Assembly: GCA_001414345.1 (NCBI GenBank)
Contig: LLCB01000015.1
Span: 305,498-369,497, forward strand
Direction of reading: 5' to 3'
DNA length: 64,000 nt
Source: Hymenoscyphus infarciens
Lineage: Eukaryota; Ascomycota; Leotiomycetes; Helotiales; Helotiaceae
The notes beneath the pieces are model-generated. The model was not told the origin of the DNA. It made no database searches and saw nothing but the letters and a program-made list of their open reading frames with translations. Every line of letters starts with the position of its first letter. Positions within the stretch are counted from its first letter, which is position 1. Below are positions 1 through 64,000 of this stretch, piece after piece. A program made the translations under genes and the position numbers.

Positions 1-1
1 A

Positions 2-118
2 AATCACAGGCTGTTGTCAGTATTCAAGGCGCTGCAGGGCAAGAGAATTGGGATTGTGATGCTTGATTTCTTTGACTCTCCAGGCAATCTTGTGGAGTCG
101 ATGCTTGGGCTGGAGTAA
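2..118 (+). CDS. C-terminal tail of a PLC-like phosphodiesterase (partial)
   Basis: The frame is open from base 2 to a TAA at 116-118 and gives the last 38 residues of a protein whose start lies outside the window. The segment KRIGIVMLDFF followed by a Leu/Val-rich helix resembles the final beta-strand and helix of the TIM-barrel PI-PLC-like phosphodiesterases common in ascomycetes, where a 'G-I-V-(L/M)-x-D-F' strand closes the barrel. The catalytic histidines would lie upstream and cannot be checked. The family call rests on this short stretch alone. The alternative is a chance open frame, but the residue pattern looks coding. Confidence 0.4.
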   Translation, partial: NHRLLSVFKALQGKRIGIVMLDFFDSPGNLVESMLGLE

Positions 119-1582
119 GATTCATTTGCTAGAGTCCGTTGGAGCAAGCTATGCTTCTATCGCTTCTTTTAAGAATGCCACTCTCTAATAGAAATATCAA
201 AAGGCGGAGGTTTCGAAGGAGAACGTCCTTTGTGATGATTTCCTTCAGCTCTCGGACTTCCCATGTATATTTTTCAGCAAGTCAGCACAATTACCGAAGA
301 ACGATTGACAGACCTTTTCCCGATTGCGAGCAAACAAACTCTTGACTCTGTTATTTCCTCTCGTGTGGCTATTCTAGCAACGGCTAAAATGGAAAGGGCT
401 GAAACTATGGATCGATCTATCATTGGAATATGGAATATCCGAGCACACAGAGTTAGAGAAAAGTCAACAATGACCTCGGGACAAGCGAGTCGACAAAAAC
501 CATATTGACGATACGAAAGCCAAACTTCTCTACTTACCCATTCTTTTCAACATGCGAAAAGTTATTCGAGGCTAATAAGGCCTATCTAAATGAGGCGAAA
601 AGGGATTCTTCACTGCACGTGATGTCCCAAAGTAGTTATCCTATCCCTGAAGAGAGATTTAGATAACGGTTGTATCAAACGCACGGCAACTCCTTTACAA
701 AGCGCGTTCTGCCCTACCCTCCCCAACCTAGGTAGACTTCTGCAGCCGCCTACCTGATCCGGTCCAAAAGTCCGTAGCCATTCGCCAGTCGCCATGGCGG
801 CACAGCAACAATCTTGCAGGAGATGGCACAATTCGCCGTCGACACCCAAACCCCGCATCTCGATCTCGCATCCCGTCCGCTTTCCTCCCCGAGCTCATTT
901 GAGGATGGACGGATTGATACTGCCAGCTACCAAGCCAGAGCACCTGAGCGGCGTCCTACCGATGGGTTAAATCAGTGACGGCATCGTAGACATCGTGGAA
1001 GTCGTCGGTCGGTCGGGGCGACGTCCTTCTCTTCCTTCTTCCACTTCCTTGTCCGACAAGGCCACAATCACGAAGCAAATACACGTACACTACATTGTAC
1101 GTCTGCTGGGGCGACGGGGCAGTTTGTTTCCAGTCTTCTTCTATCCTCCTGTCTGTAAGAATCCGGGTGCGGCGTTTGGACGTCTGTGGTGGTGCTGAGT
1201 GGCCACGCCTGCCACGAGTTCTCCCAGCTTGGAACTGGCCCTGTCGGATTGCTTTTGCCTCTTTCGTGCAAGTCTTGTTGCGTGTGGTCTTTTGTGGGGT
1301 ACGAGTCCCGTTGTTCACAATCACCACTGCTAATGTGGTGGTCTAGCGTCCTGGATCTCCTGATTTATAGAGGCCTGTCTTGATAAGAGGAATACCTAGG
1401 TGAAGCTTCTATATATTATATTGGCGGCGTACTGAAACTGCCCCATCATTGGGAGTATCCATCAAGGTTGCTATCCTCTCTCCACCCAGGTTGTCCTGCG
1501 TTGGCAACCCCAAGGTCTCGTCAATAGCATCCGAGTCTGAAAACTACAAACAACCACTGGCGAACTGTTCAACGATCGCACC
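119..1582. other. Intergenic, no gene recognised
   Basis: Several short overlapping frames exist on both strands, but none has splice partners or a recognisable motif. The last part holds an AT-rich stretch near 1410-1420 and a CT-rich leader just before the ATG at 1583, which fits the promoter and 5' UTR of the downstream gene. Confidence 0.6.
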
Positions 1583-3165
1583 ATGCATTCGTTTACAGTC
1601 TCCAATACATGGCTCCTAGGCCTCGGAATAGCATTCCTGCTATCGACAATTGTCATACTTACGATCAACAAGCGTCAAAGATATTCAGTGCTCAATAGAT
1701 TTCGCTTCGGTCGACGTCGTGCTTCTGCTGCCTCAACGCCACCACGTTCCATTTCGCCATCTAAGGATGTCAAGACTAAAGGATCACTATCTGTCAGCTC
1801 CAGCATCGACTATGTTAATACGTTCCCGCCTTCAACGCGGTCTACTCTCCGTCGACTCTCAAAGACCGCGTCGACATCAAACCGGAAGATATTGAATGGC
1901 CCTGATCCTACTCCCGAGTTCATGGCCAAGAATCCTCTTCCGATGGATCGACCTTATACTATGGACAATGGGACTCCCAAATACACACCAATGGGCTTTT
2001 CTACTGACGAGATTCGGGCCATGGGCGATTTCCCGGACTACAATATCCTGACCGATGTTCCGGATCCGGCGCCGTACAAGGAATTCGACCCAGTCAAGGC
2101 ACTTGCACGACCATATCGACCTTTTAGATGGACCTATCATCAAACCATGTGTGAGTGAAGCCAAAACTTTTTATAGAGTCCTTCACTAATTGCCGAGAAG
2201 CTTTCCACAAAATGGAGCCGGACTGGTGGTTGGAAGTTGACAAAACTTATATTTCAACTATCAAGATACGTCAAGACCTTTTCAGAGATCATGGCAACAA
2301 AGTCCTCGATTTCCTACCTGGGTCTGAACTTGTATGTAAGGAATTGATGGAGATGTGCCTACGGTTTTATTGTGCCCGGTATCCAGCCTACTTCTCATTG
2401 TCGCCAGACAGAACCATCTTTCGCAACTCTCTCCTCAAAACGAAAACAGACATCAAGAGCATGCACCCTCTCCATGTACTTCTCAACAACGTCCCTGAAG
2501 ATTTTGGTATCGTCCTACGAAACGAGAAAGATGGCATGTACTACATGCGCGCCGGAGTGATTTGCAGTTCACTGGGCTGGAACGTCAGTACCAAAATCGG
2601 CCTCAGTCTCCGGGATATCCACACTCCAATTCCAGATTACAAGGAGAAGATGCAGTTCAGCATGGATCGATACTTCAGCAAAATGGCGACAAACACTCCC
2701 ATTCAGCGCGGAAGCTGGGGACTTGAAATCGGTGCGCCACTCTTCATGCCACCAGGCGACCCGCATGAACTGCTTCGCGAGTCGCAAAGTAAAGATCTGG
2801 GGATTGAGGAGTGCAACTTGCGAGTTGATTGGCAAACTTTGAGGAGGATGCCTTTGAGTGGCGGGATTGTTTTCAATTTTACTGCTCTCTTCACTCCCGT
2901 TCAGGAATTCCGAGACGAGCCTTATATTCCGGCATTAGTCTTAAAGATCTTGAAGGAGGGCAAGAAAAGTCTGATGGAGTACAAAAATACCTGGCACGTC
3001 GAACATGTTGTTGTCCCCGAACTGGAAAAGTATGCCAAGGAACAGGTAGAGAGTGGGTTGGTAAGGGGTGAGAAAGAAGGTGAAGAATGGGATGTTGCCA
3101 CTCTGGAAGGCTATCCTTACTTTTCTGGTTGGGAGGAGAAATGGCATCGCCAGCAAGGATACTGA
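1583..3165 (+). CDS. DUF3445 haem-dependent oxidative N-demethylase-like protein, membrane-anchored
   Basis: Two exons, 1583-2150 and 2201-3165, joined by a 50-nt intron (GTGAGT donor, CTAAT branch site, AAG acceptor), give 510 residues. The first ATG follows a CT-rich leader. Residues about 9-27 form one hydrophobic segment followed by basic residues, so it is probably a single-pass anchor. A low-complexity Ser/Pro/Arg linker runs to about residue 110. The rest matches the DUF3445 family: the KMEPDWW entry motif after the splice, a His/Pro-rich core (MHPLHVLLNNVPEDFG), GWNVSTKIG, and the R-Q-Q-type C-terminus (WHRQQGY). Family knowledge: the bacterial relatives are the alpha subunit of haem-dependent oxidative N-demethylase, acting on methylated amines. 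The fungal substrate is not established. No obvious partner subunit lies nearby. Confidence 0.85.
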
Positions 3166-5080
3166 AGACAGGAAAACAATGCGTGGGTTCATGATTGGCA
3201 TTTGGACCAGAGATTTCATATCGGGTAGCCTTTACTTTTCGCATGGCTCAATCGAGTTTTGAACATCACATGCTGCCATTTATTCGACTCCTCTCTCCTT
3301 CCTGTTTCCCTTTTTGTTATATAGTAGCAGCCTGGAGACAGTCCAATGTTCTCAAATTGATATTCTTCACCGTTATCCTTTCTTTGGACAAACGAACATT
3401 ATGGTTCCACATTGTGCTTGAACCACACTGGGATGGAGTCTAGAGGTGCCTTTCTTTTGCACCTCGAGGTCGAGAATGTGGCGCTCTGCTCGTAAATTTG
3501 CTCGGTGGATTACTAGCGAGATTTCCTGTAGGCAATTACGCGATATTCTAGTCTAAAGACTTGGCACGTTCCCCTTTTTGCAACTGGAGCTCAATCGGAA
3601 GCGATCCATTGAGATGGTCTGCTTCGCTTGTTGAATGCCGGGATTCAGAGATATTTGCACCACTACCTAAAAAGTCCAACCCACTTTCCGTAGTCCACCC
3701 AAATGCTGGATGTACCATTTTCCCCTATCCCCAATTTCCCCATAGCAGTAGATCAACGTATAGGAAAAAGAGCCGCTCTTGCTGCTGGCTTCTGGAGCAG
3801 ACGTTGCCGCTCTTTGCCGCTTAAGGGATGGGTTCTCTCTGACCCTCAAATCTGATTGGCTCGGAATTTGGCGCCGTCCAGCCTCTGAGCCAAGACCTCG
3901 AGATACATTCTCCTGACGGAAAATGAGGGCATTGCCATCGGATTTTGCGATGTTGCGATGCTTTTTCCGACCTTTGGGTTCCTTAGCGGCTGCGTAAGCG
4001 GGGTACACGACGGATAGGTGCCTCCCAAAGTCCCGTTCAGTTGGATTTTGACACTGGGATCCGCGTCTAGACTTCTAGTCGACTGTCCAACTGACGGTTT
4101 CGCCACTCGATCATTTCCCACGCGAGCCATCTGACGCTGCCCTGGCGACTGGGGCGAATCAGCAATGGTGGTGTACCTTGCCAGTACCTTACGACAATAC
4201 AGAGTCCGACGGAAAATGGCGATTCTGGTATTATGGTATGGTGCGTTGCCGTTGCGGTTCCGGTTGCGGTTGCAGCAGCAGTTGCAGCAGTTGCCGTGTC
4301 GCCCAAATGGTCAAGCAAACCACAACTCCTTCGTCCACGGCAGACGGGCCCGAAGCAACAAAGCTATACCTTACTATACTGTACGAGCACTTGCCCTTCT
4401 CCGCAGAGCGACTTGCGACTTTACCTACTGCAAAGTAGCCCAGGGCATCAGAGAGGGACCGTGGCGCAGGGGAGGTCAGGTGAAGAGGCGAAAGCTCTGC
4501 AAACCTGAAGCTGTTCAGTTCTGTTCGATAGCTACCCGAGCTGCAACCTTAGGACGAAGTACCTACCTACATATCTTACCATCACCACGACGCTCTTCCA
4601 TCACTGCCGCTCACCAACGACCCCCCGACCATCTATTTCCCACCGACTGCGGTTCGTTGCCGCGTACCACGCGCTTGCTCGCTGTCGCTAGTCGTTGTCG
4701 TTGTCGCTGTCGCTCTCTCTCGCTCGCTCTCGCCGTCGCTCATAGCCAACGACCATGGGCACTTGGTAGCGGTGCTGTTCGCCCGTTCCGGCCCTTCGAA
4801 CAAGGAAAGGGGTGAGGAGTTGAGGAAGGCAAGACGACTAGCCTCTGGGGGATTTCTCCCAGTTTTCAACCTCGCGGAGCCGGACTTGACTCCGCTGGGA
4901 AATCGTACTAAGCCACCGCTCAACCATGTCGTTTGAAAATCGTCTCTCTCTCCAGCCAGAGCCAGAGCAGCACCCCATATCGACCTCTACCGACCGTCTC
5001 GCCACCGCGCCTAATTCCATGTATACATGCCACGCGCCGGTACCCGACGAATGCCTCTTACGCCTCTTGAAGGGAAGCAC

Positions 5081-5120
5081 ATAGCATAGCATAGCATAGC
5101 ATAGCATAGCATAGCATAGC
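5081..5120. repeat. (ATAGC)8 microsatellite
   Basis: Eight perfect copies of the pentamer ATAGC in tandem, about 415 bp upstream of the start codon of the Zn2Cys6 regulator. It is likely to be length-polymorphic between strains. Confidence 0.95.
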
Positions 5121-5245
5121 CATTGCTTCGTGACTGCCCCTAAGACGGCCGTGGCCAGCGAGAATGCCCCCGGGTGCCACGACGGAGATATAAACCGGCG
5201 ACCACCTCAGTGCTCTGCCCTGGAATCGACCCAGAGGCTCCCAGA

Positions 5246-5305
5246 GCTGCCGCTGCCCTGTCGCTGCCCTGCCCTGCCTGCCCTGCCTGCCCTGCCTGCC
5301 CTGCC
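5246..5305. repeat. CTGCC-type low-complexity tandem repeat
   Basis: Imperfect array of CTGCC/CCTGC units (GCTGCCCTGCCTGCC type) about 230 bp upstream of the Zn2Cys6 gene. No function can be read from it. Confidence 0.85.
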
Positions 5306-5534
5306 AGAGGATACAGAGGGGCTCGTTGGCAGGTACCTAGGTACTGAGTATCACGTACCTAGGTAGTACCTTCCATTACCAACCCTTGCTGTCGACCCAA
5401 GACACGCCTTCCGCATCTCTCCATACCACCCAGACGAGAGCGGGGGGAGACAGCCCGCCTTGGTGGCCCACCTTGGGTTCCAGCTACCAAGAAGAAAAGA
5501 GAAAAGCAGTCGAGTGCTGAACATGAGATAAACC

Positions 5535-8364
5535 ATGGACTCGGCATCAAGCGCAACATCCTCCAACCCAGCCCCCACAAGGGCACAGAGGGGAGCCATT
5601 GCAACTCAAGTAAGCTTCGATTTCCTTGCGCTCGGGCGACAGAGCCTTAGCCCTTTGACCGTGTGGATGCTATTGCTGAGCTACCACCAGGTCGTCTGGC
5701 TCCGGCGGTAGCATAGCGGTGGCTATGTGTAGTACGCGCACCCAAACCAGAAAGCTCCGGAACTGACAAGTGTGGAAAGGCATGTGAGACTTGCCGGCAG
5801 AGAAAGCAGAAGTGTGACGAGCAACGGCCGAAATGTTCTCTCTGTATGCGAATGAAGCTGGAGTGTAGGTATAGAGAACCCCAACCGACAAAGTAAGTGC
5901 TCTGCCAATATCTAAATATACCATGGATCTCGGACCCAGATCATCAGATGCTCCTCCTCCTCCTTCGGGGAAGCGGGACAGATCAGAGGAGATGACCCCT
6001 TGCCTCTGCATTTGCCCCTTTGTGAGAGCTCTACCTATATTTTGCTTTGCTTTGCTTTGCTTTGGCCATGGAATGGGACTTACTAGTGGTGTGCAGGAAA
6101 GACAGAACCCTAGTGGATATTCTGGACAGGCTCAAGAGCCTAGAAGGGAAAGTTGATCGTATAATTCCTCTCCGGCCCCAGATTCCGACTGGCTTTGGTC
6201 CGCCGCAGTCCTCCCCGTCAAGTGCTCCGTCCTTCAATGTCGAACCCGATCTAAGCTCCTCCTATACCTCCTCGCAGCGACTTCCCGCCTTCCAGCCCAG
6301 CCCGAGCAGCACGTCCAGGAAACCCCCATATCGCCATGCCTCGGCCGCTCATAAAATGTTGACATGGCCTGCTATTCAGAATATGTTGGTACAAGCTAAT
6401 CCGGAGAATGCTGAGGATCTGAAGACGTTGGAAGACGACGGCTCTGCATTTGTAGTGCGGGTCCAAAAGACCATGCCCAATCTACCTCAAGATGAAGGGT
6501 TGCCAAGTCAACCATTCGTAGGAATGCTAACACAGGCAACAAGAGCTGTGGGAGTGGCAAGAGTTATCTTCCCGGACTTGAGTGCGCAAATAATGGCCGA
6601 CCTCGCAAATTCGTACTTTGACACCTTCAATCTGCTCTATCCGTTTATGGATAGGCAAACTTTCATGTCCGACACCCTATCACGAGTACAATCCGAAGGG
6701 TTTGATGGTGACACCGAATCCGTTCTGGCGCTGCTCATACTTGCGCTGGGCGACTTGGCATCAAATGCGATCCATGGTCCTCCTATCGAAAGCCATCAAG
6801 GTCGTGCAAGTGGCATCCGAGGGGGATCGGCCTCGAGACCGCCGGGTCTTGCTCTCTTCAACGAGGCAAGAAAGCGAATAGGTTTTGTTCTCACGAGCTG
6901 TGACCTTGAAAACGTTCAGATATTCTGCCTGGCAGCGTGCGTTGGCCTCCTCTTTCTACCCATGTCCAATTCACAAACGAGGTGACTTACATATGTTTTC
7001 ACAGGCTGTATTACGAATCGTGTTCTCATCACCTGGTATGCTTGCCTGAAGCCTCGCAATCTCCCTGCTTGACATGTGCTAACCTCAAAATTCTAGGATT
7101 TTTGGAGACTGACTGTCTCTGCCTCATTGGCTTGTCAGGTAATGATCACGTGGTGGGTATTTCTTCTTTCCTTTTGAGAAGGGCTTGCTGATACCTTTAA
7201 GCAACACGATCGACTGGGACTCCCAGAGAGGAGATATTACGAAGCGGGCCTATTGGCATTGTGTAATGATGGAAACGTAAGTTTGAAACCTTGATCACAT
7301 GTAGGACATTATTGAGAATTTGAAGGTGTTTGAACGTTGAGCTCGATCTCCCAACCACAGGCATCATGTCATTTGAAGATCAAGTTGGAATGCCTGCCTT
7401 TTCAGGCCCAATTTGCGACAAAGATCAACATATCAGTCAGAACACACACTTCGAAAAGCACTTTGCGTCCCAAATTGCCTTGCGACGATTATGTGCAGAG
7501 CTTCACCATGATATCAACGACTGTAAGTTGTTGCCACTTCCTCGCGCATGCAATACTAATGAGATCCAGCCGTGCGAAATATCGTGACACCTGAATCTTC
7601 CAATGAAGATTACGCTGGACCGAATGCAAGTTCACTAAAACAACTGGCATCGCGACTTGCCCAGTGGAGAGCCATACTACCACCTGAGCTTCAATGGCCA
7701 GAAGATGACCCAACCAGCTTTCCCTCTCCTCAACCAACCAGTCCGTACAATCAAATGTTGGACCCTCGGTTATCACCGCAACAACAATCCCGCCTGGCTC
7801 CCCAACGCTCTCCTCTGTTTACCACAGACTTGGATAACGAACCAGCACATTACCCGTATTTGTATGATATCCACGTTGCCTTATTAAGAACAAGGTATTA
7901 TTACGCCAAGTATATGGTTTATCGACCGTTTGTGTATAAAGCTTTACATTTTCCCGAGCTGATGACGAGTGAGGATATTGATGGCGCGGCAGAATGTTTA
8001 AGGGTATGTTAAGCTCATGCTTTCCCAAACTCACCCATCCCTTCAAAACATCATACTAATTAATTCGCGATAGACATGTCTCAAATGGCCACTAACCCTC
8101 TCACCCACTTCCCGAAGGAAAAGAATGGTCCCATATTTATTTTACTGGTCCCAAAACTTCCTGGGGATTCTTCTGATGCTTCACATGACGCGACATAGTC
8201 TCATGTTGGGCAAGATTAGGGAAAGTAGGTGTGGACAGAGATTTGAGGAGGACTTGGGTGTCTCTGTTGAGTTGATGATTGATTGGATTCGGGATCTTAA
8301 GACTGTGGATCCGATTGCGAAGTTGTGTTGGAAGATCCTACAGGGGGTTTATAATTTGGATTGA
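5535..8364 (+). CDS. Zn2Cys6 fungal transcription factor with middle homology region
   Basis: Nine exons: 5535-5609, 5717-5892, 6097-6936, 7005-7035, 7097-7152, 7202-7276, 7326-7522, 7570-8003, 8074-8364. All junctions keep frame and give 724 residues. Residues 48-75 form a perfect binuclear zinc cluster (C-x2-C-x6-C-x6-C-x2-C-x6-C; ACETCRQRKQKC then CSLC and C75). It is followed by a heptad-like linker (RTLVDILDRLKSLEGKVDRI, about residues 86-105) typical of dimerisation. From about residue 255 (ANSYFDTFNLLYPFMD) to the end it resembles the fungal-specific transcription factor domain, including the DSQRGDITKRAYWHCVMMET stretch. Intron 2 is long (204 nt) and contains (TTTGC)4. The acceptor of intron 1 is the least certain: an alternative at about 5790 would remove 25 residues just before the zinc cluster. 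The target genes are unknown. Confidence 0.85.
6041..6060. repeat. (TTTGC)4 microsatellite inside intron 2 of the Zn2Cys6 gene
   Basis: Four copies of TTTGC lie within the long second intron, about 40 nt before the acceptor. They keep an upstream frame open by chance and can mislead gene callers into starting the protein here and losing the zinc cluster. Confidence 0.9.
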
Positions 8365-9159
8365 TTGTGACCTGGATTCGAGGTATAACCTGGGTTTTAA
8401 GAATGAGCGAAGGAGGAAAAAAAGCTTGGTACTGGTGAGGGGCCCGGATGTTTTGTGACGGCGTTTGAAAATTAACAAAAAGTGGTAGGGAGGGGTGAGG
8501 TGGGGGAGTGAGTTTGATTAGAAGAAGTACAAAAACTGGAGAGCCGGAAGAGTTGCGAATTGCAAAAAAAGGGGGGGGTGCGGCAGGTTTGTTCTGTGCT
8601 TTTTATTACCCGAATTGGAAGGGAAGGGGCGAAAATCTTGCCATGTGCAGGGGTAAAGATTGTTCTGACAAGTTCTCTTTTGGTTATTGCATAGCGTTAG
8701 ATGGGCGAAACATTATGAGCAGATTTGTGATACGAGTTTGTTGCTGTTGACTTTGATGTTGTCATCTCGAGGCGGTTTGTTTTGGTCCACCTGTGCGGCA
8801 ATATTTGATAGGTCAAGTGTAGAAGAGCTCCTTGCCTTCCTTGTAAACTTACATCAACGATAATTGGATTCTTGATACGTCACCTTTATTCTTCCACAGG
8901 CCAGGGGAAAGTGCCTTGAGACGTCACGAAAATAATTTCTACACCCTCTGGTGGTCTGCTGTTGAGAAGTAACACACCTCTTGGTCGAAAGTCCTTTCAA
9001 AAGTCGCTTGAATAGCTCATCTCAAAAGAGCTGTTTTGAAATCATGATTCTCTCTCTCTCTCTCTCTCTCTCACAAACCCAAATAACCACATATCCCCCA
9101 CAAAAAAGCGCCATAAAAAGCCCCCCTTGAAAATTCCCCTCATCAAAGATAATTCAAAT
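8365..9159. other. Convergent intergenic region
   Basis: Lies between the 3' ends of the Zn2Cys6 regulator (plus strand) and the dienoyl-CoA reductase (minus strand). It holds a (TC)n run at about 9049-9072 and no convincing gene. The short frame at 8508-8750 shows no recognisable protein pattern. Confidence 0.6.
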
Positions 9160-10446
9160 CTATAACTTGGATTGTCTAGCCCCCTTCCCCTTCGCATACC
9201 CACCACCCTGTAAAATGAAATCCGGATAAGCCATCGCGCCGTCGAAACTCCCGGCTGGTGAACGCCATCCTCCGCCATCTATTACTAGGACCTCGCCGTT
9301 TACGTAGCTTCCTGTGTCGCTGAAGAGGTAGACTGTTCCGTCTGCTATCTCTTTGACGGTTCCGTAGCGGCCGAGGGGGTTTTTGCGGGCGGCGGAGCCG
9401 TCGTTTGTGTCTGAGAGGCGGGTCATTCCCTCTGTGCCTGCGACTGGGGGGTGTTAGTTATTTGGAGGAAGAGAAAAGAGGAGGGGTGGGAGGGAGGTCT
9501 TGGGAGACGGGGGTTGAGTGAAGGGCATGGTTTTGTTGTTTTAGGTCTTCTTGGGGGGTCCTGGCTCCATGTTTTTGACTTGGTTAGAAGTCTCCAAATC
9601 CGTGGTCAAGAAAATCCTCCATTCACTTCGAAAACTCCATGACTAAAGCTCGAAAAATGAGGAACACAGCACTTACTAGGACCAGGAGTAATAACATTAC
9701 TCGTCACTCCAAAAGGACCGAATTCCAAAGCCGCACCAGCCATTATAGCATCCACACCCGCCTTCGCAGCCGCAGCATGTGTCTGCAATGGCATGCCCGT
9801 AAAGTGAAATGAAGCAGATATAAAAAGTATCCTTCCGCCAGTGGAACTATTCGTTCCGGTATTTGGATTCTTCTTCGCAGACTCGAGGAGATGGGGAAGT
9901 GTGGATTTGAGGGTATTGAAGGATCCGACGGTATCGATATCCATTACAGTTTTAAAGGCATTCGCTGAGAGACCGGAGATTGGGGAGAGGAAGTTTCCTG
10001 CTGCTCCTGCGCTGTTGGAAGATTTATTGTTAGTTTATGAATACTGAGCGGAAGATCTGGGGAGTAAGTGTACATTACGAAATCTATGGAACCAAGTTCT
10101 TGTACACATCTCTCAACCGCCCTTTCTAAACTTTCAATTTTCCGAACGTCTATTGCTCCTATGCCTATGACTTTTGCTCCTTTCCGTGCGGTAGCTATGT
10201 TCTGTGCCATCTTTTCGGTCTTTTCTACGTTTCGACCTATGATACATGCGTTTGCGCCGAGGTGGACGAGGGCTCTGACTTGGGCTGAGCAGATTGTGCC
10301 AGCTCCTCCGGTGCAGAAGACTACTTTTCCGTCTGGGGATTTGAGGTTAGTTTGTGCTGTTTGTGCTGTTTATGCGGAGGGGGGGTGGTACCAAATATTC
10401 CTTCTCGCCATACTGAAGAGAGGTATTCGGATCGTGGGACTGCCAT
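9160..10446 (-). CDS. sps19: Peroxisomal 2,4-dienoyl-CoA reductase (SDR family)
   Basis: Four exons on the minus strand (10446-10392, 10332-10074, 10011-9677, 9443-9160) give 310 residues. The N-terminus (MAVPRSEYLSSVWREGIF, then GKVVFCTGG) is characteristic of fungal Sps19-type enzymes, which reduce 2,4-dienoyl-CoA with NADPH so that unsaturated fatty acids can enter beta-oxidation. The cofactor-binding turn is TGGAGTI at residues 26-32. The 'N-A-F-K-x-V-M-D-I-D' helix follows, and the active-site lysine segment reads AAAAKAGVDAI. The glycine-rich VNGEVLVIDGG motif is near the end, and the protein ends in SKL, a perfect type-1 peroxisomal signal. Introns 1 and 2 have GTAC donors. It is divergent from the Atg33-like gene. 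Confidence 0.93.
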
Positions 10447-10880
10447 CGGGAATGGTGAGTTTGAGCTTGAAGGAGGAGGGGTTATTAGAGGTCTGTTGGA
10501 ATTGTTCCAAGATTGTTGGAGCTCTAGGGGCTTTGTTTGAGTGAGGGGTCGTCAAGTCGTTATCGGGAATGGCTGTGCTATTGTGACTTGTCTCTTGTAA
10601 GAGTCCGGGGAAGTGGATTCGCTTGTAATATATCAAAACAAGCCGAGCCGAGGCAAAAGCGGAAATGCAGGACGGAGCGGGATCGCGCTTTGTGCCAAGT
10701 GGTAACATTAACTTGACTTGGACCTTGAGGTTAAAGCTCCGTCCAAGTGGCAGCGTCAAGGCTTCAAAGCTTCCCTTCATCCACCTTTACGAAAGAAGAT
10801 ACTCTCTCTATTCTCCCCTTCATCGCCAACACGCGCATTCGCATATCCAACATCCGTCGTTGCCTCTGCCAATTGACAAG
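10447..10880. promoter_or_regulatory. Shared divergent promoter of the dienoyl-CoA reductase and Atg33-like genes
   Basis: 434 bp separate the two start codons, so both promoters must share this space. At 10648-10653 there is one CCGAGG hexamer, the core recognised by the fatty-acid regulators FarA/FarB in Aspergillus and relatives (established knowledge). A single 6-bp match in this length could be chance, at about one in five. Gene function makes fatty-acid induction plausible for the reductase side. CT-rich tracts at 10796-10870 fit a pyrimidine-rich leader for the plus-strand gene. Confidence 0.5.
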
Positions 10881-11560
10881 ATGGCGTCCAAAGGAGTGTC
10901 GACGCTCAAGTTCGTAGGCATCTGCTCGATTGGTTTATACACGGTAAGCTCCTCTACGTCTTTGCAGGAACATCGAACCATTTACCTAAAAGACAACATA
11001 CTGATATGAAACCAAAATAGGGACTCTCATACACACTCAGCACCCTCACCCTACCCACCCTCCTCACCCTCCCCAACGCCAGCACCGCCAATCGAGCATT
11101 CGCAAACCTCACCACCCTCTCCTTGACACACCTCCAAACCCTCGCCGGCATATCGAGCTCCTCTTTCCTCCTCGCCTACCTCTTCTCTCCCCGCAGTCAG
11201 AAACACCCTTATTTAATCTGGTCCTCCCTCTTCATCGCTTCCTCCGGTCTCTCCTCGTTCCTCCTCCCCGATGACACGGCTGCGAAATCGACACCTACGA
11301 AGCAGAAGAGGGAGAAGAAGACGAAGACAGGATTGATGGATGCGAGTTACGAAGTCGTAGGTGCTAGTGATCACAGTGAGACGAGTGGCGAGGAGCCCGA
11401 GGAGGAGGAAGATGTTAATGGGGAGGAAGTTCGGGTCCAGATGGAGGGATTCATGGTCAAGCAGATTGCCAGAACAGCAGTAGCCGCCATCGGATTCGCT
11501 ATGAGCGTTGTGGGTGTCTGGGGCGATGGAGCTGTTGAGACGGTTATTATTGAATTGTGA
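10881..11560 (+). CDS. atg33: Atg33-like mitochondrial outer-membrane mitophagy protein
   Basis: Two exons (10881-10943 and 11021-11560) separated by a 77-nt intron give 200 residues, close to the 197 of yeast Atg33. The N-terminal pattern (K-x-x-x-x-x-S-I-G-L-Y-x-G-L) agrees with what is known of Atg33. Three to four hydrophobic segments are visible: about residues 8-35, 62-80, 85-100 and a C-terminal helix (about 175-192). Between them is an acidic, charged loop (SGEEPEEEEDVNGEE) with a preceding Lys-rich stretch. Atg33 is needed for mitophagy in yeast at stationary phase. The role here is inferred from weak sequence pattern and topology. Confidence 0.6.
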
Positions 11561-12774
11561 ATACGGAGTCATGAACATAGATGCGATGGACGAGCAGAAA
11601 AGATTTATGGGCGGCGAAGAGGAGCAAGGAGCAAAACGAAAACTTTATGATTTGATGCTTGTTTATGTTTGGGATGGGGTGGGATGGGGTTAGGTATACG
11701 ATCTCGACTGTGCTTCTTTGAATCTTCACTCGTTTGGTGGGGTCATGATCATGTTCGCTGCATTTGATTTGATTTCGAGAATGCAAATATATACTTTTAC
11801 ATACTTCTCCTAGGACACATTTGTGATATGGCACTCGTTTCCGTCAAATACCTGAGTTGACCTTACTTGAAGAGTTTCGGATTCTTGTTGCCATAGATTT
11901 GGAACTTCTCTATGGCTAGTCTACATAGATTAATTTATGAAATCTCAGATCCGTTCATCATTACCAAAATTCTCGAAACTTGCTTTACCTTTCTCCGGGA
12001 GAATATTTCAGTAAAAACAAACGGGAGAAGTCAAAACCTTGGTTCTTGCTTGTGCTGGCGTTTTGCAATCTCATTGATTATTACCTGATTATTTGAGTTC
12101 CAAACACCAAGGCTAGTTTCTCTTTTACTTTTAAAAGTCTTCGGAAATGAAGGTCAAACAAATCTTTGACCATTTTTCCTTCCTTGCCTTGTTTTCTTTT
12201 TTTTTGGGGGGGGGGGGTCTAACTTGACTATTTCCAGAGGGGGTGGATATTTTGAGTGTTGGATGATTTCTGCTGAACTATATAGGAGGTATTGTGAAGT
12301 TTGGAGTTGGCTCTTCCTGGTTCACAAAGATCACAACCTCGGCGAATAGAAGGATCACGGACTCAGGAAAGGAATTCCTAACTAACACTTTCGTACTTGA
12401 CGAATTGGTATGACAACTGGAAAGAGCCGTTTACACCAACATTATTTCCGACAAATTATGTTTGGCTATTTAGATACTCCGACTTGCAGTGTGGTAGTAT
12501 TACTTAAAGAGGTTTCTTTTCTTTAAAAAAAAATATGTTCTGGCTTTTGCATCTTCGTGGCTCGGTAAGAGGAAAGTTCGAAATTGAATTGCTAGAAATC
12601 ATGAGAATGGGTTACCACTTGTCCCCCCATTGAAGGTCTTTGACAATCTATAGAACAGGGTAATATATTATTATCCAAACCAGAAATCCCCTCCCAACAA
12701 AAGATTAAATATCCAATATGTATCAAAAACGCCATTTTTAATCGCCCTTAAATTAGCTCAATTAAACCCTCTAC
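11561..12774. other. Convergent intergenic region
   Basis: AT-rich 1.2-kb spacer between the 3' ends of the Atg33-like gene and the MFS transporter. It has a T(9)G(12)-like homopolymer junction around 12200-12219. No open frame of note and no RNA gene recognised. Confidence 0.6.
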
Positions 12775-14857
12775 TCATCTCACTGTTTTTTGTTCAGTCA
12801 AGCGACAAATTTCCAAAATATTATGTCGGTGTAAAAATTCCCTGTTTCGCTTTCCAAAGATATCTATGCCACGTTAATAGGCTGCATTGGAATAGGTTGA
12901 GGATGACTTACACATAGGTATAGTAAATAGACAAACGAGAACTTGGATGCTGGATATCCACATGAAAGTATTATAGGTTCCTCCTTTTACGAGCCAACCG
13001 TAGGCGCTGAAGGTTAGACCGAAAGAGAAGAAATTCTGTGCTTTTGTTAATATTTGAGATGTTGGTGGAGTATAAGGGGTATTCATTTACCTTGAAGATG
13101 ATGGTTGTAGTTAATGCTTCAACGACAATGTCACCTAGGATAATTAGTTGGCTGTAGTACTCGAGGTGGGTGGACTTACGATGAGCATCGACGAGGTAGA
13201 GGGCAGCCGCTACAGCTCCTATGACCATCCCAGCAACTTGCATTCCAAATCCCAAAATGGGAAGGTAATAGCTATAATTAATCAACTCCGCTGCCGTGAC
13301 TCCAAAAAGATATAACCCAGCACACCCAATAACGAGCTGAGGAATGACGAGGACAAGACGAAACTCCGGTTCATAAATTCCATTGTTCTTCCGAGTCAAG
13401 TACTTTGCGGACCAATCTGCCAATGCACCAGCTATCAGAAATCCTACGATGGCGCCGAGGAATGCTCCTGTGTAGGCATAACCTGTTTTTTCTTCGTCCC
13501 AAAATAAAGGGGGCCCGAGAAAAATGGCACCGAGGATTACTCCCATGAAGACGGTCCATCCTATCATTGTTCCTTGAATTAAACATGCCCATAGAACTGC
13601 TGGGTGAGCGGCAAGAGGAAATGGGCGAACGAGGAGTTTGAAGAAAGATTCATCTGAGTGTCTTCCATTGAAGAACTGGAGAAGTTCTCGTCTGCTCTTT
13701 CTGGGTGTTTCGGCTCCTGAAGCTCGGGGTGGTGAATCGACAGTACCTGATCCCGGAAGCTCTGATGATTTGTCATGTGAAGATTGTTTAAGACCTTCCT
13801 CAGAATCTCTCACTTCAGAGCGCTTGTGGTGTGGTATCATTTCGATGGTTGTAGCTAAGTCGGTATTGAGATATGCTGCTCTGTTAAATGATGTCTCCGG
13901 TACGAAGAAGTATACTAGTGGGATACAGACTCCCATGAATATGGCAACAAAGTAGAATGTCCATGGCCATCCAAGACTTTTGACGTGAGTTATTTTCCCG
14001 ACCAGGATGGGAGTAAAGAAGGCACCTCCAAAGACTGCTAAGTTTGTCAAAGCCATACGCTTACCACGTTCCTATTTTGACCAGTCAGTCTTAGTCGAAT
14101 GTTTGGAGATGCATACTTACATGGACAAAATAGAGGTCTCCAACTGCTGCGTTTACTAAAGTCTCGAACGGAGCGGTCCCAACTCCCTGGAAAAATCTGG
14201 CCGCTGTCAAAGATCAAAGTCAGTGGCGTTTTATCAAGTTGACTTGCTTCATTGCTCTCAAGCTGAACTAAAAATGGGGACCTACCTGCTAGACTATTAT
14301 AGTTATGCCTGACCGCGCCCGCCCAGATACACGAAATAAAAATCAACACCGTCCCTAGTATGAATTGATGTCGTTTACCCCATATTCTCGCAGACGGAAC
14401 AAAAAGTATAGCACCAATCCCCACTCCGAGTAGATACCATCCCGTAAGAATCGCAACTTTTGTAAATGTAAGGCGGAAATACAATGATAGCGTGAGCGTA
14501 TTGGCAGCGAGAATGGAGCCCAAGCAGGTTGCAAAAATTGCTACCACCGATAGGATGATAAGTATGATATCCCGCTGCCAGAGTGGCCAGTTCAAAGGGT
14601 CATTTGGGTCATCGCTTGGTTGGGGGATGAGGAGGATTGGGACAGGCCCAGATGTATCGCATTTCAGACCTCCAGCGTTGGAGACGTCGACATGTTGAGG
14701 TCTCTCGGGGTCGTCGAAATAACGAGTTGTTCCTGGTGAAGATAGGATTAGTTGCTGCTGTGGTATTTTGCAATTGATATAAAGAAGTGAGAAGAATTCA
14801 AGACTACATACCTGGCACATGTTCAGTGGATCGTGGCTCGAGGATCCACAGGCCCAT
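12775..14857 (-). CDS. Major facilitator superfamily transporter, DHA1-like
   Basis: Seven exons on the minus strand: 14857-14812, 14732-14286, 14203-14121, 14071-13180, 13134-13091, 13035-12912, 12863-12775. They join in frame to 574 residues. The N-terminus MGLWILEPRSTEHVPGTTR and the DDPNDPLNWPLWQRD motif before TM1 are typical of a large fungal MFS group annotated as multidrug or polyamine type. About 12 hydrophobic segments are visible, with the ERGKRMA loop of the A-motif region, R-F-F-Q-G-V-G in TM4-5 and PET between TM6 and the central loop. The loop (about 60 residues, Ser/Lys/Glu-rich) looks cytosolic and phosphorylatable. The last exon restores the usual FGKRNRxFxxRHxIL tail, and the alternative acceptor upstream would stop almost at once. 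The substrate is unknown. Confidence 0.88.
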
Positions 14858-16174
14858 GATTAACGCCAATAATATCAATCAATATGCTGTTTCCGTGGCC
14901 GCAGCCGGGGAAATAAATGAAGCTGTAAGTTATTATTGTTGAATGGAGGGAGCTAATAAAACGGCCGAGGCGTGGAGAAAAAGAATGGTTTGGTTGTTTT
15001 AGCTGGAGGAGTCTTGGTCTTATTGACGGTTGACGGACCAGGAGCGCCAACTGCACTCAAGCGGGGAAGCCTGTCTGGGATAGTCCAAGCCCCCGATGCA
15101 CACAACCAAGGGCCTGGAGAACCTTGTGGAAATGAGGGTCCGGCAAACAGAAGTGGAAGCTGTGAATGAACACCTGAATTTCAAAACCTCAGCATGAGGA
15201 ATCCAATTTGCTGATGTTGCTACTCCGTAAGGTACATGAGGTCTTTTCTCAAGTAAAACCCCCGTTGTTGTTGAAGCCCCTTTATCCACCACTCGGAATT
15301 TCAGTGAAACTTGTCACTCACTGAGTGATAAACACGACGAAGCATGAAAGAAATTGATAAACACACCAAGGATCAAACAAGATTTCTATACGGAGTCAAA
15401 TGGCGCCGAAAAAAGTGTATATGTTCAAGCATTTGCTGAATGGCTACCGAAGCACCCACCGATGAGAGGATTCTCCACTCGTTGGGAAAGTTAAAAACCA
15501 TGTTGCTAGCTAGACCAGGCCTTGTACTAAGTAAAAATCAAATTTTAGAGTTAGAAACTCAATAAACTTAAGAAGAGAAGGATTCGCTAATTTCAATGAC
15601 GATCCAATCTCCACAGGAACGCAAAAACTGTCGGAATTTCCTCCTGTGCCGTACCCAAACAACAATAACCTGTCTAAAGAAAACTTAGAACAATACTACA
15701 AAAATCTAGAATGAATCCTTAATAGCTAGTCAATACCAGTAGCAAGTTTTATTAGGTTTGGTTAGATCGTTGTAGTTTGTTTGCAAACATATTACGTTCT
15801 TGTACAGGAGTAAATTCCGGCAGTTTCAAATCCACGTCTGGTTGGCTAAATCAAAACTTTCTCTTGCTAGTTAAACACAAAGTTCTTGTAACCCGCGGGT
15901 GTTCCTTTTACCTTCCTAGCTCGTACCCTAGCTTGAAGCTTCCTAGCTGGATCGGCTGCTTGAGATTGGGGTGTCGCTTGCAACCAATACTTGTAACTGG
16001 TGAGAGATTAGCCCATGCCGGATAAACATGATATGGAGAGAGGCCTCCCTCCCAGCTGCACCCCGTTCCTTCTTGAGCCTTTCCTTTTGTTAATACACTT
16101 CTTGGAATCTATCGAACGATCGAACAGCATATCGAATCTTGGTATTTTTGATCCTATTCACAACCTCAATCAAC
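14858..16174. other. Intergenic region between divergent MFS and CFEM genes
   Basis: 1.3 kb with no supported gene. The two flanking genes are transcribed away from it, so it holds both promoters. Small frames on both strands have no recognisable motifs. Confidence 0.6.
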
Positions 16175-16862
16175 ATGCAATTCTCCGTTCTCGCCATTGT
16201 CGCTGTTTTGGCTCCGTTTGTTGCTTGCCAGAATGACATTCCCGAATGCGCGGTACGTTTTGCTTCGCAATGGCTTTCCTCCAAAGCCCAGTGGAGAGAC
16301 CAGCTATGCCATCTGAAATGGAAGTCGTGGTGGGCATTCGAGTGCTCGTTGGCAGATTTTTATTCCCCGAGATCATTCGATAAGCTGCTTCGGGTCTCCT
16401 CATCGCGCCGTTTCTCTTTGCAAACAGCTCACATACCTGGTACTGATTCTGAGTTTCTTGCAGAGGCCATGTGTAACTGCCGCAACTAGCGGATCATCAA
16501 TCGGCGGATGCTCTTCCACAGATGTGAAGTGTATCTGCTCGAATCCTAGCTTTCTCGCCAGCATCGCCTGCTGTTTGGCGGCAGCTTGCTCCGCCGATGA
16601 TCAGCAGAAGGCGGTTGCATTCGCACAAAACTTTTGCGCCATCTCGGGGGTCACAAATCTGCCCAATTCGGTTTCGTGCTCTACTTCAGCGACCGCGACA
16701 GCTACAGGAAGCCGAGGAAATAGCACAGTTGCTACCAATGCAGCATCGACCACCTCCAGCTCGGCCACCTCCAAATCTACGGCCAAATCAGGAGCACAGA
16801 AAGTGGTGGGCATGGGAGCAGGTGTATTGGGAGGTTTGGCGATGGGTGCGGCTCTGTTGTAA
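16175..16862 (+). CDS. CFEM-domain GPI-anchored cell-surface protein
   Basis: Exons 16175-16252 and 16464-16862 give 158 residues. Residues 1-19 are a classical signal peptide (MQFSVLAIVAVLAPFVACQ). The CFEM domain has cysteines at 25, 29, 42, 49, 51, 62, 68 and 84, plus an extra one at 63. Asp46 sits in the T-D-x-x-C position that, in CFEM proteins, contacts haem iron. A Ser/Thr/Ala-rich stalk (about 95-135) leads to a small-residue site and a C-terminal hydrophobic tail (VVGMGAGVLGGLAMGAALL), the usual GPI-anchor signal. The intron is long (211 nt); a retained form would stop or extend without cysteines. CFEM proteins act in haem or iron uptake, surface adhesion or host interaction, and the sequence does not say which. 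Confidence 0.88.
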
Positions 16863-19800
16863 TTGGGTCGAAATTTTGATAAAGTTAGGAGAGACAGGCT
16901 ACAGAAAATAGCTGCTGGATGTTGATCTGACCCGAATAATTGGAATGGATTATGGGCTCTCTCTGAGAGCCTCTCTGAGTTCTTGGGGATAAATAATACT
17001 TGTTTGCTTTTTTGTTTGGTAATAATAAAAAGAGGGCGGGAACTTCCAGAGAGCGAGAGGGTCAAGGCGCCAAACTATTGGGATGGAATCGTTGGTTCAC
17101 TTTCCTCATACGGCCATAAAATTCAAATATGATAATCCAGTACGGAAATCGATCGAGCTTGCTTTTTCTGTGATTGAAAGTAGCTACGCCTCGCCATGTT
17201 CCAGGAACTCGGGACAGGTCAGGTACCACTGAGTGAGTGCCGACGATCTTCACGGGTGGGTGCAGTGCTGTGCTTGCATCGCATCGCATCGCATCACATC
17301 GCTGTGACAGAGCTGAGCCCATCTGCCGGCTGCAAAAAGAAAAAAAAGGGCAACTGCCAGACTCCAGACTCCTCTGTGGGGAAAAACGACTTCTTATCCA
17401 AAACTCTCAGCCCCAAGCCAGGCCAGGCCAGGAAAGAGGAAAAGGACAGACCCCTTGACGCACCGTGCAATTGTAATTCCCGGAGGTGATTAGCGAGAAA
17501 TTGAAGGGGGCGTTTTCCGGGATGGCTTCATATCGGATGACAGGACGTGGGAAGTTGCCCTGCATCGGGGATAACAAGAAAACACATTGGGCAATTCGTG
17601 TCTTGTACGAGTTTAGAGTGTTGCAGAAGAAGTCAAATGAGGTTAGAACTCTTGTTTGCTACTTATCAGACGGTGATCCGCTTTGGAACCGTCTTGCTGA
17701 AACAGCCGCTTTGATAGAAAGTGGCAACTACGAGTTCTACAAGACCGAGCGCTACATGCAAACGTAGAATCTTTGCGAGAGCCTCGGTGTCCTGTTTTTC
17801 TTTTGCTGTTTAAATAATTGAATTAACTTTCCCAGTCTTCCTCGAACAAGTAGAAGATATCAGTCATCACAAAAGCCTACACCCCTTGGTGATAGCACTT
17901 CTTTAAAACCAACTACCTCGCTTCTTAAGTGCTTCAAAATTTATGACTGCTCGTAGGCCTCATATCTAATAGGTTGGATGAAATTACCAACCATACAAGT
18001 ACAACCACTGGTGCTATGACGCTTCTGGTTCAAGAAAAGAGGGGCATCCATTTTTGGACCTTCAGAGGTAACTAATAGCAATGATACATAGACGACTTGG
18101 GTCTTAGCACATCGTGACTATCAAGTGAGCTAGCTGATGAGATAGGTCAACTTGACTTTTTCTCAAACCTCGAAGCGCTCTCCTCACCGTCACAAAACGG
18201 CTGTCACGTCTTGGGAGCGGCTTTCAGTGCGTTTACTGGCCGGCACTTCTCTCGCACGGATAACCCAACAACGCGTCCTTACTTTCATATCGGCATGCAG
18301 AAGATTGAGGCCCAGCCTCCGAATATCTTGAGAGAAAACCACCAGAATGACATTATTATGCATCTTACGACGCATTCGTGTTTAAACCCCCACATCGATA
18401 AGCGGTCACTCTATGCACACTAGTGGAACCTTTTCCCAACTTCCCAACTTCCCAACTTCCAGATTCCAGATTCCCGAGATCAAGTCCAGACAGGCCCGAA
18501 AGCGAAAAGTAACAAAACAACATGGATATTTAAATACTCCCCTCCCCCCTAATTGAATGTTATTTCTGACAGCTGGGAACCTTAAAATGAAGGTTCAGGT
18601 TTAACGTTTATTTGGGGGGAGGGGGGCTCGAAATAACCTGCGATTTGAGGCACAGGCCGCCCTACCAAAACCTCAACCCTTTACACTCTATCACAGCGTA
18701 TTACGAGGCCAAATAAAGTCGCAAAAACGGAACAAAATTTAAAATCAAGCCCTAGAGTCGTCTTAAAGAAGCGTATTAAGTCTTACAACCTTTTAGCTAG
18801 TGGTTGTGGTTGCGTCGGAGTAGAAGCTGGTGTACCTCCAATCGGCAGGATTCGTCAAGGACGACAATTGAGGCTCATTCCTGGTACCGATTATGGGGTC
18901 TCGGCTTCTTAATATAATGCCCTGTCTACACTTCTTGTTGAAGTGGACATGTGACAGTGAAATAACTAGACGAGAATGCAAAAGCGAGAACAACACATCT
19001 TGGAGAGAGAGAAAAAGCACAAAGAGACGGGACAAGAGCAACTCGTTGTAAACTCAAAACGCATGCTGAACGGCAGTCGATATATTCATACCGGAAAGTA
19101 CCCAGTTTCCCAGGGATCAACCATGAGCATGAGAGCCGCTTTCGCCTTTTGTCTCCATTGATGCCACCGTTTCGACCGTCTCAGCGCCCGTTTGTAGTGG
19201 TGTCAGCGGAACTCTACTCGCGTGGCATTGAGTTCGAAATGGTAGTTGTTCTCGGCAGAGCCGCAGCTTTGGGGATTTTCGCTCGGCGTCTCGCTTGGGC
19301 CTCTTGCCTTCCACCTTGCTTCCTCTCTAAACTGCTCGCTCACCCACGGTCACTATGCAACGCACCAAGCACCACCCGGTTCAGCGACGGTGAGGGCAGA
19401 CAGACGAGCTTTCCCCCAAGCCTCTCCCAAGCGTTTTCCAACTCTTTCCCAGCTAAGCGCGGTCTGTTCACAACACACTGTCCAAGGACCAATGGCAGGC
19501 AGTAAGTAGGTAGGTGGTTGATCCGAACAAGGTCTAAGGCCCAAGGTGGCAATGGAAGGAGAACATCTCGTCCCACGCAGCAGTCTCCCCAATGAGTGCC
19601 TCGCCAGAAAGATCCGATGCGTACTTAATGTCTCCACCACGAATCGGCTGCATCGGTGCTACACTAGTAGATTTTTGCAGACAACCTCAGGGGATTTCTG
19701 TTCTGCTCTGCTCAGGGGCAGGCCGCCAGGAACCCTACCGACCATACTTACCTACTGTACCATGAATCCTAGCCTACTACTTACTTAGTAGGCCTAGACT

Positions 19801-20644
19801 GAGGGGCACAGCACTTCACAGGCTTGCCTTGTATACGGAGATACCTCCCCTATGAGCTACTCACAGTCCACTGCAACCCCCAACCTGGGCTAAATCTGAC
19901 CCGTCATCCGTGGGGTGGCCCCCTATTTGTAGCTTGCCCGCTACAGTACACTCGCTAAAAAGTTAAGGGCTGTCTTGGTAAGGAAATCTGAAGCAACACA
20001 ACTCTAGATGGTGGATCCGCTCACGGCTCACGGCTCACGGCTCACACACCTACTCCCTACTCCGTAAGGTAAGGGAAATAAATTCACACCCACACACCTC
20101 ACCCATAAAATGCACAGGGCATCTATGTGCTCCCACCTCCCATGAGCACCAGCTGCATCTCTGGCAGTCTGTTACAGGGTCCGTGACGCCCCGCCCCGTA
20201 GCTCGGATGTCTGCGTGTGTGTGTGTGTGTGTTGTGTTTGTGTGTGTGTGTGTGCTTGATGGTCGTGCTCCCCCATCCCACATAATTAACCTGGCGTTTC
20301 CAAAACCTTGAGAATGTCGTTACGCACGCCCCAGAGCAATTTGCTTTTATTGTATTATACTTCCTATGGAAAGGTCTCACGGTGATCGCTTGCTCGTGCT
20401 CCAGCTTCCCTCCATTCCGAAGCAAATCTGAGTATATATATATATATATAGGCATGCTGATCTGGAACTATCCGCTTGCTTGCCTCGACATTACTCTTTC
20501 TCTTCAGCCTCGTGCACCCCTCCTCCCACCTTCCATTCCATTACCAACACTCCATCGTCAGTTGAATATCTTCTTACTTGCAAGAAACTCCAACTAACAC
20601 CTTGTAGCTTGATATAAACCGTCCTCGGCCTACCTACCTTCAAC
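16863..20644. other. Gene-poor spacer with simple repeats
   Basis: 3.8 kb without a supportable gene. It includes a GCATC/CACATC run near 17276-17300, a CCCAACTT repeat at 18434-18462, a (CACGGCT)3 run at about 20023-20043, a (TG)n tract at 20213-20254 and a (TA)n tract at 20433-20450. The frame at 17486-17767 (93 residues) looks mildly protein-like near its end, but no family is recognised. The TA tract and the CT-rich run after it are the likely promoter and leader of the 54-residue gene. Confidence 0.55.
20213..20254. repeat. (TG)n dinucleotide microsatellite, imperfect
   Basis: About 42 bp of TG/GTTG repeats interrupted once by TTGTGTT. A potential polymorphic marker with no gene context. 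Confidence 0.9.
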
Positions 20645-20809
20645 ATGTGCGAATATACCAAAAACTATTACATCTACACTTCCTGCCAAGATCCTGGCGC
20701 TCACTTCTTTGGCACTTCCGTCGACGGCAAGAGAGAACATCGTTGCCCTCGAGGCCCTCACGAACGCTACATAGTCATGCCTGGACATTGCCCACTTTGT
20801 ACTGGGTGA
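20645..20809 (+). CDS. 54-residue Cys-rich small protein
   Basis: A single uninterrupted frame with an ATG in good context (CAACATGTG), a CT-rich leader and a (TA)n tract about 195 bp upstream. The protein is 54 residues, acidic-basic mixed, without signal peptide or membrane segment. Cysteines are at 2, 14, 34, 49 and 52. The last pair is a C-P-L-C knuckle, and C2 sits in MCEY near the start. The spacing suggests one zinc site (C14/C34 with C49/C52), which is inference. I recall a broad ascomycete group of short proteins beginning M-C-x-(Y/F) and ending in CPxC, so I treat it as real. Function unknown. Confidence 0.65.
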   Translation: MCEYTKNYYIYTSCQDPGAHFFGTSVDGKREHRCPRGPHERYIVMPGHCPLCTG

Positions 20810-23800
20810 TGGATCTCTCTGACTTTTTCGACTCGAACTTACCACCTCTCTACCTCCCTGCCCTCTCCACTTTCATTCAACTCATGCTACGAATCATGAG
20901 CTTCTCTCGGATACCATCATTCTCTTTTTAATGGCACCAACAGCTCTCCTGCACTTTTCTTGTTGGGATGATGCTTTATCTTTTCACGACACTTCAGCGG
21001 GGCGTTCAAAAGGAACTGGGATATATATTGGGATTTTCAACTTTCAGTGTTGTTTTTGTATTCATGCTTCCTATTTACTTGCCACCGCCATCGTTTTGCG
21101 GATGAGAGGGGCTGGATCTCCGAGTGGGCATGGGCTATATGGACAAGGAGACAAGGAGTTTATTTTGGGGTGATATGAATCATCCGATACATGTGCCGAA
21201 GATGGCGGGGACACCTTGGAAAAGTTATGAGAGCTTGGATATTGAAAAATGCAATATAAGACAACCGGGGGAGTAATATTTGGTTTTTCTCTTACACACC
21301 TGGCGCAAGCTATATTCAATGATGATTCGCGGGAATTACTTTTCCAATACGTAGGATAGTGAAGGGTGGCGCTTCCCGCCGGAAAAGCATCCGACGTTTG
21401 TCGATTTCTTCAATATCAAAAGCAATTTATACCCCTTAAAAGACCACTAAGAGACCATGCCACTATCAGCCGGCCTCACGAGGCTCGGCAAAAGCAATTC
21501 GGTCTCGTACGAAGTCAGTTGGGAGCTGATCACACGCTCGAGGCCCACCAGCAAAGTTCAAACCCCCTGGATAACCAGTTTTCCTTATTCTTTGGACGAC
21601 ATGCGAAGCCAACGATGATGAGGTGAGCGGTATATTGTGAATTTGTGATATGTCGTTCAGCTGCGGCACCGTAACACAAATCCAAAGTAATCTTTGTTTA
21701 CACAAAGCTGGTGCCTGATGGGTTCGGCGACGGCAGTTCTGTCTGTTCGTTCTGTTCCTGGGATGCTAGCTCCAACTCTTGCTTCCTCGCATTGTTGATT
21801 GATTGCCACCAAGCGCGTACGGAGTATACGTACTTACATAGGTAGGGTTCAAGGGAGCCCAGGGTAACACTTCCTTCCCTACTCCGTACTTACTTACTTA
21901 CAGTACCTACTTCCTGGCCTGGTTCCTTCCCGCTGCAGCAAGATCTTGACAGCGCTTGTGAACCAATGTAACACTGCAACTGCATAGGTTGCATAGGTAG
22001 ATTCTAGGTCCTACCCAGAACGACTCCCGGACCATCGAACCATCTACAGTTATCAAGAACCTTATTATTCTGTTCCTCGCTCAATCATGATCAGCTGGGC
22101 GGCCTTCCGGGCCCCCGAAGCCCGAAATGTCTCGTTTCTTTTCTTCTGGGTGAAGCCATGGATCCGGATTCCGCACTCGTTCCACTCAAATAACATTTAC
22201 AACGCCGTTTGGGAATGTTGGGGTGGAGAGAAATGGAGAGCCTTGCGAAGATCGGGAATCTGGAAACTGCAATCTGGAATCTGGAATCTGGAATCTGGAA
22301 TCTGGAATCTACAATCTGGAATCTGAAATCTGGAATCTACAATCTGGAATCTGAAATCTGAGGGGGGTGTTTATAGTCGCGCTAACACAACACTAAACCG
22401 CTTGGAGTAAACGGGTCGTTGGAGCCTTCTTTACTCGGCGAGTACCGAGGGCTGACCTGTCGTGAATAACCTCAATGCATGGCTGTTGCTTGTTGCGGCA
22501 CCTCTTGCGTACATTCCCGAGCTGCGTTACAGACGGTACGATGCAGCTACCTACCGTTACGGCACCGGAATTACAGGTTCCCAGGGCCATCTATTCATGG
22601 GACTCTGTTGGTGGAGGAAGGGGGGAAGTGTAGGCCTTCAGTCCAGAACGAGATATGGTCCGGTTGGCAATTGTTTGATGGTCGGTCCCAAGTCTACAAA
22701 GTCTATCGTATACTACCTAGGCTTTGTACACCTGGGACTATTTCAATCAAAGGCATCAAGTCTCGCGCAGATACAAGTGTATTGCATGGTTCTCCAGCCG
22801 CGGGGTCGGGCGGGGCGGGCGGGCATCTTGACTTGCCCTTTACTACGTACGTATATGGGGACATATTAAGTGTATTGATATGTTGGGAAACGCAGCCGGT
22901 TGCAGTTTGGTCAGCGTCAGCTAAGCAGTCCTGGCACTTCCAGACAGCTTCATCCTGGCGGTTACAATTGTTGATCATCCGTCACTCGTTTCGACCCAGC
23001 TACTTTTGGCAACAAGAGGCTCGAAGAGTCCAAGTTGGGCAAAAACTGTCGGGCCGCCTTTCTACACGTCGTAATTCATGATGTCAAGATGGAAGAATCT
23101 TCACCTCAAAATGCTTTGGTCAGATATCATATGCATCAAACACCTCCACATCCAGAAAATCTCGAGTCTCCTCACATTCCTGCTGTACAAAAATAAGCTG
23201 TCAAGCTGTCTCGGCTCATCTTACGATGGTGAAACCAGGGTCCAAAATATTCATCGCGGGATCAAATGCACGAGAGCAAAAGTGGTGTTGAAGTGTTTCC
23301 CAAGATGCTATCAGTGTTTCGATCAATAAATACACTCTCTCGTACACGAGAACGGATATGTGGGACGACGAGAAGAAGCCAATACGGTACATACGTACCC
23401 CTCTTCCCCCATGGTGCCATCCCATATCCCTACTCTTTTGCGGGACGCAGTGTTCGAGAGTAGGTCTGTGGGCTATACACCTCTGCGTATCCGCCGGATT
23501 TGGTTTCCTGTCTTTTAGCGTTTACGACAGATCGTAGATCCGTACTTGTAGTTTGGATCATCACACGACGAGTTCAGATGACTTTCCATGTCTGTTTTCT
23601 TTCATATGATCGCTTCCTTATAGATGGGCGCTTTTTGCGAGAGAGCGAATGCTACGCTAATGAATCTTAGTTCGTTGGATTATTAGCTGGGTATATACGA
23701 TACGCTTTACAGCTTCGAAAATGTTCGTCCGACTTACCCCTCTTCAACCCTCATCACACCTAGATTATTGATTCCTGTATCCTCAACGGTTTCTCGCGAG

Positions 23801-25588
23801 AAGAGAGAGGGAAGAATGTAGCAATTCCGTGAATCGTATCCACCCATAGTGGGAGAACAGGGAAAATGTTTTATATACTGGGTGCAAACTTGTCCCAGCT
23901 TTCCCCTCTCTTGTGTGCCTTGTTTATCGTGCTTATTGACATGATTAGATCTAACCAGTAAGCGCGCGGGAAGGGTTTCTCCATTTGGATTGCGGGATGG
24001 GCCTTGTTTTCACGATCGTTGTTTGCATTGATCTTCTTGTGAGTTGTGCTTTTTCTCCCCGAGCCATGAATTACGAAGTGCGACGGGAAAGTTGGTTTAC
24101 CCTGTAGATAATGCATCTTTACTATTGTTTTTACATCCAGATGCGGAATGAGATAACGAGTAGCCAATCGTCTAATTTCTCTTTTGGGTATGTGAGGGAA
24201 AACTAAGTAACTTTGCCGAGTGATTTTTGGATTTGATCCTGCTTTCCCTGGAACCTTTTCTCAAACGTGGTTTTGTGATGGGGGAGGACTGACTTGACAG
24301 GGAAAACTCCGAAAATATGCCATCTCTCAGCTGACAGCTTATTTTGTTATATCTGATAGGTATCATTTCAAACGCCGGGGGAAAATGAATCGATCGGATC
24401 AATTACGCCCGTTCTTCCCCAGTACAACTCTCAAGCATATCCTCCCTATTCTTGGCGATCAAAAAAGCACTTTCATGTCCTCTGACCGACAGCTGCCCAT
24501 CGATCTTTGAGTCTTACTGTAGTTAGGAGTCAGATCTCTTCACCAAGAAACCCCAAGAGGTCAAGGAAACGGCAATGCAACCCCTCACTGTAGTATATTA
24601 AGAGTACTTTCATATTCCTCTCGCTAGAAGTTATGATGACCTGCTTTGGTATAAGTAATTCACTCTCAGTTCATCAAGTTCCCTTACAAAAAGATGTGAC
24701 TCGAATGTGGACTCTTTACATTCTTACATCAGCTCCAGCGCAAGCCCAAAAATGTAAGATCTCGTTTCCTGACTTGCGATAGATGGAGAAGCAGAAAAGA
24801 GGAAGAAATATTAGATGATCAATCTGTAGTAATAACCGGTTTTAAACCATGGACCCTGCAGCATGAATCTGATGCGTTTCCACTGCGCCGTATGAGTTGT
24901 TTCTCAGCTATTCTACTATTTTTGAGTAAAAAGTGGGTATTTCGAGGTACATCAGTAAATTCAAAAGAGAAGGGCCAGGAAGAGTTGTGAATGTTGTGAG
25001 GGACTGAGGAGAGTGAATTCCTAAAAGTCGAGGGAGAGAAATTGAGAGAAAGAATGAAAGGCTGGAAGCTATTAATTTCATCTAGTCAATATTCTCAAAC
25101 TACGTTGACATTATCTTAAGCTTTTTATACTACCCGTCATACAACGAATGGAAATTGGGTCCACACAGAAGACTGACAAGATTCAAGATTGTCGACGGAG
25201 TTTTATGATAGAGAAGCGAATGGGGACCTTACTGGAATATGGGAATCTGGGAATTCTACTAGACCTAAGATTCTCATTCTGATTGTATAACTTCAACACA
25301 AATATTCTTCCAAAACCAAGCTTCTTAAAATGAGTTACTCTCTGTCAACTAGCCTTTTGGAGATGAGGGGCTAATTTCTCTTGCCATGTCTCTAAATGGG
25401 CTGCTGATGAACCTATTCGTTCTTTGTTCCAGCCTAAGCTCCGCGATAGGTTCTGGAAAAGGATCCAAGAAGAATTAAGCTTCGCCAATTTCTCACTTCC
25501 TGATAAAAAAAGCGTATACGAAACCATGGCATGAGCTCTTGCTACTATGCTAGGGAAGAAGGGTAAACACTTGTGCTTCATCAGAAAT
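20810..25588. other. Long gene-poor region with one minisatellite
   Basis: 4.8 kb. Overlapping frames at 22462-22869 and 22479-23081 are the longest (135 and 200 residues) but have no recognisable fold, no splice partners and Cys/Ser/Arg-rich composition typical of non-coding frames. A TACGTA/CTTACTTAC-type low-complexity zone lies at about 21820-21910. Untranslated RNAs are possible but not supported by anything I can see. Confidence 0.55.
22257..22361. repeat. GGAATCT-type minisatellite
   Basis: About fourteen tandem 7-mers, GGAATCT with variants AAATCT and ACAATCT, arranged partly as higher-order pairs (ACAATCTGGAATCTGAAATCT recurs). It likely arose by replication slippage. Confidence 0.9.
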
Positions 25589-27341
25589 CTACTTGATATC
25601 TATGGCTTCAACCTTTGCTCTCGGAAGCCATGTGCTCGCTGGAGGTCCCAAACTTGGATGTTGTAATGAGGATAACTCATCAATCAAAGCTGGAACAAAA
25701 CTTCCAGGTCCGGTGACGACTACCTGAGCCTGGCTATTCTCATTCTCAACAGCCCTCTCAGCAGCAATCTCATATAGTAGTACTCCTGCCAAAGTAGCAA
25801 CCAGTTTGTCACCTCTTGAAACAGCCACCATAGTTGAGATGATAGTGCCTAGAACACATCCACTTCCTGTGATATTGCCCAGCATTTCACATCCATTGTG
25901 GATTGCGTAGGTTCTCTCGCCATCGCTCAATATATCAGTCGCCCCAGTCATTAAAACGACATTTCGCTCTCTTGCTGCAAGATCTCGGACGATTGTTGCC
26001 TTTTCAAACAACGTCGAGGTACTGGAACCGGTATCGACTCCTTTTTGTTGTACGGACATGCCGAAGACTGTTTTTATTTCTCCTTCGTTTCCTTTGATGA
26101 CATCGAAATATCCGGCAGCGAGAAGCGTTTTGACAGCGTTTCTTCGCACGGCTGTTGCTCCCGCACCCACTGGGTCAAATACAACCGGACCACCCGTTAA
26201 GTTGTATGCTTTCAGAGCTTTGGCATAGTTCTCGAGACCGTCTGGGGTGACAGTACCCATGTTGATCACCAGAGCGCCGCCGAGCTTTGCCAGATCTGCA
26301 GCTTCCTCGCCATAATTTGCCATGATGGGGGATGCACCGACTGCTAATGCCACATTTGCTGCGAAGTTTTGCACGACTAGGTTTGTCATGTTGTGGGAGA
26401 GGGGCTTCTGCTTTGCGACTTGTTCGAGAACGGCAGGTACTTGAGCTAGAAGTTTGGATACTTCGACGGCCTTTTTATGACTTGCTATTGATGCTGTGGC
26501 AAATGCTGGGGGCGTCTTGATGAGCCCAAGAAGATCTCTTGAAGCTTGTTTGGGATCTTCGGAGGCGATGATAGCACTGACAAGTGCCACTCCGTCGAGA
26601 CTTTTCTTGGGAGAGGAAGATTGATATAAAACGCGCTGGATGTTTGAGGAATTAATACCGCCAATGCAGACGGTTCGAACATCTTTTCCTTGGACTTCAA
26701 TGGCTTGGAGAATCCTCTTCGTTCCAGCTGTACCAATTATATCTTTGGTGTTTGTTTTTCTACTAATTCTTAGCAACGCTTCCTATGGTGAGAGATAGCT
26801 TACGTTGCAGTTGGAAATATGGTACCGATTCCAAGGTAATCTGCTCCATCCTCACAAGCCTGTTGTGCCTCCGCTATTGTAGATACCGTAACACCAATAA
26901 TGGCATCGTTTCCTAGCAGCCTTCTGGCAGTAGGAAGGTCTGATAAAGTTAGATTGATAAGAAAAAGAAGACATGAGATGAGAATAAGTTCATACCTAAG
27001 TCATCTTGGCCGATATGCACACCCTCACAGCCAACGGCAAGAGCAACATCAATCCGGTCATTAATCAGAAGCGGAACATTGTACTTCTGAGTCACAGCAT
27101 GGAGTCTTTTGGCCGTGGAAACCAGCACCGCTGTACTGCTAGTCTAACAATACTTTTAGAAGCAGCTCGATTTGTATTTAAACGAAAAGTAAGAGCATAC
27201 CTTGTCTCGATATTGAACTATGCCGACACTACCTTCAAGAGCAGCTTCGACAACTTCCACGAGATCTCTATTACCCAGTATAGCTGGAGTAGAATCTGTC
27301 ACCAAATAAAGTGAATAATCAACGTGGTTCTTAGGTCCCAT
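25589..27341 (-). CDS. thi6: Thiamine biosynthetic bifunctional enzyme (TMP synthase / hydroxyethylthiazole kinase)
   Basis: Four exons on the minus strand (27341-27201, 27143-26996, 26939-26804, 26759-25589) give 531 residues, against 540 in yeast Thi6. The N-terminal half is thiamine-phosphate synthase: YLVTD at 12-16, VQYRDK at 42-47, GVHIGQDD and [11 protein letters not shown]. It couples HMP-PP with HET-P to make thiamine phosphate. From about residue 240 it is hydroxyethylthiazole kinase: PLSHNMTN (261-268), [25 protein letters not shown] (337-344) and [10 protein letters not shown] with the catalytic Cys at about 443. Introns 1-3 all lie in the synthase half. No TPP-riboswitch hallmark was seen in its introns or leader. 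It is divergent from eIF3m. Confidence 0.96.
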
Positions 27342-27767
27342 CTTGGATCCGCGGCTATTTGAGTAGGGTAGATTTTAAAGTTCCTTGATGGCTAAAGCGT
27401 CTGCACTGGCAATTTGGTGAGGCTTGAGAAATCCGAGAAACAACTAAGAAGAATCAAAACAACCAAATATGCAGTATTAGATGAGAAAAAGTTTTTTGTA
27501 CAGTGCTTGCGTGCTGGAAAAGCCTCAATAACTTAAACGGGGGGAGCAGGGTGTGTCTCTAGCAGTTCACCCCGCCTTTGTAACGCCACTGACCAATAGG
27601 AGACTCCTCGCTTTGAGTTTAGCGCACTCGTTTGTCTGCCCACATCTGAGGTTCAAAAAATGTTCCAAATCGCAGGACGTGACCAGACCCTAATTCCACG
27701 AAGTTAGACCCCGTCGCCGCCGCCGCCGAATTCTTCGTCAACACCGGTCACTCGAGTCGATCTCATC
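27342..27767. promoter_or_regulatory. Shared divergent promoter of thi6 and the eIF3m gene
   Basis: 426 bp between the start codons of a thiamine enzyme and a constitutive translation factor. The eIF3m side is GC/CCG-rich (GTCGCCGCCGCCGCC at about 27712-27726), typical of housekeeping leaders. A CCAAT box in reverse (ATTGG) lies near 27594-27598 (ACCAATAGG on the plus strand). Confidence 0.5.
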
Positions 27768-29082
27768 ATGCAGTACTGCTTCGTCGAAGGCAGCTTTGCT
27801 GACCTTGCGCGCGACCTGGCCGAGTACCTCCACATCACCGCAGAAGTCGAACCCCTCCTCGAGTCGAATTCCAAAGATGAGGTTCTTAAGAAACTCGTGA
27901 CGGCTTCCGCTGGACTGAACTCCTACCCCGAGAAGGAATTTACGGCCGCTTATAATCTGTTGGTGTACTTGGTTATGCAGTCTCCAAATGTCAACATGTT
28001 CTTGCCCCGCATGTGCGACAACCTCTCAAAGCCAGTAACCTCCGGCCACGGTACCGGCCTTGCGCTCAACGTCCTCACCACAATCTTCAACCTCCTGTCT
28101 GCCGACAACGAAGTCCGATTCAATGTGTTCCAGTCTATTCTCCGTATCGTCAAAGCTAGCGGATCATTCGAGACCCTAAAGCCACAATTAAAGAAGTTGG
28201 ATCAATGGATTGAGGAGTGGGACTTGGATGAGGAGGACCAACGAAAAGTGTTTGGGCAACTCGCAGATGCAGCAGAAGATGGCAGTGACGAGGGGTAAGT
28301 GCTGCTGGTTTTAAAATAGGTGTAACTCTGCTAAATGATCTCGTAACAGATCGAAGGCTGGCTACCAATACGTCCTCAAATCCCTCCGTACTTTCCCAAC
28401 CGACGAAGTTTCCTCCAAGGAAGCCCAAGATCTCTCTCTCCGCGCCTTGAAGACCGCTCTAGTTTCACCTAACCATTTCGACTTCCACGATCTTACCTCC
28501 CTCTCCACGATCCAGGCTCTCCAAGACACGCACCCTGAATATTCCGAACTTCTCGAAATATTTTCTGAAAAGGAACTCGAGGATTACAATGATTTCCGGG
28601 ACGAGAATGAGGACTGGCTCGAGAAGCAGGACTTGGACAACTCGAAACTCCACCGAAAGATGAGACTTTTGACACTCGCAAGTGTTGCTGCTAGCACAAA
28701 CAGCCGAGAGCTCGAATACAAGCGAATTGAGAAGGCGTTACAAATCCCACCTGAGGATGTTGAGAGATGGATTATCGATGTTATCATTGCCAAGCTTATT
28801 GAGGGAAAGATGTCGCAACAGAGACAGGTTTTTCTCATTCACAGAACGACTTATCGCGTTTTTGGCGAGAAGCAATGGCGAGAGGTTGCCACAAGACTTG
28901 ATCAGTGGCGAACAAGCTTGAGAGCTGTCAAGGAGGTTATTAGCCGGGAGAGACAACAAGCTGAGGCCCAGAAGGAGAGAGAAGCCCACGAGGTTGAGCG
29001 AAAGGTTGCTGGAGCTACTGGAATGGGTGCCGGTCGTAGAGTTGGTGGTCGGGATAATATGGTAGAGATGGGTACCGACTAA
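27768..29082 (+). CDS. Eukaryotic translation initiation factor 3 subunit M (PCI domain)
   Basis: Two exons (27768-28294 and 28350-29082), with a 55-nt intron whose branch site is GCTAAATG-like, give 419 residues. The N-terminal helical repeats begin with the conserved EGSFADLARDLAEYL and DEVLKKLVTASAGLN. The PCI winged-helix domain lies at about residues 230-350 with KMRLLTLASVAAS and the IEKALQIPPEDVERWIIDVI helix pair, then VHR/THR-like FLIHRTTYRVFGEKQW. The basic, Gln/Glu-rich coiled tail ends in a Gly/Arg-rich segment. eIF3m is part of the eIF3 octameric core that binds the 40S subunit in the cytosol. The start gives the usual distance to the first conserved motif. Confidence 0.94.
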
Positions 29083-29423
29083 AGCGGTACAAGATAGAAG
29101 AATTACGTTTCCCACGACCGAATTTCTTCTGTCATTTCGCTGAATATCGAAAAGCCATTGTTGCCCGGCGTTAAAGGATGTACACTTTGGTTGCATAACA
29201 TCTGGCAGGATGTAGGGATGAATTCTCTGGGTTTTGAAGAAATGAGCGATATGAGAGTATGTACTCCCTGGTCGTATAGATACAGAGACTACAATAAATT
29301 ACAAACAACCAAGACACCTTATTTCTACATTCTATGACACAAAGGAAAAAGCAGTCGATGCCTTTAGTTCCACCCCATCTAACCCATACGTTATGCCCCG
29401 TTTCCCAGAAGATGCAAATCCCT
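29083..29423. terminator. Convergent 3' region of the eIF3m and uridylate kinase genes
   Basis: 341 bp between two facing stop codons. It must hold both 3' UTRs and polyadenylation sites; an AATAAA-like ACAATAAATT lies at about 29289-29298 on the plus strand. No other gene. Confidence 0.4.
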
Positions 29424-30550
29424 CTAGAATTGCTTCCCTAACCTCTCCTCCAACTTCTCGCTTGTCTCCTTGTAGACTTGGTCTGGTGTCTTGGTAGCGG
29501 CTACCTTGACGACCCGTCCCTGGCTCTCGAAGTAATCCACAACCGGCATACTCGTCTCAACAAAAGTCCTGAACCTTTTCTTGATGCTCTCAGCGTTATC
29601 GTCCGACCGCCCACTCGTCTTCCCCCGATCCAACAACCGTTTCTCCATCTCCTTCTCCGGGCAATCAAAAAACAAGACGAATTTCCCGGGACAGACCGTC
29701 TCCTCGAATTTAATTGCCTGATCCATCTGTCTTGGGAAACCATCGATCAGGAATTTGCCCTTCCCGCTGGCATCCTTTGAAACTTGGTCCTTCATGGCGT
29801 TCTCGAGGAGTTGGACGGTTACTTCCATCGGTACGATCTTGCCGTCGCGGATGTATTCTTTGATGAGGTCGCCGAATTCGGATCCGGGCCGCTCTTGCTC
29901 TGCGCGGAGGAGGTCACCGGCTGAGAGGTGGGTGAAGTTGTAGTCTCGGACTAGGTTGGCGCATTGTGTGCCCTTTCCTGCGCCGGGACCGCCGAGGACA
30001 AAGAGGACGGTTACTTTTTCGGGGGAGAAGGTTGGTTTGTCTTTTTTAGGAGCTGGGAGTTGGGAGTTTGGCGCCATGTCTGTGATGTTGAGTTTGTTTG
30101 TTAGTTATTTGAGGTTTTTAGAGCGGGAGGTTCCAGGCGGGGTGGATGGACTTCACCACCTCGTGCTTGAATTCCAACCTTCGTCATTGTTGTCTTAAAG
30201 CGGCATCTCGGAATTCAAGCTTTTAAGCTTCATTTGCAGCTCGAGGCTTGTGAAAGTCCCCACCCCCATTGAAGCTCAACCCTCGAACATAGAGATAATT
30301 GAAACGTACCTTTCCGACTATTCACCATTAAAGCATAAGCTCCCGATCCCATTAACGTAATTGCAACGAAGGGCCATATTTTGAAAGGACTTTGGCCGGG
30401 TGTGGGATTTGGTCCCTTTTCTCCAGATGCGTAGCCGCGGCGAGTTGCTGGTGCTCGTAGGTTGCGGATTGTGGGAGAGGTGGGCTTGCAGATGGGGGCG
30501 AATTGTTGGCAGACTCTGCGGGAGAGGAGACGGGAGGTTGGATGTGCCAT
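29424..30550 (-). CDS. ura6: Uridylate (UMP/CMP) kinase, with a mitochondrial-type N-terminal extension
   Basis: Two exons on the minus strand (30550-30310 and 30079-29424), with a 230-nt intron, give 298 residues. The C-terminal 217 residues are a complete short adenylate-kinase-fold UMP kinase: P-loop GGPGAGKGTQ (110-119), THLSAGDLLRAEQ, FLIDGFPRQMDQA, and the lid arginines RLLDRGKTSGRSDDN. The first 80 residues are Arg/Ser-rich and lack acids for the first 40 (MAHPTSRLLSRRVCQQF...), followed by a hydrophobic segment (IWPFVAITLMGSGAYALMV), so they look like a mitochondrial presequence plus one membrane helix. Codon 82 is an ATG that begins exactly two bases after the exon-2 acceptor, so a shorter cytosolic enzyme could start there. 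Confidence 0.9.
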
Positions 30551-31303
30551 TGTGAGTTTTGTTTGGGTTGGGAATGGATTGGGAAGGGGGTGAGAAAGTG
30601 ATGCGTTGACCTTGGGAAATCTTGGCGGCTTAATCTCGGCGATGGGTTTTGGTAGGGGAGCTCAACTTGACTTTACTCTCCATCTTAAACTGTTCCAACT
30701 TTCTGGTATAATATGAAATTGACGCAGATGTTCGGAAACTTCAAGTTCTGGGCTAATACTTCGGATTATACAAGAGAGTTAGTGTTTATGTCGCTCACGG
30801 GAGGCAAGCTATGGATAGGGTATAATTTCTTGAATTGCGTGAAGCGAATTGGAGAACTGGGAATCCAGTCTTTCGTTTTTCTTGTTCATGCAGTTTTGCC
30901 CTGAACACCAACTCGTGGCGAATAACCAGATACTCAAGCTGTAACCCAATACTATTTCTGAAATTCTCTAGTGGAGAATTATGATTTTACCATTGGTGAA
31001 CAATTGAAAGTTCGCAAAGAGTTCTTTGAGAAACAAAACTGCCAGGCAACAAAGCGATTGTGCTCTGAATCTCTACTTTTTTGTTGTAGTCAAAGAGCAA
31101 GTTGTCCGTAGTTTGAATTTATTGTTCTTATTGTTATTTGGCGGATGGGAATATCAAGTGTGCTAGGAATTGAAGGAGTTAAAACAGTTTATGCTGTTAC
31201 TTTATATATTCCCCCTTGATTCTCAAGTGAGAAAGTCCGATTACATTACCCACGAAACTTTCTAGTAGCATCTCATTACACAACTGTACAACGATTTAGA
31301 AAG
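30551..31303. other. Divergent intergenic region (uridylate kinase / RING)
   Basis: 753 bp. A small frame at 30713-30904 (63 residues) has no recognisable features. TATATATTCCCCC at about 31202-31214 is a TATA-like element roughly 100 bp upstream of the RING gene start. Confidence 0.5.
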
Positions 31304-32389
31304 ATGTGTTACACAATCAACCTTACTTATGCATGCAATCATGCTAAGGGCTTCACGGAGCATTGTGATCGTAGAACTTGGTTGGCTAATGTACTAGGAC
31401 AAGAGGTTCTGCGTGATGTAACAGCATGTCAGAGTTTCTGGGAGTCGGACTTGAGTGTTCCATTCACTTGCTTCCAGTGTAGCAAGACCGGGAATGCCGG
31501 ACCAAACGTAGATGAACTCGTTGCTTCGCACCCAGACTTCGAGACTATCTCTCCTCCTCTGGCAGAGAGATTTGCCTTATTCTGGCGAGATATTCTTAGT
31601 CACAATCACGTCCAGCAGCTCTATTTCCGTACTGGCAACGAACTCGAATCACCTCTAACCTCCTATCGCGCACCGAGTGATTTGATTACAGATGGGGAAT
31701 TGGAATGGCTTCAAACTTCCTATCGCTGCCTAGCTCTCTCAATCCGAGCGCTCGTTGCTCGTCGAGCTGAACCCCACTCGGCCGAGGAAATTGCAGACCT
31801 CCAAGAGGAGTATGACAAGTATGTGAGAGCCATGGAGTTCCTACATTCCATGCTAGAGATCATGCTTGTGCGAAGAGAAACCTATCAAATGCAATCAACG
31901 TTGGATCTGGAGGAACTCTCCACTCCCTCTACTCCTACCACTCGTCGTTCAAATTCCCCGGATCCTACGCAGTTTCTTGCAGAGCTTAGTCCAGAGGACA
32001 TCCAAAAGATTTCCAAGGAAGGGCCGTACAAATGTCCAATTTGTACCAGCACTGTCGGCCAACCAAGTCTATCGGACTCAGAGGAAACAGTGCCCGCGGA
32101 AGATTATGCCCGTGTACCCTGTCCTTCTGGGCACGTCTTTGGGCGAGCTTGTATTGAACGGTGGCTTAGACAAAAGGCAATCCCAGATTGTCCTCTCTGT
32201 CGCCACGCCTTCCTTCCTGGGCTTCCCGGAAACCGCGAAGGCTCCCCAGACGTTGTTGAAGGGGAAGTAGAATCGGCATCTGACAGCGAGGATGAAGATG
32301 AACCGACGCTGTGGTGGTGGATTTCCATTCTCCGAGGTGACGCCCCCTCAGGTACTCGTAATACTCGAGGGGTCTATCTGAGCCTTTAA
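31304..32389 (+). CDS. RING-finger protein, probable E3 ubiquitin ligase
   Basis: Single exon, 361 residues. The C-terminal RING spans about residues 244-298: CPIC, a long 27-residue loop, then PCPSGHVFGRACIERWL and DCPLC, in the C3HC4 order. The loop between the first and second zinc ligand pairs is long and acidic. The N-terminus (MCYTINLTYACNHAKGFTEHC) has a C/H cluster resembling a small zinc knuckle seen at the start of many short fungal proteins, with a further CFQC at about 56-59. An acidic tail (SASDSEDEDEPT) follows the RING. Substrate unknown. Its stop codon lies only about 195 bp from the first transposon-derived sequence, so it borders RIP-mutated DNA but is itself intact. Confidence 0.85.
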   Translation: MCYTINLTYACNHAKGFTEHCDRRTWLANVLGQEVLRDVTACQSFWESDLSVPFTCFQCSKTGNAGPNVDELVASHPDFETISPPLAERFALFWRDILSHNHVQQLYFRTGNELESPLTSYRAPSDLITDGELEWLQTSYRCLALSIRALVARRAEPHSAEEIADLQEEYDKYVRAMEFLHSMLEIMLVRRETYQMQSTLDLEELSTPSTPTTRRSNSPDPTQFLAELSPEDIQKISKEGPYKCPICTSTVGQPSLSDSEETVPAEDYARVPCPSGHVFGRACIERWLRQKAIPDCPLCRHAFLPGLPGNREGSPDVVEGEVESASDSEDEDEPTLWWWISILRGDAPSGTRNTRGVYLSL

Positions 32390-32584
32390 CTTGCAACCTA
32401 TCCCATCCCTCTTAGCTAACTTAATTTCAATTGGCTACTTCAAATTTACATACACAATATATTAATTTGCAAAAGATATTAAACGACCCACATTTTCCGA
32501 AGTGATTTTTACACGAGATAGAAGAGAGAAGAAGCGTTAAGGTAGAATAGGATAATAGATTAGGCGAGGAAACCTAAAATACTA

Positions 32585-32708
32585 CCTAGAGTTAGAAAAG
32601 GCTAGTTTAGCCTTTTCTTCTATATTAGAGCCTAGTATTTATATACGTTATTCTACTAAATACACTCCTATACCGCTTTAATAGTATTATATATTTTCTA
32701 CTATTATA
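32585..32708 (+). repeat. 5'-truncated LTR of non-autonomous element, copy 1
   Basis: Matches the last 120 or so bases of the LTRs at 35345-35700 and 50211-50541 (CCTAGAGTTAG... to CTATTATA). The upstream two thirds of the LTR are missing, so this unit is truncated at the left edge of the block. Confidence 0.8.
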
Positions 32709-34767
32709 TAAAAAGACTAAACTCTTCTTTACTAGAGATAGTATAAATAATATCTCTTTAAGCACGTCGTTACTTTTATTTCGAATTCGAAGTCGATATA
32801 TCTTTCGCTTTAGACTAGAATCGGACTTAAACAACGATAACCTTAAATAGCCGGGATTCTAGAGATCTCCTAGACAGCTAGCAATATTAGAGTTTAGTAT
32901 TAGTTCTAGATAGCTAGTAGAAATTGTGTTTTTAACGTATTAAGAAAGCGGAATACGCTTAGTGTTCTAGAGGCTTATAATAACCCTCTCTATATAGAGA
33001 TTATTATATAAGGTTCGAGAAGTCGATATACTATAGTTATTATAAAAAGCTTTCAAATCTGCTCTTACCTCTCTCTCTCTCTCTCTAAATCGACATTATG
33101 TCGAATTTCTAAGAGACCTTAGGTCTCTCTAAACCAGTTCTGCTACGAGGTGTTAAACCCCCTTCTAGGGACACCCCCCGGCTAAATAGTAACCGAACGC
33201 TAAAGAAGAAGTCTTAAAACAATAAGGATAAGCGAGACTTCTTAAATACGGACGAGATATAGAGGATTATATAAACCTTAGAAGCAGAAGAACGAAAAAC
33301 AAAAGATTAGCTAGCTAAGCTAGAAGAGAGAATAAGCGATATTTAAAGTTAATAAATCGCTACTCTGGACCCTCCTCGATCCGACCCTCGTTTAAACTAA
33401 CCTTCGCTTCTAAGCTTAAATTCATACCCCTTTTAGCTAAGGACCACCGCTACCTCTAATATCTTCCGACGTTCCTCTATCTAACGCGGCATAGAAGCTG
33501 TTTCGAATATCCTCTAATATAAAAGTAAGATAACTGAAAAGATTAAACCTTTAAATAATAGTATTTCACTTATATACTAACAATAGAGGATATTAGTACG
33601 CGATAGACTCTATATAAATGCCGACTACTATAGTTTACTCTTGATATATAAAGCTCTTATTTAAGGTATAACGACTAGACTAGCTAGAAACTACCTAGAG
33701 CCTAGATACGAGTTAGACTCGGTTAAGAATGCTTTTAAAGATTAAGAAGATATAATTATCCTTTTAGATATATACTTTTTAACCGGCTATAAGAAGGAGG
33801 ATGCTTAGAACGCTTTCGGATCCTTATAGATAGGAGATTACGCTAAAGAAACTTTTACCGATTTTAAGAGTCGTTTTTCGAGTATAGCTATACTTAGAGA
33901 GATATAAGAATTAGAAAGGTTCTTTTATATATAGGAGAAGATTATACTACGGCTCTAAAACTTAGCTACTATAAAGAAGAGAGATTAGAAAAACAATTTC
34001 GCTAAAATAGTGTCTAATCTTTTAGCTATAGATAAGAAGTAACGTTGAAACGCTAAGTTACGAGATATTAGTACTTTAGTTTAGAATATATCTCTATCTA
34101 GTCTAGGACTGAACTCCCTACGATTCGACAGCGAGTCTTCTACTAGTACTACGTCTAAAGTGGAATCAGAATCGGAAGATAATAAATAAAGTTCTTAAGT
34201 ACCTCGATTTAGAATTGCTAAAGGGAACGAGGCGGCCTACGAGCCTGATAGTTGTAACCGAAACTGCCTCTTTTGTTATTCTAAACTTTGGACAGCATTT
34301 TTAACATTCGGTAACAACTTCGTTTTAACTAGCTAAAACTCCACCGACTCTGGTAAGAGTCTTACTTTCTTTTCACTTCTAGCTGGACCTAGAAGTTTTA
34401 TTTGAGTTTTTTGAATCGGATACGAATCGGTACGCTCTTGAAGTGAGCTCTTAGCTGAGTTATCACTGCCTCCCGACCGAACACCATCTGACTCTACTCT
34501 AAACTTTTTCCGATCTTATTCTAAAATCCCTCCGACCTGTAAGACAGCCCGGATAGGATCAGACACACTCTTTTAGCGAATACGAATACAGATGGATGCT
34601 TTTGATACTAGAATGACTAGAAACAAAGTCTCTTTTACAAGTATGAATTAGGTCGCCTACGATGCGGACTCTAACCGACTCTCGCTTAACAACAACGACG
34701 TCTAATATTCCAATTCGACCCCGATAACACCTAGACTCGAGGACGAGTCTTTTTTAAGTGAGGGGAA
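32709..34767 (+). mobile_element. Internal region of LTR element copy 1 with gag-like remnant
   Basis: Begins with a leader shared by all family members, passes a (TC)n tract at about 33066-33087 and an ATG at 33097-33099, then a gag-like frame (about 33750-34050) in which E-T-F-T-D-F-K-S-R-F and E-R-F-F-Y-I-x-E-K-I are still readable, interrupted by stops. One copy of a unit of about 80 bp that is amplified in copy 2 lies at about 34240-34340. The empty target site of the copia insertion is at 32910-32914 (ATAGC, present once). A purine tract (GTGAGGGGA) precedes the 3' LTR. No reverse transcriptase was seen. Confidence 0.7.
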
Positions 34768-35119
34768 TATAATAGCCTACTATCCTATATAGCCGAGATT
34801 ACATAGTATATACCGTATATATAAGGTTCTAGTAGTTATTATTTTATATTATCTAAATTAGAAAGAGTATATACGTCTATCTAGACTTTCAGACGTACTT
34901 TATAGAGTTCGAGCTTTTATATTAGCTAATATATATTATTCGGTTTCCGACCTTTTAGTACTATCCGATCCCTTATATATAGCTGCCTACTCTCCTAGAG
35001 TTAGAAAAGACTAGTTTAGTCTTTTCTTCTATATTAGAGCCTAGTATTTATTTACGTTATTCTACTGAATATACTCCTATATACCTCTTCGATAGTAGTA
35101 TATCTTTCGTGCTATTATA
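34768..35119 (+). repeat. 3' LTR of copy 1
   Basis: 352 bp from TATAATAGCC (TGTGACGGCA mutated by C-to-T and G-to-A changes) to GCTATTATA. It aligns throughout with the LTRs at 35345-35700 and 50211-50541. Confidence 0.85.
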
Positions 35120-35344
35120 ATAAACTTTAAGAACGAAGGCTTTATATAGTTTATAAGTCTATTATATACGTTGCTTTTACTACTTCTTTAGTTAGTCGTT
35201 CTTAGATTTCTAAAAAGTGCTAGCGGAGTTAGTAGAAGCCTTCTTTTTACTAGTACTAGTAGCCTTTTTAAAGCCTCTTTTAATACTAGAAGTAGTCTTC
35301 TTAGTAGGCTTTTTAGCTTTAGTAAGAGCTCTATTAGTAGCTTT
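35120..35344 (-). mobile_element. Fragment 3 of an older minus-strand LTR element
   Basis: Read on the minus strand, this is continuous with 50547-51251 once the element at 35345-50541 and one TSD copy are removed. It contains a Lys/Ser/Thr-rich coding remnant (KKPTKKTTSSIKRGFKKATS), probably the basic C-terminal part of a gag or other structural protein. Its own left end abuts the 3' LTR of copy 1. Confidence 0.6.
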
Positions 35345-35700
35345 TGTGACGGCATACCGTCCTATATAGCCGAGATTACATAGCATATACCGTGTTTCAG
35401 TAGTTGTTATTTTATATTATCTAATTTAGGAAGGTTACGTACGTCCGTACGTCTATCCAGACTTTCGGACGTACTTCGTAGAGTTCGAGCTTTTGTATTA
35501 GCCGACGTATATCGTTGTTCGGTTTCGTACCTCTTTTATATCGTCTAAACCTCTTATATATAGTAGCTTACTCTCCTAGAGTTAGAAAAGGCTAGTTTAG
35601 CCTTTTCTTCTATATTAGAGCCTAGTATTTATATACGTCATTCTACTAAACGCACTCCTATATACCTCTTCTATAGTTATATATATTTCGTACTATTATA
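35345..35700 (+). repeat. 5' LTR of copy 2
   Basis: 356 bp, TGTGACGG to TATTATA. It is the least mutated LTR of the group and retains several CG and TG dinucleotides. The leader runs from 35701 to the copia insertion at 35909/35910 and resumes after 43691. Confidence 0.88.
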
Positions 35701-35909
35701 TAAAAAGACTAAACTCTTCTTCGCTAGTAATAGTATAAATAATATCTCTTTCAAGCTTTTTATTACTTCTTTTGTTTTAAATTCGAAGTTAATATACCTT
35801 TCGCTTTAGGCTAGAATTAGACTAGAAGAACAATATTCTTAAATAGCTAGGTAATCAGAGACTACCTAGACGGCTAGTAATACTAGAGTTTAGTATCTAT
35901 ATAGATAGC

Positions 35910-36084
35910 TGTTATAGGACAAAGGTGGGTTAGACAAAGGATTACCTGATAATCTCTACCTTTTAAGCGAGGAGCATAGTATTTAAAGCCTTATACTCTC
36001 CTCTATAGTTCTAGGAATTAAGTATCTACTTTAACTTTACTTTACTTATCCTATACTCTTAATATAGCTTCTATAATTACTATA
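35910..36084 (+). repeat. Copia 5' LTR
   Basis: 175 bp beginning TGTTATAGG and ending ATTACTATA. It differs from the 3' LTR almost exclusively by transitions, as expected of RIP rather than age alone. A candidate primer-binding stretch (GTTATAAGCCTAG) starts at 36085 and loosely resembles the Met-tRNA-type site of many copia elements. Confidence 0.9.
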
Positions 36085-39000
36085 GTTATAAGCCTAGTTA
36101 GTAGATAGAATACTGCTTCTACTACGCTAGTTATATTAGCTTTATCTTCTTTTTATCTATTCTTATCTTCTTCTTAAGAGTACTACTTTTATAATAGTAA
36201 GCTTACTCTTAACTAAAAAAGTCCTCTTTACTAACTAAAACTCATAGCTTATATAGTATAACTACTTCTTTTATATTACTTACTAAGAAAGAGTCTAGGA
36301 ATACTTCGATTTAAATAGCTCTAATACTAAGAATACTAATAAGCTTAAAAGACCTTACTCTATAATTAAATAAGCTATACTTAATAAGAATATTAGACTT
36401 AAAAAAGCCTAGCTTATAGTAAATAAAGCTTAGGATATACTCTTAGTAGCTTAATATATTAGAAGAGATCTACTAGAACTACCTCTCCTAGTATTAGCTA
36501 ACAACGTTAAAGAGGACTTTAGAGACGATATTAAAAGATATACTTTTAAAATTAATAAGCTTTATACTATATAAGGTAAGATATATAAAGTTAGCTCCTA
36601 GGTAGAGAGTACTATAGATAAGTCTATACTCTTAGAAGCCTAATCCTTACTTAGATACGCTAGGAAATTCGCTCTTTAAGACCTAATTTAAAAGCTTAAA
36701 AATAACTTAGTACTAATATTAGAAAGCGTAGAAGATATAGTATATATAGAATACTAGAATATACTTACTTAAACTAAATTAGGGTCTATAAACTCTAATT
36801 ACTAGTTCTCTAACTAGAAACGCTACTATAACTAAGTAAAAAATTTTTAACTCTTAGAGATTAAGAGTCTACTTATAGTAAAGGACTTCCTAGATATAGT
36901 TTACTAAATTACTCTTATCTAAGTAATAAGTTAAAAGATATAGTTAATTAATAATATAAAGCTTAAGAAAGGAGTTATATTACTTAATAATCTTACTAAA
37001 ATGTTTTTAGAGATCTTATATAAATACCTTATATTAAAGACTAGTAAGAAGGCTAGTAAGATATTCTCTATTCTTAGAAGTAGAAGTAATAACCTATCTA
37101 ATTCTAGGAATAGAGCCTAAAATAGGGGTTCTAATAATAAGAAATGTCTATATAAGACTAGTTAAGGATACTTTTAGAAACTAGTTAACTATTAAACCTT
37201 AGAATTTATACTTACTAGAAAGTATAATCTTACTCTTAATAATCTCTTAAATAATAAGGAGTTAAAAGAGATTATATAGTACTTAAGAGCCTCTTTCTAG
37301 ATAGACCTTTAAAAGAAACTAATTAAAAAGTTCCTTATAGTATAATCTAAGTTTAGAAAGGGATCTATAAGCTCTACTTAGAGGTTATTAAAATACCTTA
37401 TTAGGAATATAAGTATTATAATCTTATTTTTAGAGCTTTTAACTAATCTAGAAAGAATAAACTAAGCTCTAAAATAGAGAATCTATACTTTCTTAGCTAA
37501 ATATACTAGATACTTTCTTATAGATTTAATACTCTTTAATAACTATAGAGTAGTTTATCTTATTAATAATAAGGATATACTTATTCTAAGAACCTTTAAG
37601 CGCTCTAATAATATAGTAGAATTAGGAACGACTAGTATTCTAATTAGTAGAATAGAAATAAGGGTTATAAAGAACGTTCTTAAAAGTAAGAGAGGAAGTA
37701 ACTCTATAGATCTAACACTTACTAATATTATAGTTATTAAGAGTTTTTATTCTAATATTATCTTAGAAGTATATATTAGAGAATCTAGAGTATAGTATAA
37801 TAGGTATAACTATTTACTACGCTTTAGACTTATAAAGAATAGTATAGTTATTAAATCTTTAATTTATATAGTAAACTTAGTCTTATTTAAATATAACTCT
37901 ATTAATAACTATACTAAGCTCTAAAACCCTTAAGCTATATTTATTTTAATATATCTAATACTCTTTAAAAAGATTAATAAACGCTTTTATAAGAAGATAA
38001 AAGACTATACTAGACTAAGAAGCGATTTAGTAGAAATTTAGTATAGAAGATTAGAATATCTAGAATAGGAAGCTCTTAAAGCTCTAGTCTAGTTAATAAA
38101 GAACGTAAAAATTATAAGTATTAAATAAGCGAAGTACTTATACTATACTATTACTTATACTTAGAATATAGTTTTAAGATATATCTCTAAGAATAAGAGT
38201 ATATAACTATTCTAGTAGTACTTGTAGGATTTGTTTAACTTTCTAACTAGATATAATAGAGCTAAATAGCTCCTCTTAATAAAAGAGGAGTATAGTAAGA
38301 AGCTCTTTAGATTTATAATAATAAATAAGAGAGAAGAAATAGTATTTAAAAAGCTTAGAAACTTTAAAAGATAGATTAGATAGTAATATAGTCTTTTAAT
38401 TTATAAGCTTAAGTATAATAATAATAAATTAGTAATCTTATAATATAGAGCCTTAGAATATACTTTATAGGCTATAGAAATTAGAATAGACTTAGAGTTT
38501 ATATTAACTTATACTTATAAGCTAAATAGAGAGGTAGAGAGAGTAAGATAAGAAGTAATTATATACTTAATTAAAATGTTATTTACTACTAACTTATTAT
38601 AACACCTCTAGACTAAGTCGACTATAGCTAGAATCTAGCTTTATAATATAAGTCTTAACTAAAGAAACAAGTTTAAGATATTAAATAAGGTGCTCTTATT
38701 ATAGTTTAATAATTATTTCTACTAGTATAATTTAAAGTTTAAGAACTTAGTAATAAAAGACCTTAGACTAGATTAGAATAGAATCTATATTTATAGGTTT
38801 AGAGCTTATCTACTAAAAAAGGAAAGAGAATAAGAAGTTAAGAAGAGAGCTTTTAAAGTTAATCTTAGAGCTTATATAGGTTATTTAGTTAGGTATATCT
38901 TATTAAATATCTACTATATCTAGGTTTTATAGCTTAATCGAGTTATTATAACTTAGAATATTATATTTAATAAAGAAATCTTTTATATACTAGAATATAA

Positions 39001-41756
39001 AAAGGTAGAATAATAACCTATTATAATTACTTATATAGTAGTATAGTATATAGTTAAGTAAGAGTAATAGGATACTAAAGCCCTACTTAAAAGTGTTAGT
39101 ATATATAAAATAGAGAGTGTAGGAAAACTAAAACTAGGAGCTAAACTAGTAAGAGATATCTTACTTAAAGCTACTAATATATTAAGTAAAGCTTTAATTA
39201 GCTAGAACTTAGGAGTAAGGCTAGAAAAGGGAGATATAATCTCTTCTAGGTTTAGACTTCTATTACTTAGAGTAATACCTAAACCTAAAAGTATATTAGG
39301 ATAGGTTATAAGCTTTTAAAATAAGTAAAATATAGGAATCTCTTAATAAACTATAAAACTCTCTTAATAAGTGCTTATAGAATTCTCTTAACTATAAAAT
39401 AATACTAAAAGTATAAAAGGCTTAAGTAGTCTACTAATTAAGATAAGTAATAGAATACTAGAGGGAATCTTCTAATAAAATAGAGAGAGTAGGCTCTTTT
39501 AATAATAAAGTAGTATATAAGAAAGAACTCTTAATATACTAGTTCTAGAAACTTCTAATACAAAGTTAACTAAAGAGTAGAGAATAATAAATATAGAAAG
39601 TAAAAACCTAAAGAAGTCTAAGATAAAGTAAGAGTATATAAAGAAAGTATATCTATCTATATTAAGAAAGAGTAGAAGAGGTTAACTTAAAGAGAAGGAT
39701 ACTAGAGATATAATAATCTCTACTCTACTAGCTATATTAATTAGAATAGAGCTTTAATAGGCTATTCTAGAATATTTAAATTATTTCTTTAGTACTTTTT
39801 AGCCTTTATTAGAGAGTATAGTATTAAATAGAAAGGACTTATAAGATATCTACTATATTATTATAATAGTAATAATAGAGGAAGAAACGCCTCTAAAGCC
39901 TAAATACCTATGCCTTTATTAGTTAAAACTACTAAAAGAGCTAAAATTATAGAGAGAACTTATAAACTATCTACTTAGTAAGTACTTTAAAGACGATTTA
40001 GAGCTTAAAATTAAAAACCTAGAGAAAAGGAAATACTAGTATATAATTAAAAGATAGAATACTAAAACGAAACTATTACCTTTAAAGTAAGTATTTATAT
40101 ATAAATATAACTCTATAAACTATCTAATTTAATACTAAGCTTAGCTTATAGTAAGGGGTAATCTCTAATAAGAAGATACTATCCTTTTAATATATACTAC
40201 TATACTTATAGTAAGATTATTCTAAATAGCTATAGTAATAGCTACTAGATTTAACCTAGAGATTAAGTAATATAATATTATAAATACGTTTATTAACGTA
40301 GAAAGGGATATAGAAGCTCTTTTAGTAGCTTACTAACTTCTAGATAGATATTAATAAAAAGGACTATATATTAAATTAGATAAAGCACTTTATAGGTTAA
40401 GAGATTTCCTAGCTCTATAGTTTAAACACTTTATAACTACTCTTTAAGAATATAGCTTAATACCCTATCTAGAAGAGCCTTATATTTATATAGATCTCTT
40501 AAAAAAGGTTTTTATAATCTTTTATATAGATAATATATAAATAATATACTATTAAGACAACAAATCTCTAGTAAGAGTTATAATAAATAAACTAAAGCTT
40601 TTATATAAACTATACTTACTTAGTAATATAGAATAGTATTTTAAGGTAAAAGTCTATAAAGATAGAGTATAGAAAAAGATATAGCTCTCTTATAATATAT
40701 ATATTAAACAAGTTACTAAATAATTTAAGCTTATTAATAGAGATTACCTAAGTATACTACTTCTAATATATAAACTAAAAAAGAATTAAGGAATAGTAAA
40801 ACCTATGTTTATAAAGTTTTATTAGGAGAAGATAGGTTTAGTACTCTATATAGTAATTATAATATAACTAGATGTTATATTTACTACTTTCTAGCTTTTA
40901 TATTTCTTAACTAACTTAAATAATAAATATATAGCTATAATAGATTAGTATATTTAATACTTATTTAGGATAAGGTTCTTAGAAATCATATATAGAAAAG
41001 AGCTTAGAAGTATATAACTAGTACTTATCTTAGATATATTATATACTAATAATCTAGAAACTCGAAGATCTTCTAATAGATATATAATATCGTTATTTAG
41101 TAGACTTATAGCTTAAAGAGCCTTATAATAAGATATAATTATAATATTAATAATAGAAGCCAAGCTCTTAGAAGTAAAGTAACTAGGTATAGAAACAATA
41201 GTATTAAAGCGTCTTTTTAGAGAACTATAGCTTAATTTAGGTAAGATATAGAATATATTTTATAATAATTAATAAACTATTTAATTAATTACTAGAGAAA
41301 ATAAGAGAATATCTATAAAGCTTTAATATATAGATATCTAGAATATATAGCTTTATTAGAAGTATTAGAAGAGATCTTTCTAGGTTACTTATTTACTAAT
41401 AAATAATATACTAGTAAATAGACTTATAAAAAACTTATTTAAGTAAAAATTTAAATATTTTAAAGCTTTACTTAATCTCTAGAACGCTTATTTACTTAGT
41501 AAAACACTCTCTTAAAAAGCAAAGTATACTAAATTTTAGGTTAAAACTATATTTTTAAGTTAAAAACACTCTTTTAAAATAGTAAATAACACTCTCTATT
41601 ATTTTTATATATTATTATACTTTACTTTATTATTTTACTTATATATTTTTAAGAAGTTTTATTCTTTTTTATTTTATAATTATTTAGAGAGTATTATAAG
41701 CTTATTTTAGATTTTATTTATTTATTTAATTATTATATACTTAGTAATTAAGTATT

Positions 41757-43506
41757 ATAAGACCCTTTTAAGAAGTACTATTAAATATAAATATAAAGTT
41801 TTAAAGGAACTAACTACTACTACGTAAACGTAAAGTATACTAACTAACTAATAGTACTTCTTCTAACGCTTAGAAACAGTTTTACTAAGTATAATAAGTA
41901 CTATACTTATTTTATTAAAAGTATTACTAAGATTAATACTATTAGACTTATTATTACTATTATTATTCTTAGATTCCTTACTCTTAGAAATATCCTTCTT
42001 ATACTTATAGCTCTTTAAAGAACGCTTAAAATAGTTATTAGTAAGCTTTTTAGAAGATAACTTCTTAGAAACTAACTTTATAGAAGTAGTTTTCTTTAAA
42101 ATAATCTTTCTTAGAATAGACTTTAGAATAGATTTTTTAGGATAGCTCTTTAGAAGAACCTTTAAAGGCTTTTAAGTAGACTTTTACTACTTAGAAGAGA
42201 AGGTATTATCTTTACTATAAATAGTAGAACTCTTATAAGGAGTGCTTAGGCTCTTAGTTTAACTACGAGTATTAGCTCTTATAAGTAGAGTACTATTTAA
42301 GGTAAAAGCTATAAAAGGAGTACTCTTAGAAACATAGTTACTATACTTTAAAACCTTAGGAGTATTACTATCTAGTTTATTATTAGAAGCGAGACTCTAA
42401 AAACTGTTAGGCTTCTTATAGTAATAAGTATAGTTTAGAACCGAGGATAACTAAGAGCTTCTAAAACCCTATTTAAGACTTATATAGATTATACTATATA
42501 ACTTCTTCTACTTCTAAATCTATAAAATTAGCTAAGGAAATAAAATAAGAAGTAGAGAACTAACTAAATAAAGCTCTATATAAACTTTATTACTAATATT
42601 AGTTTAATATTTCTTAAGATTTTTAGTTAAGGTAATTATAAAAGGGAGATAGATACTTAATAACGTTTTATAAGAGTATCTAATAGTATAGTTAAAATAG
42701 TATATAACTTTTTTAGATTCTATATTATAGTAGCGACTAGTTAATTTACTAGCTACTATAGAAGTAACGTAGCTCTTATAAAGAGCTTCTTAAAAATTCG
42801 AAATATTATAATAAGCTTTCTTAATAGAAGGCGTAATAAGTAAGCTTTTATTACTAACGGTTAGGTGCTCGACGTTATTACTAGGAAGTTTGTTTAAGAG
42901 CCTAGTATTAATAGCTAGAAGCTTCTTAAGAAGTTTTTTAGGTTTAAGACTGTCTTTAAAAGCTTAATATTAATTAGAGCTTATAACTACTAACTTCTCT
43001 AGCTTATTCTTAGAGATGTTAATAGTATAAAATCTACTAAGTATACTACCTTAAGGTATAACTAGACTAGAAGAGGAAATATATAAGAGATTTAATATTT
43101 AATATTCTTATATAGTTAGCTAAAGTATAGAATAAAGATTAATATATTTAAAAGAATAATACCTAGGTTTTAATCTATTAATTATATATTTAATACCTTC
43201 CTTATTCTCTTTATCTTTATAAACTTTAACTTTATAATACTTATAAACGAGTATAGAGCTATTATTTATAGGTGTCTTACTATCTAGAAGATAAGAGATC
43301 TAGGAGAGAGGCTATTTTAGTTAATATAAGAGCCTAGGAAAGGTAAATATAAGCTTTATACTATAGTTTTTTGTTAGGTAGCGTATGTTATAGTAGTCTA
43401 GTAGTGGTAAGAGAGTTTTAAGGAAGTTATAAAAAGAAAAGAAAGAGTTTAGGTTATTAAATCTGTATATATAGTAAACGACGCTTTCCTAATTAGAAAA
43501 GGTTAT
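41757..43506 (-). pseudogene. Long antisense open frame inside the copia element, function unknown
   Basis: On the minus strand one frame runs unshifted for about 580 codons between the end of RNase H and the 3' LTR. Every interruption I found is TAG or TAA, i.e. a former CAG or CAA glutamine codon, and none is TGA. The probable start is an ATA at 43506-43504, which a single G-to-A change would turn from ATG. The N-terminal half is hydrophobic/aromatic with Leu/Ile/Tyr, the C-terminal third (about 42.3-41.9 kb) is Ser/Lys-rich (for example KKLSSKKLTNNYFKRSLKSY). I recognise no domain. Some plant LTR elements (Grande, Retand) carry antisense genes in this position; I know of no fungal copia example. 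Confidence 0.65.
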
Positions 43507-43516
43507 TTAAGAGGTA

Positions 43517-43691
43517 TATTATAGAATAAAGGTAGGTTAGATAAAGAATCACCTAATAATCCCTACCTTTTAAGTAAGGAGTATAGTATTTAAAGCCTTA
43601 TGCTCTCCTTTATAGTTCTAGGAATTAAGTATCTACTTTAACTTTACTTTGCTCATCCTATACTCTTAATATAGCTTCTATAATCGCTATA
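43517..43691 (+). repeat. Copia 3' LTR
   Basis: 175 bp beginning TATTATAGA (TG mutated to TA) and ending CGCTATA, followed directly by the ATAGC duplication at 43692-43696. Confidence 0.9.
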
Positions 43692-43696
43692 ATAGC

Positions 43697-46600
43697 TAGT
43701 AAAAATCGTATTATAGACACGTTAAGGGATTAGAATACGCTAAGTATTCCCGAGAGTCCTAATAACCCTAGGTTTAGTAAATAAGTTAACTTATTATAGT
43801 TATCGCAAAGGCTTCTAACCTAACCTTACCCCCCCCCTCTCTAAATCGATATTATGTTAAACCAGTTCCGCTACGAGGCGTTAAGCGACAAACCCCTTCT
43901 AGGGACACCCCCCTTTTCAAAAGACCCTCTGAACCCTCTCCGAATCGAAACCGTACACCGAAAAACACAAAAGGTTCTAAAGAGACTTTTTAAATATAGA
44001 CAATATATAGATAAGATAGCGGTATAAATAAAGGATAAAACAATCGGTTAGAGAAATAGAAGATATAATTATAAGCGAACTTCGAAGTTAAAAATATACC
44101 ACCTCTAAATACTTACCGATCCAACTCTTATTCAAACCTTCGTTCGAACCCTCCTTTGCTTTTTAAAGCCCTAATTCAGACCTCTTTCGCTTAAGAGACA
44201 CCGCTACCCCTAATGCCTTCCTACCACTTCCCAACCCTCGAATCGGATACGAATCGGTCGAAATACACTTTCTATCAGGACCAAAGAAGTAAGCTCTTAG
44301 CTAAGTTATCGCTATTAATCCCGACCGAACATCATCTGATCTAACTCTAAACTTTTCCTTCGAAAATACCTCTACTAGCGAACATTCAAAAAGACTACGG
44401 TTATAGACCAAGTCCCCGCCAGTACAAAGAGTAAAAGAGATAGAGGTTAAAAGAGATAGAAGTGGAATTAGGAGAAGAATACGCTAAAGAAACGTTCGCT
44501 TTTCGAGTACAGCTATACTCGAAGGGAATTAGAACGATTCTTCTATATATAGAATAAGATTACACCTTAGCTCTAGAACGCGTCTACTATACTTAAGTGA
44601 CACTGGAATTTTAACCCTAGATAAGGAGAGACACTAAAGCACTAAATATTCGAAAACAACGAAATTATTTAATCTTAGCATTTCGGTTTAGAATACCCCT
44701 CTATCTAGCTCCGAGCTCTCTATAATACAATAGTAACTCTTCTTTAAAATCAGAAGATAAATAAGTTCTTAAGTACTCTAAAGAGAACAAGACGGCCTAT
44801 AGGCCTAAATAATACAGTTTTATATAACTAGATATCTAAACTTAGATACTACTGTCTCTAAAACTACCTCTCCTCTTATTATCCTAGACTTCGGACAACA
44901 ATTTCAAACTTTAATAATATTCAGTAATAACTTTTTTATTTTAACTAGCTGAAAACCCCCCTTTTATTATCCCTAGTTACTTAAACAAGAATTTTAAATA
45001 TAATAACTTCGGTAATAAGTCTTTTAATAAGCCGAAACCCTACCTATTATTATCCTAAACGTCGGATAACAATTTCAACTTCGACAACTCGGTAACAACT
45101 TCGCCTTTAACTAGCCAAAACTACTCCTTTTATTATCCTAAACTTTAGACAGCATTTTTTAACTTTAGTATTAAGTTTATTTAACTAGCCGAAACCACCT
45201 CTTATTATTATCTCGAACTTTAGATAGTATAACAACTTTGATAACAAAATCCTTTAACTAGCTAAAACCCTACCTGTTATTATCCTAAACGTCGAATAAT
45301 AATTTTAACTTTGACAACTTCGGTATTAAGTTTATTTAACTAGCTGAAACTACCTCTTTTATTATCCTTAGATACTTAGATAATAAATTTTTAACTTTAA
45401 TAATATTTAATAATAACTTCGCCTTTAACTAGCTAAAACTCCTCCTTTTATTATTCTAAACTTTAAATAGCATTTTTAACTTTAACAACTTCGGAAATAA
45501 CTTTGCTTTTAATTATCTAAAACTACCTCTTTTATTAGCTTAAACTTTAGATAACAATTTTAGCTTTGACAACTCAGCTATAACTTCGCCTTTAAACAGC
45601 TGAAACCCTACTAACTCTGGTATAGAGTCTTATAGTCTTTACTTTCTTTACTTTCTTTTTACTTCTAGCTAGGCTAGAAGTTCCTTTTTTTATTTAAATT
45701 CTTTAAAGCAGATATAAATTAGTTAAAATATACTTTCTATTAAGATAAAATAAAGAAGTAAGCTCTTAACTAAGTTATTACTATTAATCTTAACTAAGTA
45801 CTATCTAACTTTATTTTAAACTTCTGCTAACCTAAGTTTAGATAAATCGGATATGAATCGGTATACCCTTGAAGAGAAAGTAAGCTCTTAACTAAGTTAT
45901 TACTACCTCTTAACTAAAACGACTTCTAACTCTACTCTAAATTCGCCTCCGACTATTCTAAACTTTTTCTTTTCTACTTTCTTTCACTTCTAGCTAGGCT
46001 AAAAGTTCTTTTTTTATTTAAATTCTTTAAATCGGATATAAATTAGTATACTCTTAAAACAGATCAGACTATACCCTTCTTTTGTTATTCTAAATATTAG
46101 ATAGCATTTTCAACTTTAGTAATAACTCTTTTAACTAGCTAAAACTACCTCTTTTATTGTCTTTAGATACTTAGATAATAATTTCAACTAAGATAACTTT
46201 AGTAACAACTTCCTCTTTAACTAGCTAAAACTACCTCTTTTATTATTCTAAACTTTAGATAGTATTTTTAAATTCAGTATTAAGTCTTTTAACTAGCTAA
46301 AACTATACTAACTCTAATAAGAGTCTTATATTCTTTACTTTCTTTTACTTCTAGCTAAGCTAGAAGTCCTTTTTTTATTTAAACTTTTTAAATCAGATAT
46401 AAATAGATAAACTTATACTCTTTTTTCTCGAATTTAGATCAGATCTGAATTAGTACACTCTCGAAGTAAACTCTTAACTAAGTTATTACTACCTCTTAAC
46501 TAAACGACTTCTAACTCTACTCTAAATTCGCCTTCGACTCTACTTTAAACTTTTTCTAATTTTACTTTAAACTTTTAAACTTTTAAACTTTAAAAATTTT

Positions 46601-46857
46601 CTAACCTACTAGACAGGATCGGACTATACTCTTTTAGTAGACACGAATACTTACTTTTAATATTAAAGGATTAGAAACGAAGTCTCTTTACAAGCATCTA
46701 TAGTTATAATTTAAGACTCGATATCTCGTCTCGCTTACGATTTTAATAAAATAAGTCGATTTAGAACCGTCTCACTTACGACAAATTACGATAAATAAAG
46801 TATCTATAAACTTAGGTTAGCTATGATTTAGACTCTAACTAACTTATAATAATATAA
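43697..46857 (+). mobile_element. Continuation of copy 2 internal region: leader and gag remnant
   Basis: Resumes the leader interrupted at 35909. AGTAAAAATCGTATTATAGAC aligns with the leader of copy 1 after its single ATAGC. It then passes a C-rich island at about 43826-43836, a start-like region near 43855 and a gag remnant similar to copy 1. From about 44.9 kb it becomes the tandem array described separately. No polymerase motifs were seen. Confidence 0.7.
44860..45620. repeat. Tandem array of ~75-90 bp units inside copy 2
   Basis: About nine degenerate units. Each has a core like ACTAGCTGAAAC followed by CTACCTCTTTTATTATCC, AACTTTAGATA and TTCGGTAATAACTTC. Unit length varies between roughly 72 and 92 bp. 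Two or three further units lie at about 46070-46310, and copy 1 has a single unit at about 34240-34340, so the array expanded in copy 2 or its lineage. Confidence 0.8.
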
Positions 46858-46866
46858 TAAATGTTA

Positions 46867-47018
46867 CGGTAATTATCTATTTTGCTCTCTAAATGATAAT
46901 TTATATCTTAAATATCCCTTGATTAATGAATAATACCTAGAATACCCCTTGTTTTTATACCTCTTATTTTTAGAGAGTAAAACTGTTAAAACAGAGGTAT
47001 TCTAGTTAGTAAAGATAT
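46867..47018. repeat. Left terminal inverted repeat of the Mutator-like element
   Basis: Begins CGGTAATTATCTATTTTGC. It is the inverse of 49970-50121 with differences that are nearly all transitions. Confidence 0.88.
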
Positions 47019-49969
47019 TTTCCTTATTTATTGTTTTCTCTATACTAATATACTAAAAATTTAATAAATATAGTAAATTAACCTACTACTATACTATCTA
47101 CTTACTTCCTAATATATAAACTTTTATAAGTACCCTCTAGTATAATACTCTAATCCTTACGCTTTCGTTTATCTCTTAAATCGACGGCTTTTTAGCCCTT
47201 CTAAGTACTTAGATTAACCTTAATTCTAATTCCTTCTTACGTAGTAGGATTAATTCTTAGCTTAGTACTATCTATACTAATTTCACTCTAAACGTCTATA
47301 TTCTCTTACTCCTACTCCTACTCTTACTCCTACTCTACTACTTTTACTCTATATAATTAATCTAATATTAATAGTATAAGGTAACGTCTATTAATATCTA
47401 CTATACGCTCTTAATCTATATAGTAATAATACCTATCTATTATACTCTAACTATTACTTGATCGTTGCTTTTCCTTCTTATCTTAAGTACTTAAAACTTT
47501 AAGGTATACTTCTAGCTTAATAAATTACTTATTAATTCCTCTTCTACTAGTAATATTATATCGACGTTATACGCTCTCTATAGCTTACTCGGTTTCGCTA
47601 TTATTACTTGTACTTATAATTAAGGGTTCGTTAAGCTTGAATAGCTCTTCTAGTAGTAGCTTAGATAATAGGAAAAAGTCCTCTAAGCTATTAGAAAAGC
47701 TATTAAATTCCTCTTTATATTCCTTTCTACTATCTCTATCCTTATCCTTATTCTTAAGAGATTCTAAAACTCGGTTTCGACAATAGAAGGTAATTTATAC
47801 TTTATTAGTAGTAGTAAGATTAGATTAGTAGAGAGGATCGTTGTTAATATCTTTAAAGAAGACTTCCTAGTCTTTAAACTTGTTATTACTTAATTAGTTA
47901 CTATCTTCTTTAAAAACTACCTCTTTTGCCTTTTATATACGCTTATAGACTAATAGTATACCTATATATATTCTTGAATTATAGCTAACTTCTTAGTAAT
48001 TATAATACTTATAATTTAATAGTTAATACTCTTAGTAGATATATGCCTTTTTTAGTTATCTTATATAACGCTTGATTAGTAGTAGTAAAATACTAGGAGT
48101 AGAATAAAGCTTATTAATTATAAGGAAAGGCTTAAAAGTAGAATAGTATATTATATAATAATTTAAGAGTAAATAGCTATAGTAGAAGAATTATACAACG
48201 TTGATAGTAAGATATTAGTAATAGGTAATTATATATAAGTAAGGTAATTAATAATCCTAGAAAGAGAGATATAAGTAAGTATACTCTTTAAAGTCGACTT
48301 AGTAGCGATGTTTTTTAAGAGTATTAACTTAGTAGACGTCTCTACTAGTAGGAATAACTTTATACTTTTTAATATACTCTAGCCTTTTAAGATAGAGCTT
48401 CTATAGCTTATTTAAGACCTTAGTATTACTAAATTTAGTAGACGAATTATAGTATAAATAAAACTTCTTTATTATCTAATCTTATATACTATTAAGTAGT
48501 TATATTAGTAGACGATTCTAAATCTCGCTCTATACTAAGTTAATACTCTTAATAATATTTAATATATTATAGCTATATTGTAAAAGTCCTTTAATAGAGA
48601 TAACCTTATATACGGAATAAATATCGGTTAGAATAGTAGTGACGTATTTAAAGAGGGTTTTATTACTATACTTCTTTTTAAACTTTACTATTTATAATAG
48701 AGTTTTCTAATAAGTATTCTTATCTTTTATATAGTAAAGTCTCTACTAAAGTTATCTTAATTCCTTACTATAGCGAAAGGCGATGTTATTTATAATATAC
48801 TAATAATATATAAGAGCGTGAGCCTTTAGAAAGGCTATTAGAAGTTGCTTTTATAGGCCCTTTTAGTAGTTGCTAATTAGTACTTATTTATTACTATTCT
48901 TATATATTACTTAAAGAGTTTAAAAGGTATATACTATATTTATAAAGTACTACTTCTACGACTTCTCGTCCTCCTTTAGTAATAACGCCTAGTAAATCGG
49001 TAATATCTTGTTATTAGTATTAATTATAATAGTAATCGCTAGTACTATCTTAAACTTCGATTAAGTATATATAGTATCGACTCTAGTAAAGTAGCGGATA
49101 TATTTAGCGGTATTATAAAGAGGTCCTAGAGTAATAAATACGCTCTTAAATTCTATAGTTTCCTAGTTAATTTAAAGACGCGCGTAGTAAGTAAGATCTA
49201 AATCTTAGAGCATCTTTATATAATTTAGTATAAGTGTAAACGAATTCTTTTCCTTTTTAAGACTCTTCTTATATTGCTTTTAGATAGCGCAATATACTTA
49301 ACGATTTAGTATAGTATTATCTTAGCTAAGTAACTTCTTATTATTTACTAAATTCTTTACCTTAAGGTTAGGATCTTAATTAATAGATTTAGCGTAGATA
49401 TTAAAGATATATTATATACTATTCTTATCGCGGTAATTAAGGTGTATATTAGTTAGATAAGAGTAAGAGGTATATACTTAAAGGATTACGTATTAAGTCT
49501 TCTTAGAAAGGATAATACGTAGGTAGAATTTATATATCTCTTTTATCTTATACTTAAGGATAAACTAACCTTTATCTAACTTTATAATCTTATAAGACTT
49601 GTCTTAATTAATTAGATAAACGATTATAGCCTCTTTTACCTCCTTAAGAGTAGGCCACTCTTGACTAATTCGTATGACGTCCTTTAAAGCGTTAGTGTCT
49701 ATTAGCGTAGAATTACTTATTAATTTATTTATAATAGCTTTATCTTATTATTCTTGTTAATCGAGCTCTTTTAATATTATACGACGAGGCTTTATATACC
49801 GCTTACGCTCTACCTTATCCTTATACTTAAGAGCTAGTATATTAGTAGTAGTAGTAATAGTAGAAGAAGATAGAGAGGGAATAGATTTTAGTACTTAAAT
49901 ATTATAAGGCATCCTAGTATATAGTTTTAATTTACTTAAAAATAGGTGTAGATATATAGTAAAAGTAGT

Positions 49970-50121
49970 AAATATTTACTAACTAGAATACCTCTGTTTT
50001 GATAGTTTTGCTCTCTAAAAATAAGAGATATAAAAACAAGGGATATTCTAGGTATTATTTATTAATTAAGAGATATTTAAGGTATAAATCATCATTTAGA
50101 GAGCAAAATAGATAATTACTA
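49970..50121. repeat. Right terminal inverted repeat of the Mutator-like element
   Basis: Ends GCAAAATAGATAATTACTA. Its reverse complement matches the left end, and the TAAATGTTA duplication follows immediately. Confidence 0.88.
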
Positions 50122-50210
50122 TAAATGTTATAACACTTATACTATCCCGATTCGACTCTAAACGATAAGAGATAGAAGACTCGAGACAAGTCTTTTTCAA
50201 GAGAGAGGGA

Positions 50211-50541
50211 TATAACAGTATACCGTCCTATATAGCCGAGATTATATAGTATATGCCGTGTTTCAGTAGTTAAGGTTACGTATGTCTATACGTCTATCCG
50301 GACTTTTAGACATACTTCGTAGGGTTTAGGCTTTTATATTAGCCGACGTATATCGTTATTCGGTTTCGTACTCTATTTATATCGTCCGAATCTCTTATAT
50401 ATAGCAGCCTACTCTCCTAGAGTCAGAAAAGGCTAGTTTAGCCTTTTCTTCTATATTAGAGCCTAGTATTTATATACGTCATTCTGCTAAACGCACTTCT
50501 ATATACCTCTTCTATAGTTGTATATATTTCGTACTATTATA
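50211..50541 (+). repeat. 3' LTR of copy 2
   Basis: 331 bp; about 25 bp shorter than the 5' LTR because of one internal deletion near 50266. It is preceded by a purine tract and followed by the GCTTT duplication. Confidence 0.88.
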
Positions 50542-50546
50542 GCTTT

Positions 50547-51251
50547 CTTAGACGCGTCTTCTATAAGTTACGCTACTATAGATATATATTCTAAGGAATC
50601 TAATAATTTAATAGCTAGAGCTGTCTTTTATATTTATAGATTATCTATCTTAGTTGAAGGTTATAAAAGATAGAAGCTTAAAGCTTATATAATTTCTAAT
50701 TTATAAATATAATACTTAAGAGAGATGAATTAATATCTATAAGAGTCTTTAGAGGTTTAAATTATTATTAATTCTTCTAAATAATCTTAAATAATCCTAA
50801 ATAGCCTTTAAAATAATTCCTTCTAAATAATATAATCTAAATAGAGCTTAAGACTTTTAATTCCTAGATATTTTATTATAAGTTACTAACTCTTTAGAGA
50901 GACGTTAGCTAGTCTCTCTAAAATAATACTTAACGTTTTAAAGTAAAGTTTAAAAGAGACTTAGAGTTACTTTTAATTCTAATATATTAATATAATATTA
51001 ATAAAGAAAAGTTAAAAAAGTAAATTAAAAGTCTTCTAGTAACTTATATATTATTAACTATCTAAACTATATATAACGTTTTCTATATAAAGAGAGTTAT
51101 TAGAAGTCTTAGAAATACTTAGTATACTCTACTCTCTTTAATATTTTAAAAATATACTTTTACTAGCTAGCTAATAGATATTAAACTCTAATATTACTAG
51201 CTATTTATAAAGTCTTTAGTATTATAGTTAAACTTAAAATAAGTCTAGTCG
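50547..51251 (-). mobile_element. Fragment 2 of the older minus-strand LTR element (leader and start of coding region)
   Basis: Read on the minus strand from 51251 it matches the family leader (for example CTAGTAATATTAGAGTTTAATATC, near 51.19 kb). It joins fragment 1 at 59343 once the gypsy element is removed, and fragment 3 at 35344 once copy 2 is removed. No intact frame. Confidence 0.7.
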
Positions 51252-51256
51252 AAATC

Positions 51257-51752
51257 TATAATAGCACGAAATATATATAACTACAGTAGAGGTATATAGG
51301 AGTGCGTATAGTAGAATAACGTATATAGATACTAGGCTCTAATATAGAAGAAAACAATAACTGTCTCTCTACTATACTAAACATAAACGTCTATATATAA
51401 GAAGGTTAGAAGCTTCTAAGTTCTAATAATAATAATAACCAAGCTCTATCTAATATAGCTAATACTAAATAACAAGAGCTAAAAAGCTAAATATATAACC
51501 TCTAATTCTTTAAAAAGCTAAATATATAACATCTAAACCTTAATCCCTTCTATATATAAATGTTGGATATTAATACCTTTAGCACTTCGCTTATATAAGT
51601 ATCGGTTATTCGTAATCTCGGCTCTAGAGGTATTAGAGGTATTAGTACTACTTAGAAGTATTAGTAGTTTTATAAATACTAATAATTTAGAGTAGTGCTA
51701 TTATATAATAATCTAGCTATTATATAATAATCTAAGATAGTATACTATTATA
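51257..51752 (-). repeat. Gypsy 3' LTR
   Basis: 496 bp; the inner end carries TATAATAGTATACTATC on the minus strand, the mutated form of the TGTGATAG start, next to the polypurine tract. Confidence 0.93.
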
Positions 51753-54700
51753 TCCCCTCTTCTTTAAAAAGACTCGTTTCAAGTCTTCTATTAGCGATTA
51801 GCATAGTATTAGATCGATTAGAGTATTATTTGTCTTTTTATTATAAAGAATATAACTTATCTTACTATTATAGTATCTAGTAGTTAGAGTAGGGTTAGTA
51901 GCTAGTAGTATTATCGTTTAAGAGCTAATCGCTCTTTGTTTACTACTATATACTATATAATAATAGGATATAAATAGAAGAGAAGCTAATAATTAGCTAG
52001 TAGGTAGAAAGCAGTACGCTACTATAGAGTTATTATATTCTTACTATTATTATATATTATAATAGTAATTATTAAGTAATAAATAATAATTATAAAGCGA
52101 TAGCTATTATTAAAAGTAGTATATTAGTAGGCGACTTTTCCTTAATTCTAACTTCTCTTCTTCTTTTCTTTTTATCTAAATAATATAAATAGTAAGAATA
52201 CCTTCCGATTAGGTATATTCTTATATACTAACTTATCTCCTAGAATATATATATTATATATATATAAAAGTAAGTTCTTCTCTTTTTAATCGGACCTAAT
52301 TCGAGGCTAATCTAATATAGTAAAATGCCTTTTCTATGTTCTTCTAGTACACTTCTGGCTACCTACTAAGTCTACTACGTTTAGTACCTTTAAGTAAAAT
52401 CTTAGAACAGAGATTATATATACGCTTTTAAGAAGCCGAAGTCGAAGAAGTATAGGTACTATATAGAGTAGAATACTATGTATATTCTAGTAAGTTTAAT
52501 CTTAAATATATACTAAATCTATTCTAACTTAGGTAGTTACTATAGTTTATTAGAAAGGAGTTTAATAAGCTTATAAGTAAGAAGGAGAAGGAGGAGGTTA
52601 AGAAGGCTATTAAGGCCTTAGATAAAGTATTAGTCGTTACTAGTATAGAGGTACTAAAGAATAGCTTAGAGGTATAGTTTACTCTTCTAGAGAAGACTTA
52701 GGCGCTTTATACTAAGGTTGTTATAAGTACCTCTTACTTATTAAAGAGGTTTTAGTTACTAATATTTAATAGTTTTTATACTATACTATAGAGAGTAGAA
52801 CCTCTGTCTAAACCTAGGTTTAGGTCCTTTTCGAGGCCTATTTAAAAAGTTTATAAGCGTCCTTTCTAAAGCTGGTTATAAGAGGTCGCTGAGGTAAGAA
52901 GCGTTCTTATAAGGAGGAGGTAGTAGAGGAAGAGCCGATTTAGGCTCCTTATACTTAGGAGGGTAGAGAGGAGGATAATAAGTTAGAGGAAGGAGAGGCT
53001 ATGGCCTAGAGAGGGTTAGTAGGCTCTGTTTTAGTAGTAACTCGGTCTTAGTTCTTTACTTTATTAATTTCGAATATTCCTACTAGTTAGTATTTTATCT
53101 TAGGTTTTTATTATAAGTTCCTTATTAAGAGTAACTAGAATTAGAGAGTATTAATATTATAAATTAACTCTTTTACCTAATTCTTATTTAATTCTTATAT
53201 ATTAAGCTATTTAGAGAGGTGTTAGAGTAGTCTCGGCTCTTCTAGATATTTAGTATAAAAGTCTCTTAGACGATATAATAAACCCTAAAAATTGTCTATA
53301 GAATACTAAGTAGGATCTAAATCGTATCTAACCTATTTTACCTAATACTATAGCTATCTTCTAAAAAGTCTACTACTAAGTATTTCTTATACCTTCTATT
53401 CTTATATACTTTTAATAATGTCTAGTAGAGGCTTTAAAGCCTCTTATCCTAGTAGAGAGGTGTTTAGATTCTTTAAAAGTATATTAGAGGTGAAAATATT
53501 ATAAATTAATAAGCTTTTAAGAAGTTTTAGCTTATAGAAGTGTCTTATACTTTCTAATATTTTAAAAGGTTCTATCTACTATTTAGTAAGCTTTTAGCTA
53601 GGATAATTTATTTTAAGATTCTTAATAGATAAGTAGACTTTATCTTTAACATCCTAGTTAATAGCTCTTTAGTATTAGTTTATACTATCCTTTATCTTTT
53701 TCTAAGCCTTATCTATATTATCTTTAGCTATCTTCTAAGTAGAGTATATATATTAGGCTACTTTTACTACCTTATTATAGTTAAGTTATTCTTAGAGAAT
53801 AGAAGTCTTTAGTATATTCTAGTTCTATAAAGTCTTTAAGTTAAGTCTAAACTTAAGCTAATAAGAGGTTATACTAATAAATAAGTATAGAAGTGTTATT
53901 TATACTCTATCTATTAAGAGGATTAATTCGCTCTAGTTGTCTTAATAGTAGGTTATAAAGAGCCTTAGTCTCTAATTAATATATCGGTTTATTATCTCTA
54001 TCTATCTATCTATCTATTTATAGTAGATAGTACTAAGCTTAAGCTTAATACTAATTATTTAATAAAATTTAGTTTAAAATAATAATATAAATTAAGATTC
54101 TTAATTAGATGTAATTAATTTAAAGTAGTAGCTAAAATAGTAAATCTATTAAATAAAGAGTTTAACTAGTCTTTTAGTATCTATAGTCGAGTAATAGAGT
54201 ATTAATACTAAATCCTTTCTAAGTTAGTTAATAAATACTAATATAGTATTAAATCTATGTTTATCTTTTAAGAATAATTTAAAGTCTATATATAAATATT
54301 ATATAGAATAGTTAAGTATAGGTAGAGAGTAAAGAAAGTCTTATTACTTAGTTTATTAAGGATAAGAGTATTTATAAGCTTAATAATTCCTTATATATCT
54401 CTTATAGTCTAAAAACATTCTAGTCTAGTAGTAATATTATACTAATAACTAGTATATCTTTTTTATACTTAGGTAAGTACTAGATACTTAGTTATAGACT
54501 TCTTAGATTAGTTTTATATAGAGTTTAATATTCTTTTAAATATAAAGTTAATTCTTAAAAAGTAGTAAATTATCTAATAAGAGGTAGTATCTATCTAAAA
54601 GTTAATAACGTTCTTTCTAAAAGAAGTATAAGTTATCTTTCTTTAACTTCTAAATTATATTTAAACTTATTCTTAGAATATCGTCTAACTAAATTATATT

Positions 54701-57700
54701 AAGAGAGGTAGACTATTCTTATAAAAAGGTCTAAGTAAGTTTAGTGTTAATTTAGAGGTTTAAACGATTTAGTACTAAGAGAGTACGTAAGTAACTATCT
54801 ACTTTAGCTTAATTATAAGTTTTTAGGTCTTACTTATATTAAGTTAATATATCTACTTTTTAATTACTCTTCTTAGACGTAAATCGGATCTAGAAGTTAA
54901 AGTCTAATAGAAACTCTATCTATTAGACTTACTTAGCTATAAGTAGCTTAGTTATTATAAAGTATTCTAATAATCTATAATCTAAATATACGTTAATATA
55001 CTTCTAATATAATATAAGTTTAAAGCGCTATTTCTTAAAAGCTTCTATAATAGTAGATAGCTCTTTATTATAGATCTCCTAGTTCGATTTATAGCTAACT
55101 AGGACGTGTAAGTAGAACCTAATAAAGTACTAAAGGCTATTATATTATTATAAGAATACACCTACTATTATTCCTTCTAAGGAGTCTATTTCTACCTTTA
55201 TATTATAATTAAGGTTAAAGTAATATAAGGTTTATATAGTAAGTAGCTAGGTTCTTAGTACTTTAAAGGCCTTATTATATTTAGGTATTTATAGAAATAG
55301 CTCTATAAGACGTATTATCGTAGTTAGAGGTTTAGTAATTTTAGTATAACCTTTAATAAATTATCTATAGAATTCTATAAACCCTAGATAAGACTTTATA
55401 CCTATTATAGTATTAGGTTAAACCTAGTTTTATAAAGGCTCTACTTTTTCTAGATTAACTTCGAGTCCTTTTATAGTTAAGATAAATCCTAAGTATTTAA
55501 CTTTAGTAATACTAAATTCGCTTTTCTTAATATCTATCTAAAGTCCTACTTCTTAGAGCCGATTTAGAACTTTCCTAACCTATTCCTTATATTCTTTAAT
55601 AGTGTTTAAATAAATTAAAATATTATCTAAGTAAGTAATATAGAAGTTATTTAGATAATTAATTAAGACATTGTTTATATAACGTTAATAGATAGTAGGG
55701 CTATTATAGAGTCTAAAAAGGAGGACCTTATATTTATATATACTATACCTGGTTTTAAACGTAGTTATCTCTTCTAAGTCGAGGTCTATTTAGATATAAT
55801 AGAAAGCTTATCTAATATCTAATTTAGTAAAGATTTTAGTTATCCTTATTCTAGAAAGGAGCTCGTTAATATAAGGGATTAAGTAAGAATCGTTTTAGGT
55901 TAGAGCGTTTAGCTTTCTATAATTAATATAGAACTATAACTTATTACTATTAGTCTTTTTAATAAAGAGTATAGAAGAGGTAAAAAGGCTATTACTATTA
56001 ATAATAAACCCCTTATCTAGGTTCTTTATAAGATACTCTTTTATAGTCTTAAGCTCTATAGTTAACTATTAATATAGAGGCGAAAAGAAGTTAAGAAGTA
56101 GCTTATTTAAAGTAATCTTATAATCGTATTCGTAGTAAGGAGGAAGCTTATTAGAAGCTACTTTTAAGAATACGTCTTTATAGAATAAGTAATACTTTAG
56201 AAGTTAGGCCTATATTAGAGCCCTTATCTTATCGTCGTCTTAGAAAGGGGCTAATCTCTTATTAATAACCTAATCTAGCTTATAGAGGCTTATTATATAA
56301 AATTCTAAATTAAGCTATTTTATATTATAATATATTATATTAGCACTTATTTTATAGATAAAGAAGTATAGGGTCTAGCCTTTTAAGGCTATACTAGTAG
56401 TTTATAAAGGCTTTAAACTAAAGTCGGATATTAAAATTTTAGGAGATATTATTATAGATAGAAGTAATAACTTAGCTATATATATAAGTCTACTCTTTTT
56501 ATATCTTTCTTATTACTAGATAGTATATTCTCTTTAGTTTATATCTAACTAGTGATTTAAAAAAGGTTTCTAGTTCTAGCTAAAAAGAGAAAGTAAAATT
56601 TCCTTACTATAGTAGAGAGTTAGAGAGTATTTAGCTAGCTAAGTAATCTAGTTCTTTAAAGAGTTAAAAAGAACTTTAAAATAGTTTAACTACTTATTAC
56701 TAATAATTAGGTCTTATTATCTAAGGTCTAGGATAATAAAGAGGTAGTTATAAATATAACGTTTATCTACGTTTAGATATAGTTATATAAACTAATTTAC
56801 TTAGCTTTTAGTACTATTATTATATCTATAAATAGATACTAAATAAGGTAGTTTCTAGATCTTTAAATCTATTACTTTTAATAATTATAAGACTAGGAGT
56901 CGATTTAGAAATAGGTACTTATTTACTCTTATATCTACTAAAGCTTATATTTTAATACTATATCTTTATATACTAAGAGTAGTATTTATAAGGAATTATT
57001 TTCCTCTTATAAGCTTAGAAAGGTCGAGTCTAAATAGATTATATTTATATAGGCTTAAGAAGGTATTTTTACCTAAGCCTCTTCGTTTTCCTTCTAACTT
57101 AGGTTAGAGTTAGAGTACTCTTTAGGTAGTTATTCTTCTTTAGGTTAATCGTTCTTCTCTATCTTATTAATACTAGGTAGATTAAGATAGTTAGGCTTAA
57201 TATGCCTAGGTTTCTTATAATTATAGTACTTTATACTAGTAAGGAGTTAGTCTATAGACGAAGTCTTTAATCTTTCGCTAGTAGAAGAGGGTTTAAGAGA
57301 TTAAGAAGTTTTTTAAGAAGTAGTATAAAGTCTATATAAGAGTAGTAAGGGTTTTATTAAGGAACTAGATAAGGTTCGGTTAGTATTAGGCTTTTAGTAT
57401 AATAAGCTTATTATAACAGGTTTTTTAGTACTTATTATATTAGTTATATATAACTTAGTATTATAGCGCTATTCCTTATCTATAAATAATAGGTCTCTTA
57501 CTATTTTATTAAAGTTAGTATTCTAGTATCTCTTACTATTAACTAATTAGGTTTAGAGCTAAGGCGTAAGTTTATCTTATATATAGTAGAACTTATCTTA
57601 CTTAGATACTTCTCTAAGTATTACTATACTTAAAAAGTAACTTTTAAATTCTATAAAACTTTCTTCTATATAACCCTTCTATCTTATCTAAAGAGACTAA

Positions 57701-58841
57701 AAAGTGTTCTAGGTATTCTTCTTCTTATAACCTATTAGATAGTAGGTATTAAGAAGCTCGATTATCTCTTTATAGTCTTTAAATACTATCTTACTTATAT
57801 TAGACTTATATTAGAGCTCTAAGTAGTTCTAGGTAAGTTTCGTTATCGTTCTCTAAATAAGAGCTTTATAAGTTAAAGGCGTTTAATAATAGTTAGTATT
57901 TATATAGAGTCGATTACGTATTAATATTCTCTATTACTTATATATAGGTAAAATGCTATTATTTAAAAGTTTAATTTTTTCTATAATCTTACTTTTAATA
58001 GGTTAAAAGGCTTTTAGAGTGCTTTTAGGTTATAAGCGTAGAGTAGGTTATAGTAAGAGATAAATATTAGAGGTAGAGTCTTATCTATAATAGTAGTTTA
58101 AAGAGGTAGAAGGAGGTGTTTATATAAGTTAGATAAGACTTAGACTTTAGTTATTATTTAGTAGTTATTAACTAATTTACTATACTAGGTCTAATAATTA
58201 GGCGATTTAATTATCTTACTCTAAAATTCTCTATTCTTTTTCTTAATTCTTAGCCTTTATAGCTTAGATTATACTCTATATCTCGTCTATATTAGAGAAG
58301 TCCTATTAATCTCTCTAGCTTCTAGGCGCTAGGCCTTTATCTTTATTGTTTTTAGGCTTCTTACTATTCTTAGGGGTATAGTACTAAGTTAGAGACCTTT
58401 TAGTAGAGGCTTGACTTTATTCTTTAAAGGGTTGCTCTACACTTAAGAGCGAAGCTTAGGAGAGACTAGGGGTCGCTCTAGATTCTAATATATTAAATGT
58501 TAAATTAGAGAGAGAGGTAGGATTAGATTTAGAAGCCTTCTAGATAACTATTATAAGTCGGCTTATTTACTAAATCTAGGGTTATTAGGACTCTTGAGAA
58601 ATACTTAGTGTATTCTAATCTTTTAATATATACTAAAATATGATTTATACTAGCTATCTATATAGATAATAAACTCTGCTATTACTAGCCGTCTAGGTAG
58701 TCTCTAATTACCTAGCTATATAAGGATATTATTATAATATTCTAAATCGAGTATAAATCGACTTTTAAACAAGGAGTAGCGATAAGCTTAAAAAGAGATA
58801 TTATTAAGGCCGTTACTAGCGAAGAGGAGTTATTATTTTTA

Positions 58842-59337
58842 TATAATAGTACGAAATATATATAACTATAGTAGAGGTATATAGAAGTATATATAGTAGA
58901 ATAACGTATATAAATACTAGGCTCTAATATAGAAGAAAATAATAACTATCTCTCTATTATACTAAATATAAACGTCTATATATAAGAAGGTTAGAAGCTT
59001 CTAAGTTCTGATAATAATAATAACCGAGCCCTGCTTAATATAGCTAATACTAAATAATAAGAGCTAAAAAGCTAAATATATAACCTTTGATCCTTTGAAA
59101 AGCTAAATATATAATATCTAAACCTTAATCCCTTCTATATATAAATGTTAGATATTAATACCTTTAGTACTTCGCTTATATAAGTATCGGTTATTTGTAA
59201 TCTCGGCCTTAGGAGTATTAGAGGTATTAGCACTACTTAGAGGTATCGGTAGTTTTACAAATGCCGACAATTCAGAGTAGTGCTGTTATATAATAATCTA
59301 GCTGTCATATAATAATCTAGGATAGTATACTATCACA
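58842..59337 (-). repeat. Gypsy 5' LTR
   Basis: 496 bp, same length as its partner, less mutated (starts TGTGATAGTATACTATCC on the minus strand). The leader continues to about 58.5 kb and is homologous to the leaders of copies 1 and 2. Confidence 0.93.
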
Positions 59338-59342
59338 AAATC

Positions 59343-59768
59343 TAGGCTAAATTAAATTTAAATTAAAAGTAATAATATATTTAAATAAGATATTATAATA
59401 AAATAGCTCTCTAATAAAGAAGAATTTAGTTTTTATATATAATAATATAAAATATATATAACTAAAGAAGAGGTATATAAAAGTATATATAACAAAATAA
59501 TATAGATAAATACTAAGCTCTAATATAGAAGAAAAAACTAAATTAGCTTTCTATTATTCTAAGTAAAAGTATTTATATATATAAAAGATTAGATAATATA
59601 AAAGTCTAATAATAATAATAACTAAGACCTATCTAATATAGATAATACTAAATAATAAGCGCTAAAAGCTAAATATATAATCTTTAAACCTTAATACCTT
59701 TTATATATAAATATTAGATATTAATACCTTTAGCGTATAAGTATTAGTAATTCTATAAATATTAGTAG
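59343..59768 (-). mobile_element. Fragment 1 of the older minus-strand LTR element: truncated LTR and leader
   Basis: 59438-59768 is a third, heavily mutated and 5'-truncated copy of the gypsy-type LTR, and 59343-59437 is the first part of its leader. The leader continues at 51251 on the other side of the gypsy insertion, which confirms the nesting. Confidence 0.75.
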
Positions 59769-60590
59769 TTTAAGATCGTAGGCTATTATAATTAGTACCT
59801 TCTTAAGCTTTATATAAAAACTCTAGAAACTTGAATTTATAGTATAGATTAGTAAGTATTAATATACTTTTTATATAACTTAGTAGTAGTAATCTTAAGA
59901 ATAGCTTATTATTTTATACTTTCTAGAAGTAGAGTTATTTTTAAATTTATAAGTATTAAAAGATTTAAATATAAAAAGTAAAGTAGCTTTTAACTTATAT
60001 CTATATTATAAATATATAAAAGAGAATAAAGAAGATCTCAATTTAGTAGAGCGTTTTCTAATCTATATAACTAAGTGTTTTATACTATTCTATAAACCTA
60101 ATCTAGATTTATAATATTAAAATTACATATAATAGACTCTTTATATATACTACTATCTTTAATATATAATTAATAGAATTCTATTATATTAAGCTAATTT
60201 CTTAAACTTTACTTATTTAAAGATAATATATAAAAAGTATTAAGCTATTTCAAAGAATTATAAAAGTATATATTATTATTCTTTTAAATATATTTAATAT
60301 TATATTTAATAAAAGTTACTTTAATTACTTCAAAAGCTAAAAGGTTAGTAAACTTTTAGATATTTTTAACTAATAAATAAGAGTTTTAAAATTCTAAGAT
60401 TATATATTATTTACTATTTATATAATTAAACTTAAGAGTAAATTTAAAGTACTTTTATTTATTTATAAGCTTTTCTTATTTCTCTTTTTCAATTTTATAA
60501 GTATTTAATAATCTATTAATTAGCTTTATATTATTATATAGATAAGAAATAATTACTTTTATAATATTAAAAAGGCTAATTACATCTACT
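59769..60590. repeat. AT-rich remnant at the right edge of the block
   Basis: No CA-containing words or motifs that I could assign. The RIP-like composition ends abruptly near 60590, where balanced sequence (TTACAAAGATTGG onward) resumes. Confidence 0.6.
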
Positions 60591-60596
60591 TACAAA

Positions 60597-60981
60597 GATT
60601 GGTTAGAACTTAGAATTAGGCGTCTATACCACGACTCACACACTATTAGGTGGCTATACCCTTGTGGAACTATTTTCACTTTACAACAAGCGAGCAAGTG
60701 ATTTAGGAGCACGGGAGCGTACTTTTCAAAGCTTCACGAAGTATTATCAAGTCCATAGAGATCAGCTGGTTTCAGAAGAGGGAGAAGATGGAATATTTGC
60801 ACATTCTTTTCTCTCTGAGTACTTTGATCGTCCACTAGAACCTTTAACGTTTCGTGAAACCAGCAAGATCTCTTCGGCTCCTCGGGATTGGCCTCGGACT
60901 TGGTCCATCATGAGTGAGGCTCTTTTAATGACGATGTACCCAGCTATTGTCAAGGCAGAGTATACTACAAAAGGAATCTAG
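60597..60981 (+). pseudogene. Probable 3' remnant of a host gene cut by the repeat block
   Basis: An open frame runs from just after a TAG at the repeat edge to a TAG at 60979-60981, about 127 codons, with protein-like composition (GGYTLVELFSLYNKRASDLG, SEYFDRPLEPLTF). There is no ATG until the SIMSEALL segment near 60910, so the true start or earlier exons were probably lost in the degraded DNA. The C-terminal part W-S-I-M-S-E-A-L-L-M-T-M-Y-P resembles the start of the SANT domain of the nearby gene (W-T-D-I-E-D-A-L-L-M-E-V-Y-P), so it may be a decayed relative. Alternatively it is the last exon of an unrecognised gene. Confidence 0.4.
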
Positions 60982-61414
60982 GGTCCAAGAGCAGTGTGAG
61001 GTTCCTGAACGTGATTTCTTGCCGGCTAAATTATCAGTTGAGAAAACTAGGAGTCTGGAAGGATTACTCTGCAGATCGAGTGTACAGAAAACTTGACTCG
61101 GACGAAGAGAAACTTTGTACTTGTTAGGGTGCTGATGGAGTAAAAGCTTCTAATTTCTTGCTCATACTAAAATTGCTATCGATATCGAAAAGAATCTCGG
61201 AAATAGTTTTCAAAAGCAGGGTTACAATGCCAAAGGTTTCAAGTTTTCGGAACTCTTTCCTCCTCCACCGCCAAAAATCACTCGGCCCGCGACTCCCTCC
61301 ACCTTAACTCGACTGAGTTCTAGCGAAGCTAGCCAATCACCAGTGATATGTCCTGGCATAGAAGGCTAAAAGAAGAACAGGTATGCCGACCTCAAACGTA
61401 GTAAGAGCAACATC

Positions 61415-61635
61415 CTACTTCAGAAATATAGACAGTTTCATTGAAAAAATATTAGCAGTGTGTGTTTTGACAAAAAGTAGCTCAAATTGATGCCCAAATA
61501 ACTCGCGTGACACTGCGTCTCTGAATGCCAACAACACCTCGCTCTCGTTCAAGTAGAAATCCCCGCCCGGTCCACGTATGATCAATCTCCCCAATCTATC
61601 ATACTCATCGACCAAACAACTGCAACACAATAGAT
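61415..61635 (-). other. Possible gene remnant on the minus strand
   Basis: A frame of about 71 codons whose middle (DEYDRLGRLIIRGPGGDFYLNESEVLLAFRD, given in parts: RLIIRGPGG and NESEVLLAFRD) looks like real protein. No ATG precedes it in frame and no clean splice connects it with the Myb/SANT gene just upstream (phase does not match). It could be an isolated exon or relic. Confidence 0.3.
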
Positions 61636-61667
61636 GAGTTTTCCTCCATATTTCTTACTCCTCTCTC

Positions 61668-62436
61668 CTACTCTTTTACTGCCGGCTGCTCTGGATTTTC
61701 CTTGCCCTTCGAGACTTGTGATATTCCCGATCCACCACTCTTTTCACCGTCTCCGGCTGCTTCTGTATTTACCTCTTGTTCCATATCTTCAAAGGCAACG
61801 TCTTCATTTTCCTGCGGGGCCTATGGTGAGGAAAGGTTCTTGGAATCAATTCTTTGACTTCGATGGTCGGTAGTGGCGGCGATTTCCGCAGCGGGGGGAG
61901 TTACTGGCCGATTGATCGGATTCCAACCCGAATACGGACCTTTTCATCAAGATTAACAATTGTTTAGTCCTAGAATACACATGTTAGAACTTACGACGAG
62001 GTGATACTGGATCTGATCTCCATCCTGCTGGTCCAAATGTGTGATGATTGATAGGTGGGGTTTTGGCTGTAACTGCGTGCTCATACTGTGGCTCAATGCT
62101 CTGCTCGCCAGAAAGAAGGGGACCAGAGGGAGTGATATTGGATGCAGGATTTGGTCCACCAGTAGCGGCCGCAGCAGCTTGACCGCTAGTGCCATATCTC
62201 GCCAACAACTGGTCTTGGTGATCGTTCCAGTGGGAACGAACCGTGTTTTCGCGGAAGGTTCTTCTTACTGCAATTCCCCGAGCAACAGCATTTGTGTTCA
62301 TGAGATCTGCGATTTCAGCCCATCCAAAATCTCCACCAACGACTCTGCTTCGAGGGTACACCTCCATCAAGAGGGCATCCTCGATATCTGTCCATCGGTG
62401 GCGGGCAATGGATTGTTGTGCTGGTGGTTCAGACAT
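61668..62436 (-). CDS. Myb/SANT-like DNA-binding protein
   Basis: Exon 1 (62436-61995) codes for residues 1-147, with a SANT/Myb-like domain at about residues 11-75 (HRWTDIEDALLMEVYP, FGWAEIADLMN, RTFRENTVRSHWNDHQDQLL). It holds spaced tryptophans and a basic third helix. A 55-nt intron (GTAAGT...AAAAG) leads to exon 2 at 61939. In the preferred model exon 2 ends at 61905 (GTAACT donor) and exon 3 (61820-61668) adds an acidic Glu/Lys/Gly-rich tail, giving 209 residues. If that second intron is retained, translation stops at 61821-61823 and gives 186 residues. The acidic exon 3 stays in the same frame past that stop, which favours splicing. Target unknown. Confidence 0.65.
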
Positions 62437-63470
62437 GGCATATTTTTGCGAAAGAGGGTTGTATCCAATATTTGTATTGGTGTTTGCGTTTGTGGTGTTG
62501 ATTGCTATCAGAGCACAGTCGCAAAAGAGAGGTTTGCCATGAAAGACGTGTTGAAAGAATCAAATTTGCAGCACCAAAGTTCCTCTCATTATATAGTTCC
62601 TTTCTTGCTAGGTCCATAACACTCAATACTTTTATTGAGTGAATACTGGCTGGCCCAAAATGCCGATCGTCTTCAATTGCTGACCACTTCATGGCCTCGT
62701 GAGGTTTTCCCCTTTCCACCTCGCTAAGCAAGATCCCCTCTCCCACCCTTATGACTGTTGAATATGATTCTCTTCTAACGTCGAATGTTATAGTAAACTT
62801 ATTAAATGTCATGTCTTTAGTTGTTAAATTGAATATATACAGTGTACTTTTGGCTGGTATCGCAATGTCTTAATAATCTCTATTTGAAATAATTTTGCCA
62901 AAAGGTTTGGAACAATGGAATTACTTTGTTAAATCTACTTAAAATCTCAGAGATGAGGAACATTGATTATTCAGACTCTTCTCACAAGACTTATATCTTA
63001 ATTCAGTTATCCTTCTATTTCAGTAAAATTTCATATATCAAACATAAAAGGAACGACGAAAACAAACTGACCTTGATAAAACTGTCAAGTCTCCCAAATG
63101 TTTAGCTCACTCTGAGTCCTTTGTATAGAATTTAAAAGATCAGATCGTCACTCATTTTGAATTGACTGACTTACTGACTTCAACGCTCTTGTAAGTATGG
63201 AAAGCTAGGATTGGAGCTTTCATAACACCCAGGCGCTTTTTTTTCAAGAAATCTCGTGAGTATTTTTCTAGTCATAAACTGTTTTCACGTAAACAACTGC
63301 CTTGTTTGGTTCTTTCAGAACAACATGTCCTTGAACTTTTATATTGAAGACTGATTTCTTTAAATCATAAATTGGATGAGCAATTTTTTCTCTAGTCAAT
63401 CAATATATAAACAATTGTCAAGGAAAACCATCGTGAAGAGATCTGTGCAAGATTGTGTGACCTCTCTATC
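62437..63470. other. Intergenic region upstream of the Myb/SANT gene
   Basis: About 1 kb of AT-rich but not RIP-like DNA. The frame at 62429-62812 on the minus strand overlaps the leader of the Myb/SANT gene and shows no domain. Confidence 0.55.
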
Positions 63471-63614
63471 ATGGACAATCAAGCTCTTCTAGATTTAGAG
63501 CTTAGTATCTGCGAATTACTCTCTACAGGTCATCCAAGCGCTGTGCATCCCAAATACCTTTCCCTAGCACAGCAATTAGCTGATTCACTTGAAGTAAAAC
63601 AATGTGATGAATAA
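63471..63614 (+). CDS. Possible 47-residue protein
   Basis: ATG to TAA without interruption, with even, protein-like composition (MDNQALLDLELSICELL, then HPSAVHPKYLSLAQQLADSL). Two amphipathic helices seem likely. The sequence AAGTAAAAC near the end could also be a splice donor, making this the first exon of a gene running right. No family recognised. Confidence 0.35.
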   Translation: MDNQALLDLELSICELLSTGHPSAVHPKYLSLAQQLADSLEVKQCDE

Positions 63615-64000
63615 CAAGAATAGCCCGTCTCCTTCAGTACCTTCCAAAATGTAGGTTATACATGCTTCAACCCCATCCCAAAAAATTCCAAGCTATTTAT
63701 GTTAAGCGAATAATGTGGTCAGCTTCACAGCCTGTGGTAAAAGGATTCCTTTACCTGTAAAATCTCCCTGGCTCCAGTATCCCCGGAGTGAGTCTTAAGG
63801 TTGAAACTCCTTGAATTCCTAGACATACGGTGGCAGTAAGAAAATAAATTTCTCTGTGTTAGTTAGCGCCAAGTGCCTTCCCAGATCGCCACGGATCTTT
63901 CTCACATTTCTAGTCAGAATCCCCAAAAGAAATACACAGATACTGCTCTAAATAAGGCACGCAGAGCCAAAAGATATTTTAAGTACAAGCTACGCTGACC
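63615..64000. other. Right end, nothing recognised
   Basis: 386 bp of balanced sequence with no supported gene or repeat. Confidence 0.5.

What the first reader, a model, noticed from the sequence alone, without database searches (positions are those of the whole stretch)
41757..43506. A ~580-codon antisense gene carried by a fungal copia element
Between RNase H and the 3' LTR, the minus strand keeps one frame for about 1.75 kb. I checked it line by line (60-nt lines, so phase is easy to follow): no frameshift appears and every stop is TAG or TAA, as RIP makes from CAG/CAA, with no TGA seen. The encoded protein, hydrophobic N-terminally and Lys/Ser-rich C-terminally, has no domain I recognise. 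Antisense genes at this site are known in a few plant LTR elements; in a fungal copia element this would be new to my knowledge. It could be a captured host gene or a regulator of the element.
Basis: partly seen in the sequence, partly recalled or inferred. Interest (0 to 1): 0.8.

Follow-up and report, generated by a model that had tools for sequence, protein, structure and literature searches.

The report
Antisense gene in fungal copia retrotransposon
A decayed jumping gene in a fungus carries, on its opposite strand next to one end, the remains of what is most likely an extra, fast-changing protein gene without known relatives; such backward genes are known in plant elements and in one grey-mould element, so this is a new variant rather than a new kind.

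Summary
A 7.8-kb Ty1/copia element (35910-43691; 5-bp target duplication) carries a 583-codon minus-strand frame (41755-43506) between RNase H and the 3' LTR. It has 25 stops against 49-116 in the other five frames. It recurs in 75 listed matches in this genome, each with stops. Insertions/deletions shared by copies mostly keep the frame (11 of 13 are multiples of three). Codon 1 follows an in-frame stop in 30 of 30 copies and, in the window, lies 10 bp from the LTR.

TGA is missing from all six frames of the window copy, so its absence reflects RIP. Low stop density does not fix the strand, because RIPed pol also has a low-stop antisense 'shadow'; other evidence favours minus, not decisively. 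Purifying selection is weak (transversion-based omega 0.37 and 0.64; P 0.046 and 0.091), and the region changes 5-8 times faster than pol. No homologue or domain was found.

Antisense genes at this site are known in plant elements and in fungal Boty (gypsy; gene brtn; same order, Helotiales). My searches showed none in a fungal copia element. Best reading: an accessory protein gene expressed through the 3' LTR.

The parts
35905..35909 (.). left copy of 5-bp target-site duplication
   Evidence: same five bases at 43692-43696
35910..36084 (+). 5' LTR (175 nt)
   Evidence: 173 nt repeated at 43519 with 90% identity
36085..36101 (+). primer-binding-site-like stretch; resembles the complement of the initiator tRNA-Met anticodon arm (half-tRNA primer)
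   Evidence: read output; the resemblance is recalled, not searched
36200..41515 (+). gag-pol region in the phase of 36482, riddled with RIP stops; RT and RNase H about 40080-41480
   Evidence: RVT_2 recognised in copies L061 and L062 of the RT stretch. Ends approximate; gag and integrase recognised by eye only
41516..41754 (.). AT-rich spacer between the ends of pol and the antisense gene
   Evidence: pol-phase stops
41755..43506 (-). antisense gene: 583 codons plus stop; 25 internal stops in this copy
42046..42163 (-). repeats of period 15 and 27 inside the Lys/Ser-rich tail
   Evidence: TRF
43507..43516 (+). polypurine-tract-like stretch between codon 1 of the antisense gene and the 3' LTR
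   Evidence: identification as PPT is inference
43517..43691 (+). 3' LTR; any promoter of the antisense gene must lie here or outside
43692..43696 (.). right copy of target-site duplication

Best explanation
An additional protein gene, antisense to gag-pol, carried by a Ty1/copia element of a Helotiales-like fungus. Shown: position, lowest-stop frame on the minus strand, presence in most listed copies, shared length changes that mostly keep the frame, faster change than pol. Inferred: it was transcribed from an antisense promoter in the 3' LTR, because codon 1 lies 10 bp inside that LTR, and translated into a protein of about 583 residues with a basic Lys/Ser-rich, probably disordered tail. 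Such a tail would suit a nuclear or nucleic-acid-binding accessory protein that regulates the element's own expression or copy number, as proposed for antisense genes of plant elements. Every match listed now carries stops, most of them RIP-like.
For: 25 stops v 49-116 in the other frames; shuffle minimum 41 in 1000. 40 DNA and 75 protein matches in the own genome; 47 of the first 50 protein matches have a convergent pol match within 1 kb, and 41 of the first 43 pol matches have the antisense region within 1 kb, the other two lying at contig starts. Indels seen in two or more copies: 11 of 13 are multiples of three (P 0.0002 against one third). The codon before the frame is a stop in 30 of 30; codon 1 is a standard start codon in 4 of 30 and its RIP-type derivative in 26; closing stop in 28 of 29. 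Stops fixed in all 42 copies compared: 7 of 580 codons here, 17-62 in the other five frames. Diagnostic transversions: lowest omega of the six frames in both group comparisons, 0.37 (6 synonymous, 14 not) and 0.64 (14, 56). Frame classifier (11 of 13 leave-one-out controls right) puts this frame first in L044 (3.3; next 1.3, best sense 0.0) and L045 (2.2; next 1.3, best sense -2.3). Tail (residues 401-540): 24% Lys+Arg, 27% Ser+Thr, 6% Asp+Glu in L044.
Against: Stop density does not fix the strand: in RIPed pol the antisense shadow frame has 6.9% stops and the true frame 7.9%; in ten in-silico-RIPed window ORFs pooled, 6.0% and 5.1%. Sense frames here (8.4%, 10.0%) are not far from pol's 7.9%. 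In the window copy the classifier put another minus frame level (-0.5 v -0.8; with the window ORFs alone as training this frame leads, 0.4 v -1.2) and preferred a sense frame in 3 of 5 segments. The omega probabilities are weak (0.046, 0.091). Transversions within the main family gave no clear preference: 0.61 v 0.66 for all 53, and a sense frame was lower (0.50 v 0.74) for the 17 seen in two or more copies. The minus strand has more C than G, unlike pol's coding strand. No homologue, no consistent domain, no usable fold. No transcript data.
Confidence: 0.66

Rival explanations
1. The region encoded a sense-strand protein after pol (an env-like gene or a C-terminal extension in the pol phase), and the low-stop minus frame is its RIP shadow.
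For: Shadow frames as low as the true frame exist in pol and in in-silico-RIPed window ORFs. Frame-keeping indels do not tell strands apart. In the two C-terminal segments the classifier preferred the sense frame in phase with pol, and in the first segment another sense frame (3 of 5 segments).
Against: It would need 8.4-16.2% stops in the true frame (pol 7.9%; window ORFs 2.1-7.8%) and 21-43 stops fixed in every copy against 7 in the minus frame, though pol's own true frame has 13 of 240 fixed. The spacer 41516-41754 is AT-rich and, by eye, not protein-like. Sense frames of L044 and L045 gave no Pfam hit, but neither did the minus frame of L044. Sense omegas 0.86 or higher in the first comparison and 0.82 or higher in the second.
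Confidence: 0.13
2. A captured host gene, transduced in reverse into the element.
For: Gene capture by LTR elements is established in general (PMC7264820 passages).
Against: All 75 own-genome protein matches listed carry stops and are at least 55% identical, so they look like copies of the element (96 candidates at first look, 75 scored). No homologue among 7994 and 7993 scored candidates of a database that does hold Helotiales proteins (control). An ancient or fast-changing capture is not excluded.
Confidence: 0.1
3. Only the antisense RNA matters: it pairs with the genomic RNA and limits copy number through double-stranded RNA, without a protein.
For: Proposed for antisense transcripts of other elements (PMC7264820 passages).
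Against: A pure RNA does not need a 583-codon open frame with frame-keeping indels. It could act in addition to a protein.
Confidence: 0.06
4. Chance open frame produced by composition after RIP.
For: RIP leaves some non-coding frames stop-poor.
Against: No shuffle of 1000 below 41 stops; shared indels mostly in multiples of three.
Confidence: 0.03

Closest known systems
brtn in Boty-like elements (Botrytis cinerea, Sclerotinia sclerotiorum)
   Same: Fungal LTR element, extra gene antisense to gag-pol between pol and the 3' LTR (PMC7264820, PMC8365987 passages). Botrytis is in Helotiales, the order of this fungus's best named match.
   Different: Boty is grouped as BcGypsy1 and has a chromodomain (PMC4227169 passage); ours is copia. 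Relation of the proteins not tested: the BRTN sequence was not at hand and the 2011 paper is not held. PMC8365987 also says that further additional ORFs are drawn for other B. cinerea elements in a supplementary figure I could not see; whether a copia element is among them, and in which direction, I do not know.
Antisense additional ORFs of plant elements (Grande gene23, RIRE2, Retand TRP28, PvRetro13)
   Same: Same place and orientation, in most copies, function unknown, nuclear or DNA-binding role suspected (PMC7264820, PMC11963269 passages).
   Different: Retand is gypsy by the passage, the others by recall; no TRP28 (PF04195) or other consistent Pfam domain here.
Env-like genes of LTR elements
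   Same: Located between pol and the 3' LTR.
   Different: Those are in sense orientation (PMC7264820 passages); here the sense strand is the less likely coding strand.
Copia element on contig C438 of the same genome (L059)
   Same: Copia-type RT (RVT_2, E 4.4e-33); matched by the RT query at 25% identity with no stops.
   Different: Its pol frame ends 62 bp from the LTR, and one search lists no other frame of 120 codons or more in the 9 kb: no such antisense gene. So the gene is not general to copia elements of this fungus.

Membership tests
Ty1/copia LTR retrotransposon | copia-type reverse transcriptase (RVT_2) | tested here: met
   L061 E 2.1e-7 (31.2 bits, cutoff 31.6), L062 E 5.2e-7 (30.0 bits); both just under the curated cutoff. 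The window's own RT piece gave no hit.
Ty1/copia LTR retrotransposon | LTRs and 5-bp target-site duplication | tested here: met
Ty1/copia LTR retrotransposon | integrase before RT | tested here: inconclusive
   no Pfam hit to integrase in the RIPed window piece
Antisense additional ORF between pol and 3' LTR | position between pol and 3' LTR | tested here: met
Antisense additional ORF between pol and 3' LTR | antisense orientation | tested here: inconclusive
   minus strand favoured, not proven
Antisense additional ORF between pol and 3' LTR | present in most copies of the family | tested here: met
   41 of the first 43 pol matches have it within 1 kb, the other two at contig starts; 47 of the first 50 antisense matches have pol within 1 kb. 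Of 92 pol and 75 antisense matches listed, the weaker rows were not paired
Antisense additional ORF between pol and 3' LTR | conserved to a degree similar to other element proteins | tested here: not met
   diagnostic transversions 20/1734 v 1/721 and 70/1651 v 6/691 in pol
Antisense additional ORF between pol and 3' LTR | antisense transcription | not testable with these tools
   no RNA data
Boty/brtn | Ty3/gypsy element | tested here: not met
   RT matches RVT_2, the copia-type model
Boty/brtn | protein homologous to BRTN | not tested
   BRTN sequence not available; database searches with the RIPed protein found nothing

The most novel reading that the evidence does not exclude
Copia elements of Helotiales fungi independently gained an antisense accessory gene, parallel to brtn of Boty and to the plant genes. 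Its fast change with frame-keeping length variation reflects conflict with host silencing, so it may be an anti-defence or nuclear regulator of the element.
Probability: 0.15. Interest if true: 0.7.

Novelty: new variant of a known kind. Interest (0 to 1): 0.42.

Why it matters
It would extend antisense accessory genes, which I know in print from Ty3/gypsy elements (partly by recall), to a fungal Ty1/copia element. That would suggest the arrangement arose repeatedly at the same site, and it gives a fast-evolving case in which a role against host silencing could be tested. It also carries a method warning: in RIPed DNA the absence of TGA is automatic, and a stop-poor antisense frame can be a shadow of the coding frame.

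Tried and rejected
Rejected: 'no TGA' as evidence. Codon-usage model for strand: 1 of 10 leave-one-out controls right, so dropped. Within-family dN/dS from transversions: few sites (53, of which 17 seen in two or more copies) and no clear preference. Pfam and PDB on the gene: weak hits, each in 1 of 9 members (AAA_11 0.0013, Arc_C 0.017, GHMP 0.043), none in PDB. Fold of the window copy alone: mean pLDDT 36.8, not used for any fold search. Relatives in viral and prokaryote contig collections: none. Antisense TATA-like motif in the LTR: in 5 of 33 copies only and probably made by RIP, so not claimed.

Rows chosen or dropped before counts. Searches used the 30 loci (40 matches listed). The alignment has 47 rows from 46 loci: L056 and a second piece of L052 were left out, L051 gives two rows; six of the 30 single-copy indels come from one short row (L051b) and may be alignment errors. 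pol set: 41 of 47 loci gave a piece (6 of the 17 loci did not: L046, L048, L051, L055, L057, L058); the third-group pol comparison rests on L047 and L050 only; L042, L050 and L056 pol pieces look misaligned. One search dropped L047, L048, L050, L051a, L051b (aORF) and L001 (present as W), L042, L047, L050, L056 (pol). The ten 'window ORFs' were picked by me from the 17; that each is a real gene was not tested.

Papers: PMC11963269, PMC7264820, PMC8365987, PMC4227169 seen as passages; other papers as search listings only; Zhao et al. 2011 not seen. Searches behind 'none found in a fungal copia element'; supplementary files could not be read.

Full report
WHAT IS THERE. The window lies in a 65.6-Mb, 742-contig genome. 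The best named match of a host UMP-CMP kinase is Hymenoscyphus albidus (92%; a nameless protein has 95%), order Helotiales. From about 34 to 60 kb the DNA is AT-rich and poor in CA and TG (0.06 and 0.07 of expectation in 36000-43500, 0.13 and 0.16 in 45000-60000, 1.0 and 1.08 in 1-33000), the mark of RIP. The element runs 35910-43691: LTRs of 175 nt (156 of 173 aligned bases identical; all 17 differences are transitions), a 5-bp target duplication, and gag-pol on the plus strand.

COPIA ASSIGNMENT. The window's RT stretch is too mutated for Pfam. The same stretch in two less mutated insertions gives RVT_2 at 2.1e-7 and 5.2e-7, just under the curated cutoff. Two stop-free stretches elsewhere in the genome, of one other family, match at 24-25% identity; one of them is RVT_2 at 4.4e-33.

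THE ANTISENSE FRAME. Minus strand 43506->41758, 583 codons, 25 stops, none TGA; other frames 49, 55, 58, 94 and 116. No TGA occurs in any frame of the window copy, so that observation is empty. The frame begins right after an in-frame stop in 30 of 30 copies; codon 1 is a standard start codon in 4 and its RIP-type derivative in 26; a stop closes it in 28 of 29. In the window 10 bp separate codon 1 from the 3' LTR.

COPIES. DNA search lists 40 matches (86-100% identity), protein search 75 (55-100%); both are lower bounds and some rows are pieces of one insertion. 47 of the first 50 protein matches have a convergent pol match within 1 kb (44 of them 260-285 bp away; exceptions C192, C112, C252). 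41 of the first 43 pol matches have the antisense region within 1 kb; the other two lie at contig starts. Every match listed carries stops. At 18 of the window's 25 stops some other copy has a sense codon. In L044 and L045, 20 and 19 of the 25 stop positions are still stops; in a pol stretch 17 and 20 of 23.

CODING EVIDENCE. Indels relative to the window copy found in two or more copies: 11 of 13 are multiples of three; indels found in one copy: 13 of 30. This fits changes made while the element was active, followed by later decay. The pol stretch showed no shared indel. The statistic does not tell strands apart.

WHICH STRAND. I first took the stop count as enough; one search showed it is not. 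In pol, the minus frame that shares third codon positions has 6.9% stops against 7.9% in the true frame; in ten in-silico-RIPed window ORFs pooled it is 6.0% against 5.1%. Here the minus frame has 4.3%, the sense frames 8.4, 10.0 and 16.2%. For minus: stops fixed in all 42 compared copies are 7 of 580, against 17, 62, 21, 43 and 24 in the other frames (pol's true frame, however, has 13 of 240). A classifier on stops and position-specific base use (11 of 13 controls right) gives this frame 3.3 v at most 0.0 for sense frames in L044 and 2.2 v -2.3 in L045; another minus frame has 1.3 in both. Against: in the window copy that other minus frame ties (-0.5 v -0.8), and of five segments one prefers this frame, one another minus frame and three a sense frame; base skew resembles pol's sense strand. 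I put the minus strand at about 0.85.

SELECTION. Between the main family and a second group, 20 diagnostic transversions: 6 synonymous, 14 not, omega 0.37, P 0.046. Against a third, older group: 14 and 56, omega 0.64, P 0.091. In both it is the lowest of the six frames. Within the main family transversions gave no clear preference. In pol the same comparisons give 1 of 721 and 6 of 691 sites, so the antisense region changes about 8 and 5 times faster (Fisher P 0.013 and 5e-6). The third-group pol set is two loci, one of them poorly aligned. The gene was kept, but under weak constraint.

THE PROTEIN. The Lys/Ser-rich tail is not a RIP artefact: residues 401-540 have 24% Lys+Arg both in the window copy and in L044. 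N-terminal hydrophobicity is partly RIP-made (17 v 8 windows above threshold in the window copy and L044), but a peak near residues 306-332 is in both. No homologue, no consistent Pfam family, no PDB relative, no usable model. The Pfam negative has some weight because RT is still recognised in the same two insertions. The homologue searches have less, since they depend on exact five-residue words and gene catalogues tend to leave out RIPed elements (the latter is general knowledge).

HOW IT PROBABLY WORKS. Shown: place, openness, retention, rate. Inferred: antisense transcription from or through the 3' LTR, translation, and a nuclear accessory role, by analogy with plant antisense genes for which nuclear localisation is reported or DNA binding predicted (PMC7264820, PMC11963269 passages).

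WHAT IS KNOWN. Antisense genes at this site are described for plant Grande, RIRE2, Retand and PvRetro13, and for Boty of Botrytis and Sclerotinia (brtn). Botrytis is in Helotiales too, but Boty is grouped with gypsy. My ten searches showed no antisense gene in a fungal copia element. The library lacks most subscription papers, and a supplementary figure of PMC8365987, which draws further additional ORFs of Botrytis elements, could not be seen. A second copia family of this genome has no such gene. Hence: new variant of a known kind.

Noticed in passing
window 51257-51556 and 58842-59141: Another LTR-like repeat pair (300 nt, 92% identity, spacing 7585) suggests a second RIPed LTR element; a stop profile showed stop-poor stretches only up to about 1 kb in it.
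   Followed up: partly
window 35431-35700 and 50272-50541: 270-nt repeat pair 14841 bp apart (90%) flanks the copia element: it probably inserted into or beside the LTR of an older element.
   Followed up: no
window 45251-45611: Degenerate tandem array with unit of about 84 and 171 bp.
   Followed up: no
L059 (C438) 2777-8812: A different copia family with identical 219-nt repeats as LTRs and few stops in a genome that RIPs heavily; it lacks the antisense gene.
   Followed up: partly
window 36085-36101: Primer site resembles a half-tRNA (initiator Met anticodon arm) site as recalled for copia and Ty5.
   Followed up: no
window 36900-39900, minus strand: The antisense frame opposite RIPed pol is itself stop-poor over kilobases, a trap for reading antisense genes in RIPed DNA.
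   Followed up: yes
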